This document shows positions 1-64,000 of a DNA stretch of 64,000 nucleotides, in pieces. A model generated the notes under the pieces. That model was not told the DNA's origin, ran no database searches, and saw only the letters and a program-made list of their open reading frames with translations. The position numbers and the translations under genes were made by a program. This stretch comes from Dethiobacter sp. Lineage in GTDB: Bacteria; Bacillota; Dethiobacteria; Dethiobacterales; Dethiobacteraceae. The DNA is taken from positions 124,001 through 188,000 of the forward strand of contig JAGXRN010000042.1 of assembly GCA_018335875.1 (NCBI GenBank). Reading direction: 5' to 3'. Position 1 is the stretch's first letter, and each line of letters begins with the position of its first letter.

Positions 1-130
1 GTTGTTTAACCTCATCCACACCTGTTACAACAACAACACTGCACTCAGGCAAAAATAACTGAATCAGCTTTTCCCTTTCTTTTGCCAATAACTGATCATC
101 AATAAATAAAATAACCATTACTTTTAACAT
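1..130 (-). CDS. N-terminus of a response-regulator-like protein (runs off the window start)
   Basis: Reverse strand from ATG at 130 reads MLKVMVILFIDDQLLAKEREKLIQLFLPECSVVVVTGVDEVKQ; REC-like 'ILFIDDQ' start; incomplete. Confidence 0.45.
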   Translation of the reverse strand, partial: MLKVMVILFIDDQLLAKEREKLIQLFLPECSVVVVTGVDEVKQ

Positions 131-177
131 TCTGCTATCCCTCATTTCTGTCAAATCCGCCTGTGCCGATAATACAG

Positions 178-570
178 TTAATAATAGAAAGTTTCAGTTT
201 TGGCAGCTTTACAGACTGCAGCAACAATCTCAGCGGCAGAGGCAGTCTTCAGCATATAACCGGTGATACCGGCCTCAATTAAAGCAAAAACATAGTCGTC
301 ATCATCGAAGGCACTGAGAATTAAAATCTTAGTGTTGGGGTAGGCTTTTCGCAACTGGCGGGTTGTTTCAATGCCGTTCATCAATGGAAGCCTGATATCG
401 AGTATCACAACATCAGGGTGGGAGATTCCTGTCTTTTTTATTGCATCCTCACCATCGACTGCCTCAGCAACCACAATTAAATCACTTTGGTCCTCCAAAA
501 TCCGCCGGGTTCCTTCTCGCACCACAGCATGGTCCTCTGCAATTAAAATCCGTATTGAGGCGCCCATCAC
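178..570 (-). CDS. NarL/LuxR-type response regulator, receiver domain only (HTH missing)
   Basis: IRILIAEDHAVVREGTRRIL...DVVILDIRLPLMNG...ILILSAFDDDDYV...GYMLKTAS; stops after 130 aa. Confidence 0.8.
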   Translation of the reverse strand: MMGASIRILIAEDHAVVREGTRRILEDQSDLIVVAEAVDGEDAIKKTGISHPDVVILDIRLPLMNGIETTRQLRKAYPNTKILILSAFDDDDYVFALIEAGITGYMLKTASAAEIVAAVCKAAKTETFYY

Positions 571-658
571 TTTACCCCCAATCGTCCATCATGTTGTCAG
601 GCATTTTTAAAAAAGCCGTAGGCTGATACGCCCACAGCTAAAAACAATTCCTTTTAAG

Positions 659-1231
659 TTATGCCTTAGCTTTATGCCTGAATGGTGAATGAGTCCAATT
701 CCAGTAGCCGAGCAGCTCACTTTCAAACACGTCATTATCGGAACTTGAAAAATGTATATGGGGTTCAGGCACCCTGATTTCTTCTTCTTTAAATTTCTTT
801 TTCTTCAGTAAGGCCTTTATTTTATCAACATCATCAAAAACATGAACCAAATGATGGTTGTCATGGATTAAAAATTGCTTTCTCTCTTTGTCATTGGCCG
901 AGAATATCCACAAATGATGGCGGCCGTCTGTCTCGAAATACTCCTTGAACTTATTACAAAACATTTCAACATCTTTATAACTGAGAAGACCCGAAGAATG
1001 ATAGCGCCCCCGTTCAACCGAGTCATTTCCTGGCCTGAAAAGCATATAAAGGATTCCTAAGGGCAACTTAAAACCCTTAGCAATTTTCAGGGCTAATTTA
1101 ATCTGGTTAGTCCTGGGAGCAACAGTAATCCTGGTAACAGCCAAAAATTCTTTTACATACCAGGTGTCGTGATTCTCATACGTGGCAACCTCATTATTCT
1201 CATTTAAGGTCCCATAGTTATACTTAACCAT
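659..1231 (-). CDS. Hypothetical protein
   Basis: 190 aa ORF, no recognised motif. Confidence 0.55.
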
Positions 1232-1351
1232 GAAAAAAACCTCCTATCCAAAGCTCATCCCATCAATAGTTCGTCAAAGCAATTTGAATTACCTGCTCTT
1301 ACATAATAACTGCAAAAAAAACACTAGAACTTATCTAGTCCTCCAATATGG

Positions 1352-1939
1352 TCACTTTTTGTTCCGCTTGAGTAATTGTGAGTCACAGCCCAAGTGTGTG
1401 CAGGTTGTATCGACGATATGAAGAATACCTTTTTCATCCCTGTATGCTCCTGCTTTATCCCCGTCAATTTCAATCACTTTCGCCTCTCCGTTTTTTATTT
1501 CAACATCCCCAGGCACAGCCATAAGTTTGCCGCTTATCAAATTTACTGCCACATTCAGATTTTCCACAGCCAGGGTCTTTAAGGATGCAGCAGATGTTTG
1601 GCGTGACGGATTATAAGCATCATACCATGGGTTTTCGCCGTCAATAATTAAATTGCGGATAATTGTGGCAGATGCCATACTGTTGGTCATGCCCCATTTT
1701 CCATAACCGGTAGCCACATACATATTGGGAGTGCCGGATGAGAAAATCCCGGCATAAGGCAGCCCATCCACCGTCATACAGTCTTGAGTTGACCACCTGT
1801 AATAAATGCCCTCCACATTAAAGTTTTCATAAGCAAAATCCGCCAGATTTTTATAATGTTCGAATTTGATCACATACAGTCCAGCTTTATTGTAAATTGG
1901 GTAATGGGAGGCAATAATCAGTGGTATAGGATCCGTCAA
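1352..1939 (-). pseudogene. Remnant of FAD-dependent oxidoreductase with C-terminal Rieske domain, truncated at both ends
   Basis: YVATGYGKWGMTNSMASATIIRNLI...HIVDTTCTHLGCDSQ: first Rieske CxHxxC half present, second CxxH half absent; FAD-binding N-terminus absent. Confidence 0.7.
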
Positions 1940-2036
1940 AGTTTCTTTTATTGATTGACCTCTGCTTGTTTATATGGAGCTGCAAACTACCGCGCTACTC
2001 CTTCTTGTTTAAGTCTAATCTCTGTAGAACAAGAAT

Positions 2037-2591
2037 GTGGAGTCCCTTGTGGAAAGATTACCTGAAGAAGAGTTGGCGTTTGCCGACCTGGTTGTCCTTG
2101 GAGCACGGGGAGAGGTTAAACGAGGGGTACGCTATAACGGCTCATACATTGGAATCGAATACCCTGGCGGTGATGTGCCCGCTGACATAGGTGTCTGCAC
2201 CGATGTGGTTATCAGGGCTTTCCGCCACGCCGGGATAGATTTGCAGCTCTTAATCCACGAGGATATGAGAGAGAATTTTGCTCTTTATCCGCAGGTTTAC
2301 GGGTTAAGTGCACCTGACCCAAATATGGATCACCGCCGCGTCAGAAACCAGATGCGCTTTTTTGAGCGTTTTGGAGAAACTCTGACGCTGCAGGTTAACG
2401 ACAGGCTTGATGAATGGCGTTGGGGTGACGTTGTCTACTGGATTTTCCCGGACGGACAGCTCCATGCAGGTATTATCAGTGACAAAAAAAACAGGGCCGG
2501 TATCCCGCTCGTAATTCACAATGCCGGACGCGCCGTTGAGGAAGGCGCACTGTTAAGGTGGGAAATTATCGGCCATTTCCGGTATCAATAA
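2037..2591 (+). CDS. DUF1287 family protein
   Basis: GVCTDVVIRAFRHAGIDLQLLIHEDMRENF...DPNMDHRRVRNQMRFFERFG...VVYWIFPDGQLHAGIISDKKN. Confidence 0.75.
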   Translation: MESLVERLPEEELAFADLVVLGARGEVKRGVRYNGSYIGIEYPGGDVPADIGVCTDVVIRAFRHAGIDLQLLIHEDMRENFALYPQVYGLSAPDPNMDHRRVRNQMRFFERFGETLTLQVNDRLDEWRWGDVVYWIFPDGQLHAGIISDKKNRAGIPLVIHNAGRAVEEGALLRWEIIGHFRYQ

Positions 2592-2622
2592 AGTTTTCAT
2601 TAAATCTTAAACTGTTGCTTTA

Positions 2623-3192
2623 TTATAAGGGTATAAGCTCAAGCCCGTCAAGTACCGCTCCTATCGAATCCCACATGCCGCGCCAGGCCCTTCTCTGAAA
2701 GATGGGGCTGTAGGGGTTGACACTGTTTCTGTGTTCTGCCAATGTGCTCAGCATGCCGTACCAGGCATCATTTATCACTTCGCTTCTTTTCATGCTTTCC
2801 TCTGATATCTCTCCGTCGGCGGCGAACTCTTCGGCCATCTGAGCTGCAACCGACTTTTGATAACTGACAAATAACTGTATTTTCATCTTCTGCTGGTTAT
2901 AAATGTCACCAGAGTAAGGCAGTACGCTTAAACTCTCTAGCTGCCTTTCCACCATCCGGAGATTTGTCTGCAGGGAATCAAACCACAACGGGGAAATAGG
3001 AACATCCTCAGTAAAGACTTTAACATCGAGCCGGGCCCAGTTGGCCACCACTTCAAAATAGGCGGCTGAATTGCTCCAGGCCATGTTTTGCTGCTTTGAC
3101 ATATCCGTGTAACGGCGTACCAAAATAATGTTGGCTGCCAGGGAAACGGTCAAAACAATACTTAAAAGTGCTATAGTTCTTTTATCTTTCAC
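2623..3192 (-). CDS. Hypothetical membrane-anchored protein
   Basis: N-terminal hydrophobic segment TIALLSIVLTVSLAANIILV; 3 bp from next gene. Confidence 0.55.
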   Translation of the reverse strand: MKDKRTIALLSIVLTVSLAANIILVRRYTDMSKQQNMAWSNSAAYFEVVANWARLDVKVFTEDVPISPLWFDSLQTNLRMVERQLESLSVLPYSGDIYNQQKMKIQLFVSYQKSVAAQMAEEFAADGEISEESMKRSEVINDAWYGMLSTLAEHRNSVNPYSPIFQRRAWRGMWDSIGAVLDGLELIPL

Positions 3193-3194
3193 GG

Positions 3195-3905
3195 CTACTC
3201 CTCCCTCACGGTTATCTCTGTCTCAATCCCCGGTATAACAAGGACCACGTGTTCAACCAGCAAAGTCCAGTTCTTGCTCGGTGTATTCGGCACAGTCATC
3301 GTATACTCCTTCGGGTTTCTCACAGCGAGTTTTACATCCGGCGTGGTACGCCACACATGACCCAGACGGTCATCAAAGGCAAATGAAAGCTGGTAAACCC
3401 CTACTTCTGCGGGCGGCGTAAGCTGGCTGTAGCGAACTGTGAATTCATTTTTATCGAAGACAATTTCCTCAATCATAAATTCCACATCATCATAGATAAA
3501 TTTTTGCTTCACACTAACTGTTTCCGGGCTAGCTCCCATTTTGAAGTCGAAGGCAAACTCCGGCGCTTCCAACATGGCAAAAAGCGTACGGCTTTTGAAC
3601 AGAATCCTGTTAGTTCCCTCGGCAAGCGGACCTGCAGAGATTTCCCGCGACAGTATCCCCTGCCGGGAACTTCCTCTCCCTCCCCTAAGGTTTAGAGCTT
3701 TTCCACTGTCAGCGTCAATTACAAAGCCGCGTTCCGATACTGACCCCTGGCGCTCTTCGGTAAGGATCTGCACGGGGCTGGTGGGGCGCCAGTTCATCGT
3801 GTATGAAATATGGAGGTCTTTATCATAGCGAGTGTTGTAGGAAAATGTGATACCCAGTTTTTCCAGCAGTTCATGTGCCGGCGGTGAAATCCTCTCCACA
3901 CTCAA
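3195..3905 (-). CDS. Hypothetical protein, beta-rich
   Basis: 236 aa ORF, apparently co-transcribed with 2623..3192. Confidence 0.55.
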   Translation of the reverse strand: MSVERISPPAHELLEKLGITFSYNTRYDKDLHISYTMNWRPTSPVQILTEERQGSVSERGFVIDADSGKALNLRGGRGSSRQGILSREISAGPLAEGTNRILFKSRTLFAMLEAPEFAFDFKMGASPETVSVKQKFIYDDVEFMIEEIVFDKNEFTVRYSQLTPPAEVGVYQLSFAFDDRLGHVWRTTPDVKLAVRNPKEYTMTVPNTPSKNWTLLVEHVVLVIPGIETEITVREE

Positions 3906-4242
3906 TCAACCGGGTTTTTCTGTCGCATGCCGTGCCTGCCCGAATTCTATACCTAAAATCTTCGCCTGTCACCTGAAAATAACTTCCTTAAAGTTCACAC
4001 TAATTGGTAGTGCACAACTATCACGTACGAACAACAAAAAAGACCCTTACATGTTACCACGCAAGAACCTTTAAAATAAGCATTTGGTGTCGGGGAGGCT
4101 ATTACCATAGCATCCAAAATTACAGTTATGTAGTTATATGAAGCATTGACACTCTTTCTGAAATTACAGCATAAAATGTAGCGATACTGACATAAAAGTA
4201 TCAGTTTCTAAATTACAGCTTAGTAGGAAAGGAGGTTGTTAT

Positions 4243-4824
4243 ATGGTTCATCATGATCAGGATGATCACCTCGAATTGTGCGACGAGTGCACACCTCAGG
4301 ATAATCAACAGTTATACGACAATACACCCCAGAGAGGGACGGGGGTCGATCCTTTGCAGGTGTATAGTATGACACTTGAGGCGATATTGCAGGCCCAGCG
4401 GCAACTATTATCTCTCGAACCTGCCACTCCTGAGTTCGTTACGCAGCAAGTAACTTGCCGGGTTCCCACTACTTGTCCTCCCGGATTTCAGGGGAGGTAT
4501 ACTGTAAGGCCGGGAGATACGATGTTTTTAATTGCCCGGCGGTTTGGGGTCACATTGCAGGCCTTAATTAACGCCAATCCGCACATTACTAACCCCAATC
4601 TGATTTTCCCTTGTGACGTACTTTGTGTACCTGGGGTAGATACTTGCCGGGTTCCCACTACTTGTCCTCCCGGATTTATGAATAGGTATACTGTAAGGCC
4701 GGGAGATACGATGTTTTTAATTGCCCGGCGGTTTGGGGTCTCATTGCAGGCCTTAATTAACGCCAATCCGCACATTACTAACCCCAATCTGATTTTCCCC
4801 TGTGATGTGCTTTGTGTACCCTAG
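4243..4824 (+). CDS. LysM peptidoglycan-binding protein with two near-identical LysM domains
   Basis: YTVRPGDTMFLIARRFGVTLQALINANPHITNPNLIFPCDVLCVPG twice; RBS aaggaggttgt upstream. Confidence 0.9.
   Translation: MVHHDQDDHLELCDECTPQDNQQLYDNTPQRGTGVDPLQVYSMTLEAILQAQRQLLSLEPATPEFVTQQVTCRVPTTCPPGFQGRYTVRPGDTMFLIARRFGVTLQALINANPHITNPNLIFPCDVLCVPGVDTCRVPTTCPPGFMNRYTVRPGDTMFLIARRFGVSLQALINANPHITNPNLIFPCDVLCVP
4453..4823 (+). repeat. Tandem duplication, about 189-bp unit encoding one LysM domain
   Basis: Unit starting acttgccgggttcccactacttgtcctcccggattt at 4453 and again at 4642; only a few substitutions between copies. Confidence 0.9.
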
Positions 4825-4935
4825 CAGGTTGTAGATGGCAACTAACATCCTACTCTCACATCACCAAATGCACCGTTCTGTATCCGGTAGTTCATTAGCA
4901 CAACTAGTCATTAATATGTATCCGTAAAGCTGATA

Positions 4936-4977
4936 GGCCCTTGGTTTTGCTAATAGGTAAAACCGAGGGCTTTTTTT
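4936..4977 (+). terminator. Rho-independent terminator
   Basis: cccttggttttgctaataggtaaaaccgaggg followed by T-tract. Confidence 0.75.
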
Positions 4978-5177
4978 AGAAAAAAAAGCAAGGAGGAACT
5001 GCGCCGGTACAGCTTTTTTTTAAGGCAGAAAAAATAACCAGACGCAATTTAAAGTCTCCCTTCTCTGCTGTTAAGCTGGTTCCAGCCTGAAACAGGGTTT
5101 TTATGCTTTGTAAAAAAATCTGAATCTATACACAAATATATAGATTGTTACATATTCTAATGTATCGGATGGTATTA

Positions 5178-5725
5178 CTAATGTATTGCTTTATAGCAAG
5201 CAAAGTACTGTAGCATACGCCTATTAGATAAATTACTATTATGCCGTTTAGAACTATAAGCAGCCCCCCAACAGTCCACAAATACAAGCCGGCGCGGTCT
5301 TTTAAAGCGCGCCAAAGACATGCTCTCCAGGCAGAAACGTTCCAATTCCTTTTCTGTCAGCCCTATTTGGGCAGGTACAATAAAAGCAGTCACACACTCA
5401 CCCAATCTGCCATGCCCCCGACATTTGCCTCATCTAAAACATAAGTGATATCTCTGTGCTTCCAGCGGGCATTCAGCATCACAGCAACCGCACCCGTTTT
5501 ATGGATTGCAAAATACATCGTAGCCGGAGCCTCTCCGTTTAGTGCACAAATTGCTACATGGTCACCCGGCCTGATTCCGGCTGTAACAAGACTCCAAGCC
5601 ACTGAATCGATGCGCCGGTCCCATTCCAGATAAGTATAACTCCCCGTATTCGTCACGATTGCTGTAGCACCGGGATACCTGTGTACCGCCAACTCCAGGG
5701 CGGTTGCAAGATTCACTCTCATCAC
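5178..5725 (-). pseudogene. Acyl-CoA synthetase (AMP-binding family) with large internal deletion
   Basis: 5390..5725 is the N-terminus (ALELAVHRYPGATAIV...GDHVAICALNGEAPATMYFAIHKTGAVAVMLN); 5178..5405 is a C-terminal remnant (GLTEKELERFCLESMSLARFKRPRRLVFVD) in another frame. Confidence 0.75.
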
Positions 5726-5789
5726 TTCCTTTATCTATAACAACGACTTAAATTAATATATGATTCAAACCCACAAACCTTGAATAATT

Positions 5790-6353
5790 CTAAGATATTT
5801 TACTGGTAGAAAAGAAATTTTGGGCCGGTGAAGGAGGCGGCGCCAAAACAGCATCATGCATGTTATGGGTGGTAAGAATAATTGTTTTTCCCTCTTTTTT
5901 CTGCTCTAGAATCATATCTTTCAAAATACGGGCAAAAGCGGGATCAAGCCCGCTGGTTGGCTCATCAAGAAATAACAGTGCGGGCCGGTGGATAATGACC
6001 CTGATAAAAGCCAGGCGCACCTTCATGCCCTTTGAATAGCTGGATACTTTTTTTTGAGCGTCGGCCGAGAGGCCGACTCTTTCCAGGTACGGCAGCGGGT
6101 CCTGTTTTTTTTGGCCGTAGAGTGACGAAAAGAAAAGCAGGTTTTCCAGAGCGGTGAATTTACCGTACAGATTGGGAAATTCAAAATCAACACCGATATT
6201 TTCATAAAAACTGTCTTTTCGGTTTTTTACTTCCGTGTTTAAAACCCTTACACTTCCTCTATAGTTTCGCAAAATACCGCAAAGGATTTTTTGCAGGGTG
6301 CTTTTCCCGGCGCCTGAGGGGCCAAGAAAGCCAAAAATCTCACCTTTGTGCAA
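5790..6353 (-). pseudogene. ABC transporter ATP-binding protein, truncated
   Basis: GPSGAGKSTLQKIL, SSYSKGMKVRLAFIRVIIHRPALLFLDEPTSGLD, TTHNMHDA then unrelated tail; N-terminus also short. Confidence 0.7.
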
Positions 6354-6479
6354 TAATTTATTGCGGCACTTTTAATAAAAATAAAGCCGGTTCGCATTGC
6401 CAATGTGTTAATATGCTCTTATAGTTATACTTCGTGTCAGCAATTGGAATATATACCTCTCTGTCAACAATACAAAAAA

Positions 6480-6501
6480 CCAAGCTGTTTTAACAGCTTG
6501 G
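6480..6501 (-). terminator. Terminator downstream of the relic tRNA-Leu 3' end
   Basis: Perfect palindrome CCAAGCTGTTTTAACAGCTTGG; minus strand continues into TTTTTTG. Confidence 0.6.
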
Positions 6502-6515
6502 CTGTTGATAGCTTA

Positions 6516-6567
6516 TGGTGTCGGAGACGGGACTTGAACCCGTATGTCGTAGACACACGCCCCTCAA
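6516..6567 (-). other. 3'-half tRNA-Leu relic (attachment-site-like)
   Basis: Reverse complement TTGAGGGGCGTGTGTCTACGACATACGGGTTCAAGTCCCGTCTCCGACACCA matches anticodon loop to CCA of the intact tRNA at 34438-34522. Confidence 0.8.
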
Positions 6568-6796
6568 TAGTGTGCGGTAAATATTATAGGTTCAAAATCA
6601 TCATAAACGCAGTAATCACAAGGCTTCTCGCCAAGTGGTTAGTGCGTTTTATTCTTGCATTTAGCACACTACCACTCTTCTTTTCAACTATCCCTGTGAC
6701 GCTCAGTTTGACGCTCCATAATTACCCAGTAGAATAGTGTGTCATGAAACGTTATCTAGTCTACCCACAGTATAACTCAATTATTAAGGAAGGAGA

Positions 6797-8287
6797 ATGG
6801 AAATGAATTCCACAATAAAAACTATGGTAAATAAAGGTGGTTGTATAAAGAAGGGTTCTTCTATCATAAACTGGAAAAAAATGCATAATTTTTCCCAGCA
6901 AGAGAATACTAGTAGCAACACGTTCCATCAGGAGATGAAACCATTGCTACTACAAACTCGAAATATTGAGGAACTCAAAGGTGTCAAAGCAATAACAGAA
7001 GAGGAACCATACGCTGGTTATTTGACGTTTATAAAAAACCACTATAAAGAGAAAGGTTCCCTAAGCCATGCAAGAAGTCTTCTTACAATAATGAAACGCG
7101 TTTGTAATACACATTATGGGCACGAAAACGTCTTCAACGTGATGTGTGATGAGGAGTATATCAAACATCTATATGCAGAGCTTACGACATCAAAATCGTT
7201 CAGGCACAAGAAAATGGTACTCATTCACTTCTACAATTATTACTTCGATATGCTCTACTCAGGCCAGGCTTTTCCAATGCATAAACTTTTTGCCATGCGT
7301 GTTCTAAAGAATTGTAAGCCATTACCACCATCCTTACCGACACGTCAATCATCCGCTGTTCTCCATCCTCAATTACAAAGATTTATTGAAGAAATAGATG
7401 AGAAAGGTCAGAAATGGCAAAAAAGAGCGCGCCTTCACATTTCCTATTTCTTACGCTGGTACATCGACTTCAAACACTATAGTGACATTGACCCAAATGA
7501 AGTAAATATTAAGGAAATTAATTCGTCTGATATGGAGTATTTTAGGCATCACCTTATAAAAAGAGTCAGCAATGAGGAAATAATTACAGAAACCGCTCAG
7601 GGATATATACAGTCTGTGAAATCGTGGTTCGGCTTTTTAAAGAAGTCCAAGCACATCTATAAAAACCCTACTGTACAAATGAAGAATTTTAACATCATCA
7701 AGAATTCCAATTACGACCTTCCCCTCCTTAAAAAAGCGATTAAGCTTTTTGACGTAATAATAAACCATTCTGATGACATGCTACAGGACTTAGCCATTTT
7801 TTCACTATTAGCGGGATTAGGCCTTAGAGCTGCTGAGGTTCTTAGTTTAGAAAGAAAAAACATTGACCAATGCCGCTGGGAAGCTAAATTCTTGCGAAAA
7901 GGCGGAAAGGAACAAGTCCTTCCTCTTCCAAGCATCTGCAGTTTATTTCTGGAACTACACATGGAAAATCTGGACAAAGATGGCCCTCTCTGGCGTAATA
8001 AGATTGGTACTCAACTACGATATAAGAGCCTTCTTAGAAAATTTCATAAGTATAAAAAAATAGCAGGTATCACAGAGGATATTGGTGGATTACATTTTTT
8101 CCGTTATTTAATTATCACAGAACTGCTCTCAGCCCATACTGATGAGCGAGCTGTTCAGCATCTAGCGGGACACAACTCCGTTATTGAAATAAACCGATAC
8201 GCAAAACACAGGAAGTCCGAAGTCCATATCAGTGTTAAAACAAAACTAAGAACGATTGGAAGTGGTATTCATGTCAATAAAAATTAA
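6797..8287 (+). CDS. Tyrosine recombinase, first of trio (496 aa)
   Basis: LLAGLGLRAAEVLSL, GGLHFFRYLIITELL, HLAGHNSVIEINRYAKH. Confidence 0.85.
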   Translation: MEMNSTIKTMVNKGGCIKKGSSIINWKKMHNFSQQENTSSNTFHQEMKPLLLQTRNIEELKGVKAITEEEPYAGYLTFIKNHYKEKGSLSHARSLLTIMKRVCNTHYGHENVFNVMCDEEYIKHLYAELTTSKSFRHKKMVLIHFYNYYFDMLYSGQAFPMHKLFAMRVLKNCKPLPPSLPTRQSSAVLHPQLQRFIEEIDEKGQKWQKRARLHISYFLRWYIDFKHYSDIDPNEVNIKEINSSDMEYFRHHLIKRVSNEEIITETAQGYIQSVKSWFGFLKKSKHIYKNPTVQMKNFNIIKNSNYDLPLLKKAIKLFDVIINHSDDMLQDLAIFSLLAGLGLRAAEVLSLERKNIDQCRWEAKFLRKGGKEQVLPLPSICSLFLELHMENLDKDGPLWRNKIGTQLRYKSLLRKFHKYKKIAGITEDIGGLHFFRYLIITELLSAHTDERAVQHLAGHNSVIEINRYAKHRKSEVHISVKTKLRTIGSGIHVNKN

Positions 8288-9386
8288 CGGACGTATGCCT
8301 CTTGAGGAAGTTTTGTCTGAACTTAATTTAACTGAGATTGACTTTTTTGAGCTCATACAACAAGGCACCCAAGCAATTATCCATAACCCAATCGTGGCTG
8401 ATACTTTACTGGTTGACGCAGTTCAACGGTATGTAAATGATTTAAAAGTACAGGTTGTTACTAATGAAAAATCGAAATTGACTCTGAAAACTTATCACGA
8501 CGAACTAAAACGCTTCCTTGAATTTATGGAAGGTCAATGGTGCGATAGAGAGCCTGTCCTTACTAATGTGACTGAAACTGACATCAGGCTCCTCTTAGGT
8601 CAAATAAAACCTAGGAGTAAGAAAGACAAATGCCATAAACCATCTACATTCAATAAAATTCTGGCCATTCTATCTGCCTTTTTTAAATTCTTTATAAATA
8701 AGGAATTACTCCTGAAATCACCAACTGCCGATATAAAATTCTTGGATGAAGGGGAACTCAATTTCCAATCGTTAGATAAAGCAGAAGAAAAGAAAGTACT
8801 TCTTCAAGCAAAAAGCAATAAAGAGAACGGTGAACGCGACTTTATGATTATCTATCTTACCATAAATACTGGTTTGAGATTATCAGAGATTGCATTTCTT
8901 AAGGTGTCTGATATAAATTTTAAAACAGATACAATGGAAATTTTCGGGAAAGGCAGAAAGTGGCGTGTGGCTACCTTAACAGACGAGGTTCGAGAAGAAC
9001 TGATGCAATATCTAAAAAAAGAACGCAGACCAATTAATACACTAAATTGTGATGAACCACTGTTTTTGACAAAAAAAGGACCGAATGCATATCGACGTGG
9101 ATTAAGTGAGCGAGCAATTGTACAGATGATTACCAGAGTGTTTCGAGAATGTGGAATCGAAGATGGTGCAACGCACCGCCTACGGCACACATTTGCCATT
9201 AATGCATTAGATTCGGGGCTTAACGTAGTTCAAATTCAATATCTTCTGGGACACAAAAATATTACAACAACGATGAAATATCTACGTCTTCTGGAAAAGG
9301 ATATCCAGGAAAAAATTAAAAAGGATTTCCCGCTGGCCTTTCTTTCCATTAAAAATATTCTAGAGAGTTATGACCGACAAGATTAG
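8256..9386 (+). CDS. Tyrosine recombinase, second of trio (XerC/D-like)
   Basis: NTGLRLSEIAFLKV, THRLRHTFAINALDSGLNVVQIQYLLGHKNITTTMKYLRL; overlaps previous gene. Confidence 0.9.
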   Translation: MEVVFMSIKINGRMPLEEVLSELNLTEIDFFELIQQGTQAIIHNPIVADTLLVDAVQRYVNDLKVQVVTNEKSKLTLKTYHDELKRFLEFMEGQWCDREPVLTNVTETDIRLLLGQIKPRSKKDKCHKPSTFNKILAILSAFFKFFINKELLLKSPTADIKFLDEGELNFQSLDKAEEKKVLLQAKSNKENGERDFMIIYLTINTGLRLSEIAFLKVSDINFKTDTMEIFGKGRKWRVATLTDEVREELMQYLKKERRPINTLNCDEPLFLTKKGPNAYRRGLSERAIVQMITRVFRECGIEDGATHRLRHTFAINALDSGLNVVQIQYLLGHKNITTTMKYLRLLEKDIQEKIKKDFPLAFLSIKNILESYDRQD

Positions 9387-9403
9387 AATTTGACTGGAGG
9401 TAT

Positions 9404-10402
9404 ATGATGAAACTAAATGCAGAAGGCTCTGTAAATCTTTTTACACAAACAGTTCGTGACAATAACCCCAAACTTAGAGCGCGTAAAAAAAGGATACTGA
9501 ATGATTTTTGCCAATTTGTCGAAGAAACGCAACAGCTCTGCCCAGGCACATGGAATTTTGATAAAGCTATAAAGGTTGTTTATAACGAGGCATCCATATA
9601 CAGAATGCCAATAGGGACAGACACTGTCAGAATCTACATGTCAATCATTAATAAACAACGAACTCCAGGAGTATACAACGAAATCTTATATACGCTCAAA
9701 CAGTTCTTTAAGTATTTGGTCACACAGCGTATATTAGCCGAAAATCCAGCACATGAGATAGAACCCAAGAAAGTTATAAAAAAAGATATGAGCCTCGAAC
9801 GGCTAAACACAAATGAATTAGCCCGTTTGCTGGTCGCTGCATATGAATTCGATGAACACGTTACTAGAAATTTTACTTTGGTACTTGCACTTCTAACAAC
9901 CGCAACACGGATAGGTGAGTTGGTTAAACTAAAAGAAGGTAATATTCAACTCGAGCATCATTTGATATATGCACATGGGAAATCTGGGCATCGCAGAAGG
10001 CTAATGACACCAGGACTGATGGAGTCATTTGAGGTAATCCTTGACGACCCACTAAGAAAAGAAAACTTACAAGGTGAAAAATATATTTTTTACTCACACT
10101 CGCAGAAAGGGAAACCCCTTTCAACCAACGCTGCAAATAAGCTCTTAAAAGCCTTTGCCAAAAATGCAGGCATAGAAAAAAATATCACTAGTTACTGGCT
10201 AAGGCGTACATTTGCGACTCTTCTAGCTGATTCTGGGTTCAACATTGCAGAAATTCAGAAAATATATCACCACAGCAACGTAAAGAGCACCGAAGCATAT
10301 GTACTGGCTGTTGAAAGAAAAGTGCTGAAAGCCATAGTCAACGAGTCACCCGTTGTTAATAGGCTTGAAGATTTTATAAGGAGTAAATTTACTGTTGTAT
10401 AA
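9404..10402 (+). CDS. Tyrosine recombinase, third of trio
   Basis: TTATRIGELVKLK, SYWLRRTFATLLADSGFNIAEIQKIYHHSNVKSTEAYVLA. Confidence 0.85.
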   Translation: MMKLNAEGSVNLFTQTVRDNNPKLRARKKRILNDFCQFVEETQQLCPGTWNFDKAIKVVYNEASIYRMPIGTDTVRIYMSIINKQRTPGVYNEILYTLKQFFKYLVTQRILAENPAHEIEPKKVIKKDMSLERLNTNELARLLVAAYEFDEHVTRNFTLVLALLTTATRIGELVKLKEGNIQLEHHLIYAHGKSGHRRRLMTPGLMESFEVILDDPLRKENLQGEKYIFYSHSQKGKPLSTNAANKLLKAFAKNAGIEKNITSYWLRRTFATLLADSGFNIAEIQKIYHHSNVKSTEAYVLAVERKVLKAIVNESPVVNRLEDFIRSKFTVV

Positions 10403-10446
10403 AGAGTCTAAAAATTTTCCCGCAAGTCTTATTACCTATAAAAAAA

Positions 10447-10474
10447 GGGACTTTTGATTTTAGTCAAAAGTCCC
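10447..10474. terminator. Terminator after recombinase trio
   Basis: GGGACTTTTGA-ttttag-TCAAAAGTCCC flanked by A/T tracts. Confidence 0.8.
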
Positions 10475-10706
10475 CTTTAAATAAACAGGATTTGAACGTG
10501 CTACCTCTTGACCCCCAGTCGTATATATTGAGTTTTTATGGTATTTATCAGTTCACAGAGTCCCTAAAATTGGGCTTTTAGTGAATTAGCTAATAGTATT
10601 TTTTATAGGCGTTGTGACAAAGTGTGTGACAACTTTTGTAGCACAAGTCGCTAGACGATAATGTCCATTTTACTTCTTGCTCTTCTTACAGTTGGTTTAA
10701 CTAGCA

Positions 10707-11300
10707 TTAGATATATAAATCTTCTGGTGGAGTCCATTTATATTTTTTTATTCCTTGGTTAACAGACCATGTTTGTGCATGTCTTGGATAGTATTTATCC
10801 TCTGAAATACTTTGAACATAGTATAAATTTTTCCCCATTATTAACTTGGTTACTTCTTTTAATCGCTTTCGATAATAGTATTTTCGATGGATTGTGTTAC
10901 CTCCCCAGGCCACAATAACATCATTTAAGTCTTTTAATACCATTTTTAGTAGTTTATCGTTTTTATTTCCTATCGCTATTTCAAACTTTTCACCATCAAT
11001 AAGCGCTTTAATCTCCTCAGGCTTTGTTGAGTAGTATGAAAATAGGTTCATAATATAAACTTTGCTATAGCCCTCATTATTGCAAAATGTTAAAACTCTA
11101 TTTATTGTTAAATCAGAGTGAACCTTGGTTGCTTTACTAGGGTTCTTTAAAATAACCAAGACATTTTTATATCTTTTATTACTATTGAGTGGTATTTCAA
11201 GCAGATATCTTCTGCAATCTGCATTAATAATCTTTATATTATTTTTATCTACAAAACTTTTATATACATATATTTTATGCATGTTACTGCTCCCCTTCAT
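10707..11300 (-). CDS. DUF1643 family protein
   Basis: NVLVILKNPSKATKVHSDLTINRVLTFCNNEGY...VIVAWGGNTI. Confidence 0.65.
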   Translation of the reverse strand: MKGSSNMHKIYVYKSFVDKNNIKIINADCRRYLLEIPLNSNKRYKNVLVILKNPSKATKVHSDLTINRVLTFCNNEGYSKVYIMNLFSYYSTKPEEIKALIDGEKFEIAIGNKNDKLLKMVLKDLNDVIVAWGGNTIHRKYYYRKRLKEVTKLIMGKNLYYVQSISEDKYYPRHAQTWSVNQGIKKYKWTPPEDLYI

Positions 11301-11601
11301 ACTTATATAAGATGGCTTCCTTACTCCATCTCAATCCTACTCGTATTATTTAAATATGCATATACTACCATTATTCTCCATACAAACATCTTTTCCTCTT
11401 GCATCAGTTTGAGTATAGATATGTTTACAGCATTAGTGATAACTGCCTAACCTCAAAAATGTCCATATCACTAACAAATAAAACTTAAGAAGCAGCTACA
11501 TCTACCTAGTGGGTTCCGTTCAGAGGTGTAAATATACCAATCAGCATATGAAATCGCATACCTTTCAGCATAAGAATTAGCTTGCCACAATAATGAAAAC
11601 G

Positions 11602-11640
11602 AAGAATGCCTCCATCTTATTGTAGATGTGAGGCAGTCTT
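11602..11640 (-). terminator. Hairpin downstream of the HNH gene
   Basis: AAGAaTGCCTCcATCTtattgtAGATgtGAGGCAgTCTT. Confidence 0.5.
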
Positions 11641-11644
11641 CTAA

Positions 11645-12556
11645 TTATGTGCTTTCGGTGTTATAAATTTTTTCATATATGTCCTTGGTTAACTTAGCCA
11701 GGGGCCTCTTATGGATGTCTTCAATACTGAGGTAATTTCCAAAGACTACCCTCTTCATCTCGTGCTCATCTTTAAACAGTTTGGGGAAATTCCTCATAAT
11801 TTCCGCAAAGTGACTCTCATTATATATCTGCATTTTTTTTATTAACTCATAAACAATGTCACTGTGTATGAGATACTGGCTCTCCAGGCCCAATTCTTTT
11901 ACATTTCGCTTAATTTCATCCTTAAATCTAACCTTTACTTCTATGTCTTTTTCATTATGTAGGTAATCTACCGATTTGATATCATAATCAAATTTTATTA
12001 GTTCATCATGTTCAATATTTTCATCATATGGGGAAATATCGATGCTTTTATTATGCTTCAAATGATTACAGCTAGGACATGATGGAACCAAATTGTAGAA
12101 CGATAGAGCTAAAAACGGATAAATGCCTTTACTAAAAAAGTGGTCCAATTGTGATGTTCGCCTTAAACCTCTTTGTTCCAAATTAACGTTGTTAATAAAA
12201 CTTCGGTTACAGTACGGGCAAACTTTAAGCCCTAATTTTTCAACAAGGATAACTGCATTGTATTCATCATTAATGTATTGGCCAGACTTTGAAAAGTAAT
12301 CGTTATACAGATTTTTTAGATAATTTACCTCAGAGGGATACGAGGTCTGATAGTAACTATCTTTGACTCTGACTAATAATTCATAAGGGGCAACAACAAC
12401 ATCATGTAGAGACAACCTCAAACCGTTTGTCATAAACCAGTTATTTATAGCATCAAATTTATTGATTCGTGGACGTTTTAAATGTTGCTCAATATTGTGG
12501 TAATGATATTCAGCAAGAGAATTAAGCTTATCGTTTCTAATTGGTATCATCAGCAT
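11645..12556 (-). CDS. HNH endonuclease, PtuB-like (Septu-type partner)
   Basis: KVCPYCNRSFINNVN...TSQLDHFFSKGIYPFLALSFYNLVPSCPSCNHLKHNKS; overlaps the ATPase gene upstream. Confidence 0.75.
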   Translation of the reverse strand: MLMIPIRNDKLNSLAEYHYHNIEQHLKRPRINKFDAINNWFMTNGLRLSLHDVVVAPYELLVRVKDSYYQTSYPSEVNYLKNLYNDYFSKSGQYINDEYNAVILVEKLGLKVCPYCNRSFINNVNLEQRGLRRTSQLDHFFSKGIYPFLALSFYNLVPSCPSCNHLKHNKSIDISPYDENIEHDELIKFDYDIKSVDYLHNEKDIEVKVRFKDEIKRNVKELGLESQYLIHSDIVYELIKKMQIYNESHFAEIMRNFPKLFKDEHEMKRVVFGNYLSIEDIHKRPLAKLTKDIYEKIYNTEST

Positions 12557-14353
12557 TCAACCCCGCTAACTGACTTTGTATCTCTTTTAGTCTCTTTTCT
12601 AAAACCTTTTTCTTGTACTCAGGGTCTTTATTATTGTACATTTCTATTAACTTATTTCTTAAAAGTGGCTCCCCAATAACTGAAATAACATCCTGTATAT
12701 GTTTTTTATCCTCTTCTTTTAATATCTCATTTTGCGTTAAAGAGTTTATCACTGCTTCTATTTTTGTTTTTGCATACTCACCAATGGTTGCACTCATAAA
12801 AAAACTAGAGGAAAACAAGTCATATATATTACTAGCAAACGTTTGATTAATTTCACTAATTGGCGTCACCATACAGTTTCCGCTCTCAGCACACTTGTTC
12901 AGACGAATAACACACTCCTTAGGTAAATCGGAACAAATGAAAGGAGAATGAGTTGTAATAATGATTTGATAGTTCTTGTACCCTTGTCGAAATTGATTGA
13001 GCAGATTAATAATCTCCGAGAGCATTAATCTACTCCATTCAGGATGCATAAAATTATCTGGCTCATCCAGAAGTATTAAAGCTGTGTCTTTTCGACCAGG
13101 TATTTCCCTAATTCCAAAATTTAATGATGCAAATAAATTAATAAAAGCCTCTTCGCCAGCACTCATAGGTTCAATCTCAACTAGAACAATTGAATTTAAA
13201 AAATTTTCTTCGCCGAGGTTTTGACCATCAATAAACTTTAGCAAGTTTCTTAGAGTTGGTTGTTCTTTTATACCTATCGGAATTAAAACCTGTTTTTCAT
13301 AATATCTATTTTTAGGTATCTTTTCTAATAGCTCAATAAACTTAACAAAGGTGTCATAATATATCGATAAATCGAGGTTTCTTTCATCTCCAATGTCATT
13401 TAAAATAATTTTAAGAACCTTAAGAAAATAACATTTAGGCTCTTTTTCATTAAATTGAATTTTTTCAATTGTATTCTTTAAATCGTTAAAATCATTATCC
13501 TTTTGCAATGCATCTAAGTTAAAATAAATGTATTCTTCTATTAACCATGGTATGAAGTTTTTTGAATGAAATTGATTTTGTATCATATCCTTGCTTTTAA
13601 TTCTAACCCTGTCTCGATAACTTTTTTTCAAATTTATATCTGTATTTAGACTTGAAGATAGCTTTTCAAACGATAGTTTTAAATAAACTTTCTCTTTTAA
13701 ATTAAAAAGATGTTTCATAGAATTAGAGCTTATTCTGTTAAAATAAGTTATTAATCTCTATATTTAGAATAGCTACCAATAAAAACTGGGTTTATATTAA
13801 ATCTATTAAAATAAGTAGTATAATCAGTATCAATCTTAAAACTCAATTTATTATATTCATTACTAAATCGATTTCTAAAATTAAAATATCTAAGTTTTTT
13901 ATGCTCTATATCTTCAAACTGTAAAAATCCCTTAAAAACAAAGAATTCACCATTTTGTTCTAACAACATACTATATGGTTCCTTAACGGCATTGGAAGGG
14001 AAGCCAAGTACATTATTTTTTATTAGAAGAAAGTCATTCCCTTCGATTGAAAATATATGATTTTTATGATGGTATAGCATGAAATATCGTGCATCTCGAA
14101 GTTTTCTTCTTTCATCCATTCGCATTCCTAAAATGTCCAATATATTAGTCTTACCACTACCATTTTTCCCAACTAATGCTGTAATATTGGTAATGTTTTT
14201 ATCAAATATTTGAGTGTCATAATCTGTTTTTTCAATTTTTAATCTCCTTCCTATTGTATTATTTTCAATTAAGACGTTGTATCGAGGAGAAAAAGAAAAA
14301 CCTTGTTCTTTTATATTTCTAAACTCTTCAATCCACAAATAAATAAGTTCCAT
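12537..14353 (-). pseudogene. AAA/ABC-type ATPase (PtuA-like), split by a frameshift near 13720-13755
   Basis: 13751..14353 has the Walker A half (FRNIKEQGFSF...ALVGKNGSGKTNILDIL); 12537..13718 has the signature, Walker B and H-loop (PMSAGEEAFINLFASL, TALILLDEPDNFMHPEWSR, IIITTHSPFICSDLP). The second frame is open upstream of its ATG back to 13750, next to the first frame's stop. Confidence 0.7.
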
Positions 14354-14546
14354 AATCTCCCACCCTTTTTCTAATACGCAATATTATCGGCTACGGGATA
14401 AACTTTTTTCTAATTTTTGTCCTAGTCACTTTTTTTTAGCCAAGTCCTTAATTTCTGTGTCCAACAAGTTTTTGATACCATCTCAACTTTTAATCTCATA
14501 CAGATTCATCCTTGTCTCTATTACTAGGTTTATAATCGTTACTGCT

Positions 14547-15191
14547 TCATTTAACATCTTTAATTCTAGCATCCATAAAGCACTTATAATCTTCTGTTAG
14601 TAATTTGAGCAGCCTTTCCACGGCAAAAAAGATAACTATTGCAGACTGCGCAAAAAAATTAGTTTCACTCAATTGGACTTCTGGATTGTTAAAAAACAAT
14701 GACCCAAATCTCCCATAATTTTCGGAAACAATAAATATTGTTAAAATTGAATATGAAATTAATCTTCTTATATTTACTGTATGAGCATCTACTCTTACCT
14801 TTAGCTTGTATGTAAAGTAAATCCAGAGATTCAAATACATTGGGATTACGAGAGTTATCAGGTAGTACAAGGGAGCTGGCCAGGATAGGTACCCAATAAA
14901 AAGGTAGGTTAGTAAAATTGCGACGGTTAGATAGATAATGCTACTCCCCTGGTCCATTATTAAAATTAATCTATTCAAATAATAATTTTCCTTGGTTTTT
15001 GTATCTATATAATCAACCAACCGAAATAAAAAATTTGGGTCTGTATTTTTTATAACATTTGCTAATGACATAAAGATTAATAAAGGAACAATAAACCAAA
15101 TTAAGTCTAATATTATTGTAACTAGCATAAATGGCAGGCATAAAAAGAATAAAAACTTTAAAACAAATAAACCATTAAGTTTTTTTCGCAA
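14547..15191 (-). CDS. Multi-pass membrane protein
   Basis: Several long hydrophobic segments. Confidence 0.55.
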   Translation of the reverse strand: MRKKLNGLFVLKFLFFLCLPFMLVTIILDLIWFIVPLLIFMSLANVIKNTDPNFLFRLVDYIDTKTKENYYLNRLILIMDQGSSIIYLTVAILLTYLFIGYLSWPAPLYYLITLVIPMYLNLWIYFTYKLKVRVDAHTVNIRRLISYSILTIFIVSENYGRFGSLFFNNPEVQLSETNFFAQSAIVIFFAVERLLKLLTEDYKCFMDARIKDVK

Positions 15192-15396
15192 ACTTTTCTA
15201 TTCTTAGACTAATAAAATCTGATAAAAATTCAATTGCATTAAAAAAATTCTCGAAACCCTTTTTCATAAATAGAAAAAATAAACCAACAAATGTAGTTAC
15301 TAGTAAAATAAATAAAAAGTTATTTAATATCTGCCTTGCTTCCATAGCTCCCCCTTGTGTGTTTTTAAGATTTAATGAGATAATACTTATAGCCAT
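15175..15396 (-). CDS. Small membrane protein
   Basis: FLFILLVTTFVGLFFLFM; overlaps 14547..15191. Confidence 0.45.
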   Translation of the reverse strand: MAISIISLNLKNTQGGAMEARQILNNFLFILLVTTFVGLFFLFMKKGFENFFNAIEFLSDFISLRIEKFAKKT

Positions 15397-15401
15397 ATCA
15401 C

Positions 15402-16250
15402 TTAGTTACCATTTAGTCCAAATGCTCTTGTCCCCAGCTTGTTCTTATACTTTACTTCATGTGCGATAACTTCTTTCTTGGTCAATGTCCTTGGCAATGT
15501 TTGAAGTATTGTGAATTTAAACGATTTATGCCGTTCAGGATGCTCCGCCAGTAAATCAACTAACAACTTGTTATGGCCATGCTGGGACTTTGCATACTGC
15601 TCCCACCGACCCAATATTCCCCTCTCCCCTGACGCCGAACCAATATACTGCAGGCCTTCTTCTGTATCAAGGATAAGATACACGCCTGCAACCGACCCAA
15701 GCATTCTATGCCACTCTCGATTCGCATCTGGATTATCGATAACCTTCTTTAGCTCATTGAATGATAATGTAAAGTCTAAGAAGCCTGGAAACTTCTCAAA
15801 GTAACCTTTGGGTAATATCTCCACCACTTCTTTGTCATTGCTTTTCAGCCACTGCTGCCATTGTATTGCACTATTGCCCCAGTCAATTATCATCCTGTCT
15901 TTCAGGTCGTCTAAATTATCGAGTTCTTCCATTTCATAATAGAAGTCTTCTGGTTTAAAGAAGTCAGGATAAGGGAAATCTCTCGGCACTTGAAAATTTG
16001 CGACTTTTGTTATACCAGTTATCCTGTAAAGGCCAATAAACTTCGCTTTCGAGGCTTCCGTTCCCAAGAAGGACATAACATAATCACAATCGCGAAAGAT
16101 ATCTTTGCTCTGAACGCTTTGATAAGTTTGTATCATTCCTGACTCATAAAGCATTTTTAAATCGTGTGTTTTATTATCTTTATGCCTTAGCAGTTTTGTC
16201 GTACTGCAAGAGTCAAATCCTCTTATTTTAAGAATTTCTGTAAGGTTCAT
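15402..16250 (-). CDS. GIY-YIG nuclease domain protein
   Basis: AGVYLILDTEEGLQYIGSASGERGILGRWEQYA. Confidence 0.75.
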   Translation of the reverse strand: MNLTEILKIRGFDSCSTTKLLRHKDNKTHDLKMLYESGMIQTYQSVQSKDIFRDCDYVMSFLGTEASKAKFIGLYRITGITKVANFQVPRDFPYPDFFKPEDFYYEMEELDNLDDLKDRMIIDWGNSAIQWQQWLKSNDKEVVEILPKGYFEKFPGFLDFTLSFNELKKVIDNPDANREWHRMLGSVAGVYLILDTEEGLQYIGSASGERGILGRWEQYAKSQHGHNKLLVDLLAEHPERHKSFKFTILQTLPRTLTKKEVIAHEVKYKNKLGTRAFGLNGN

Positions 16251-16424
16251 TGTCAGCCTCCTTATGAACCGCTGTTATGGCTTGCGGGTCAACCATTGGT
16301 GGGCTTCCCCTGGCCGACATATAGGCGGCTACCATTCTCGCACTTATAGATATATAAGCCGTTCTTACGTCCCAAACTGAGACTTAATATACCTCTTCAA
16401 GTGGTACTACTAGTAAAACTTTAC

Positions 16425-16967
16425 TTAGGTTTTGACCTTAATCAAACTTGATAAGCATTCTATTTGCTTTTTCCCAAGCTCTGCAGTGTCTATTTTAAAC
16501 TCTACCTGCGCTAGAGTAATGTTTACTCTATTTATTAAATAATCTACTGAAAACATTCGACTGAAAATAGCTTTTATCAAGTCATGACTATCATTAATAT
16601 CTCTAATTTTTTTTGCCATTTTTTTTTGCTCTGTTAATGATTGTTTTATCAACTCTACTAGCTCTTCTGCTATTTCTGCCTGTTTTTTATCAGCAAAAGA
16701 ATTTAATATTTTCGGCTGAATACTTTCACATTCATTAAGTAAGTTATAATCTTCATCAAGCTCTGAAGCATAAATTTCAAATATTTCCCTGTTTTCTTCA
16801 TAGGAAATATACTTAACAATTTTATCATATAATTTGTGTTCTTTTATGAGTAAACCTAAAAGGAGTTTTAGAAGATATCTTAATGTTATGTATGTGTCAA
16901 ATTGTTCTCTCATCTTTTTGAGCTTTGCAAACCTATATAGACCAAAGCAAGTTACCACCGTCAACAC
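16425..16967 (-). CDS. Hypothetical protein
   Basis: 180 aa helical, Lys/Glu-rich ORF. Confidence 0.45.
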   Translation of the reverse strand: MLTVVTCFGLYRFAKLKKMREQFDTYITLRYLLKLLLGLLIKEHKLYDKIVKYISYEENREIFEIYASELDEDYNLLNECESIQPKILNSFADKKQAEIAEELVELIKQSLTEQKKMAKKIRDINDSHDLIKAIFSRMFSVDYLINRVNITLAQVEFKIDTAELGKKQIECLSSLIKVKT

Positions 16968-17144
16968 TATAAAGCCAACAAAGGTCTTTAAATTTGAAAT
17001 AAAAGCTATACAGTTTCTGTATTCATAAAAGGTTCACCTCAGAAAGAACTGAATCTCAATGCCATTCTTATTCTTTGTATGAACAGGAAAGACTCCCTAT
17101 AATGGCTTACCAAGCGACCACTGATGGGCTTTCCCTTGTCATAG

Positions 17145-18002
17145 TTATAAATTAGCTTCTTTGGAAACTGATATCCTTTCATTTTCAAGTTCCTTGTAAT
17201 AATCAAAGCTACCTTTATCAACATATGCTAGCGTTTCGTGAATCTGTATAATATCGAATAAGCAACAGTAACCTGCTATTATCACTGCCCAACTAGGGTC
17301 AGGCATTAGGACACCTGGTTTTTCATTGTCAAAAGAAAATATCTTTAAAAAATCCTGTGATACAGAAGCCATATCACAATGAACAAAACTACTAAGTAAA
17401 GGATACAAACTCTTGTAAACTAACTCCAACGGTTTTTTAGATATCGCATCGGCATCTTTTGTAAGACGGTCACGTTTTTTTGCCATTGACAATAAATCTA
17501 AGTTAGTCCATTTTCGACAGAAAGCTTCTGAAGCTTTTTCAAAGCTAGGGTTCATGGTACGTTGTGCCTCAGCAGCCTCCGTTCTGATAAAGTCAATATT
17601 TTTATCAAAAAAACTACTTAACACTGGGTCTTCATTCACCATTTTGGCATCTCTATACTGTTTAATTTTCATATGATAAACAAATGGTGCCAAAGCTACC
17701 TCAACGACTTCATGAATTAAGTATGATGTAACTATTACTTGTTCTAATCTTACCCTACATAATGACAAAGACTGTAACAGCAATCCCTTGTTTATCAACA
17801 GAAAAATAGCGCTGCTCGTAGTTTCTGCGTGATATAAAAGTCTGATAAATAGGTGTTTTCTAACTGGTAGCATAGAAATAAAATCTGCTGATATTAATTC
17901 ATGATAATACTTAAATCCTCGGGCACAAATATCATCAAAATGCATTATTGTAAGATTCTCTTTAAATATAAATAAGTCATGAGTAAATCTTTCATTGCTC
18001 AA
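17145..18002 (-). CDS. DUF5677-like protein
   Basis: LSLCRVRLEQVIVTSYLIHE ... LYPLLSSFVHCDMASV; 2 bp from the next gene upstream. Confidence 0.45.
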   Translation of the reverse strand: MSNERFTHDLFIFKENLTIMHFDDICARGFKYYHELISADFISMLPVRKHLFIRLLYHAETTSSAIFLLINKGLLLQSLSLCRVRLEQVIVTSYLIHEVVEVALAPFVYHMKIKQYRDAKMVNEDPVLSSFFDKNIDFIRTEAAEAQRTMNPSFEKASEAFCRKWTNLDLLSMAKKRDRLTKDADAISKKPLELVYKSLYPLLSSFVHCDMASVSQDFLKIFSFDNEKPGVLMPDPSWAVIIAGYCCLFDIIQIHETLAYVDKGSFDYYKELENERISVSKEANL

Positions 18003-18004
18003 CG

Positions 18005-18904
18005 TTATAAACTCCCTTCAAGAAAGAAGTTCGTATATTTATGTGTTGTATAAACACGGTTTAACATTTCAATATGATGTAAAGGAAACCATTCAAGCTT
18101 AACATTTGTTTTGTTTTCATCTTCATTATCTGTTTTAACACAAGCAATACATGGGTCACCGTTAAAAACTTCAGTTTCCTGAAGTAGACGTTGAATGAAA
18201 CTTATACCAATTTTCAAATCTGTAAAAACGTTTTCTTTTATTTGGGAGTTGATGATTTCAATGAATTTCATAACACAATTAATATGAACGGTAATCTCGA
18301 TATTATCTGAAAGCTTCTTAATATCTAACGTAAGTTGTTTTCCCCATGAATCATACCTGTCCAATAGTTCTTCTTTATTAAAGAAAACTTTTAAGCTATG
18401 TTGGGTTTCCTTTCTGTCAGGCTCAATTAGTTTTGAACTTACCTCTAAGTTACCAACTGGCATTCCGCAATGTTGAGCATAATTCCTAAGCTTGTAAATA
18501 AATCTATATGAAAAATCATTATCATAAAACTCGGTACACACATCTTTAAACTGGCGAAATTGGTTAGAATCTTTTCCATGGCCTTTCTTAATGCTTGCCT
18601 CAGAATGGTCCAAAAAAGTGCGAAAAATTGAAAGAAAGTTAAGTATCAGCCTGTTCACATCGAGAAACATATGTTCTATTCTTGGCCAATCCATAACTGA
18701 ATTTTGACAGTATTGCACACAATACTTAATTAGAGCTTCTTGTATAGCATCATAATTCAATTTGACCATTTGATATAATTGTTGACTCTCAGCAAATTTA
18801 TTTAATTGATAAAAGGCATTTGTTAGGGTTGTATATTCTTCTTTGGCAAGTTCCCTTATTGAGTAAAGACTTGTTCCACACATTGCTGCTAGCACTGGTT
18901 TCAT
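18005..18904 (-). CDS. HEPN-like protein (putative)
   Basis: FIYKLRNYAQHCGMPVG contains an RNxxxH motif typical of HEPN RNases. Confidence 0.45.
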   Translation of the reverse strand: MKPVLAAMCGTSLYSIRELAKEEYTTLTNAFYQLNKFAESQQLYQMVKLNYDAIQEALIKYCVQYCQNSVMDWPRIEHMFLDVNRLILNFLSIFRTFLDHSEASIKKGHGKDSNQFRQFKDVCTEFYDNDFSYRFIYKLRNYAQHCGMPVGNLEVSSKLIEPDRKETQHSLKVFFNKEELLDRYDSWGKQLTLDIKKLSDNIEITVHINCVMKFIEIINSQIKENVFTDLKIGISFIQRLLQETEVFNGDPCIACVKTDNEDENKTNVKLEWFPLHHIEMLNRVYTTHKYTNFFLEGSL

Positions 18905-19216
18905 TTCTTTTCCCTCGCTATCTATTTATCATTAAATATAAATTACCGAGGATAAAGGGCCATGACTTTTACCGTGTTTGCGCTATCTCCACTCCCTAAA
19001 CGCTGGTTGCAGAACACAATCAAGCATCAACTCAACACTCTCCGATTATCTTCTCCCTCTAACACTTTCCAAAAGACCGTCATTTTCCCCTGATGTTTCA
19101 TAAAGAACCTGTGCCATTTCTTATTCTTTGTTTCGCCAGGGACTTCCTGAAATAACTCTGTGTAATGGGCTAAGGAGTCGGCAAACAATAGGCTTCCCCT
19201 ACAGCAAGTTATTAGT

Positions 19217-19729
19217 TTCTTAACCAACGCATATCAGAGATTGATTCGTTAAAGCCATCAATTATAGTTTTTGCTCGCTCATATGAGCCATCAAAAAGTC
19301 CTCCCATTACAGGCGGCCAATTCTCTTTCATATTTTCAAGCTCTTTATTGACTGCAATAATTACTGAGCGTTCGCTACGTCTGTTCCGCCATCCAAAAGC
19401 GCCTATAGGGCCCCAAATACCTTCTCCATCTTTCTCTGATAAATCAGAGTGTATTAATGAATAGAGATATTCAAAACGGTCAAAGCATTTCTGAAACTGT
19501 ATATCATTGGGAATTAATTCTCTAAAAGCACTTCTAAAAAAGGCAAATAAATATTGGCTAACTGGCGTGTTGCGCCCTTCATAGCCTGGCAGAATTCTAT
19601 CATAGGATAATAAAAGGTCATGTGCTTTTTAAATAGGTAAATATTACAAAATAACCATTCACAATGCGATTGACTAGAAAAGTTGAAGCAAAAAATTATC
19701 TTCTCCGAGTCATGGCTGATATGATTCAC
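19217..19729 (-). pseudogene. Hypothetical protein gene interrupted by a frameshift near 19640
   Basis: Frame a gives MNHISHDSEKIIFCFNFSSQSHCEWLFCNIYLFKKH; a second frame without ATG gives HDLLLSYDRILPGYEGRNTPVSQYLFAFFRSAFRELIPNDIQFQKCFDRFEYLYSLIHSDLSEKDGEGIWGPIGAFGWRNRRSERSVIIAVNKELENMKENWPPVMGGLFDGSYERAKTIIDGFNESISDMRWLRN*. Confidence 0.6.
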
Positions 19730-19736
19730 TCAAAAA

Positions 19737-20384
19737 CTACTTTAACTGTGCCTTCAACCTATTTATTTTTTCGTCAATCATGATATTAATTTCATTAATA
19801 GAGCCTTTGTCCTGCTTAATCGAATGTTGGTAATAATTAAGGAGTGAATCGTCGATACTATTTAAACTTTTCACGGCGTTATTAAATTGAGCCTTCCAAG
19901 TTATTGCTCTATCTAAATCAAGAAATACGCAGCTACAGAAGATTACCCCATAATATGACGGTAATAAATACTTGTCACACAGGATAGAAGATTGATATGA
20001 TAACTCAGCCATGCCCATTAAACTTTTTAATTTATCATCGCTTAAATGTCTATAAGGATATCCTTTTGAAATTGATGCCCCTAGCCTTTCCAACGTAACT
20101 GCAAACATTGATAAAAGACCTAAATCAACTTCTGATTGTGCAAGCTTAGTAAAGTTATTTTTGACTAACCCATATTCTTCTGAAACAATCAAAAATTCCC
20201 TTATTCGCTCCATATCATCAATTTCTAATTCAGCAATTTCAGGTATGTATTTACTGTTCTTATATAATTGGTTAAATATATCTCTTGCAATTTCCTTGTC
20301 TATTTTGCGCCAATGACGATGCTTCTGTAATTTCAATATAAGTTCATCAACAGATTTAAATTCTTCTTTATATAACTTCCCCAT
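19737..20384 (-). CDS. Hypothetical protein
   Basis: 215 aa ORF with aaggagga RBS; 7 bp from the frameshifted gene downstream. Confidence 0.55.
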   Translation of the reverse strand: MGKLYKEEFKSVDELILKLQKHRHWRKIDKEIARDIFNQLYKNSKYIPEIAELEIDDMERIREFLIVSEEYGLVKNNFTKLAQSEVDLGLLSMFAVTLERLGASISKGYPYRHLSDDKLKSLMGMAELSYQSSILCDKYLLPSYYGVIFCSCVFLDLDRAITWKAQFNNAVKSLNSIDDSLLNYYQHSIKQDKGSINEINIMIDEKINRLKAQLK

Positions 20385-20502
20385 AACGAATCTTCCTCCT
20401 TATTCTCATTCAATTTATCAATATAGTTGCTTTTCATGAATATTTTGTTCCATTAAGCATAACCTTAACGTGCATCTCTGCATAAGGTGTAACTTCATGT
20501 TT

Positions 20503-21357
20503 TTAACTTATTCTAGCTAGCAATTCTTTCTTCTTATTAGAAAATTCTTCCTCAGTTAATATGCCCTCATCTTTTAGCTTGGCAAGTTCCCTAATTTGGT
20601 CTAATATATTCGAACCCGTGCTTTCATTCAAAACACTATCTATAATATCGTTTGTTTTAATTGTATTTACTATAGTAAATGCCTTCTGAGGTATCAATTC
20701 ATTAAATTTCTCATAGTCTTTAAAATCAAAAACCATAGAGTGCTTAAGGTTATTGTCATCAAAGTATTTAAGAAAAGTTTCCCTACTATCATGTGTTATT
20801 AATTCAGAACTAATAGGGTCAATTTTATTTCGACTACCAATTATTGCACCTGCACCACCTGCAATAGCACCACCTACTAATGCTCCTTCAAAAGAACTAC
20901 CACCACCACCACCAGTAATTTTATTTTCATATACAACATCGCCGCTAGTCGCATAATATTCTATCTTACTAATAGGAATTTTGTATAAAATGATTTTTTT
21001 AATGTCGCTAGCAGTATCAGAACTTGGAGACTTCGTTGGAAAAAAGCATAAATCATTATCTTCAATCCACATAAATACTTTAGTATTAAGAATGGTAGCA
21101 TTTCCTTTTTTATAATTAACTTTCGATGCATTATCAGGTATTGTAATCTTTGACTTAAAATCGCTATATTTCTGATGTGCTCTCTCGAATGATTCTTTTT
21201 TCAGTCTTACCTTATCTTCTTCGTCAGCTTCCCTGTTTGCGCTTATAAAACTAATTACAGCTATTATTGCTGCTGTTACCACCATTGCTGGTAGAGGATA
21301 GTTAATAAATAGTACTATGACAACAGCAATTAGAATTATTGCTAAGCATCCTTCCAT
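20503..21357 (-). CDS. Membrane protein with C-terminal SHOCT domain (start trimmed to MEGCLAIILIAVVIVLF)
   Basis: C-terminus ILDQIRELAKLKDEGILTEEEFSNKKKELLARI; hydrophobic segments after the trimmed start. Confidence 0.75.
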   Translation of the reverse strand: MEGCLAIILIAVVIVLFINYPLPAMVVTAAIIAVISFISANREADEEDKVRLKKESFERAHQKYSDFKSKITIPDNASKVNYKKGNATILNTKVFMWIEDNDLCFFPTKSPSSDTASDIKKIILYKIPISKIEYYATSGDVVYENKITGGGGGSSFEGALVGGAIAGGAGAIIGSRNKIDPISSELITHDSRETFLKYFDDNNLKHSMVFDFKDYEKFNELIPQKAFTIVNTIKTNDIIDSVLNESTGSNILDQIRELAKLKDEGILTEEEFSNKKKELLARIS

Positions 21358-21766
21358 TGACTTCACCTCTTCCCTTATCTTGCAAAAGCAAAAATAGGTA
21401 TTTTTTACCTTATCCGTCAGTGAACTCATCATAGTCTTTACAGCTATCATTAACGTTGATATCCCTCGCAGCCCACAGCAAAAGTTGAAATAGCGAAGAC
21501 AGTCAGCCAAGAGCGTTACGCTTTTAATGAGCATATCCTCGAGGGCATCGTGGAACTTGTTCAATCCTAAGGGTAATCTCACTCTCTATCGTAACTTCAG
21601 AAGACCAGGCTGGTTGCCATTCAATTGCCATTAATAGGCATCCATCTTTCGTGGGTCATACTGGCTAATGTGCGAATATTGTACTATTTCGCCAATCATT
21701 TCCATTTTCCTACCAATAGTACTCCCAACCTAGCATAAAAAGGTATTCCTACGCAGAAGAAACTAA

Positions 21767-21804
21767 AAAGGCACTGAGCTGCTTAAAAAGCAGTTCAGTG
21801 CTTT
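21767..21804. terminator. Strong bidirectional-looking terminator
   Basis: AAAGGCACTGAgCTGCTT-aaa-AAGCAGtTCAGTGCTTT. Confidence 0.7.
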
Positions 21805-22455
21805 ACCTTTTTATTAGCTATTTTTTTACTCATTAACTCTTTATCTGCTTCCTCTATCACCTCATTAGGAAGGACTGAATATTTCGTTTCAGTAGAGCAG
21901 GTATCACGCTGATTCAGAGCATCTGTCTCGGTTAAATTGACCACCCTTCATGATTTGCCAGGGCAGTTTGAGGATTACTGTATTGTTTTCTGGGGATGTG
22001 CCACAGTGTTAAGATTAGAGCCACAAACAACCCGAAGTTAGGGAAGTAACGTAGCGAGGTCGTAAAGGTGGCTGCCCTGGCTGACGAAACAGTTTGCCAG
22101 AGGCTCCATGTCAAGGCTGGCCGCAGGCCACCCCAAAGGGGGAAGCCTTTACATGGAGAGGGCAAAATGTTACCCTTTTGGGGCGCAGCCACACCAGACT
22201 GAGCGGTGATTCTAGTAGCTACCCAGAGGGGCTCTTCAGATTGATTGCTCTATGTTCCGCGACCCCTGCTCTAATTTGCCGAGACACGTGCTCTCGTTTT
22301 CCGAGAAAGTTGCTCTACAGAAACGAAATACTCAGGACAGCATCAACGACAATACATTGCTTCTTGCTATATACTTGAGCAGTTCCTCTTTTCAACCCCG
22401 TCAGAAATGATTCTTGCAGCTTTTTAGGCAACTCCTTTTGCCCAAAGGGTTTCAT
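21795..22455 (-). pseudogene. Small gene (about 70 aa) split by a short transposon-like insertion
   Basis: Upstream part MKPFGQKELPKKLQESFLTGLKRGTAQVYSKKQ (ATG at 22455, RBS gaggtgg); downstream part on the far side of the insertion ...SVLPNEVIEEADKELMSKKIANKKVKH* in the same orientation. Confidence 0.5.
21872..22335. mobile_element. Short non-autonomous transposon relic with long imperfect inverted repeats and 22-bp subterminal iterations (IS21-family-like ends suspected)
   Basis: Left GGACTGAATATTTCGTTTCAGTAGAGCA...AGAGCATCTGTCTCGGTTAAATT matches right-end reverse complement TGTCCTGAGTATTTCGTTTCTGTAGAGCA...AGAGCACGTGTCTCGGCAAATT; GCTCT at 22247, 22268, 22290, 22312 and AGAGCA at 21894, 21916. 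Confidence 0.7.
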
Positions 22456-22664
22456 AGTTACCACCTCGTTTCTAGTTTTATTATTCTGTAACAATAATTT
22501 TGTTCTAGAATAAGCGTATAAATTAGAATGAAGGTAAGGTTATTATCGTGTAAAATTTCTTTAGCAGACCTGCAATCATTGGTTAGTGAGCGGGTTCTGC
22601 ATTGGCTGGAATATAGTAAAAGCATTATCAGGAGATAGTTTTGCGAGCCATAGTCAATTTGCTA

Positions 22665-24659
22665 TTAAATGTATAATTTAACCTTTTCATGAAGCCAATC
22701 TAATGCTATTAATAACAAAGCCATTTGATGTTTGTCAATATCCTCTGCATGCGCATCAATTCGCGAACTATTAACATATCTCATATATTGTTCAAAATCG
22801 CTCTTATCTCCAAATATTTTGCAGAAGTCTTGCCAATTACGGGAAACAACTTTTCTTAAATCTTCTAAGTACTTTTCACTTTTGTTTTCAAATATTTTAT
22901 CCAAGCTCAATTGGGAAAGTTTTTCTTTCCTGCTGGTCGGACTAATTACATCCAAGAACTTCTTTCTCGCTTCAATTGGTCCATAAGTTAATTTTAACTT
23001 AAGCCTAACCAAGTCCCTTAAATCTGTTTCGAATAAATTGCGCCGTACTGTTATTTCTTTCCACTTATCTTTTTTATTCTCAAATTTTTTATTTACTTCT
23101 GCTACCTCTACTAAATATTTTTCTACTGATTTAATTCTAAAATGAAAAGTATTCTGCTCTTGAGTAACTAAGCCATAACCTTCAAGGTGCTCAATAAAAC
23201 TGTGTGAAATCTGAGCAAATTCCTGAAATGTATCAATATCTCCTATTGCAAGGTACTGTAGTAATTCATATTCATCTGGATACCAATTTTTAAGAACGTT
23301 TAATATCAACTCAATATAATCCTTTATTGAATTATCTAAGTTATTTTTCTCAACTTTATATTTAAATTTTGTAACCTGAACTGGGCGATTTTTAGGTAAA
23401 GATTTATGTAGACAGCTACATATATGTCTTACTAAAAAGGGGTGACCACCATAGTCCTCTGTTAAGTAAGTAAAAATTTCCTCATCAAATTCAAGTCCCA
23501 TGTAATAACCGATTGACGTGACCATCTCACGTACTTGACTAATATTAAATAGATTTAAATATGAAGGAGAAACTATCCTATATATTGGATTATCTAAGCC
23601 TTGTATTGTAGCAGTCTCAAATAGCTTTGGATTTACTCCTGCAACAATAAAGGAAAAATTGTCTCTATTTTTTTGAAATATGGAACGTAACGTTTGCCAA
23701 AAGAAAATAAAATCTTTATCACTTTTCCAATGCTCTGAAGGAGAAATATCAAAGGTAATGTTTTCAATTTCATCAAATAAGATGAGAATTCTTTTCTTCT
23801 TTAAAATTACATAAATACTCTTAATATCTTCTTCAAAATATCTTGAAGCGTCTTTTTCATCATAAACCTTTGATAATGCAATTATTTTGGTTGATTTTAT
23901 CGCAAACTTCTCAACCATATTAATAATTATAAACTGCAGTACCTCAAACCATCTTCTCTGATGGAATGAGGGCTCTTGGCAGTCAAAAAATATAGACGGT
24001 TCATCGCGCAAATTTAAATGCCTCATTAATGCATAAAGAACAGAGGTTTTTCCAATTTTTCGAAGACCGAATAAACCTGAATTCTCTCCTGTTTTATATC
24101 TATCATACAAATGTTGAATTAATTGCAACCGTCCAAAAAAATATGTGTCACTCTTTAAGGGTGATTCAAATGCATATAAGTCACGATTATGAAAATAATC
24201 TTTAAAGCGATTTATAATTATATTAGTATCTTTTGCAAGTCGAAGTTCTGTATAATTAAACGGAATTATTATCCTAGACTCAGGTTCTTGTAAAGCCATT
24301 CTTTGTATTTGTGAGTTTATCTGAAGGTCTTTGCTAACAATAATTATACACAATTTATCAAGTCTATTATGAAAATCAGACATTATCTTATCTACAAAAT
24401 CAAGGCACCTTGTATCATACTTAAGGTAAGGGTTAAATAGTATTAGTACTTCTCTTTCAAAATGAAATATTTTTTTTAGTTCACTTGATGGTTTCCCAAA
24501 TGCAACTGTATAATTGCTATTTTTGAATGTAGTCTTTCGAAAAAAAGTAACTAACCATAATTTTGAAAATAATTTAATTATTGCTCCTTCTTCCTCATCT
24601 ATTACTGAAAAAGATAAGTTTGAATGAATACCTGGTTTTATTTCTAGCATTATAACCAC
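22665..24659 (-). CDS. STAND/AAA-type NTPase with possible C-terminal HEPN-like motif
   Basis: GLFGLRKIGKTSVLYALMRHL (Walker A), KRILILFDEIENITFD (Walker B), C-terminal YVNSSRIDAHAEDIDKHQMALLLIALDWLHEKV. Confidence 0.7.
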   Translation of the reverse strand: MVIMLEIKPGIHSNLSFSVIDEEEGAIIKLFSKLWLVTFFRKTTFKNSNYTVAFGKPSSELKKIFHFEREVLILFNPYLKYDTRCLDFVDKIMSDFHNRLDKLCIIIVSKDLQINSQIQRMALQEPESRIIIPFNYTELRLAKDTNIIINRFKDYFHNRDLYAFESPLKSDTYFFGRLQLIQHLYDRYKTGENSGLFGLRKIGKTSVLYALMRHLNLRDEPSIFFDCQEPSFHQRRWFEVLQFIIINMVEKFAIKSTKIIALSKVYDEKDASRYFEEDIKSIYVILKKKRILILFDEIENITFDISPSEHWKSDKDFIFFWQTLRSIFQKNRDNFSFIVAGVNPKLFETATIQGLDNPIYRIVSPSYLNLFNISQVREMVTSIGYYMGLEFDEEIFTYLTEDYGGHPFLVRHICSCLHKSLPKNRPVQVTKFKYKVEKNNLDNSIKDYIELILNVLKNWYPDEYELLQYLAIGDIDTFQEFAQISHSFIEHLEGYGLVTQEQNTFHFRIKSVEKYLVEVAEVNKKFENKKDKWKEITVRRNLFETDLRDLVRLKLKLTYGPIEARKKFLDVISPTSRKEKLSQLSLDKIFENKSEKYLEDLRKVVSRNWQDFCKIFGDKSDFEQYMRYVNSSRIDAHAEDIDKHQMALLLIALDWLHEKVKLYI

Positions 24660-24796
24660 TCTCCAATCCAGTATTATTTACCGCCAACCAACCCGCTAAT
24701 GTTTATGTTGTACTTTTGGGTGCGTCTTCTGATGGCTCCCCTTTTTCTTTAACAGGGCCATATATAAAGACGTTTCCCAAATGCCATTTTCATTAT

Positions 24797-25080
24797 TTTA
24801 TGTTAAATTTAATCCTTTCTTCTGTAATAATGACATCTTCTACTTTCACAAGGTAACAACTATTTTCAATCTTTGAGTTCTTTCTAGGAACAGCTATTAT
24901 ATAGTCACCATATGTTTTTAAACCGACAGATTCTGGTGTGGACGAAAGAACGAAAAAATTGCTTTTTGATAATGCTTCATATTGTCCCAGTAGGTTTGAA
25001 TATGCTGTTATCCAAGCAAAAGAAAAATGTCAATTATACCTTCAATTTCAGATGATTCTTTTTTGGGGACTATGTCTTTA
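24797..25080 (-). pseudogene. Decayed hypothetical gene (3' portion)
   Basis: Open frame without start: HFSFAWITAYSNLLGQYEALSKSNFFVLSSTPESVGLKTYGDYIIAVPRKNSKIENSCYLVKVEDVIITEERIKFNIK*; upstream SEIEGIID in another frame. Confidence 0.4.
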
Positions 25081-25319
25081 CCGCATCTTCTCTGAATAAA
25101 GAGCTTTACTAGACTAATAAGGATTGAGCATTGTAGCTAAAAAACATTCGTAAAATCTAATGTTATAAAAATCTTGGAATATTAAAAACACTTGTGTAAC
25201 CTAATCAATAGCGGACTTTTCTAGGATAACATTTTCTACATATTTCCTCTAATTCCTTCAATTATTTTAGAAGGCAAAATATCCTAATGATGAAAATAGT
25301 TAACAAGGGGGGCCAACAT

Positions 25320-25352
25320 ATTTAACCCCTATACAAAAACTAGGGGTTAAAT
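25320..25352. repeat. 12-bp perfect inverted repeat downstream of the PLD/rSAM/nuclease operon
   Basis: ATTTAACCCCTA-tacaaaaac-TAGGGGTTAAAT. Confidence 0.7.
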
Positions 25353-25440
25353 GTACAACAATATACAGTTTTTCGTCTTGCTTAGTATTGTTAATGGAAA
25401 ACAAATTAACAAACTCATCTGCCAATTAACAATACCCTTA

Positions 25441-25890
25441 TTAGAATCTGTGAAACCAGTCAAGTCCCAGTTCTATACAGACTCTTTGGTAAAAAAGGTT
25501 CTTCGGGTCAGAGACAGAGTCATTTTCATTATTTATATCATCTGACTGGAAATCTAATTCAATACTAATGCCACTTAAAATAAGCTTACTTTTCATATCG
25601 TTTTTAATGTGTTTCCCAGAAAAAACAATTAATGTGGTTATAGGACTAGTTAAGCAATCCTCTAGGGTGTAGCTTAACTTTTGGTATGCTGTTCCTTCAG
25701 TTTCCTGAATTTTAGCCTCAATACCAAGATATGTATTTAGCTTTTTATGTTTTAAAACGATATCTATTTCCCGTGGTGTATTAACAAAACGATACCCAAC
25801 GGGAACTTCTTTTTTTATCTCAATTGGCTCATTCCATGACTCAATTAAACGAATTACTGCATCTCTGAACCGATTACCTCTATTAGCCAT
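25441..25890 (-). CDS. PD-(D/E)XK nuclease superfamily-like protein
   Basis: TPREIDIVLKHKKLNTYLGIEAKIQE (D-x(n)-ExK); last gene of a three-gene operon. Confidence 0.55.
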   Translation of the reverse strand: MANRGNRFRDAVIRLIESWNEPIEIKKEVPVGYRFVNTPREIDIVLKHKKLNTYLGIEAKIQETEGTAYQKLSYTLEDCLTSPITTLIVFSGKHIKNDMKSKLILSGISIELDFQSDDINNENDSVSDPKNLFYQRVCIELGLDWFHRF

Positions 25891-25905
25891 CGTAACCTCA
25901 CTTCA

Positions 25906-27027
25906 TTAATTAACTTCTCTTGTAGCAGCTACTTCTTCGTTATTGGCGTCAAACCTCGGAACTGTTTCGAATTTTAAATCAAAATATTTTTTTGCAATAT
26001 CAGGATGTTTATTTTCGAAATCTCTGAGGTATCTCACAGTCGAACTTTTTTCTCCATTAGCCTCACAATATTCTCTAAAACTTTTCTTTTTAAAGAAGTT
26101 TGGCTGGTTACACCAACGAGCAATATTTATGTAAAGCCCTGCAAATTCACTTTGCTTATATGTATCATATCTCATGATATATGGCAAGCACCTGTATTTC
26201 ATAAGAACAGAAATACGCTCAAAAACACTGATAATATCATTTACATCTTGTGATTCATAGGCACAAAGTATGTAGAGTTTAGTGGTTTTCGAACAATATT
26301 TACGCCAAATATTTAGTTTTCGCTCAATTAATTCACGGTCTTTCAGATAATCGAATGCAAATATGTAATCACCTTTATATTTTGCTTTACTAAGGACACT
26401 AGCCTTTTCCTCTGTCATTAAACGAATATCAATGCCTTGCCTGAACTGAAAATAGCGTTTTGTTTCAGCTAGTTCGTCGAAAACTTCTCGCCAGTTTTCA
26501 TACCCTAGGATATTATCATCCCAGAGATAGATATATTTCCGAGTTGGGTCAACGAACTCTGATACCTTAGCATGCCGTACTACACGGTCATATTTTTTAT
26601 TAACGCAAAAACTACACTTTCTAAAGCATCCTCTTGTAGCAAACCCAATAGAGTAATCCATATAATCAGAAAAATGCTGAGGCTTTATCCCTCTGCCAAT
26701 TTCTTTTTCTACAAATTTATCATAAAGATGATAATCTGGCATGTGGTGTTCGATTTCAGTTGGAAGGTCTTGTTTTTCTTCAGGAAGAAACCCTGTACCT
26801 CCATATTCAACATTAGGCAAAGTGAGAATTTTTGAATTTATTTTTGTAAATGTAAAAACTTTTGAGATGTATACCTTATCGAATGATTCTAAACTATTGT
26901 AGTCAAACAGGAGCTCCGTTTCATATCCCAAAGTGTTTTTCATGTAACCACTAAGTTTCATAAGTGCCAAGTTAGGATGTCGTGTTCCATTATCAATTAG
27001 GTCCGCGTCAATAAAGCCAATTCGCAT
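25906..27027 (-). CDS. Radical SAM protein
   Basis: GFATRGCFRKCSFCVNKKYDR (CxxxCxxC); YLWDDNILGYENW, FRQGIDIRLMTEE; N-terminus NGTRHPNLALMKLSGYMKNTLGYETELL. Confidence 0.85.
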   Translation of the reverse strand: MRIGFIDADLIDNGTRHPNLALMKLSGYMKNTLGYETELLFDYNSLESFDKVYISKVFTFTKINSKILTLPNVEYGGTGFLPEEKQDLPTEIEHHMPDYHLYDKFVEKEIGRGIKPQHFSDYMDYSIGFATRGCFRKCSFCVNKKYDRVVRHAKVSEFVDPTRKYIYLWDDNILGYENWREVFDELAETKRYFQFRQGIDIRLMTEEKASVLSKAKYKGDYIFAFDYLKDRELIERKLNIWRKYCSKTTKLYILCAYESQDVNDIISVFERISVLMKYRCLPYIMRYDTYKQSEFAGLYINIARWCNQPNFFKKKSFREYCEANGEKSSTVRYLRDFENKHPDIAKKYFDLKFETVPRFDANNEEVAATREVN

Positions 27028-27096
27028 ATAGTCTCACCTTCATAGTTCTTTTATTATTATTATATAAGAACATATGTTCCACTTCAACGATTATTT

Positions 27097-28236
27097 TTAC
27101 ATTTTAGCTAAAACCGATTCAACCTCTATTACACCGTTAACAAGCAGATATTCAAATAACCTTTTAATATTTGGCCTTCTTCGATTGATTGTTGATTGTT
27201 TTAAATATGGGCGAAGATAATTATCTAGACTAAAAGAATCATTCATATGTTTATCGATTATATCTTTAACAATCGCCATTCTATAAATTTGTGCCTTCAA
27301 TATTTCGCGTTTATTCGTATTATTTTCCTGTAAAAATCCCTTCCCAAGTTTAGTTAGAAAAACTTTCCTTGGCCGTCCTTGTGTAATCGTTGTAAAATCC
27401 AATAGCTCGGCAAGTTTTGAATGATTCTCACCATATTTTCTGTCAGCTACCTCTCCTCTCTGTCCTTCCTGAAGTTTCCTACCCATTTCCAGAAAAGTTA
27501 AGCCGATATCATTTTCTTTACTTAGTATTTCAACAACAGAAAATGCACCATGCTCAAACGTGCTAAATTGTGGTATTTCTTCAATAGAAATTTCTCCAGC
27601 AGAAACATTCTCGAAAGCTATTCCTTGGGCACCCCTATCAGACACCAGGTTAAACCGAGCAAACTTATCTTTCTTTTTTACTCTTCGCAAAACGTCTAAG
27701 TTTATAAGACTCACAGACTCATTAACATAATTTGTATATTCATTAACAACCTGGTCATAGAAGATATCCAGCGGTTCACTTTGCTCAAAAACTTGATTAA
27801 AATATGATAAAAACTGACTGATAATATTAGGGTCATCAGTTGATATAGCTCCCTCAATATTTCCAATTCTTTTTTCAGCGAATAATCCGTTTAAAGTACA
27901 ATTACCGCTTCCAATTAATAAACTGTTGTCGTTAATAAGAAAGGCTTTCATATGTAAGTTGGAGATTCTACGGACATTAATCGGGTCTATGCAACTAAGT
28001 TTTCGTAAGGTTTCTAGGGCAGATATATCAGAAGCTCCATTAATAAAGTCCGATAAACGCCCTGCAATTAATACTTTTATATTTACCCGTACGCTATTAC
28101 CGTTGAGCCTGTAAGCAGTGATAATTCTTTCTAACGCTTCCTTTTTTAAAAAAGGCGAACAAATTATAATGGAATCTACATCCCTTTGTTGTATAATCCA
28201 ATTTTCAAATAAAGGAGATGGTACAAATAAATTCAT
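27097..28236 (-). CDS. Phospholipase D-like domain protein with C-terminal winged-helix-like region
   Basis: NLHMKAFLINDNSLLIGSGNCTLNGLFAEKRIGNIEG (HxK motif context); FTTITQGRPRKVFLTKLGKGFL. Confidence 0.75.
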   Translation of the reverse strand: MNLFVPSPLFENWIIQQRDVDSIIICSPFLKKEALERIITAYRLNGNSVRVNIKVLIAGRLSDFINGASDISALETLRKLSCIDPINVRRISNLHMKAFLINDNSLLIGSGNCTLNGLFAEKRIGNIEGAISTDDPNIISQFLSYFNQVFEQSEPLDIFYDQVVNEYTNYVNESVSLINLDVLRRVKKKDKFARFNLVSDRGAQGIAFENVSAGEISIEEIPQFSTFEHGAFSVVEILSKENDIGLTFLEMGRKLQEGQRGEVADRKYGENHSKLAELLDFTTITQGRPRKVFLTKLGKGFLQENNTNKREILKAQIYRMAIVKDIIDKHMNDSFSLDNYLRPYLKQSTINRRRPNIKRLFEYLLVNGVIEVESVLAKM

Positions 28237-28347
28237 ACTTCCTTAGCTCCTTATCCAGCGTACACGTATGACCATTTTTTTCTTTTTTCGCCATGAATAG
28301 GCTACTTACCTGCTATCATATAAATTAGTTTTATATGTAGATAGTAT

Positions 28348-28397
28348 AAAAAGCTAAAGCACCGAATTGCTTAACAGCCTCAGCGCTTTAGCTTTTT
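28348..28397. terminator. Terminator-like hairpin
   Basis: AAAAAGCTAAAGC...GCTTTAGCTTTTT. Confidence 0.65.
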
Positions 28398-28523
28398 AGT
28401 AGTATCATTTTTAGGCCTGAAATAAGAAGAATAAGCATTATTGTCGCTGAATATCGCAGAAGTGCACAACTACAGGGATGGCTGTATGTAATAAGACTTT
28501 CTATTGACTCTAACCATCCATGT

Positions 28524-28970
28524 TTATTGTTGACCTGGTAATTCTATAATTTGCTCTGTGGATATTTTAATATCAGTAATAAACGGTTGTAAGTCAAGTA
28601 TTTCTTCTTTTGATAATCCTTCTGTATCTATAATGAGCTCGTCATTAATTTTAAGACTTTGATTTGCTGGTAATGACTTTTCAACTATGACTGTCAATTC
28701 TTCAGTTATAACTATGTTAGAAATTCCATCTCCTAAAATAGGTGTGATTGATTTAACATATATGTCTCGGTTCTCCTCATTAGTTAAAGTAATTGAATAC
28801 GATAACTTTTGCTTATCCATGATGTCGTTATTATCAGCAGCTCCTACTCCCGTGGTCATACTATAAATTTGCAGCCCTATCATATTGTCTGGATTCGAGG
28901 GATTGCAACCTATTAGCAACATACCTACTAATATAAACCATCCAATAAATATCAATTTTTGTGTCCTCAT
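28524..28970 (-). CDS. Putative lipoprotein
   Basis: Signal peptide with lipobox LLIGC. Confidence 0.65.
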   Translation of the reverse strand: MRTQKLIFIGWFILVGMLLIGCNPSNPDNMIGLQIYSMTTGVGAADNNDIMDKQKLSYSITLTNEENRDIYVKSITPILGDGISNIVITEELTVIVEKSLPANQSLKINDELIIDTEGLSKEEILDLQPFITDIKISTEQIIELPGQQ

Positions 28971-29090
28971 TAGGAATCCCCTATCTTGTTTTTCAGCAAG
29001 GCACTTTTATTAACCTTTATATATACGGTTCTGGGTGGTTTCCTCTTACAAGACTACCACGGTTTTCATAATAGACATAAATTAGTTATA

Positions 29091-29372
29091 TTATTTTACC
29101 AAATGTAGCCTTGTTTTTTTTACTTTGTATAGCTCCTGTTCAACCATCTCAGGAGGCAGAACCTCGCCCTCTTTCCCGATTTGAACATATTCACCTTTAT
29201 CAAAGCATACAGCACAAAAAATTCCTGTTCTTTCGTATGTTGTAACGCCCGTAACAGTAAAAGATGGATTTGTATCAAAGCTGGTTATAAGCCCACCGAT
29301 GTTAAGTTCAAGGAAGTGAACACAATTTTCACATAGTGGGCATACTGTCTCTTTAATTGAGTTAAAAGACAA
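29091..29372 (-). CDS. Small zinc-ribbon-like protein
   Basis: CPLCENC and FCAVCF Cys pairs. Confidence 0.45.
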   Translation of the reverse strand: MSFNSIKETVCPLCENCVHFLELNIGGLITSFDTNPSFTVTGVTTYERTGIFCAVCFDKGEYVQIGKEGEVLPPEMVEQELYKVKKTRLHLVK

Positions 29373-29440
29373 ATTTGTCGCCCCCTTTTTTCAATTATTC
29401 ACAAAGTTAAACGGATGGTAAATCTTCTCTATCAAAATAA

Positions 29441-29470
29441 AAAATCCCTTCAAATTAAAGGGATTTTTTT
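29441..29470. terminator. Terminator
   Basis: AAAATCCCTT-caaatt-AAAGGGATTTT. Confidence 0.75.
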
Positions 29471-29480
29471 CACAGTGCAT

Positions 29481-29681
29481 TTATTTTTTCATGATATCGA
29501 TAATGTAGCTATCCAATATATTACTTTGTTTGAGAACAGCTCTGTTATTGAAACCTAACTGATTGACAAGCATGTATAATCGCAGTCTCTCAGCCTCCAA
29601 GCAAACATCTATTTCCCATTTGGTATTTTGTAAATTCTCTGCTTCTTCAGGTATTTTTTCAGCGGTTTCCGTTTTCAACAA
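29481..29681 (-). CDS. Small hypothetical protein
   Basis: 66 aa ORF with an aggaggcag RBS just upstream and a terminator just downstream. Confidence 0.4.
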   Translation of the reverse strand: MLKTETAEKIPEEAENLQNTKWEIDVCLEAERLRLYMLVNQLGFNNRAVLKQSNILDSYIIDIMKK

Positions 29682-30411
29682 CTGCCTCCTTTTTAAAACA
29701 AATTATTTGAAATTTCATCCAATTATCAATACTATATAGAAATCATTCAGATGTTTCAAGGGGAATTTTGTAGTTTTTTATAAATCCCTGTTTTTTATAG
29801 GGTACGTGGGGTTTTTACCGAGCTATATAGTCTAGGAGCAGACGGACGATTCAATAGTTCAATATGAATTAGAATAAAATCTGACTGACAGAGTGATATA
29901 CGACTGTATGTGACTTTATGTGTTGTATATTTATTGTAAGAGGCTGTTATAATAAAATATGAATGTTATAGTAATATAATCATTAATTATCTTATTATTT
30001 TATAATATAACCATAATTTGGGGTATTCCCCGTGTGAACTAATGATGTTATAATTGCTCCATCAACGAGGAGGTGTTCGCAACATGACGCACAATAAAAC
30101 ATCATACAACAGGATGTATTTTCAACATGAAGTATTACGAAGCGGCAAACGATTTTCTAGTGTCCCGAAGTTACAACCCCGATATTAGTACCAGAACCTC
30201 TGGTTTTAATCGCGAATGATGTTGACCAAATTAATCAAACCGTATTATTGAAAGTCAGAAAAGTACGATAAAAGATAAACGACCCATTCTTCCAAGAGAA
30301 CAATGGAAAACGAGCCAAATTTACGCTACACCTATAAAAACAAGGTAGGCCTATTGAGTCAGTATTGGGAGGCCTTCCCTAATTTTAAAACACCAGGAGG
30401 TTTTTAGCAGC

Positions 30412-31347
30412 ATGAAGTATTATGAAGGAGTAAATAAATGGCGATTATCCAATCCAAACTACACAGATAGAGTGATAATGTTTTACTGGGAGCAACTCCG
30501 TGCAGTTGAAGCTATACTGAAGAAGACGTTCCCTGATTGCGTAGAGGATATCTCACTGATTGATAAACAAACCATTCATTCGATTATTCATTACATGCAA
30601 GAAATGGGTATGTCCGACATGTTGATTGCTACACGGTTAAACAGTCTAAAAATTCTCATCACCTACTTATCGAGTAATGGTATTATGATGGACACAGGTA
30701 AAGATATTCATTTTAGAATCCGAAGCAACAACAAAATTGCATTTACTTTACAGGAAATAACGGCCATGTTTAATGTATTAGACTATAACAGTGTACGAGA
30801 TATGTGCACGCTCGCTATTGCATTGTTGATGCTTGATACAGGGGCCAGAACGCGTGAAATATGTCAGCTAGACATGGACCATGTGGACCTTGTTAATAGA
30901 ACCGTCTATCTCGGCCCACGAACATTTACAAGGGGCGAAAATATACCGTTTGGCAAGATTACATGCAAAGCTCTTGAAAATTACTTAAACTCCCGCTCCA
31001 TGGATAAAGACCAGCCAGGTGTACCCTTTTTTCAAGAGCGAGATGGACGAAGAATACAAGACCGTACTATTCTTCGTAATATGAAAAAAATGGGCGAGAT
31101 GGCCAACATTCAAAGCGTTCGTTGCACACCGTCTACGTTTCGCAACACGTTTGCCATTCGTTTTCTCGCAGGTGGTGGGTCGGCGATATTATTAATGCAT
31201 ATATTATGCTACCGAAAGTTTAAATCACTGAATAGGTATCTTACGTGCGAATCACAAAGAACCGAAATCAATGATGATGATAAACGAGCCTACAGAGATG
31301 CACTAAACCGTATTTTTGACCATTGCAAGATTAATCACCCCACATAA
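30412..31347 (+). CDS. Tyrosine recombinase with degenerate catalytic boxes
   Basis: DTGARTREICQLDMDHV; CTPSTFRNTFAIRFLAGGGSAILLMHILCYRKFKSLNRYL. Confidence 0.8.
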   Translation: MKYYEGVNKWRLSNPNYTDRVIMFYWEQLRAVEAILKKTFPDCVEDISLIDKQTIHSIIHYMQEMGMSDMLIATRLNSLKILITYLSSNGIMMDTGKDIHFRIRSNNKIAFTLQEITAMFNVLDYNSVRDMCTLAIALLMLDTGARTREICQLDMDHVDLVNRTVYLGPRTFTRGENIPFGKITCKALENYLNSRSMDKDQPGVPFFQERDGRRIQDRTILRNMKKMGEMANIQSVRCTPSTFRNTFAIRFLAGGGSAILLMHILCYRKFKSLNRYLTCESQRTEINDDDKRAYRDALNRIFDHCKINHPT

Positions 31348-31349
31348 AT

Positions 31350-31393
31350 AATAAGGTCATCCGAATCAAAGACTTGATTCGGATGACCTTATT
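31350..31393. terminator. Bidirectional terminator
   Basis: 20-bp perfect palindrome AATAAGGTCATCCGAATCAA-AGAC-TTGATTCGGATGACCTTATT. Confidence 0.8.
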
Positions 31394-31395
31394 GA

Positions 31396-31625
31396 TTTTT
31401 AAACGGGCTAAACTTCTTGTGTTGCCTTTTCATTTCTGGGCAAAACATATCCACCGATGCACCATCTCCCAGTCAGTATGCCCCTATGATTTTCTTTAGG
31501 GTTAAGGGGTCCCCCCCATTTAGGATATACAATTTTGCAAAGGTATGTGTCGTCCCGCCTTTTTCGCCAGAATGCTGATTCGTTCCTGTATGGTTCGGGG
31601 ACATGGTCTCGTTATCTAGTGTTAT
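31396..31625 (-). pseudogene. Degraded recombinase relic related to 33320..34279
   Basis: tttttaaacgggctaaac...cccagtcagtatgcccctatgattttctttagggttaaggggtcccccccatttaggatatacaattttgcaaaggtatg aligns with tttttaacgggctaaac...ccccaatctgcatgaccaagaattttttttagggtaaaggggtcacccccatttaaaatgtagagcttggcaaaggtatg at 33329-33481. Confidence 0.75.
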
Positions 31626-31783
31626 AAAAAAATCTTCTAGTGTGCCGCGCTGTGCTATAGCATAGTTTTACGACGGTCGTAGATTTCATGGTATCACGGC
31701 GGATTTTACGCTGACGCACGCTTTCGCTTTTTGGATGGTCGTGTAAACGAAAACAAGGACTCTTGAAGCCCTTGTTTTGCATA

Positions 31784-31846
31784 TGGAGTCGGGGATAAGG
31801 GATGAGATTTGAACCCAACGGTTCCGCCACACGCCCCTTAAAGTTA
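31784..31846 (-). other. Second tRNA-Leu 3' relic (internal attachment-site-like)
   Basis: Reverse complement TTTAAGGGGCGTGTGGCGGAACCGTTGGGTTCAAATCTCATCCCTTATCCCCGACTCCA. Confidence 0.65.
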
Positions 31847-32205
31847 TGCTAGGATGTCATCTTTTTTTTAATAATTTTTTGGTAATTTATTGAATAAATA
31901 TCCTGATTATTTTCAATAAATAGCAATAAAATTAATTACGTGTTTTATCATGAATATTATCATAAGATGCTCACAAAGGTAACAAATACAAGGGTTTGTA
32001 GCTTCATGTAATTGCAATTATATCGTATTTTACTATGTCATATATATTTAAGTTATAGCCCAATTTCATAATATTACATGCTATATAGTCAACATGCCTG
32101 TATATACCATATATAACCATTTACGCACCAAACTCTACTGTGCTATATTTATGTCACCCAAACAAAAGGAGCTGAAATCTTATTGACAAGTCGAAATTAG
32201 CATCA

Positions 32206-33264
32206 GTGCGTTACCAGTCTCCTTATCTGAAAAAAAGAGATAGTATGGACCCCAAAATGTTGTCGGAGGCTTTCCAAAGGTTCCTAGAGGAATATAATCC
32301 TCTTGGAGAAACAGAGGCAAGAAAGAAAATCTCATTTGACGATGCAAGAATTATGTACATCAGAAAGCGAAGACATTCTCGTAAGGTAAAAAGTGAAAGG
32401 ACGATAAAATTTTATGGAGAAGTTTTAAATGTATTTAGAAATTTTTTACAGGAGGAAGTCCCCGATTGCATAGATGATGCCACACTGATTGATGAGGAAA
32501 TTATTCTTGCGTTTATTGATGAAATGATTGATGACGGCAAAGCGGATTCTACGATTAAGGGTCGCGTAAATACATTGAGAGTATTTTTTCGCGAACTATC
32601 CATTGAAGGTCTAACAAGAAATGTATGTAGGGATATTACGTTTGAATATTCAGGGTACGAGAATATTATCCCCTTCTCAAACTGTCATATCGAGGCCATG
32701 ATGAAGGTACTCAATAACAAATGTCTCGATGACTTACGGACAAAAACCTTTGTTAAACTGTTTATCGAAACGGGGATAAGGCTAAACGAGTTGTATAATC
32801 TCAATATCGAAGATATTGATTTTGAGAATCAACGGATTCATGTCCGCAAAGGAAAATATGACAGAAACAGATTTATACCCTTCGGAAGTGACACAAAAAA
32901 ATATCTTCAAAAATATGTGAATGCGTTTGGTATCTATCGGGGCGCTCTAAGTGACCCATTCTTCATTGGAAAAGATGGTAAGCGTTATGGTAAGCGGAGA
33001 ATACAAGAGGATTTTATGAAGTTGCGACGCAAGGCAAATATCCAAGGTATACGGTGTAGCGCTCACACTTGTCGTCATACCTTTGCTCTCAATTTTATTC
33101 TAAACGGTGGCTCTACCATAGCGCTTAGGCATTTCATGGGGCACAAAACCGAGGAAATGGTAGCACGTTATGTCCGTATTACGCAAGAACACGGAGACAA
33201 AATATTTATCAGCCATTTCGATAAGCTTTCCAACGGTAGGTTAGAAAACCCCGACGATTTTTAA
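32206..33264 (+). CDS. Tyrosine recombinase/integrase
   Basis: ETGIRLNELYNLNIEDIDF; CSAHTCRHTFALNFILNGGSTIALRHFMGHKTEEMVARYV. Confidence 0.9.
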   Translation: MRYQSPYLKKRDSMDPKMLSEAFQRFLEEYNPLGETEARKKISFDDARIMYIRKRRHSRKVKSERTIKFYGEVLNVFRNFLQEEVPDCIDDATLIDEEIILAFIDEMIDDGKADSTIKGRVNTLRVFFRELSIEGLTRNVCRDITFEYSGYENIIPFSNCHIEAMMKVLNNKCLDDLRTKTFVKLFIETGIRLNELYNLNIEDIDFENQRIHVRKGKYDRNRFIPFGSDTKKYLQKYVNAFGIYRGALSDPFFIGKDGKRYGKRRIQEDFMKLRRKANIQGIRCSAHTCRHTFALNFILNGGSTIALRHFMGHKTEEMVARYVRITQEHGDKIFISHFDKLSNGRLENPDDF

Positions 33265-33270
33265 AGGTTT

Positions 33271-33307
33271 GGTCAAACATCCCAAGTTACGATTGGGATG
33301 TTTGACC
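33271..33307. terminator. Convergent-gene terminator
   Basis: 15-bp perfect palindrome GGTCAAACATCCCAA-gttacga-TTGGGATGTTTGACC. Confidence 0.75.
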
Positions 33308-33319
33308 TATCTTTCGAAG

Positions 33320-34279
33320 TTATAGGTTTTTTAACGGGCTAAACCGTTGATGCTGTTTTTTGATATCCGTTGAAAACATGTCTACATAACGGTGTACCAT
33401 TCCCCAATCTGCATGACCAAGAATTTTTTTTAGGGTAAAGGGGTCACCCCCATTTAAAATGTAGAGCTTGGCAAAGGTATGCCGCCAGATATGCGGAGAC
33501 GACTTCTTCTTGACGCCAGCTTTTTTAGCCAATGTTTCAAGTCTTCCCTGAATCGTTCGGTTTGCCATAGGCTCATTGTCTATGGACACAAAAACCACAT
33601 CGGTAGGCAATTTGCCACGGGCATTCAGATATTCCCGTAATGGTTTTTTCAGCTCATCACCCAAAGGGACAAAACGTTCTTTGCTCCCTTTTCCATCTAG
33701 GCAAAGCAGGTCGTCCCTCCAGTAAATATCTTGTACCCTAAGTTTTCTCACTTCACTTACCCTGGCTCCTGTATCAAGCAATGTTTTGAGGATTGCCAGG
33801 TCGCGTAACCCTGTAAAAGTCTTTTTGTCGCAAGCTTTAAAGAATGCCTCGATTTCATCATTATCCAGAGAAATAATGACCTTTTGCTTCTCCTTAAGCT
33901 TATCTAGCACTGCTGCAATATCGGTGTCCACATATCCTTCCTGCAGTAAAAACTTCCAAAACGCTTTGAACGTTTTCAAACGGTTGTTGATGGTAGTCGG
34001 TTGATTTTTGAAAGTTTTTATTGAATACAGGATGAAGTTATGCTTTAATTGATTCGTTGTTATCGTCTTTAAATCCAAAGGAATACCTTGCTCGTGAAAT
34101 GCCTTCTTTAGCACATGGAAGTTTTCGATGTGCCACTCGATGGTTCTCGGCGTTCGATTCTTGATGACCTGCTCTTTTAAAAACAAATTAACCGCATCGT
34201 CAAACGATAGTGTTTCCCCATCTTTTGGAAACACAAAGGTGTGTTCCCCAGGGAAAAGTTCATTTTTTCTTCGTTTCAT
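33320..34279 (-). CDS. Tyrosine recombinase/integrase (tRNA-proximal)
   Basis: DTGARVSEVRKLRVQDI; SPHIWRHTFAKLYILNGGDPFTLKKILGHADWGMVHRYVDM. Confidence 0.9.
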   Translation of the reverse strand: MKRRKNELFPGEHTFVFPKDGETLSFDDAVNLFLKEQVIKNRTPRTIEWHIENFHVLKKAFHEQGIPLDLKTITTNQLKHNFILYSIKTFKNQPTTINNRLKTFKAFWKFLLQEGYVDTDIAAVLDKLKEKQKVIISLDNDEIEAFFKACDKKTFTGLRDLAILKTLLDTGARVSEVRKLRVQDIYWRDDLLCLDGKGSKERFVPLGDELKKPLREYLNARGKLPTDVVFVSIDNEPMANRTIQGRLETLAKKAGVKKKSSPHIWRHTFAKLYILNGGDPFTLKKILGHADWGMVHRYVDMFSTDIKKQHQRFSPLKNL

Positions 34280-34437
34280 GTGTCAGCCTCCCAGCTAGAA
34301 TAGTGTGTTAGGAAAATATTTCATACACACCTCGACTGGGGTTTTACGCTGGCGCACTATTCGACCACTTTTATTGGTCGTGTAAATAAAAACAAGGATT
34401 TCAAGACTGGCTTGAAACCCTTGTGATACATGCGTTA

Positions 34438-34522
34438 TGGTGTCGGGGATGGGACTTGAACCCACACGGTGTTTACCACACGCCCCTCAAACGTGCGCGT
34501 CTGCCAGTTCCGCCACCCCGAC
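34438..34522 (-). tRNA. tRNA-Leu(GAG), CCA encoded
   Basis: GTCGGGGTGGCGGAACTGGCAGACGCGCACGTTTGAGGGGCGTGTGGTAAACACCGTGTGGGTTCAAGTCCCATCCCCGACACCA; 7-bp acceptor stem, class II variable arm, anticodon GAG. Confidence 0.92.
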
Positions 34523-34619
34523 ACGTATAGGACTTGAACAAGTCCGAACATTAGAATAGCATAATTGGAGATAAAATGCAAGAGTGAGTTCCTGGCATTT
34601 TATTCTTCATAGTTCCATT

Positions 34620-34988
34620 TTATCCTTCGGTGTGTTTAATTCCTTGGAGTTGGTTTTTTGTATCGACTGCAATTATTTTGGGTTGAAAGCAGGGTAGTTC
34701 TTTTTCGTCCAATTGGGCGTAGGAAATTATGATGATGATGTCACCAGGCTGAACGAGGCGGGCGGCGGCTCCGTTTAAGCAGATTGTGCCTGAGTTGGGG
34801 CTGCCTTTGATAACATAGGTCTCAAAACGGGCGCCGTTATTGTTGTTTACTACTTGGACCTTCTCATAGGCAATGATGTCCGCGGCATCCATCAGCGCTT
34901 CGTCAATAGTTATACTGCCTTCGTAGTTGAGGTTTGCATCGGTGACTGTGGCGCGGTGGATTTTTGATTTGCACAAGATACGCTGCAT
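34620..34988 (-). CDS. panD: Aspartate 1-decarboxylase
   Basis: [38 protein letters not shown]...[35 protein letters not shown]. Confidence 0.95.
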
Positions 34989-35836
34989 TTTTCAACCTCC
35001 ACGATGATGTTATCTATCAGGCGTGTCTTGCCGAAACGTACAGCAAGCGCTATCAGCACCCTGTCTTTAATAATGGTGACTTCTTTGAGTTCGGTGCTGT
35101 CAACTATTGATACATAATCGATTTTAGTCAAGGGTTCATTTTCTATTGTCTTGGTTATTCTATCTATGATGGTGGAGGGGTTTCGCTCTCCGCTGGAGAT
35201 TTGTTCTTCTGCCTGTTTAAGGCATTGAAAAAGCACAGGTGCGCTTGATCTTTCTGCAGTTGTCAGATTGGCGTTTCTTGAGCTCATGGCAAGGCCGTCA
35301 GTTTCCCGTACGGTACGTAAGACAATAATCTCTAGGTCCATATTAAGGTCTTCGGTCATTCTCTTGATAACCATGGCCTGTTGTGCGTCTTTCTGTCCAA
35401 AGTAGGCCCGGTCGGGAGTGACAATGTTAAAGAGCTTTGTTACTACTGTGGTAACACCGCGGAAGTGCCCGGGCCGTGAGGCGCCGCAGAGACCCTCTGT
35501 CAGACGTTGCACGTCCACATAGGTGGCATAGCCGTGGGGATACATTTCCTTTGCCATTGGTGAAAATATTATATCGCAGCCGTTTTCTTCCGAAAGTGCA
35601 GCGTCTCTTTCCAAGTCGCGCGGGTATTCCCCGAAGTCTTCATTTACCCCAAACTGGAGAGGATTGACGAAGATACTCAGTACTACCAGGTCATTTTCTT
35701 TTCTCGCACGTCGTAACAGTGACAGGTGCCCCTCATGTAGAAAACCCATGGTTGGTACAAATCCTACGCTCTGCCCGTTTTCGCGGGCAGTTTTTATTAT
35801 TTTTCTTATGCCTGATATTTCTCGGATGATTTCCAT
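34910..35836 (-). CDS. panC: Pantothenate synthetase (3' end overlaps panD)
   Basis: [40 protein letters not shown]...[16 protein letters not shown]. Confidence 0.95.
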
Positions 35837-35838
35837 TT

Positions 35839-36750
35839 TTAGCTCCCCCTGATCTTTTTATTTGTTCTCTTTATGCTTGTTTTATCTGGGGCCCCAAGAC
35901 TGTTAAGCAAGTCATTTCGCTCTTTTTCTCCAAGCGTCCCTTTGGCCAGGGCCAGGTCTACTGTGGCGAGGCCAAGGAGCCTGTAGAGGGGGATAGCTTG
36001 AGGGATTTTTTCTGACATTGCCCGCAGGTGTGTATCGACTGTACTGCTGTCTCCGCGTGAGATTGGTCCCGTAAGGGCCTGTGTTACACCGACACGGGCA
36101 ATGTTTCTTAATGAACCGTCGATTAATGGATAGAGGGCGGGCAGAGCATCCTCTCTGTTGACACCGGCCGCTATCATGACCTGCAGGCCATAGTCAACGA
36201 GAGCAGTAAAATAATTGGAAACTATGGCTGCAGCTGCGTGGTAAAGCGGTTTGCAGGAGGTGGGGATTTCAAGCAGCTGGCAATTCAGGTCTGCCACCAA
36301 CTGCCTGGCTATAGGTAAACCTTGTATGTCTCCCTCCACTGTGATGTACGAGCCGGGAAGGTTTTTAATGCCGGCTTCCGGGGTGGCAAATGTCTGCAAT
36401 GGATGGAAGGACACTGTTCTCGCGCCGCATATAGCAGCGCTTTTTAGTATTGAGGAACTGTGGGCGCCGCTGGTATGTGCCACAATGGTGCCGGCGGAAA
36501 AAGCGCCGGCTTCGGCTAGCTGGTTGCACACTTTGCTGATAAAACGGTCAGGCGTGGTTAAGAAGACAACGTCGGCCAGGGATGTAAAATCTTTTGCGTC
36601 TGTGGAGTAAGGTATGCCCAGCGGTGCTGCTGCTTTTGCCGCCGAGCTTTCGCTGCGGCTAGCCACGCCTGCAATTTCGTGTCCTGCCTCTTCAAAAAGG
36701 ACAGTTAGGGCCGTCCCTACGTTGCCTGCGCCTACAATAGCTATCCGCAT
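35839..36750 (-). CDS. Rossmann-like/DUF2520 domain protein
   Basis: MRIAIVGAGNVGTALTVLFEEAGHEIAGVASRS...VSFHPLQTFA...YHAAAAIVSNYFTALVDYG. Confidence 0.85.
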   Translation of the reverse strand: MRIAIVGAGNVGTALTVLFEEAGHEIAGVASRSESSAAKAAAPLGIPYSTDAKDFTSLADVVFLTTPDRFISKVCNQLAEAGAFSAGTIVAHTSGAHSSSILKSAAICGARTVSFHPLQTFATPEAGIKNLPGSYITVEGDIQGLPIARQLVADLNCQLLEIPTSCKPLYHAAAAIVSNYFTALVDYGLQVMIAAGVNREDALPALYPLIDGSLRNIARVGVTQALTGPISRGDSSTVDTHLRAMSEKIPQAIPLYRLLGLATVDLALAKGTLGEKERNDLLNSLGAPDKTSIKRTNKKIRGS

Positions 36751-36939
36751 ATATCCACACCTCCCTGAAAAAATTTAAACGCCCCCTGAACAAGTCGGAG
36801 GGCATACAAATACTTTATCCCTGTCCTCCTGTCCCGGTCCACAAGTGGCTCCAAGCAGTTTCCTTTTGATTGAATACGATAGAAACATGGTACAGCTTGC
36901 CGAAGCAATGCCGCCTATATGAATTATTTTAACATAACG

Positions 36940-37959
36940 CTAGCGGGGATAGCAAGGAAATATTTTCTGCAGATCAACGGGACCTTCCAGGAAGAGCTTA
37001 AGCAGGCGGACTGCATTCTCCAGATCTTCCAGTTCCACCATTTCGCCGGGTGTGTGCACATAGCGGCATGGGATAGAGATTACCCCGGCAGGCACTCCTT
37101 CACGTGAGATATGGATTGCCCCGGCATCGGTGCCTCCGGCTGTAAGAACTTCTAGCTGATAGGGAATGTTGTTTTTTACTGCAAGGTTTATCAACATCTC
37201 CTTCAGGCGGGGATGGCAAATCACAGAGTTGTCTTTTACTTTGACTGCGGGTCCTTTGCCTAGAGAAACTGCCATTGGGGAGGGGGGTTCGGGGGTATCG
37301 CCAACAAGTGTCACATCAACAGCAAGCCCGACGTCAGGGTCCAGCCTGTAGCTGGAGGTGCGGGAACCACGGAGTCCCACTTCTTCCTGTGCGGTGAAGA
37401 CGGCATAGACAGTGTTGTTAGTATCACCCAATTCCTGCATTGCCTTGATAAGGACAGCACAGCCTGTGCGGTTGTCCATCGCCTTGCCAATCACCCGTCC
37501 TCCGTTAAAGGAAACGTGCCTGTAATAGGTGGCGACGTCACCGATTCTTATTTTTGCAGATGCCTCATCCCTGTCCCTGGCACCAATGTCAATATACATT
37601 TTATCGAGAGCCAGTTTCTTGATGTCGTCTAGCTTTTCCATACTGACAGTTCCCACTGTACCGTTTGAAAAAACCACCTGCTGTCCGAGCAGGATGTATG
37701 GAGACACACCACCTACGTTGCTGAAGCGCAGGAATCCTTTTTCCTCGATGAAAGTTACAATGATCCCGATTTCGTCCATGTGAGCGGCAACCATAATTTT
37801 AGCGCCGGAGCCTTTTTTTACAGCATACAGATTGCCTGTAACATCGGTGAATGTCTCATCAACAAAAGATTCTAATTCATCTTTGATAACTCCGGCAATT
37901 GTCTCTTCTCGTCCTGCCGGTCCATATGTTTCACTCAGCTTTTTTAACAAATCCTTCAT
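36940..37959 (-). CDS. M42 family metallopeptidase
   Basis: VAAHMDEIGIIVTFIEEKGFLRFSNVGG...DNRTGCAVLIKAMQEL...FTAQEEVGLRGSR...HTPGEMVELEDL. Confidence 0.92.
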   Translation of the reverse strand: MKDLLKKLSETYGPAGREETIAGVIKDELESFVDETFTDVTGNLYAVKKGSGAKIMVAAHMDEIGIIVTFIEEKGFLRFSNVGGVSPYILLGQQVVFSNGTVGTVSMEKLDDIKKLALDKMYIDIGARDRDEASAKIRIGDVATYYRHVSFNGGRVIGKAMDNRTGCAVLIKAMQELGDTNNTVYAVFTAQEEVGLRGSRTSSYRLDPDVGLAVDVTLVGDTPEPPSPMAVSLGKGPAVKVKDNSVICHPRLKEMLINLAVKNNIPYQLEVLTAGGTDAGAIHISREGVPAGVISIPCRYVHTPGEMVELEDLENAVRLLKLFLEGPVDLQKIFPCYPR

Positions 37960-38978
37960 TCAAGCAGCCCTCCTTCGGCGATGGCGTTTAATGCGCCCTT
38001 TACAAGACGCAGCGTGTTTTGCCAGTCGTCCATGTTAATAATTGAAAACGGTGAATGGATATAACGGCAGGGAACAGAAACAACTCCGGTCAGGATGCCG
38101 CTGTAAGTCTGCGAAATTCTGCCGGCATCTGTGGATGCTGTGGTCAGGCGCCTGAACTGATAGGGGATACCCAATTTTTCCGCAGTGTTCACCAGCAGGT
38201 CTACCATTTTTTGCGGAGTTATAAATGAAGCATCCATCAGTGTAATGGCCGGCCCGCCTCCGAGTTTTGTTGCATGGAAGGCTTCTTTGGTGCCGGCTAC
38301 ATCCGAAGCTATAGTACTTTCGATAACCAGCGCCACATCGGGGTTGACGTTGTAGGCGGCGGCACCTGACCCCCGCAGGCCTACCTCCTCCTGGACGGTA
38401 AAAACACCTGTCAGCTCCAGGTCATAGTCTTCTTTTAGCACTTCGACCAGGATTGCACAGCCCGCACGGTTGTCAAAAGCTTTGCCCGACAAGCAGTTAT
38501 CACCTATTTCTCGGATCTTTACCTTAAATGACACATAATCCCCAAGCTTTACAAGTTTTTCTGTTTCATCCTGGCTTCTGGAGCCGATATCAATATACAG
38601 ATTATCTATATTAATTACTTTAGTGCGCTCATTTATTTTTTGCAGGTGGATGGCTTTGGCGCCTATTACGCCGGGCAGACGGTTAGGCCCCACCGTTACA
38701 GGTTTTGATACCAGCACCCTGTCGTCAATACCACCAACTTTTTCGATTTTTATCAGGCCGCTTTTTTCAAAACCTGCCACCATCAGCCCCACTTCATCCA
38801 TATGCGCGGCCACCATCACCTTTGGTTTGCGGCCTGTTCCTTTACAGGCATACATGCTCCCAATGGGGTCGAAATAAATTTTTTCAACCGTACCCTCAAT
38901 TTCCTCTTTCAGGATGTCCCGCACTTCACTCTCATCACCTGAAACGCCGTGCGCCGCAGCCAGTCTTTTTAGTAACAT
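37956..38978 (-). CDS. M42 family metallopeptidase
   Basis: VAAHMDEVGLMVAGFEKSGLIKIEKVGGID...DNRAGCAILVEVL...FTVQEEVGLRGSG. Confidence 0.92.
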   Translation of the reverse strand: MLLKRLAAAHGVSGDESEVRDILKEEIEGTVEKIYFDPIGSMYACKGTGRKPKVMVAAHMDEVGLMVAGFEKSGLIKIEKVGGIDDRVLVSKPVTVGPNRLPGVIGAKAIHLQKINERTKVINIDNLYIDIGSRSQDETEKLVKLGDYVSFKVKIREIGDNCLSGKAFDNRAGCAILVEVLKEDYDLELTGVFTVQEEVGLRGSGAAAYNVNPDVALVIESTIASDVAGTKEAFHATKLGGGPAITLMDASFITPQKMVDLLVNTAEKLGIPYQFRRLTTASTDAGRISQTYSGILTGVVSVPCRYIHSPFSIINMDDWQNTLRLVKGALNAIAEGGLLE

Positions 38979-40024
38979 ATCAATCCCTCCACAAACGGTG
39001 TGTCAATCGCGGCAATGAAGTGCGCTAGCAGCCTGCCTGCCTGCCTGATATCATTTAAGTCCACCAGTTCCACCGAAGTGTGCATGTAGCGCAGCGGTAT
39101 GGATAAAAGCCCTGTGGCAATCCCGCCACGCGTCACCTGGATCGCCCTCGCATCAGTGCCTGTGAAGCCGGGCGTTATTTCTAGCTGGTAGGGAATACGG
39201 TATTCTTTTGCAAGGCGAATCAGTTCCCCATTTACCTTGGAATGGATGTTGGGCCCGATGTTGATGGTTGGCCCTTTGCCCATCTGTGATACATCCTGTT
39301 CGGATACTCCGGGCATTTCACCGTGATTTACATCAATTGCTATTCCAATGTCGGGTACTATCCCGTAAGTAGCTGTGGTGGCGCCGCGCACCCCCACTTC
39401 TTCCTGCACAGTGGCTACGGCGTAAACGTCGGCTTTATGATGTAAACGTTCAAGTTCCTGCAGGCAGCAAAGCATGACAGCCACACCGGCCCTGTCGTCA
39501 AGCGCTTTGGCTGCCAGGGAGTCCCCTGCCAGCATCAGCGGTTCCCTGCGAATAGCAGCCAGGTCGCCGGGAGAGACAAGCTTTCGTACTCTTTCTTCCG
39601 GCAGTGCGAGGTCTATATGCAAGTCTTCCATTTTATATGCTTTTTCTTTCTCCTCGTCAGGAATTATATGAGGCGGTTTCGCTCCTATTATTCCAGGCAG
39701 CGTTTCTCTGGCAGAGAGCAGCACCTCTTGCCCCACAATTGTGCGCGTGTCAATACCACCCACAGAGGTAAACCTGAGAAAGCCTCCTTCTTCAATCTTT
39801 GTCACCATAAAACCGATTTCGTCCATGTGGGCAGCCAAAAGTATACGCGGTCTGCCGCCGTCGCCCTTCCCTTTTCTGTAGAATACAACATTACCCAGGC
39901 GGTCCTGGCGGACTTCGTCCGCGTGTTCACAAAGAGCAGCTTTTATGATGGCTGCAACATGATGTTCATACCCCGACACACCGTGCATTTCACAAATATC
40001 AGTGAGAAATCTCTTAATCTCCAA
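38969..40024 (-). CDS. M42 family metallopeptidase
   Basis: LAAHMDEIGFMVTKIEEGGFLRFTSVGGID...DDRAGVAVMLCCLQEL...ATVQEEVGVRGAT. Confidence 0.92.
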   Translation of the reverse strand: MEIKRFLTDICEMHGVSGYEHHVAAIIKAALCEHADEVRQDRLGNVVFYRKGKGDGGRPRILLAAHMDEIGFMVTKIEEGGFLRFTSVGGIDTRTIVGQEVLLSARETLPGIIGAKPPHIIPDEEKEKAYKMEDLHIDLALPEERVRKLVSPGDLAAIRREPLMLAGDSLAAKALDDRAGVAVMLCCLQELERLHHKADVYAVATVQEEVGVRGATTATYGIVPDIGIAIDVNHGEMPGVSEQDVSQMGKGPTINIGPNIHSKVNGELIRLAKEYRIPYQLEITPGFTGTDARAIQVTRGGIATGLLSIPLRYMHTSVELVDLNDIRQAGRLLAHFIAAIDTPFVEGLICY

Positions 40025-40142
40025 CGCTGTCCCCCGTTCTATTCACTTTATCCATAATATTTCCATATTATTTTAGTATTTCCCTTTATAATTTTATTCT
40101 CTGCATAAAAAGAATTTCCCTCAGTTGGTGAAATATACTTTT

Positions 40143-41906
40143 TTATCGTGTTTTTTCAAGCAGGTCGCTGTAAGGCCCGGGAACAGACGCAAGCTCACTG
40201 TGTGTGCCCTGCTGTGTGATCTTACCTTCCTCAAGGACAATTATCTTATCTGCAAATTCCACGGTAGATAAACGGTGGGCAATAATGATGGCTGTTCGCC
40301 CTGCAAGCAGTGTTTTAAGTGCATCCTGTATTTGGGCCTCGGTAAGTGTGTCCACACTGGCGGTAGCTTCGTCCAAAATCAGGATAGCAGGGTCTTTGAG
40401 CAGCGCCCGCGCGAAAGCAACAAGCTGGCGCTGTCCCGATGAAAGCACGCTGCCTCTCTCCTGCACTTTTGTGTCGTAGCCCTCAGGGAGCGCCACAATA
40501 AATTGGTGTGCATGAACAGCTTCAGCCGCCCTGATCATATCATCATCCCCGGCGTCAGGGTTGCCAAAGAGTATATTTTCCCGGATGGAACCGTTGAAAA
40601 GGAAAGTATCCTGCAGGACCAATCCAATCATGCCGCGCAGTGAATTAAGTGAAAGACTGCTGATTTCGTACCCGTCAAGCAGAATTTGCCCTGAAGTGGG
40701 AAGGTAGAATCTGCAGAGCAGGTTGATAAGTGTTGTCTTCCCTGCCCCTGTGGGACCGACGACTGCCAGCGTTTCTCCCGCTGCTACTTCGAAAGATATG
40801 CCGTTTAACACTTCCTGTTGCGCTTCATAGGAGAAGCGGACATCCTGAAACGATAAATGGCCTTTGGGATTGTCAATAACTTTTGCACCGATGTCAATTT
40901 CCTGTTCAGTGTCGAGCACAGTGAATATTTTTTCCGCCGCAGCCAGGGAAGACTGCAGTGAATTGTAAACCTGTGACAGGTCTCGGATAGGAGCGTAAAA
41001 GCGTGCCACATAATCGAGGAAGAGGTAGAGTGTACCGATGGGCACAAGATTTTGCACCACCTGCCCCCCGCCGTACCAGATTACAATAGCTGTACCTACG
41101 GCGCCTATCACTTCAACAAAAGGCAAAAACAAAGAAAAAAGCGAGATTGCCTGCATGTTGGCTGCGTAGTTTTCCATGTTGACATGGTCGAAACGTTCAG
41201 CATTCTGTTCTTCCCTGGTATAAGACTGTGTTACGCGTACACCTGAAATGCTCTCCTGCAAGTTAGCATTTACATTGGCTATTTTCTCCCTTACCTGGCG
41301 GTAGGCGTGAAGAACACGATTGCGGAAATAGGTGGCGGCAAAAACTAGTAAGGGGAGGGTGGTAAAGGTAAGAAGCGCCAGCTGCCAGTGTTCGCGCAGC
41401 ATGATGGCCACTATCCCCACTAAAAGGAGTGTATCTCCTACGATATAGGTGATGCCGCCTGTAATCAATTCGGTTAAAGCTTCAGTGTCGTTGGTGACAC
41501 GCGACATAATCCTGCCGGTTGGCTGTTTGTCAAAATAACGGAAAGGGAGTCGCTGCAAATGTGCAAACAACTGGGCACGCAAACTGTAGATGGCGTTATG
41601 TCCGACCACAGCCATCAGGTACTGCTGCCCGAATGAAGCTGCCCAGTTAAGGGCATGGGCGGCTAAAAAGAGAGCAACGAGTAGATTTAGACGCGGGATA
41701 TCGCCCGGTGCAATGGCTGTGTCGATTGCTACCTTGATGATGTAAGGGCCTGCCAGGGTGGTGAGTGAAGCCAACGCCATCAGCACTATAGCCCAAAATG
41801 CCTGCCAGCGGTGTGGCAGTAGATAGGTAAGCAGCCTGCGCAGCACGCGGGAGTCTATGGGCGCTGCTTCATCAAGAGACTGTGAATGGTGGATCATGTG
41901 GTCCAT
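40143..41906 (-). CDS. ABC exporter, fused permease/ATPase (subunit 2 of likely heterodimer)
   Basis: VVGPTGAGKTTLINLLCRF, LSSGQRQLVAFARALLKDPAILILDEATASVD. Confidence 0.93.
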   Translation of the reverse strand: MDHMIHHSQSLDEAAPIDSRVLRRLLTYLLPHRWQAFWAIVLMALASLTTLAGPYIIKVAIDTAIAPGDIPRLNLLVALFLAAHALNWAASFGQQYLMAVVGHNAIYSLRAQLFAHLQRLPFRYFDKQPTGRIMSRVTNDTEALTELITGGITYIVGDTLLLVGIVAIMLREHWQLALLTFTTLPLLVFAATYFRNRVLHAYRQVREKIANVNANLQESISGVRVTQSYTREEQNAERFDHVNMENYAANMQAISLFSLFLPFVEVIGAVGTAIVIWYGGGQVVQNLVPIGTLYLFLDYVARFYAPIRDLSQVYNSLQSSLAAAEKIFTVLDTEQEIDIGAKVIDNPKGHLSFQDVRFSYEAQQEVLNGISFEVAAGETLAVVGPTGAGKTTLINLLCRFYLPTSGQILLDGYEISSLSLNSLRGMIGLVLQDTFLFNGSIRENILFGNPDAGDDDMIRAAEAVHAHQFIVALPEGYDTKVQERGSVLSSGQRQLVAFARALLKDPAILILDEATASVDTLTEAQIQDALKTLLAGRTAIIIAHRLSTVEFADKIIVLEEGKITQQGTHSELASVPGPYSDLLEKTR

Positions 41907-43657
41907 CAGAACTCATCGCCTTTGGGCGGCAGCGAGCTTCGCTGCAGCTGAAGGTTATAGATGTCGGCGTAGACTGGGCTTTGCTGCAGCAGTTCTTCGT
42001 GGTTGCCACGAGCTGTTATTTCTCCCCCGTCCATCACCAGAATCAGGTCCGCGGCCTGGACAGTGGAAAGCCGCTGTGCAATGACAAAGGATGTCCTGCC
42101 TGCCATCAGCTGCTCCAGGGCCTGCCTGATCAGAAACTCGGTATGAACATCCACGTTTGATGTATAATCATCCAGGATTAATATTTTAGGGTTTTTGAGA
42201 AGAGCGCGTGCTATGGATATGCGCTGCTTCTGGCCGCCTGAGAGCCCTACACCCCGCTCCCCTACTACGGTTTCATAACCATTTGGCAGCGTTGTGATAA
42301 ACTCATGTATTTGCGCGTCACGGGCTGCTTCCACGATTGACTCCCTGTCGGCCTGCGGGTTGCCGTAGCCAATGTTTTCAGCAATGGTAGTTGAAAAAAG
42401 GAATGTCTCCTGAGATACAAAACCGATATTAGCCCTCAATGTCTGGAGAGTGAATTCACTGATAACAGTACCGTCCAAAAGTATTCTGCCTCCCGCAGGC
42501 TCATAGAAGCGCGGTATCAGATTGACAAGTGTGGTCTTGCCGGAACCGGTGGCGCCCACAATGGCGATTGTTTGTCCCGGTGAGGCAGTAAAATTAATTC
42601 CCTTTAAGGCTTCCACGCCCTCACGATAGGAAAAAGAAACACAGTCAAAGGTTAATTCGCCGCGAACAGTGCCCAGTTCTCTTGCCCCGGGCAGGTCGCG
42701 CACTTCCGGCTCGGTGTCCAGGATTTCAAAAACACGATCTGCCGAAGTCAGTGCACGCTTAGACAGGTTGACCACCCAACCCAGCATGCGCATGGGCATA
42801 ACGAGCATCAGCAGGTAGCTGTTAAAGGCAACCAGTTCGCCAAGCATCAGGTTGCCAAGGATAACCTCACGTCCGCCGTACCAAATAATTGCCGCCGCTG
42901 TCAAACCGGTCAGAAAGCTCAGGAAAGGGAAATAATAGGCCCATATGCGCACAGCAGCCAAATGCTTTTGAAACAGCCCCAGGTTGTAGCTGTCAAACTT
43001 TCTCTGCTCGTAGTCCTCGCGGGCAAAGGCTTTTACCACCCTGATACCGCTTAAGTTCTCCTGCAGTACCGAGGTAAGCTCCGCCAGTTCCTCCTGTATC
43101 ACCTGGTAAGCCGGCCCGACTAGCCTGCCAAAACGCAGGATAACAACAGTAATTACCGGCAGCGAAGCAAGAGTGAGCAGAGACATGCGCCAGTGCATTG
43201 AAAATATTACTGCCACTACACCCACAAACATAAGCACTCCCTGGAAAAGGTGGACTATGCCGAAGCCGTAAAAACGTTTTAACATCTCCACATCAGCCGT
43301 GGCCCTGCTCATGAGCTGTCCTGTCTGGGTACGTTCGTAAAAGGAAAAGGACATCTGCTGCAGGTGGTCATAAAGACTGTTGCGCAGTTCATATATTACA
43401 TGCTGCGCTACCCGCTCCATGGCATAACGCTGTACAAAAGAAAAAAAGCCTTTGACCGCGGTAATTATAACTATGGCGAGGGCGATCCAGGGCAAATAAA
43501 AAGACTGCCCCCCGAGAATGGCGGTATCTATTCCCACCCTGAAAAGCTGCGGGATAGATAGATTCAGCACCATAACCATAAGGACAGATCCCGAGGCTGC
43601 AATAATCCAACGCCAGTAGGGGGCAAGTTTCTTTAATAAACGGCCAAAACCAAACAT
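41906..43657 (-). CDS. ABC exporter, fused permease/ATPase (subunit 1 of likely heterodimer)
   Basis: IVGATGSGKTTLVNLIPRFYEP, LSGGQKQRISIARALLKNPKILILDDYTSNVD. Confidence 0.93.
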   Translation of the reverse strand: MFGFGRLLKKLAPYWRWIIAASGSVLMVMVLNLSIPQLFRVGIDTAILGGQSFYLPWIALAIVIITAVKGFFSFVQRYAMERVAQHVIYELRNSLYDHLQQMSFSFYERTQTGQLMSRATADVEMLKRFYGFGIVHLFQGVLMFVGVVAVIFSMHWRMSLLTLASLPVITVVILRFGRLVGPAYQVIQEELAELTSVLQENLSGIRVVKAFAREDYEQRKFDSYNLGLFQKHLAAVRIWAYYFPFLSFLTGLTAAAIIWYGGREVILGNLMLGELVAFNSYLLMLVMPMRMLGWVVNLSKRALTSADRVFEILDTEPEVRDLPGARELGTVRGELTFDCVSFSYREGVEALKGINFTASPGQTIAIVGATGSGKTTLVNLIPRFYEPAGGRILLDGTVISEFTLQTLRANIGFVSQETFLFSTTIAENIGYGNPQADRESIVEAARDAQIHEFITTLPNGYETVVGERGVGLSGGQKQRISIARALLKNPKILILDDYTSNVDVHTEFLIRQALEQLMAGRTSFVIAQRLSTVQAADLILVMDGGEITARGNHEELLQQSPVYADIYNLQLQRSSLPPKGDEF

Positions 43658-43684
43658 ATAATTATCACCCTTTGGTGCTTCTGT

Positions 43685-44740
43685 TTACCTTCTATACTCT
43701 GTACCTGCCTGCTGCAGCAACTGGTACACCCTTTGTGCCTGGGACTCAGACAGTGTACCCGTCCCGCAGCTTGGCGTAAGAAGCATCTGCTTTCTCAATC
43801 TTTTTCCGTTTACATGTTTACGTTCAAGCGCGGCCATGTATTCCTCCAAGCGATCAAGCAGCGACCGTGCTGTTTCTGCCTCGACCTCGTCGGAGGTGGG
43901 GACAATGCCAAAGGCCAGAACACCACCGCGCTCAAGAAAACTGTCCAACTCCCTGGCATAGACCAAAAGCGAAGTAAAATAATGGTACACGTCTATGTTT
44001 ACGATATCAAACGGAAGCTCAAAAAGCAAGGACCAGTCCACCCCGGCACAGGCATGGACACCGGCCAGGGCACCTTCAGCGTGAGCTGCCTCAATCAGCG
44101 GCAGCAGGCTCTCTTTGACGGCCTGCCTTGATAGTCCCACAAACGTGGACTGACCGAAATTAATTATACTGGGGTCGTCTATAAACAGTATCACAGGCAA
44201 CCCAAAAGCCGCCAGTGCCCTGCTCTGCCAGCGCACCTGCAGCGCCAGGCTTCTCACCAGCACATCGCGTAATTCATCAAGGTAGAAAGCCGGCTGCATG
44301 TGGGCGTCAGTCAGCTGAAAGCCGATGGTTACCGGCCCACTCAGCTGCCCCTTGAGATAAAGGGCGCTGCCTGTGCCATAAGTGCCAAGGTGCTCCAGAA
44401 AGGCATAAAATCCTGACGCATAGTCGCGGGGAAAACCAAAACGGTCCACAGCTTCATCCGGCTCAAGAACTTCACTGTAAAAAGCTGTGAGCCTCTCCAG
44501 CCAGTCAGGTGCGCCTGTATCAAAAAAAGGAGAGCGCCCTGTTTCCGTTTTTAGCAGGCCGCGACTTAAAAGCGGGTTTAAATACTGGCGGACAAATCCT
44601 TCATCCTCACCGCCGGCGGGAAGTTGCGGCCAGTGCGGAATATCCGGCAGGAATTCAAATATGAGCTTAAGGGCGCCTGCCGGCTCTTTGTGCGGCAGGC
44701 TGCCGATGGCTGTAGCGCAGCCATATAATTTTATATCCAT
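43685..44740 (-). CDS. MetE-C/UROD-like (cobalamin-independent methionine synthase-like) protein
   Basis: GCATAIGSLPHKEPAGALKLIFEFLPDIPHWPQLP...LKGQLSGPVTIGF...HACAGVDW...LLTPSCGTGTLSE. Confidence 0.75.
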   Translation of the reverse strand: MDIKLYGCATAIGSLPHKEPAGALKLIFEFLPDIPHWPQLPAGGEDEGFVRQYLNPLLSRGLLKTETGRSPFFDTGAPDWLERLTAFYSEVLEPDEAVDRFGFPRDYASGFYAFLEHLGTYGTGSALYLKGQLSGPVTIGFQLTDAHMQPAFYLDELRDVLVRSLALQVRWQSRALAAFGLPVILFIDDPSIINFGQSTFVGLSRQAVKESLLPLIEAAHAEGALAGVHACAGVDWSLLFELPFDIVNIDVYHYFTSLLVYARELDSFLERGGVLAFGIVPTSDEVEAETARSLLDRLEEYMAALERKHVNGKRLRKQMLLTPSCGTGTLSESQAQRVYQLLQQAGTEYRR

Positions 44741-44743
44741 GCG

Positions 44744-46384
44744 CTATTCTTCCATCCTGAACTTTCTGACAGCTTTGCGCAAATCTTTCATTTTATCCTT
44801 GCTCATACACATCAGGCCGTACTCCAGGCTGTCAACAAGCGCCAGCCAGCTGGCTTCAATAATATTATGTGAAACACCAACCGTACCCCAGCTTTTCCTT
44901 TTCTTCTCGTTTCTTGACTCCACAAGAACCCGCACTCTGGCGCCTGTGCCATCCCTGCCATCAAGCACACGCACCTTGTAGTCAACCAGTTTGATTTGCT
45001 TCAGTTCCGGGAAGACCTGCTCCAGCGCCTTGCGCAGTGCCTGATCGAGGGCGTGGACAGGCCCGTTGCCCTCACCGGCAGTCAGATACTCCCTGCCGTC
45101 CACCGCTACTTTTATTGTAGCCTCTGAGATGATATCTCCGTTTTCTCCCCGCTTTTCCACGATGGTGCGGAAACCTTCCAGTTCAAACAAGCGCCTGTGT
45201 GTCTTAAAAGCTTTCCAGATCAACAGCTCAAATGATGCCTCGGCGCCTTCAAACTGGTAGCCCTGGTGCTCCAACTCTTTAAGTTTTTCAAGCACTATCT
45301 TTGTTTCCGGCGCCTCCTTGGTCAAATCCAGATCATTCTCATGCGCTTTGAAAAGAACATTGCTTTTTCCAGACAGTTCTGAAATAAGAATACGGCGCTT
45401 GTTTCCCACCAGCTGGGGTTCCACATGCTCATATGTATTGGCATGCTTCATAACCGCGTCAACATGTATGCCGCCTTTGTGCGCAAAGGCATTGGCGCCG
45501 ACATAGGGCTGCTGCTCAAGGGGGCCGAGATTGGCCAATTCAGCAACAAAGCGTGACAACTCGGTTAGTTCCTCAAGCTGGTCCGGGTGGACCACAGGCA
45601 TATTGAGCTTTAGCTGCAGGTTTGGGATAATTGTGCACAGATTGGCATTGCCGCAGCGCTCACCATAGCCGTTGATAGTCCCCTGAATTTGGCTGATGCC
45701 CATGCGGGCGGCAATGATTGAATTGGCCACTGCCATCCCGGCGTCATTATGGACGTGGATGCCAAGGGGCGCTTTAATTTCACTCTGGACATGACTCAGT
45801 ACATCCTGAAGCGTAAAAGGCATCAAGCCGCCGTTGGTATCACATATGACAATTAAATCAGCTCCAGCTTTTTCAGCGGCACGGATGGTTGCCATGGCAT
45901 AGTCCTGATTGAAGCGGTAACCGTCAAAAAAGTGCTCAGCGTCATAGATGACCTCCCTGCCCATCTCTTTCATGAAGGCCACTGTATCCGCAATCATGTC
46001 CAGGTTTTCTTCAAGCGTGGTGCCAATCGCCTCGGTGACGTGGAAATCCCAGGACTTGCCGAAAATAGTTACTGTCCCGGTATCAGCAGCCAATAACGCC
46101 TGTATGTTTATATCATCCTGGATACGTATATCAGGCCGCCGTGTACTGCTAAAGGCAGTAATCCGCGCACATTTCAATTCACACTGCCTGACTTTGCGAA
46201 AATAATCAATATCCTTAGGGTTTGAACCCGGCCAACCGCCTTCTATGTAATCGATACCAAAAGCATCCAGCCGTTGTGTGATCCTGATTTTGTCGCCAAC
46301 CGAAAAAGAAATCCCCTCGCGCTGCGCTCCGTCCCGCAGCGTAGTATCATAGATTGTCAGCCTGTTCAAAGCTTTCCCTCCCAA
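44744..46384 (-). CDS. cimA: Citramalate synthase
   Basis: LTIYDTTLRDGAQREGISFSVGDKIRITQRLDAFGIDYIEGGWPGSNPKDIDYF; GIHVHNDAGMAVANSI; C-terminal LeuA-dimer-type domain. Confidence 0.93.
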   Translation of the reverse strand: MGGKALNRLTIYDTTLRDGAQREGISFSVGDKIRITQRLDAFGIDYIEGGWPGSNPKDIDYFRKVRQCELKCARITAFSSTRRPDIRIQDDINIQALLAADTGTVTIFGKSWDFHVTEAIGTTLEENLDMIADTVAFMKEMGREVIYDAEHFFDGYRFNQDYAMATIRAAEKAGADLIVICDTNGGLMPFTLQDVLSHVQSEIKAPLGIHVHNDAGMAVANSIIAARMGISQIQGTINGYGERCGNANLCTIIPNLQLKLNMPVVHPDQLEELTELSRFVAELANLGPLEQQPYVGANAFAHKGGIHVDAVMKHANTYEHVEPQLVGNKRRILISELSGKSNVLFKAHENDLDLTKEAPETKIVLEKLKELEHQGYQFEGAEASFELLIWKAFKTHRRLFELEGFRTIVEKRGENGDIISEATIKVAVDGREYLTAGEGNGPVHALDQALRKALEQVFPELKQIKLVDYKVRVLDGRDGTGARVRVLVESRNEKKRKSWGTVGVSHNIIEASWLALVDSLEYGLMCMSKDKMKDLRKAVRKFRMEE

Positions 46385-46523
46385 GAAGTCAAAGTTAAAA
46401 TTATCTGTAAATTAAAATAATAGGATAATTATACTATACGGGCGTTGGCATGTCCAGAAATAAAGAGCGCATAAAGAGAAGTGTTCAAGTGTTCAAGTAT
46501 TGCAGCTCAGTTGCCGCACATAT

Positions 46524-47975
46524 CTACTTATCAGGCTCGATACCGGCGAGAACGCGGGCCTGCTTCATCTTGTGCTCCATGTTGGCCTGGCGGGCAATCA
46601 TGATTCGTTGTGCCTGGGGTGAGCCGGCGCCGTGCATCGACTCGGTCCTGTAGCCGACGGCGGCAGTGCCAAGCGTCAGGTTTTCAATCAGACGCAGTAT
46701 ACGCATGCGGTGTTCGGTAGGTACGCCCGCCACTCCTTTGAGGTATTTTTCCACGTACCTGCCTATTTCAGGATGGCGCAGATCCTGTTCCGAGGGCATG
46801 GTCACCATCAGGCCGCCGGCGATGTCTTCCGCCAGGCGGGCAATCTCGTAAGGGAAGCGAGTCACGTTCTGTTTGCAGACATTGGCCAGCATCAGGTCAA
46901 TCAGGTATGTGCCCGAGGCAGTAGCGCTCCCCTGGCAGGAGCAGGCGATGCCGCAGGAATAGAGTGTCTCATTCAGGTGCACCATTTCGATCAGTTTATC
47001 TTTGACGTGTGACGCTTTGGCGGCACCGTTGTACTGGGCGGCCTGAGCTGCGGCGCCAATAAGCACATCACCCACCCCAACTTTACAGCCGCCGTAACTT
47101 TGACGGTGATAGCCGGCGAAGCGTTCTACCAGCATCCCGGCATACCTGTATTCCCCGCACATAAAGACCCTCTCGTGGGGCACAAAGACATCTTCAAACA
47201 CTACCAGCGCTTCATGTCCGCCATAAACACAATTCCCGGCGTCCATGCTGCCTGCTTCCAGTTTGCGGGTGTCACAGGATTGGCGGCCGTAGATATAAAT
47301 AATTCCATCGGCATCACTGGGAAGGGCAAAGGAAACAGCGTAACTGCTATCCTCCTCGCCAAGGGCGATGGTGGGCATAACGAGCACTTCATGGGAGTTG
47401 ACCGCGCCTGTTTGATGGGCCTTGGCACCGCGGACGACGATTCCTTTTTCATCTTTGGACACAATCCGCAGATAAAGGTCCGGGTCGGCCTGCTCGCTTG
47501 GCCTCAGTGACCTGTCGCCTTTGGGGTCCGTCATAGCCCCGTCTACTGTCAGGTCCTCTTCCTGTACATAGCGCAGGAAACTACGAAAGCGCTGATTATA
47601 TTCAGTACCGAGGTCACGGTCCATCTCAAAAGTGGTACTGTCAACAGCGTTAAAGGCGTCAAAGCCTACACAGCGCTGAAAGCAAGATGCTGTTTTTTGA
47701 CCAAGCAAACGCAGCATCTTTACTTTTTTCACCAGATCGTCGGCACTTTGGTGCAGGTGTGTGAAACGGTTGATTTTTTTCCCTGTCAGGCTGGACGTGA
47801 CAGTCATCAGCTCCTCGTGGCGTGGATCCCCTGCCAGTTCATAAGTCTTGGCCACTGAATTCATGGAAGGCCGAATGATAGGATGGTCTGCAACATTTTC
47901 TATCATCTCCCCAAACATGTATACCTTAAGCTTCAGCTGTCTTAAGCTTTCAACATACCCGGCAGCTGTTTTCAC
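46524..47975 (-). CDS. 4-hydroxybutyryl-CoA dehydratase/vinylacetyl-CoA isomerase (AbfD-like)
   Basis: HpaB-like fold; candidate [4Fe-4S] ligands CFQRC and H-x6-C (YHRQSYGGCKVG). Confidence 0.85.
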   Translation of the reverse strand: MKTAAGYVESLRQLKLKVYMFGEMIENVADHPIIRPSMNSVAKTYELAGDPRHEELMTVTSSLTGKKINRFTHLHQSADDLVKKVKMLRLLGQKTASCFQRCVGFDAFNAVDSTTFEMDRDLGTEYNQRFRSFLRYVQEEDLTVDGAMTDPKGDRSLRPSEQADPDLYLRIVSKDEKGIVVRGAKAHQTGAVNSHEVLVMPTIALGEEDSSYAVSFALPSDADGIIYIYGRQSCDTRKLEAGSMDAGNCVYGGHEALVVFEDVFVPHERVFMCGEYRYAGMLVERFAGYHRQSYGGCKVGVGDVLIGAAAQAAQYNGAAKASHVKDKLIEMVHLNETLYSCGIACSCQGSATASGTYLIDLMLANVCKQNVTRFPYEIARLAEDIAGGLMVTMPSEQDLRHPEIGRYVEKYLKGVAGVPTEHRMRILRLIENLTLGTAAVGYRTESMHGAGSPQAQRIMIARQANMEHKMKQARVLAGIEPDK

Positions 47976-48049
47976 AGCGAATCACCTCTTTCTCCGTTCC
48001 TTTATTATGAGAATACCACATCTATATTCAGCTTGACCACTGCTAATTC

Positions 48050-48076
48050 AAAAGGCCAGGGTTCACCTGGCCTTTT
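48050..48076. terminator. Terminator between AOR and AbfD genes
   Basis: AAAAGGCCAGG-gttca-CCTGGCCTTTT. Confidence 0.75.
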
Positions 48077-48118
48077 GTTCGCGTCATTTTAGTCCTAGCC
48101 ACCGGAAATCATGGTAAG

Positions 48119-49840
48119 TTAAAAATTGAGCACCTGTGCAATTTCCTCGGGTGAGAAGTCAAAAGTGCTGCCGGTCACAGCAGAGCGGTCAGTGTAAAAG
48201 AAGCCGGGAAGCCTGTCGCTGTCCGCAGTGAAACCTGCTGCTGTGTTGAAAGCCTTCTCCATCATAATGGTCTCTGCACCGATTCCATACACCCGCAGGA
48301 ATGTCCATTCCCCGCCAAGCGCGCCGGCAAACAAATCCGGAGTTATTTCAGGGGCAGTGGCGGCTGTAAACCAGCCAAAGAGGCACATGACACAGTCAGC
48401 CACCGCAGAGATAGCCTGCAGTTGTGAAGATATGGCAACCTGTGCAGTTTTGCTCGCGTGGTCTACGCCTGGCAGCAGTGTAAGGCCGGCGGTATGGTCG
48501 GCGCCCATGGGTGAAGTGGCGTATGTCAAGCCTGTGCCTTTTAAGTTCCTCGGGTCATATGCCGCCATTGACTGCCCTTTTACTGTGGGAATCCGGCTGA
48601 CGCCAAGTGCTTTGCCGGCTGCCTCGGTGCCCTGTCCCAGCAGCATGCCAAATTCGGTGCCTTCCATCATTTCTCTGATCAGGCCAATTGCCGCTTCGCT
48701 GTCACCCCAGGGGATTTTCCCCGCCTCCATGCAGACAGCAATTGTGCACCCTGTTTCCATTGTGTCGATACCGAAGTCATCACATAGGCGGTCGATGCGG
48801 GCAATGGCATCAAAATCGCCGATGTCACAGTTGGGGCCGCACAGTGCAATTGTTTCATATTCAAAGCCGGATGTAATGTAGTTGCCTTCGGCGTCATTTA
48901 TTGTATTTGAACATTTGATAATACACCCTGCCTGGCATCCTTCCTTGTTTCTGCCTCCCCCTACCTGCAGCCTCTGCATAAACGCCTCGGCGCTGACCGA
49001 GTCAAGTTTATCAAAGAATGTACCGCTGAAGTTGCGGACGGGCAGCATGCCTGTAACGCCGGAGACATTGGTGGTGGCGGCAGTTCCTACCTCCATCAGC
49101 CCGTGGCTGAGCGGGTTGTCAAGTGTTCTTTGTACAAGAGCTTTTTTAGCCTTTTCAAAGAGATCTTTGTCTGCGTATGGGAAAGCCTGGCGCGCTTCGC
49201 TTTTTTCAATCACAATGGCTTTTATCTTTTTTGAGCCCATTACTGCGCCAAGGCCACCGCGCGCGGCAGCACGGGACGGATGCCCCGAGGAGGCGTCTGT
49301 CACCTGCAGTGTGGAATTTTTGTACTGCCTTTCTCCAGCCGTGCCGATTGAAATGACACTGATATCATCACCATAGCGCTCTTTCAGCTTACCATGCAGT
49401 TGGTAGTTATTAAGGCCGGCATATTCATCGGCGGCAACAAGCTCCGCACTGCCGTCTCTCGCTACTCTGACAAAGTGCCACTCCTCGCTCTTGGGCAGCC
49501 CCTCCAGCACAATCATTTTAATACCGTGGCGCGACAGGGCTGTGGCCGCTGTGCCGCCTACATTGGCTTCTTTTATGCCTCCGGTGAGAGGGCTTTTTCC
49601 GCCCACAGAGAGCCGGTGAGCCATAGGCACGCTGGTTCCGGCGAGTAAGCCTGTACAGATTATCAGCTTATTCTCAGCGCCCAGCGGGTCACAGGCCGGG
49701 TTCACCTCCGCCAGCATTATTTTTGCAATCAGGCCCCTCCCGCCGTATTCACGGTAAGCTGAGTTAAGCTCTTCCTCTACAAGCGTTTTTGCGCCTGCAT
49801 CAACTTTTAAAATTCTAAACATCATGTTCCCTCCTCTCAC
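48119..49840 (-). CDS. Aldehyde ferredoxin oxidoreductase family protein
   Basis: GGRGLIAKIML...GVTGMLPVRNFSGTFFD...KEGCQAGCIIKCSNT...YETIALCGPNCDIGD. Confidence 0.9.
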   Translation of the reverse strand: MRGGNMMFRILKVDAGAKTLVEEELNSAYREYGGRGLIAKIMLAEVNPACDPLGAENKLIICTGLLAGTSVPMAHRLSVGGKSPLTGGIKEANVGGTAATALSRHGIKMIVLEGLPKSEEWHFVRVARDGSAELVAADEYAGLNNYQLHGKLKERYGDDISVISIGTAGERQYKNSTLQVTDASSGHPSRAAARGGLGAVMGSKKIKAIVIEKSEARQAFPYADKDLFEKAKKALVQRTLDNPLSHGLMEVGTAATTNVSGVTGMLPVRNFSGTFFDKLDSVSAEAFMQRLQVGGGRNKEGCQAGCIIKCSNTINDAEGNYITSGFEYETIALCGPNCDIGDFDAIARIDRLCDDFGIDTMETGCTIAVCMEAGKIPWGDSEAAIGLIREMMEGTEFGMLLGQGTEAAGKALGVSRIPTVKGQSMAAYDPRNLKGTGLTYATSPMGADHTAGLTLLPGVDHASKTAQVAISSQLQAISAVADCVMCLFGWFTAATAPEITPDLFAGALGGEWTFLRVYGIGAETIMMEKAFNTAAGFTADSDRLPGFFYTDRSAVTGSTFDFSPEEIAQVLNF

Positions 49841-49843
49841 AGT

Positions 49844-51040
49844 TTAGTACTTATACATATTATCCATCAGGTAATAGACCTGCTCGGCAGACCCCCATTT
49901 GGGTGAAAAATACGAAGACATATCCGACATAACTGCCGGAACCAGAAGCGCCATCATTTCCCTTTGCACACTGAGTTCCTCCAGGGTTGGAATGCCGATT
50001 TTTCTTAAAAATTCCCGAATTGCATCGGCCACAGCCAGGCCCAGTTCGGCATGAGCCATGCCCTTATCCAAAGATAGCCCCATGGCAGCACCAATCTGCC
50101 GCACTTTTTCGGGTACAGTATCGGCCACAAATTCCATAACTGCCGGCAGGGCCAAAGCACAACCCACCCCGTGCGGGATATGATAAAATGCACCAATGGT
50201 GTGTGCCATTGCGTGCCCGATGTGGGTAACTGTGCTGTTGAAGGCGGTGCCGGCTATGGTGGCGGCAAAACTCATATTTGTCAGGGCTGTAATATCATTG
50301 TTGTCTTTTACTGCTGCCGGAAGATTGTCCACTATCAGGGAAATTGCTTTTTGGGCCAAAGCATCGGACAGCGGGTTCATGCCCGATGAAGTCAGCGCCT
50401 CTGCCGCATGGGCAAAAGCATCCATACCACAAGCCGCCGTCAGTGACGCCGGCATGCCAAGCAAAAGTTCAGGGTCGATAATTGCCTGATTTGCGATGGT
50501 AGGGGGGCCTAATGTTGCTACCTTTTTGTTGTTTAATGTGTCTGTAACTATGGCAAACTCGGTTACCTCACTGCCTGTCCCCGCTGTGGTGGGGATAAGT
50601 ATTAACACCTTTCCGGGTTTTTGCACTACACCCAGGTCAAAATATTTAGTAATGGGAAAGGGGTTGGTCGTCAGTATGTTGACTGCTTTGGTTGCATCCA
50701 TTACGCTTCCGCCACCGACTCCAATGATACCGTCGATGTTCTCCTCATTGGCAAACGTTGCTGCCTCGTGGATGATGTAGTCAGGCGGGTCGGGCTGTAC
50801 GCCTTCATAACAGACAACCTGAATGCCTGCCGCTTTGAGATTTTCCACTATCCTGCCCGCAATGCCGGTATCCTTCATCCCCTGGTCATAAATACACAAT
50901 GCCTTCCTGATGCCAAGGCCCCTTGCCACCATGCCTGTCCGCCAGGAAGCTCCCGCGCCAAAAATCATCGGCGGTGACGGTTTGATGTTGACAATCATTA
51001 CTCCACCACTCCTTTCAAATGTATAAACATGCTTTACCAT
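49844..51040 (-). CDS. Iron-containing alcohol dehydrogenase
   Basis: IIGVGGGSVMDATKAVNIL...IPTTAGTGSEVTEFAIVTD...DAFAHAAEAL...GHAMAHTIGAFYHIPHGVGCALALP. Confidence 0.92.
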   Translation of the reverse strand: MVKHVYTFERSGGVMIVNIKPSPPMIFGAGASWRTGMVARGLGIRKALCIYDQGMKDTGIAGRIVENLKAAGIQVVCYEGVQPDPPDYIIHEAATFANEENIDGIIGVGGGSVMDATKAVNILTTNPFPITKYFDLGVVQKPGKVLILIPTTAGTGSEVTEFAIVTDTLNNKKVATLGPPTIANQAIIDPELLLGMPASLTAACGMDAFAHAAEALTSSGMNPLSDALAQKAISLIVDNLPAAVKDNNDITALTNMSFAATIAGTAFNSTVTHIGHAMAHTIGAFYHIPHGVGCALALPAVMEFVADTVPEKVRQIGAAMGLSLDKGMAHAELGLAVADAIREFLRKIGIPTLEELSVQREMMALLVPAVMSDMSSYFSPKWGSAEQVYYLMDNMYKY

Positions 51041-51149
51041 ATTTAGGTATATATCTATTATATCAAAAATATTCAGAAAATTAACTACCCAAAAAGTTAT
51101 TTATAAAAATATTTTTAAGAAGCAAATAGGTTTAAAAGTTGAATGCCTT

Positions 51150-52034
51150 TTAAAATTCAGTTACCTCTCCACCGCCTTTAATTGGCCTCTCTGTTCTTGT
51201 GTTGATATCCAGTGTCAAGCCAGGTTCAATTTGCCCGCTTCTTGTATACCCCCTGTCCTCCCAGAAGCCCCCCTGCTCGCTGTCGGTAAACTGGATATCC
51301 GCCAGCCATTTGCATGATTTGTAGCCCCACAGGTGCGGCACGAGAAGTCGAAGCGGCCAACCATACTCTTTCTCCAGGGGTTCCCCTTCTACTGCATATA
51401 CAAGCATCACCCGTTCATTTAATACTGCCAGAGGCATGCTGGTGTCATAGCCGCCGATACTGGTGAATCTGGCATGGATTGCTCCGGGCATCAGGTCAAC
51501 ATAACTCATAAAGTCCTGCCAGAGTACCCCCTCCCAGTTGGCTCTCACTGACCAACCGCTCACCGAAGTCAGTCTGGCATTGAGGGAAGTTTTAGGCATT
51601 TCCAAAATTTCCTGCAACGTAAACATGCGTTCGCTTTTAACCAGGCCCCATACATTTAAGCGATAAGCCTTTTCGTCTACTTTTGGAATCCCTTCAGCCT
51701 TGAAAACAGGTGTTTTCAGCCGGCCCAAAATACTCAAAAATATCACCCCATTTACATATAATAGGTAACGCCAAAACCTCCACGGGGATACCTGATGTCT
51801 ATATTTTTCAGCAGGAAGCGATATTACTTCCCTGACCCACAAGCTTAGAAGATCTGCTCCTATCCTACCGGAAAGCCCGGCTTTTTTTGTCAATGCGGCA
51901 TTTACTCCCTCCGCCACTATTACCACATCGGCAGAGACAGACTCTCCGTTATCAAGTATTACGCCACGTACAGGGCCCTTGCCCAGAATTTTTTTTTCAT
52001 ATAACATATCACGTACCGCTGTTTTTGTCAGCAA
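51150..52034 (-). CDS. Chimeric ORF: FixC-like flavoprotein fragment joined to a membrane-anchored molybdopterin oxidoreductase-like domain
   Basis: N-terminus GVILDNGESVSADVVIVAEGVNAALTKKAGL is FixC-like; remainder LTSVSGWSVRANWEGVLWQDFM...HLWGYKSCKWLADIQFTD is sulfite-oxidase/YedY-like. Confidence 0.65.
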   Translation of the reverse strand: MLTKTAVRDMLYEKKILGKGPVRGVILDNGESVSADVVIVAEGVNAALTKKAGLSGRIGADLLSLWVREVISLPAEKYRHQVSPWRFWRYLLYVNGVIFLSILGRLKTPVFKAEGIPKVDEKAYRLNVWGLVKSERMFTLQEILEMPKTSLNARLTSVSGWSVRANWEGVLWQDFMSYVDLMPGAIHARFTSIGGYDTSMPLAVLNERVMLVYAVEGEPLEKEYGWPLRLLVPHLWGYKSCKWLADIQFTDSEQGGFWEDRGYTRSGQIEPGLTLDINTRTERPIKGGGEVTEF

Positions 52035-52403
52035 TTCTGCTCCGGCCTGTTGTGCTCTTTTTCTGCCAGCCAGCGGTCAAATCTGGGTCGTATGGCAGTA
52101 AACTTATTGTAAGGCGATTTGGCAAAGCGCAGGCCTGTAAAACCAAGCTCAAGGGCTGAGTCATTGTCCAGCATCCACAATGTATCCCGGGTAACGGTTC
52201 GTTCCAGGGGAGCTTCAAGCCAGAATTCAGGCACCACCTCTGCAGTTGGCTCGCTGTAAATTACTCCGCCGAACATATTCTTACTGCCGGCGAAATCGCC
52301 ACGCTCAATTACTATTACTTTTAGGCCGCTTTTCGCCATGTGCAGCGCCCGCAGATGCACCTGCAAGTCCCCCGCCCACCACAACCGCATCATAATGCTC
52401 CAT
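52028..52403 (-). pseudogene. FixC-like flavoprotein N-terminus with frameshifts
   Basis: ATG at 52403 reads MEHYDAVVVGGGLAGASA, then frame change to ALHMAKSGLKVIVIERGDFAGSKNMFGGVIYSEP; second frame change at the junction with 51150..52034. Confidence 0.7.
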
Positions 52404-52519
52404 TATATTTCACCCCGTTCGCCGATAGTGTTTGCGAATTGAACTGATGAAATACACTGAATGATTAATTTACCTGGGTATTGACACACTGTACTTTGTA
52501 GGTATAGTTATTATAGGGA

Positions 52520-52951
52520 GTGATTAGTATGCCACAGCGTTGTATTATGGTCTTTTTATACCAATGGGAGAACTCGGAGCCAAAGTATCTGCTCTTAAAG
52601 CGCAACAGCATCCTTGGCGGTTACTGGCAGCCCGTTACCGGATTTATTGAAGCGCCGGAGACAAACAGGCAGGCGGCGCTGCGTGAACTCTCGGAGGAAA
52701 CTGGTGTTGAGGAATACGAGCGTGTGCTCGATCCCAAACACTTCTTCTTTTTTGACATGAATGGCCGGCAGTGTTCTGTATCGGTCCTCGCTATCGAGGT
52801 GAGAGCCCTGCCGAAGATTCGCCTTTCTTATGAGCACACCGATTATGATTGGCTGGGTTATGACGAGGCGAGAAACAGGCTGCACTGGGAAAACAACCGG
52901 GAAACTCTCGATATACTGCATTCCGCCCTCATACAGCAGAAACAGGCATAA
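52520..52951 (+). CDS. NUDIX hydrolase
   Basis: Nudix box GFIEAPETNRQAALRELSEETGV. Confidence 0.92.
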   Translation: MISMPQRCIMVFLYQWENSEPKYLLLKRNSILGGYWQPVTGFIEAPETNRQAALRELSEETGVEEYERVLDPKHFFFFDMNGRQCSVSVLAIEVRALPKIRLSYEHTDYDWLGYDEARNRLHWENNRETLDILHSALIQQKQA

Positions 52952-53012
52952 AAAATAGGCGCAGACGAGACCACTGAAAAACTAATGTTTTGCGGCCCCC
53001 ATATAAAAAGAG

Positions 53013-53051
53013 AATCCAGAAGAAGAGACTTACCATCTCGACTTCTGGATT
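53013..53051. terminator. Terminator
   Basis: AATCCAGAAG...CTTCTGGATT followed by T-tract. Confidence 0.65.
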
Positions 53052-53059
53052 TTTTTTAT

Positions 53060-53278
53060 TGTTATTGCTTCCACCACACAAACCCTCCTTTTTTTCAATA
53101 AGGGGGCGCTTTCATTGGCCCGCCTCCCTACAACCACCGTTTTTACCCCCGCAAGCAGGCGCCAAAACCTTAAGTCGCCGATCATATCATGTGTTATATT
53201 AGCAGAACACAGTGTTTTTGGTATGATCCCCACTAATTCCATAAACCTGGCAGTAGCCTCGGCACGCTGTTTCATCAA
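53060..53278 (-). pseudogene. Possible C-terminal fragment of a GT-D-fold glycosyltransferase-like protein
   Basis: MELVGIIPKTLCSANITHDMIGDLRFWRLLAGVKTVVVGRRANESAPLLKKRRVCVVEAI. Confidence 0.4.
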
Positions 53279-53305
53279 GGCCGATAATATTAACTCGGCT
53301 TGGCT

Positions 53306-54898
53306 TCATTTCTTTTCACTGTCCCTGCTCATACTTTTACCCGGAGAAAAGGCCACTTCGGTCACCCATGGGCCCTCAGTCTTAAATACCAGGTTGCATT
53401 CGCATCCCCATCTTTTCAGCGCCTCTTTTACCAGGCACTTAACCTGTGCCTGAAATTTTTTTTCCGCTGTTTTGGACATATTGCTCTCATGCCTTCTCTG
53501 ATGGTACAAGACACGGTTGATCCAGTGAAATTGGTAATGTTCAGCAAGTCGCAGCATCATCGCCAGGTCTTCCGCCATAATATTCTCCGTAAAGAGTTTT
53601 GTCTGCCAGCCGCCCACAGACATTAGCACATTTTTTCTGTAGAACCGCGGGCAGTGGGTTTTCATTTTTTTTACTACCTCATACTTGTCAGTGTAGTTTA
53701 GACCCGGATAGACTGCGCCTTCCTCCAGGCTATCCCCTCTCTGGTACCATATTTTTCGGTTGGCATACACCATCGCCACACTTTCAGGGAGGCTTTCCAT
53801 TTCCCGGACCATCACCTCCAGTGTCTCAGGCTCAAGCCAATCATCGGCATCGAGGTCAAGAATATAATCTCCAAGCGCAAACTTAAGCCCTGCATTCATT
53901 GCGCCAGGTTTTCCCCTGTTTTTGGCCAGTTCAACCAGGATGATCCTGGAATCTGAAAACCTGTTTACTCTGTCTGGGGTATTGTCGGTGGAGCCATCAT
54001 TAATTACAACCAGGTGAAAATCGGTAAAGGTCTGCGCAAGTACGCTGCCAATTGCCTTTTCTATAAATTTTTCCTGGTTGTACGCAGACAGAAGCACTGT
54101 AACCTTTGGCTTATCGCCATTTCTTTCCCTGTGGTCGACGCCGGCCCGGGCCATTTTCAGCAGGATCTGTTCCCTGGGGGTAGTCGTTGTATATGCAAAT
54201 TCTCCCCCTACCCGGTAGTTCATCAATGCCTCGGGGATAAACCTGATCTCGCCAAGTTCAAATAAACGCAGCCAAAATTCATAGTCTTCGACTTTTTCGT
54301 ATTTGGGGTCATAGCCACCGGCCTTTGTATACGCATCCCGCCTGAACAGGAATGACGGGCCGATGAAATTGTGCCTGAGGATAAATTCCCTCGGTTTATC
54401 CATCAAATATGTCATTTTATAGGCATAGCCCCGTTCCGGTACACCATCGCCTTCCGAATTTATGATTCTAAACAGGGAATAAACCAGGACAAAATCTTTG
54501 CCCGCTACTTGCATTTCTCTTACCAGCGTATCGAGAAAACGGGGGTAATGTATGTTATCACTTGACACCCAGGTCAGGTAACTGCAGTTGCCAAGCCGCG
54601 CAAACCCCTCATTCAGGGAAAAAGCTATCCCTTTGTTCTTATCCCTTTTGATAATCTCGCAAGGCACTGTCAGATTCCCGGCGGCTTCATATACCGCTTC
54701 CGCAGTCTCGCGATTTGCGCCGTCAATCACAATCACAAGCTTAAACCCGCGGAATTCCTGGGCTTCAATCGACTTCAAACATTCAGCAAGATACTCATTT
54801 TTCTGGTTGTACACCGGCAGCACAACACCGACCGATGGTTCGTTATTTCTTTCCGGTTTTTTTCGCTCCATAGTCCCTCCGCCTGCAAAATAACACAC
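53306..54898 (-). CDS. Glycosyltransferase with two GT2 (GT-A) domains
   Basis: VGVVLPVYNQKNEYLAECLKSIEAQEFRGFKLVIVIDGA and VTVLLSAYNQEKFIEKAIGSVLAQTFTDFHLVVINDGSTDNTPD...LDADDWL. Confidence 0.92.
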   Translation of the reverse strand: MCYFAGGGTMERKKPERNNEPSVGVVLPVYNQKNEYLAECLKSIEAQEFRGFKLVIVIDGANRETAEAVYEAAGNLTVPCEIIKRDKNKGIAFSLNEGFARLGNCSYLTWVSSDNIHYPRFLDTLVREMQVAGKDFVLVYSLFRIINSEGDGVPERGYAYKMTYLMDKPREFILRHNFIGPSFLFRRDAYTKAGGYDPKYEKVEDYEFWLRLFELGEIRFIPEALMNYRVGGEFAYTTTTPREQILLKMARAGVDHRERNGDKPKVTVLLSAYNQEKFIEKAIGSVLAQTFTDFHLVVINDGSTDNTPDRVNRFSDSRIILVELAKNRGKPGAMNAGLKFALGDYILDLDADDWLEPETLEVMVREMESLPESVAMVYANRKIWYQRGDSLEEGAVYPGLNYTDKYEVVKKMKTHCPRFYRKNVLMSVGGWQTKLFTENIMAEDLAMMLRLAEHYQFHWINRVLYHQRRHESNMSKTAEKKFQAQVKCLVKEALKRWGCECNLVFKTEGPWVTEVAFSPGKSMSRDSEKK

Positions 54899-55170
54899 AA
54901 AATACTGTAGTTGTAAGGATCGGCCTCTACAGCGAGAACTTTCCCTCCGTCGCCGACGGCGGCGTAAGCCAGCAGGGAGTAAAACCCGATATAGGCGCCG
55001 ATGTCAAGGAACATATCTCCGGGTTTAAGCATGCTTTTTAAAAATCCTGTTTCCAGAGGATCGTATAAATGAGGCTGATAGAGAAGCTGGTAATCCACAA
55101 ACTCAGCCTCACACAGCTTCATTTTAAAACCCAGTACATCGGCAATTCTAAGCCGGCTCACCGTTATCAC
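54775..55170 (-). pseudogene. FkbM-type methyltransferase N-terminal fragment
   Basis: LETGFLKSMLKPGDMFLDIGAYIGFYSLLAYAAVGDGGKVLAVEADPYNYSIL then unrelated tail overlapping the GT2 gene start. Confidence 0.65.
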
Positions 55171-55204
55171 CTTTTTCTATGTAAAATAAGTATCAGGAAC
55201 ACAG

Positions 55205-56494
55205 CTAGAGCGAAATAACCCTGCCTGCCTGCTTTGGCAGCGAACCGGTCAAATCCACCAGCATACTGCTGTGGGCAGCGAGCCATGGCAGATTGAAGGT
55301 GCTGTGGGCTACTGCAAGAACTGAACAGTCGTAACCTGAAAGAGTAATTTCATCAAGGCTGACACTGTTCATTTCACCTGTAGCCGTGCTGATCTTTTCC
55401 ACAAGGGGGTCGTGGTACCCGACCTCTGCCCCTTCCGACCTGAGACACTCTATCAGCTTGATAACCGGAGATTCGCGCGCGTCATTTACATCTTTTTTGT
55501 ACGCTGCGCCAAGGACTAAAACCCTGCTGCCCGCGGCAGTCTTTCCTGCAGCCGCAAGTGCCTCTCTGGCAAGGGCAGCGGCGTATTGCGGCATGGCTGA
55601 ATTTACCCTGCGCGCGTGTTCGGCAAACGCGGCCGGCTCGTTGTTTTCACGTGCAAAAAAAGCATAATAGCTGCTGTCAACCGGTACACAGTGCCCTCCT
55701 ACCCCAGGACCGGGATAAAAGGCCTGAAAGCCAAAAGGCTTCGTAGACGCCGCCTCTATCACATCCCAGATGTCTATGCCCGCCGCGCGGCAAACCTGTG
55801 CCATCTCATTGACCAATGCTATATTTACATCTCTGTATGTGTTTTCAAGCAGCTTTGCCATTTCTGCCGTTTCCGGTGTGCCAACAGGGACGACAGTCAT
55901 CCCCAGCAAATTATAAAAGAGTTGTGCCCTGTTCAGGCAGGCCGGCGTAACACCGGAGACCAGCTTTGGAATATTGCTTAAACAATACTCCCTGCTGCCG
56001 GGATCTATCCTTTCAGGGGAATATGAGAGAAAGAAATCGCTGCCTGCTTTCATCCCGCCCGACTGAAGGATCGGCAGGATTATCCCCTCTGTAGTGCCCG
56101 GTGCCACCGTGCTTTCCACGATAACCAGCTGCCCTGGGGAAAGCACTGCTGCCACAGAGCAGGCGGCATTTATGAGGCAGGAATAGTCAGGCTTTTTGCC
56201 GGCTGTCAGTGGCGTCGGCACGCATACAACTATTACTGCGCATGATGACAATTTGCCAAAGTCAGTGCTGACCGTGATTATACCATTTTCAAGCAGTGCC
56301 AAAATTTCGTAGTCGGCAATGTCGGAAACATACGATTTTCCCTGCCTGATGCTTTCGATTCTTTTTTCGTCCTGATCAATCCCCACCACAGGCAATTCTT
56401 TCTGCCCCACCAAAATGACCAGCGGCAGCCCGACATAGCCTAACCCGACAACACCAACCCCGGCAGAGAGCGTAAGTATTTTCTCGCTATACAA
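55205..56494 (-). CDS. Nucleotide sugar dehydrogenase (UDP-GlcNAc/ManNAc dehydrogenase-like)
   Basis: GVVGLGYVGLPLVILVGQK...SYSPERIDPG...LLENTYRDVNIALVNEMA...GPGVGGHCVPVDSSYY. Confidence 0.92.
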   Translation of the reverse strand: MYSEKILTLSAGVGVVGLGYVGLPLVILVGQKELPVVGIDQDEKRIESIRQGKSYVSDIADYEILALLENGIITVSTDFGKLSSCAVIVVCVPTPLTAGKKPDYSCLINAACSVAAVLSPGQLVIVESTVAPGTTEGIILPILQSGGMKAGSDFFLSYSPERIDPGSREYCLSNIPKLVSGVTPACLNRAQLFYNLLGMTVVPVGTPETAEMAKLLENTYRDVNIALVNEMAQVCRAAGIDIWDVIEAASTKPFGFQAFYPGPGVGGHCVPVDSSYYAFFARENNEPAAFAEHARRVNSAMPQYAAALAREALAAAGKTAAGSRVLVLGAAYKKDVNDARESPVIKLIECLRSEGAEVGYHDPLVEKISTATGEMNSVSLDEITLSGYDCSVLAVAHSTFNLPWLAAHSSMLVDLTGSLPKQAGRVISL

Positions 56495-56594
56495 TAATGA
56501 CCACCCCGCTTAACAGCTATCCCTACATGATATGTGTGCGGCTTTGCCTTGTTGCCATGAAGTAATTTAAACCCTGGCTTTTTCATAATATGAA

Positions 56595-57569
56595 TTGGAG
56601 AAAGCAGAAAGGGGTCGGGTTATGCACTATTTAATAACCGGCGGGGCAGGGTTTATAGGGACACATCTTTCGCTGCGGCTGCTGCGCGAAGGCAACCAGG
56701 TCACTATACTTGACAATCTTTCCACAGGCAGGGCAGACCGTCTGCGGGATTCAAAAGCAGAGATTATCACAGGCAGCGTAACAGACCGTGAACTTGTCTT
56801 TTCACTTGCGTCAAAATGCGACTACATTATTCATCTGGCCTGTGTGGTCGGTGTGCGGCTGACAATGTCGAGAGGCTGTGAAACGTTAAGACTCAGCCAT
56901 ACAGGCACAGAAAATGTGCTCGAGGCTGCAACAGTTTTCTCAAAGGGTATCTTTGTCGCCTCATCTTCAGCTATTTACGGAAAAACCCCAAAGGTCCCTG
57001 TTGCCGAAGAAGACGATTCGATCCTTGGTGCAAGCAATAAGGCCAGCTGGTTGTACTCAGTAGGCAAGCTTGTGGAGGAGCATTTGGCGCTGGCATATTG
57101 CCGCGAAAGAGAAACCAGTGTTAAAATCGGCCGTTTTTTCAATGTAATAGGCCCATATCAGACGGGCAGCTATGGCATGGTAGTACCAACTTTTATTACA
57201 CAGGCCCTCAAGGGCGAAGAACTGCCTGTATATGAAAAAGGCAAACAGACAAGGACTTTCGGTTATATCGAAGATATATTGGACGGTCTGCAGGTTGTAC
57301 TGCAAAAAGGGATTCCGGGAGAAATTTATAATATCGGTGGCTTTGAGGAAATTTCAATCCTTTCTTTGGCAGAGAAAATAATTGCTATGACAGGTTCTGA
57401 ATCAAATATTAGATTTATCCCATACTCGAGCGCCTTTGGCCCTTATTTTGAGGAAACAATAAGACGTATCCCGGACATCAGCCGCCTGCGTATGCTGGGG
57501 TATGAGCCACGCTACACCCTTGATGAGGCTTTAAGTGAAATTATTTCACATCACCGTAAAGCAACGTAG
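56595..57569 (+). CDS. NAD-dependent epimerase/dehydratase
   Basis: YLITGGAGFIGTHLSLRLLREGNQVTILDNLSTG; SSSAIYG...YSVGKLVEEHLAL. Confidence 0.92.
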   Translation: MEKAERGRVMHYLITGGAGFIGTHLSLRLLREGNQVTILDNLSTGRADRLRDSKAEIITGSVTDRELVFSLASKCDYIIHLACVVGVRLTMSRGCETLRLSHTGTENVLEAATVFSKGIFVASSSAIYGKTPKVPVAEEDDSILGASNKASWLYSVGKLVEEHLALAYCRERETSVKIGRFFNVIGPYQTGSYGMVVPTFITQALKGEELPVYEKGKQTRTFGYIEDILDGLQVVLQKGIPGEIYNIGGFEEISILSLAEKIIAMTGSESNIRFIPYSSAFGPYFEETIRRIPDISRLRMLGYEPRYTLDEALSEIISHHRKAT

Positions 57570-57604
57570 TCAATTCGATTATTCACTTAGCGGGAGGGCT
57601 TATT

Positions 57605-58546
57605 TTGCTGTATTTTATCAGCGAACATTTTGAAGAAAATCTTAGACTGCAGCCTGTGAACAACGGCATACGCCGGTTTCTTGGCGAAAAAAAAATAGAA
57701 TTTGAAGAAATTGCCTCTCCTCTTTCTTATGAAGGCTATTTAAAAAAAATGCCTACACAGACTGAACCAACGCAGGATGCCATCTGGCTGCTGGCCGATA
57801 CCCGCAGCATGGAAGCCTGTCATCTTCAAGAAATGCCCGGACGCAAGTATGCCCACTTTCACAGTGGAAACAGTTTAACACCTGACTTTTTAGCTCATAT
57901 TAACGGAGTATTTGCAGCTTCACAGTGGGACAAAGACAGAATAACCACAGCTTATCCCGCTTTGGAACAGCGTGTATACGTCTGCGGTTTTCCTTTTTAC
58001 CCCCCTCACCCCCCTTTGCATTCAAAACAACAGGATAGGAAGCAGAAAAGACTGGTGGCCTTCAACCAGTCTTTTTGCCTGGAGAATTTGCATATTCTAG
58101 AGGTCTACCTGAGCGGGTTGCTGAGAAATTTAGACTGTAAGGTAATACATCTCTCCCCGGTTGTAGAGCAGGCTGTGATTGGAGCTGACCCTGAAGCGCA
58201 CGCGCTTATGCTGGAGGGCCAAAAAAACGGCATGGAGTTTATCTTTTATACGCAGCCTGAAGAATACCATTGGTGGCTGTCGCAGGCCGATGTCTCCATT
58301 GCCACAACTATTGACCATCCAGATCTTACCGCTCTAATAGAGGCATCCACACTTGGCGCAACCTGCCTGGCGCCAAACCGTGGCCCCTTCCCCGAGTTCC
58401 TTGCAGAAGAAAACCTTTACTCACCCTACAACCTGGCCGTAATCTGTGAAAAAGCCGCTTTCCCTCCGCAAAACTCCTGCTGCACTGCGCGCTTTAACCC
58501 GGAGTCTGTTTATAAACTCTATGCCCAGGTGATGGGGGTGAGTTAG
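57605..58546 (+). CDS. Putative GT-B-like glycosyltransferase (TTG start), paralog of next gene
   Basis: LYFISEHFEEN...GVFAASQWDKDRITTAYPALEQRVYVCGFPF...VAFNQSFCLENLHILEV...LIEASTLGATCLAPNRGPFPEFLAEENLYSPYNL. Confidence 0.7.
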   Translation: MLYFISEHFEENLRLQPVNNGIRRFLGEKKIEFEEIASPLSYEGYLKKMPTQTEPTQDAIWLLADTRSMEACHLQEMPGRKYAHFHSGNSLTPDFLAHINGVFAASQWDKDRITTAYPALEQRVYVCGFPFYPPHPPLHSKQQDRKQKRLVAFNQSFCLENLHILEVYLSGLLRNLDCKVIHLSPVVEQAVIGADPEAHALMLEGQKNGMEFIFYTQPEEYHWWLSQADVSIATTIDHPDLTALIEASTLGATCLAPNRGPFPEFLAEENLYSPYNLAVICEKAAFPPQNSCCTARFNPESVYKLYAQVMGVS

Positions 58547-59530
58547 CTGCTCTACTTTGTTGGCTACTCCCCCGGTGAGGACAGCTGGACCGGGAGTTTC
58601 AACCGTGCGGTGGTAGATGAATTGCTGCAGCACAAAGTTGAGTTCACGAAGCTCCCTGCTTTTGACTGGCGCGGCCCTGCAGCACCCATAAAAGATTACC
58701 TGAGTATTGAAAGCAGTCCGGATGATGTCTGGTTTATCGGCTGGGCACAAAGTCCTCTAATTGAGATTATCCGCCATAAAGAGGGCCGCAAATACGGACT
58801 GGTCGTGGGCCTGACAAAAATGAACTTTGATCCGCTGGTATTCACCGGTGCTCTAAAAGATCTGCGAGAAAAAGAAAGACTGAGCATCTATGATAAAATC
58901 TTCGCCAATTCACGTTGGTGCCGGGAATGTATCGCCAGGGCGTATCCCCAACTGGCAGAAAAAGTTGCAGTGACCGGTTTCCCTTTTGACTTTGAAATCT
59001 ATCAGCCTTACCTGGACACAGTTAAAGAAGATGACCTCATAGTTTTTAACCAGCGCTTCTCCCTGGAGAGGCTGTACATGCTGGAAGTGGAAACAGCACG
59101 GATCCTTATACAAAGGGGATACAGGGTAAAGCATCTTTCAGGCACACCAGTCTCTAAACTTGTACAGAGAGCACCTGCCCTCGCCCCATTTCTGGCAGCC
59201 GCAGAAACGACAGGACTTGAATTTGTTTTTAACCCCGTCAAGGAAATTTACCACAAGAATCTGGCAAAAGCATCTGTTGTCGTCACCACATCAATTGCAG
59301 ACATGCTCCCATCGTCGCTAATTGAAGCCATCGTTCTCGGTTCAGTTCCAGTGGCGCCAAATTCATTCTGCTTTCCTGAATTTGTTCATAAAGACAATCT
59401 TTATACTCCATACGACCTGAATGAAATAATTGATATAGTGGAAAAGAAACCCCAAAGTTCTCACTCTGTATGCCAGTATGATAAAAAAACGGTTGTAGAA
59501 AATTTTTTAAGAGAAATGGGGCTGGCCTGA
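58547..59530 (+). CDS. Putative GT-B-like glycosyltransferase, likely CTG start directly after the TAG of the previous gene
   Basis: LLYFVGYSPGEDSWTGSFNRAVVDELL... same frame; KIFANSRWCRECIARAYPQLAEKVAVTGFPF...IVFNQRFSLERLYMLEV...LIEAIVLGSVPVAPNSFCFPEFVHKDNLYTPYDL. Confidence 0.7.
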   Translation: MLYFVGYSPGEDSWTGSFNRAVVDELLQHKVEFTKLPAFDWRGPAAPIKDYLSIESSPDDVWFIGWAQSPLIEIIRHKEGRKYGLVVGLTKMNFDPLVFTGALKDLREKERLSIYDKIFANSRWCRECIARAYPQLAEKVAVTGFPFDFEIYQPYLDTVKEDDLIVFNQRFSLERLYMLEVETARILIQRGYRVKHLSGTPVSKLVQRAPALAPFLAAAETTGLEFVFNPVKEIYHKNLAKASVVVTTSIADMLPSSLIEAIVLGSVPVAPNSFCFPEFVHKDNLYTPYDLNEIIDIVEKKPQSSHSVCQYDKKTVVENFLREMGLA

Positions 59531-59689
59531 TTGACAGACTGGAGATTGAGGGTATTTCCTCTTACAAAGTAAACATTGTTGATGTTAATGAACTTTAACT
59601 GGAGTTTTCTTTTCTTTCTGGTACAATACTGACAAAGAGATTTTACAGTACGCCATTTTTGAAAAAACCGGGAAGCGGAGTATTTTGAC

Positions 59690-60586
59690 ATGAAAAGGAC
59701 ACTGGTTTCGTTTTTGGTTTTGGCTTTGCTATTATCACCGGCAAGCGGTTGCGGCCGCAAAAACGGTAAGACCCAGCCTGAGAAACTTCCGGTCCCCGAA
59801 ACGTCTGTTCTGCAGGAAAGCGACTTCCCTGCCTTTATCGTCAGTGACCATATGGATAAGACGAACGAAAATTATTACGCTTTTCAACTGGAGCACGTTC
59901 TTTACCTGGCTGCCGTTTGGGGTAAGAAACCCAGCGGCGGTTACAGCATCAACTTTGTTGAATATAATGAAAATAGCGATCATTCCATGGATGTTTACCT
60001 TATAACCAAATCACCCGGAAAAAATGAAAACGTGTCCACAGTCATCACCTACCCTGGGGCGTTTGTGCGCTTTTACCCCCAGGCTCCCGTTAGCACAGTA
60101 CGCTTCCATGTGGACGGTAAGAAGGCTGCTGATGTTGTTCCACTACGCATTACCGCCCCGGTGGAGGAGGTAATTGTCGAGCTATATTTCGGCTCGCCAA
60201 ATGCCTGCCTCTATCTGGAGCCCCGGCCAGTGCCTATTTGCTTCATCTCCGCCAGCATTACTGAACAGGCGGAAATTCTTTTCCGGCAGCTGCTGGCGGG
60301 TTCGCAGTCGCTTGATTCCGGATTCCGGGTTATCCCCGATGGCACACGCTTGCTTGATGCGGCCTATGACGAAAGAGAAAAACTATTGATAGTCACCGTT
60401 TCCGCCGAGTTTGCCAACGCTGCGGGCTCCGCCGGCGAACTGCTGGCTGTTTATTCCGTTGTCAATACGATGGCACAGATTGAAGGCGTGGACTATGTCA
60501 CCATTCAGATCGACGGTGCTGGACTCTCTCATATGGACCAACTGGAGCAGCTGAGCTTTAACGACTACCTGGTGGAACAGGGCTAG
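59690..60586 (+). CDS. GerMN-domain lipoprotein
   Basis: Lipobox SPASGCG; C-terminal FRQLLAGSQSLDSGFRVIPDGTRLLDAAYDEREKLLIVTVSAEFANAAGSAGELLAVYSVVNTMAQIEGVDYVTIQIDG. Confidence 0.8.
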   Translation: MKRTLVSFLVLALLLSPASGCGRKNGKTQPEKLPVPETSVLQESDFPAFIVSDHMDKTNENYYAFQLEHVLYLAAVWGKKPSGGYSINFVEYNENSDHSMDVYLITKSPGKNENVSTVITYPGAFVRFYPQAPVSTVRFHVDGKKAADVVPLRITAPVEEVIVELYFGSPNACLYLEPRPVPICFISASITEQAEILFRQLLAGSQSLDSGFRVIPDGTRLLDAAYDEREKLLIVTVSAEFANAAGSAGELLAVYSVVNTMAQIEGVDYVTIQIDGAGLSHMDQLEQLSFNDYLVEQG

Positions 60587-60605
60587 CTGTTTATGTTGGA
60601 AATGT

Positions 60606-62177
60606 TTATGTCAATGGACTGCACTCTGTTGAATTTGAGTTAAGCTTAGCAGCACTTACCTGCCTGTAGCCGATGGCCTCGGCCAGGTGCCGCGTCTGAA
60701 TTTTTGGCGAGCAGTCAAGGTCGGCAATTGTACGTGCTACCTTAAGAATACGGTCATATGCCCGCGCACTGAGGTGCAAACGCACAAAAGCCTGCCGCAT
60801 AAGATTTCGCCCGGCCTCATCAAGCACACAGTATTTTTGGACATGCTGCGGCCCCATTTGTGCATTACAGCTTACTGAGTCACCGCTAAAACGCTGCCGC
60901 TGCTTTTCCCTGGCTTCCTCCACCCGCTTTTTAATCCGTTGGGACGGCTCCGCAGCTTTTGTCCCTGTTACCTCTTCGTAGCGCAGACGTGGCACCTCGA
61001 TAAAAATATCAAGCCTGTCCAGCAGAGGGCCTGAAATCTTATGGTGATAGCGCTGGATCTGCCAGGGCGTGCAGGTGCAGGCGGCGGCGGGGTCAGACAA
61101 TAGACCGCACGGGCAGGGGTTCATTGAAGCAAGAAGCATGAAACGGGCGGGATAAGTATAGGCAGCCTGCAGGCGCGCCACTGTAATCTCTCCTTCTTCC
61201 AGTGGTTGGCGCAGCACTTCAAGTGTCTCCCGCCTGAATTCCGGGATTTCATCAAGAAAAAGGACGCCGTTGTGCGACAGACTTACTTCTCCCGGACGCG
61301 GAATTTTTCCTCCGCCGCAAAGTGCAGCCAGGGAAATTGTATGATGAGGGCTGCGAAACGGCCTGCGGGTGATAAGAGACGCTGTATCCTTAAGGTAGCC
61401 GGCAGCGCTGTAAATTTTGGTTGTATCCAGGCTTTCCTCCTCGCTCAGGTCGGGAAGGATGGATGGTACGCAGCCTGCCAGCATAGTTTTGCCGGCGCCG
61501 GGCGGGCCTGTCATCACAAGATTGTGGCCGCCGGCTGCGGCCACCTCAAGAGCACGCTTGGCGCCCTCCTGCCCTTTAACGCGGGAAAAATCAGCATTTA
61601 CTGGAATGCAAGTATTGCTCTTTTTAGGCGGCGGTAAAGCTTTTTTTTTGCCCCTGACCACATCCAATGCCTCCGCCAGGGAACTGGCGCCCATTATTTC
61701 CAGGCCGCCAACCAGAGAGGCCTCGCAAGCATTATCCAAAGGAAGCAGGACTTTGGACAGCCCCGCATCGCGGGCCGCAATTACCATGGGAAGAACACCG
61801 CGTACCGGGCGCAGCGTCCCGTCAAGCGCCAACTCACCCAATACAGCCATTCCAGGGTCAGGAGCCGCCAGTTGCCCTCCGGCGGCAAGAACACCAAAGG
61901 CAAGGGAGAGATCCAGCTGCGGGCCTTCTTTTTTCAGGTCGGCCGGCGCCAGGTTAGCAACTATGCGCTGCTGTGGGAACCAGAGCATGCTGTTTTTAAT
62001 GGCTGCCCTTACCCTGTCCCTGGCCTCCCGTACTGCTGCGTCAGGCAGCCCGACTATATCAAATCCCGGTAGCTGCGCAGAAAGAAACACCTCAACAGTT
62101 ACCACCCTGCCTTCAATACCCACTACTGTACAACCGGTAACGCGGGCAAGCATGATTACTCTCTCCTTTTTTACCAT
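60606..62177 (-). CDS. YifB family Mg-chelatase-like AAA ATPase (ComM-like)
   Basis: GFDIVGLPDAAVREARDRVRAAIKNS...DFSRVKGQEGAKRALEVAAAGGHNLVMTGPPGAGKTML...PFRSPHHTIS...GVLFLDEIPEF. Confidence 0.95.
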   Translation of the reverse strand: MVKKERVIMLARVTGCTVVGIEGRVVTVEVFLSAQLPGFDIVGLPDAAVREARDRVRAAIKNSMLWFPQQRIVANLAPADLKKEGPQLDLSLAFGVLAAGGQLAAPDPGMAVLGELALDGTLRPVRGVLPMVIAARDAGLSKVLLPLDNACEASLVGGLEIMGASSLAEALDVVRGKKKALPPPKKSNTCIPVNADFSRVKGQEGAKRALEVAAAGGHNLVMTGPPGAGKTMLAGCVPSILPDLSEEESLDTTKIYSAAGYLKDTASLITRRPFRSPHHTISLAALCGGGKIPRPGEVSLSHNGVLFLDEIPEFRRETLEVLRQPLEEGEITVARLQAAYTYPARFMLLASMNPCPCGLLSDPAAACTCTPWQIQRYHHKISGPLLDRLDIFIEVPRLRYEEVTGTKAAEPSQRIKKRVEEAREKQRQRFSGDSVSCNAQMGPQHVQKYCVLDEAGRNLMRQAFVRLHLSARAYDRILKVARTIADLDCSPKIQTRHLAEAIGYRQVSAAKLNSNSTECSPLT

Positions 62178-62292
62178 TTATATCCATTATAAATCAAACG
62201 TGTGTTCGTGTCAAGCACTGCAGGAACTTGCTTTTGCATGTTGAAATTAGTAAATAGTATTTGTCTTATAACCTTGCACGGGAGGGGCTTGC

Positions 62293-64000
62293 TTGAAAAA
62301 ATTTTCCATAGCCATATTATTTATCGCAGTGCTTCTTGTATTTTCTTTCAACCTATTAGGTCAGTACAGCGCTGAAGCAGTCAAAACGGCAGAAAAATTC
62401 TTTGACCTTGCAACTGCAGGAAAAACAGCGGCGGCGGAGGATTTGCTATTACTTGAAGCCGCAGAGGCACAGACACTGCTTGGAGTGTTGTCTGCGCGCA
62501 AACTTTTCCGCTTGACTTCAGTTTCTGCGCCTCGAATCAGTTCACTGTCACAGGCTGCAATTAACCTGAGCCTTGAAGTTAATGGAGTGCCATATACCAC
62601 AGAGGTTGAACTTGTAAGAGTAGAGGGAAAATGGAAAATAGCCTCTTTTCCCCGGCTTGACCTTTCAGAGGCTTCCTATGTTCTCAGCGTCTCTGCCGGC
62701 AGCGTCACGCTGCTTGACGGGACGGGCAGCTTATTAAACCTTGCTTTGTCAGAGCAAACACCAAGTACGGGGGAGGTTGGCCTTGCCGTCGGTATCAACG
62801 GGATACTCCACTATTTCTCCCCCTTTGAAAAAGTAATTTTGAACAGACTCTTAACAGTTGGCAATAATGCGCTGGAAGGTGAGGAACTGGGCTTTTTTAA
62901 ATTAAGCCCCAATACTGCCTTTTACCGCCCTGACAATGGTGCCATCAGGGTAGCGGAGACGAGTGAATTTATTGTCGGTATGACTGATGTCGCACTTTTT
63001 ATTGATGAGGGGCTCGTTAGCGCTGTTCTTATCCCCGAAAACTATGTGCCCCACAACATCCGTGTGGTACTGAACACCAGCGGTTTTGCCGGTACATCCC
63101 ACAGCTCAGTTACCGTCTCCTCAGCCGCCTCTTACACCCTGGAGGACAAAGTTTCAGGGAAATCTTTCGTCATTTCCGCCGGAGGGGCCCTGAGATTCAA
63201 TCCGCAGGGAGAATCAGTTGCTGTCACTTTTCCTGCCGGTGATACCCTGATTTTTGACAACCGCCTTTTTATCCTGCCCACCGGTGGGAGTAAAATCAGG
63301 GTGGACACAATCCGGCGCGGCAGCCCCCAATTTACTCCTTCGTACTACGGCCGGCTTGAAATTATTTCAAACGGAGCCGCACTTTTGCTGGTCAACGAAG
63401 TATCAATTGAAGAATATCTGTATTCGGTTGTGCCAAGCGAAATGCCCGTTTCTTTCGGACTGGAAGCGCTCAAAGTACAGGCTGTAGCTGCTCGCTCCTA
63501 TGCAGTGTCATCCATTGCCCGCAGCGGTTTTCGCGGACTGTCAGCCCATGTTGATGACAGCACCGCCTCCCAGGTCTACAATAATGTCCCTGAATACGAG
63601 GCCAGCAGCAGGGCTGTAAGGGATACTGCAGGTTTGGTTGCTGTTTACGACGGCGCTATTATCGACGCACGCTACTTCTCCACCTCATCAGGAGTCACTG
63701 CCAATTTCGAAGAAGTATGGCACGACAGGAAAAGCGGCGCTTTCCCCGCCTTCCCTGTCCCCTATCTGATTTCGCAGCCGCAACTGAGAAGCGGTTCCCT
63801 TCCCGACATATCCTCTGAGGAGGGGGCACGCTCCTTTTTCACCTCCCGCAACCACAACACTTTTGATTCAGCCTCCCCCTGGTTCCGCTGGCAGGTAACA
63901 ATGTCGCGCCGGGAACTGGAAGCCAGCATCAGCCAGAATTTAGCGCGGCAGCAAATGCTGCAGCCATCCTTCATTCTGACCCTTGATAAGGGGGCATTCG
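62293..64000 (+). CDS. SpoIID/LytB-domain protein (TTG start, incomplete at window end)
   Basis: MKKFSIAILFIAVLLVFSFNLLGQYSAEAVKTAEKF...VNEVSIEEYLYSVVPSEMPVSFGLEALKVQAVAARSYAVSSIA; absent from the ORF track because of TTG start and open 3' end. Confidence 0.85.
   Translation, partial: MKKFSIAILFIAVLLVFSFNLLGQYSAEAVKTAEKFFDLATAGKTAAAEDLLLLEAAEAQTLLGVLSARKLFRLTSVSAPRISSLSQAAINLSLEVNGVPYTTEVELVRVEGKWKIASFPRLDLSEASYVLSVSAGSVTLLDGTGSLLNLALSEQTPSTGEVGLAVGINGILHYFSPFEKVILNRLLTVGNNALEGEELGFFKLSPNTAFYRPDNGAIRVAETSEFIVGMTDVALFIDEGLVSAVLIPENYVPHNIRVVLNTSGFAGTSHSSVTVSSAASYTLEDKVSGKSFVISAGGALRFNPQGESVAVTFPAGDTLIFDNRLFILPTGGSKIRVDTIRRGSPQFTPSYYGRLEIISNGAALLLVNEVSIEEYLYSVVPSEMPVSFGLEALKVQAVAARSYAVSSIARSGFRGLSAHVDDSTASQVYNNVPEYEASSRAVRDTAGLVAVYDGAIIDARYFSTSSGVTANFEEVWHDRKSGAFPAFPVPYLISQPQLRSGSLPDISSEEGARSFFTSRNHNTFDSASPWFRWQVTMSRRELEASISQNLARQQMLQPSFILTLDKGAF

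Follow-up and report, generated by a model that had tools for sequence, protein, structure and literature searches.

Which described system comes closest to this locus? The nearest named one, PbeABCD (CxC-ABC-ATPase-DndE), is linked to phosphorothioate and was absent from the preliminary description of the locus; known Pbe modules occur with phosphorothioation genes, with cytosine methylases, or alone, and a radical SAM (rSAM) partner has not been described (PMC6459918, PMC10853773). About 30% of the surveyed modules (165/553) have no known modification gene nearby (PMC6459918). The cassette considered here lies in a stretch of 64,000 nucleotides, the window, and encodes a PLD (HKD) nuclease, an rSAM protein and a small PD-(D/E)XK nuclease. 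It shares with PbeABCD the HKD nuclease domain, and complete Pbe loci hold relatives both of its rSAM protein and of the C-terminal domain of its PLD protein (Cdom). Unlike PbeABCD, however, the window has neither the PbeA helicase nor PbeB, PbeC or PbeD, and its rSAM stands in contrast to the phosphorothioation and methylase genes known as Pbe partners; no PbeA was found in the window's genome.

Type II restriction-modification (R-M) systems composed of a D12 methylase and a PDDEXK_11 endonuclease resemble the cassette in endonuclease family, gene order and, for the closest relatives, 15-bp spacing, but the window has an rSAM for the methylase, plus a PLD nuclease. A further likeness is presumably to PLD restriction endonucleases of the BfiI type, which we take to share an N-terminal single-HKD domain, a C-terminal putative DNA-reading domain and a similar length; the differences are that the window cassette has no methylase and that its C-terminal domain is unrelated as far as tested. 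In a low-confidence model, the C-terminal part of the PLD protein is mostly helical with small strands, not a BfiI-style B3-like barrel. The phage rSAM proteins of phrog_9298 belong to the same family as the window's (up to 61% identity), but are orphan genes without Cdom or nuclease partners. The parallel to DISARM DrmC drawn earlier proved slight: the PLD domain resembles DrmC only weakly (PADLOC, E 7e-12), and DrmA and DrmB had no match among the window proteins scanned. In the literature, we found no description of an rSAM modification component in restriction, phosphorothioation, Pbe or defence systems, the closest mention being a different rSAM module of a Thermus phage suspected of DNA modification (PMC11437467).

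The cassette and its genomic island

Coordinates read from the sequence confirm three minus-strand genes separated by 69 and 15 bp, as first described, and the HxK, CxxxCxxC and ExK motifs claimed for them are all intact (Table 1). Upstream of each of the three starts is a plausible ribosome-binding site (AAGGAG, AAGGTGAG, AAGTGAGG).

Table 1. Features of the cassette and of the island that carries it (positions in the window)
Feature	Position	Strand	Basis or detail
PLD (HKD) nuclease fused to rSAM-partner domain, 379 aa	27097..28236	-	PLDc_2 at residues 21-149; single HxK...D...GSxN motif
Cdom, C-terminal domain common to rSAM-linked proteins	27100..27621	-	residues about 206-379; motif DRKYGENHxK, RRxPN
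rSAM protein, 373 aa, putative DNA-modifying enzyme	25906..27027	-	phrog_9298; AF2 model and fold search; tree
PD-(D/E)XK nuclease of family PDDEXK_11, 149 aa, putative type II-like restriction enzyme	25441..25890	-	PF20472; D12-methylase-linked relatives
Genomic island with the cassette, integrated at tRNA-Leu	6513..34522	.	GC, att-like repeat, tyrosine recombinases
tRNA-Leu (gag), where the island ends on the right	34438..34522	-	
Imperfect copy of the 3' part of tRNA-Leu, at the left edge of the island	6513..6570	.	

GC content is 0.30-0.35 across most of 10-30 kb versus 0.47-0.55 on the right-hand side of the tRNA gene, and several tyrosine recombinases lie on this mobile island. A PDC-M62A/B or Septu-like ATPase and HNH pair (11645-14353, minus strand), whose PtuA-like ATPase is split over two ORFs and possibly inactivated, and a UzuA-like GIY-YIG protein (15402-16250, minus strand; a PADLOC candidate defence gene, E 3e-94) are found on the same island and so provide a defence-island setting for the cassette. 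Downstream of the cassette is a 664-aa AAA/STAND-like ATPase (22665-24659, minus strand), which we rejected as a fourth member, as it is ~780 bp distant and no shared occurrence was seen. Outside the island lies a pan motif cis-regulatory RNA (RF01749; 36825-36917, minus strand).

Gene neighbours of PDDEXK_11

The small protein, previously called ExK nuclease-like, is indeed a PDDEXK_11 member (PF20472, E 1.9e-10, above cut-off) and keeps D43, E58 and K60. A search of 249 genomes of the phylum with the PF20472 profile turned up 12 besides the window's that have it, and the surroundings of 11 loci were read: a D12 DNA adenine methyltransferase adjoins PDDEXK_11 in 10/10 other loci tested by Pfam (E <= 1e-42), and the eleventh, L170, has another methylase-like neighbour, judged by eye. 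The closest relatives of the window protein (L168 and L169, 58-64% identical; by BLAST 63% and 59%, respectively) start 15 bp after the methylase. The window gene starts 15 bp after the rSAM, and this neighbour is a radical SAM protein, not a DNA methyltransferase. Its placement exactly where relatives keep the methylase is the most direct argument for an rSAM that fills the modification slot. A cognate-like D12 methylase was missing elsewhere in the window's genome, the two D12 matches there being dissimilar; since the genome is 97.7% complete, this absence is strong but not absolute.

Could PDDEXK_11 instead be an endonuclease remaining from an R-M system that has decayed, or may two systems merely abut? 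The locus would then comprise a unit of rSAM and PLD-Cdom and, beside it, an orphan PDDEXK_11 whose methylase was lost. The idea of a conserved three-gene neighbourhood, put forward in the preliminary description, did not hold up: among ~800 genomes searched for the Cdom (genomes were sampled from two phyla, besides viral, phage and plasmid collections), the trio was seen in one copy only, which favours separate neighbours, as does the tendency of low-GC islands to gather fragments, the split PtuA-like gene being nearby. All three frames and catalytic motifs are intact, however, the 15-bp gap leaves no space for another gene, and an endonuclease deprived of its methylase ought to kill the cell unless the rSAM, or some other enzyme, confers protection; we regard a chance juxtaposition as rather unlikely.

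The radical SAM family, Cdom and Pbe loci

The rSAM matches the PHROG family phrog_9298, 'radical SAM domain protein', at E 9e-54, and Pfam Radical_SAM only weakly (E 0.09). No PADLOC model matched it or the small nuclease, a sequence search against solved structures returned no match for it or for the PLD protein, and it showed no recognisable DNA-binding domain. Its AF2 model (pLDDT 91) has MgmA, MiaB, an MtaB model, AprD4 and TsrM as best fold matches, so that the N-terminal region, likened earlier to that of B12-type rSAM proteins, is correctly described as a fold. Across 36 relatives, the only invariant cysteines are those of the CxxxCxxC trio (C134, C138, C141). An MgmA/MiaB/TsrM-like fold combined with a single conserved three-cysteine cluster and no further conserved cysteines argues against a classical methylthiotransferase. 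Alternatively, the enzyme might make or alter a small molecule, a tRNA or a protein, in a viperin-like or MiaB-like manner, and the nucleases might respond to this. The nearest folds would fit: MgmA acts on a protein side chain, MiaB on tRNA, AprD4 on a sugar and TsrM on tryptophan. Yet the viperin parallel of the preliminary description failed, with no match to the viperin models of NCBIfam or PADLOC, the MiaB-type auxiliary-cluster cysteines are not conserved, and the genes linked to the rSAM are those of DNA methylases and restriction nucleases and the Pbe genes, all of which makes such a substrate improbable in our view.

The PLD protein matches Pfam PLDc_2 (E 1.7e-7), with catalytic residues H95/K97 (HxK) followed by D103 and GSxN at 109-112; with one HxK motif per chain, it is presumably dimeric, as in BfiI/Nuc. 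Its AF2 model, built from an alignment of three rows, reached a pLDDT of 50 overall and gave no significant match in a fold search. The tail, mostly helical and bearing a small wing (pLDDT there about 80), was modelled at low confidence; the winged helix once proposed for it is accordingly plausible but unproven, the sequence match to AAA_assoc_C being weak and below its cut-off, and a DNA-binding fold for Cdom is a low-confidence prediction.

Cdom connects the window to other loci. In L005 it is 34% identical (E 1e-18) to the C-terminal part of an rSAM fusion protein of 632 aa, and in L068 it forms a standalone 219-aa gene just downstream of the rSAM. A profile search added L074, where the Cdom gene adjoins the rSAM, and L075, where the rSAM lies on the opposite strand at the cluster's other end. 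Outside the window, Cdom is thus fused to an rSAM once and a separate gene three times, and an rSAM of this family is present in 5/5 Cdom loci, window included: a rare but consistent pairing, with no further convincing Cdom in two surveys of 398 and 396 genomes. A genome-contig scan with the complete PLD protein returned one locus, L068, via Cdom only; IMG/VR yielded nothing closely related to either the PLD or the PDDEXK protein; and the plasmid collection gave PLD-domain-only matches for the former and none for the latter. With no close full-length homologue in the searches made, the PLD gene is tied to the rSAM through the shared Cdom and through gene order.

All four Cdom loci outside the window carry a complete pbeABCD: PbeA (HKD plus SF2 helicase, TIGR04095; PADLOC E 1e-213 in L074), a PbeB-like ORF of 49-68 aa, a DndD/PbeC-like ATPase and a PbeD/dnd_assoc_4-like protein are the next genes in each. 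In the rSAM tree, the window copy falls in one clade (support 99/96) with the rSAMs of these four loci, and the same clade also holds the phage copies L006, L007, L008/L009 and L055. Full-length PbeA was found in 13 genomes among 299 searched in one phylum. An rSAM of the wider family is present at 5/13 of these Pbe loci (with Cdom in L074 and L075; more divergent in L132, L135 and L136), PAPS-reductase (DndC/SspD-like) genes at another 5/13, two of them with cysteine desulfurase, and neither within the stretch read at 3/13. The two never occurred together (0/13), for which we computed by hand a hypergeometric chance of about 0.04; with such small numbers, this exclusivity is only suggestive, and the repeated rSAM-Pbe adjacency is the stronger point. 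Dnd/Ssp-type PAPS reductase (DndC/SspD) and cysteine desulfurase were found neither in the trio nor in the rSAM-bearing Pbe loci. Some of the Pbe modules that lack a known modification gene could be accounted for by an rSAM partner.

Two further arrangements were seen at Pbe loci. The modules of L127, L130, L131, L133 and L137 lie beside PAPS-reductase, with or without cysteine desulfurase, and a conserved pair of genes (about 300 and 1200 aa), a gene set that resembles SspA-D, with Pbe as the restriction part. L134, L135 and L136 have an upstream 960-1135-aa protein with HhH, RNAP-alpha-CTD and sigma-4-like domains, accompanied in L135 and L136 by the divergent rSAM.

Proposed mechanism and phage copies

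What might the cassette do? We consider it probable, if by no means certain, that it is a restriction-modification-like defence system with an rSAM in place of the DNA methyltransferase. The rSAM would chemically mark particular host DNA sites; Cdom, here fused to the PLD nuclease, would bind the target site and, together with the rSAM, lead to host DNA marking; and the PLD nuclease and PDDEXK_11 endonuclease would cut incoming DNA that lacks the mark. Gene order, motifs, homologies and recurrent linkage are direct observations, from which we infer DNA as the substrate, the activity of the rSAM, site reading by Cdom, a mark that blocks cleavage and a function in defence. The nature of the mark is inferred as well: base methylation at a carbon is our guess, from established rSAM chemistry. 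As to the earlier suggestion of a modified nucleotide or nucleic acid discriminated by the two nucleases, a nucleic-acid modification system with a mark discriminated in this way is well supported by the gene company, but nothing links the rSAM to a nucleotide product. An rSAM in modification-gene position beside two nucleases suggests a system for marking self versus non-self DNA, and a new R-M variant is a well-supported hypothesis, not a demonstrated one. If the rSAM marks DNA, it would be a new kind of DNA-modifying enzyme, and the mark probably a new one.

Relatives of the rSAM at 40-61% identity are carried by 59 IMG/VR contigs, and phage records show it beside methylase, ParB-like and PAPS-reductase genes. 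A DNA methyltransferase-like gene lies at most two genes away in 19/43 non-redundant viral loci; such neighbours peak sharply at +1, directly downstream (28%), and fall to 0-3% at five or more genes' distance, the peak being perhaps somewhat inflated because the methylase seeds were partly drawn from near the rSAM. PAPS-reductase-like genes are near the rSAM in only 4/43 of these loci, and we dropped the idea of a general phage-borne phosphorothioation role. The phage L007 copy is 94% identical to the Pbe-linked copy of L005, and the match between their DNA (1313 bp at 90%) ends with the rSAM domain, pointing to recent exchange of the rSAM alone between phage and defence locus. This is what one would expect if a protective modification gene had been stolen, in parallel to phage orphan methylases.

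The presence of the rSAM in many phages, with some copies close to the defence-linked clade, could also be read the other way round, as in type IV-like, modification-dependent defence, with nucleases that cut DNA bearing a phage-made rSAM mark. We think this very improbable: host cassettes themselves carry the rSAM and would mark host DNA, and PDDEXK_11 relatives are paired with D12 methylases of the protective type. Returning to the protective reading, one may generalise: rSAM enzymes could provide the modifying function in one class of restriction systems, with a compact PLD/PDDEXK form and an rSAM-Pbe form, whose DNA mark phages copy via orphan rSAM genes, a proposal for and against which we see the chances as evenly poised. 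Marking of DNA by the rSAM would also explain phrog_9298, a common phage gene so far unexplained.

Genome G248 contains four copies of a divergent member of the rSAM family (L176-L179), each amid similar conserved genes that, judged by eye, resemble a conjugative element.
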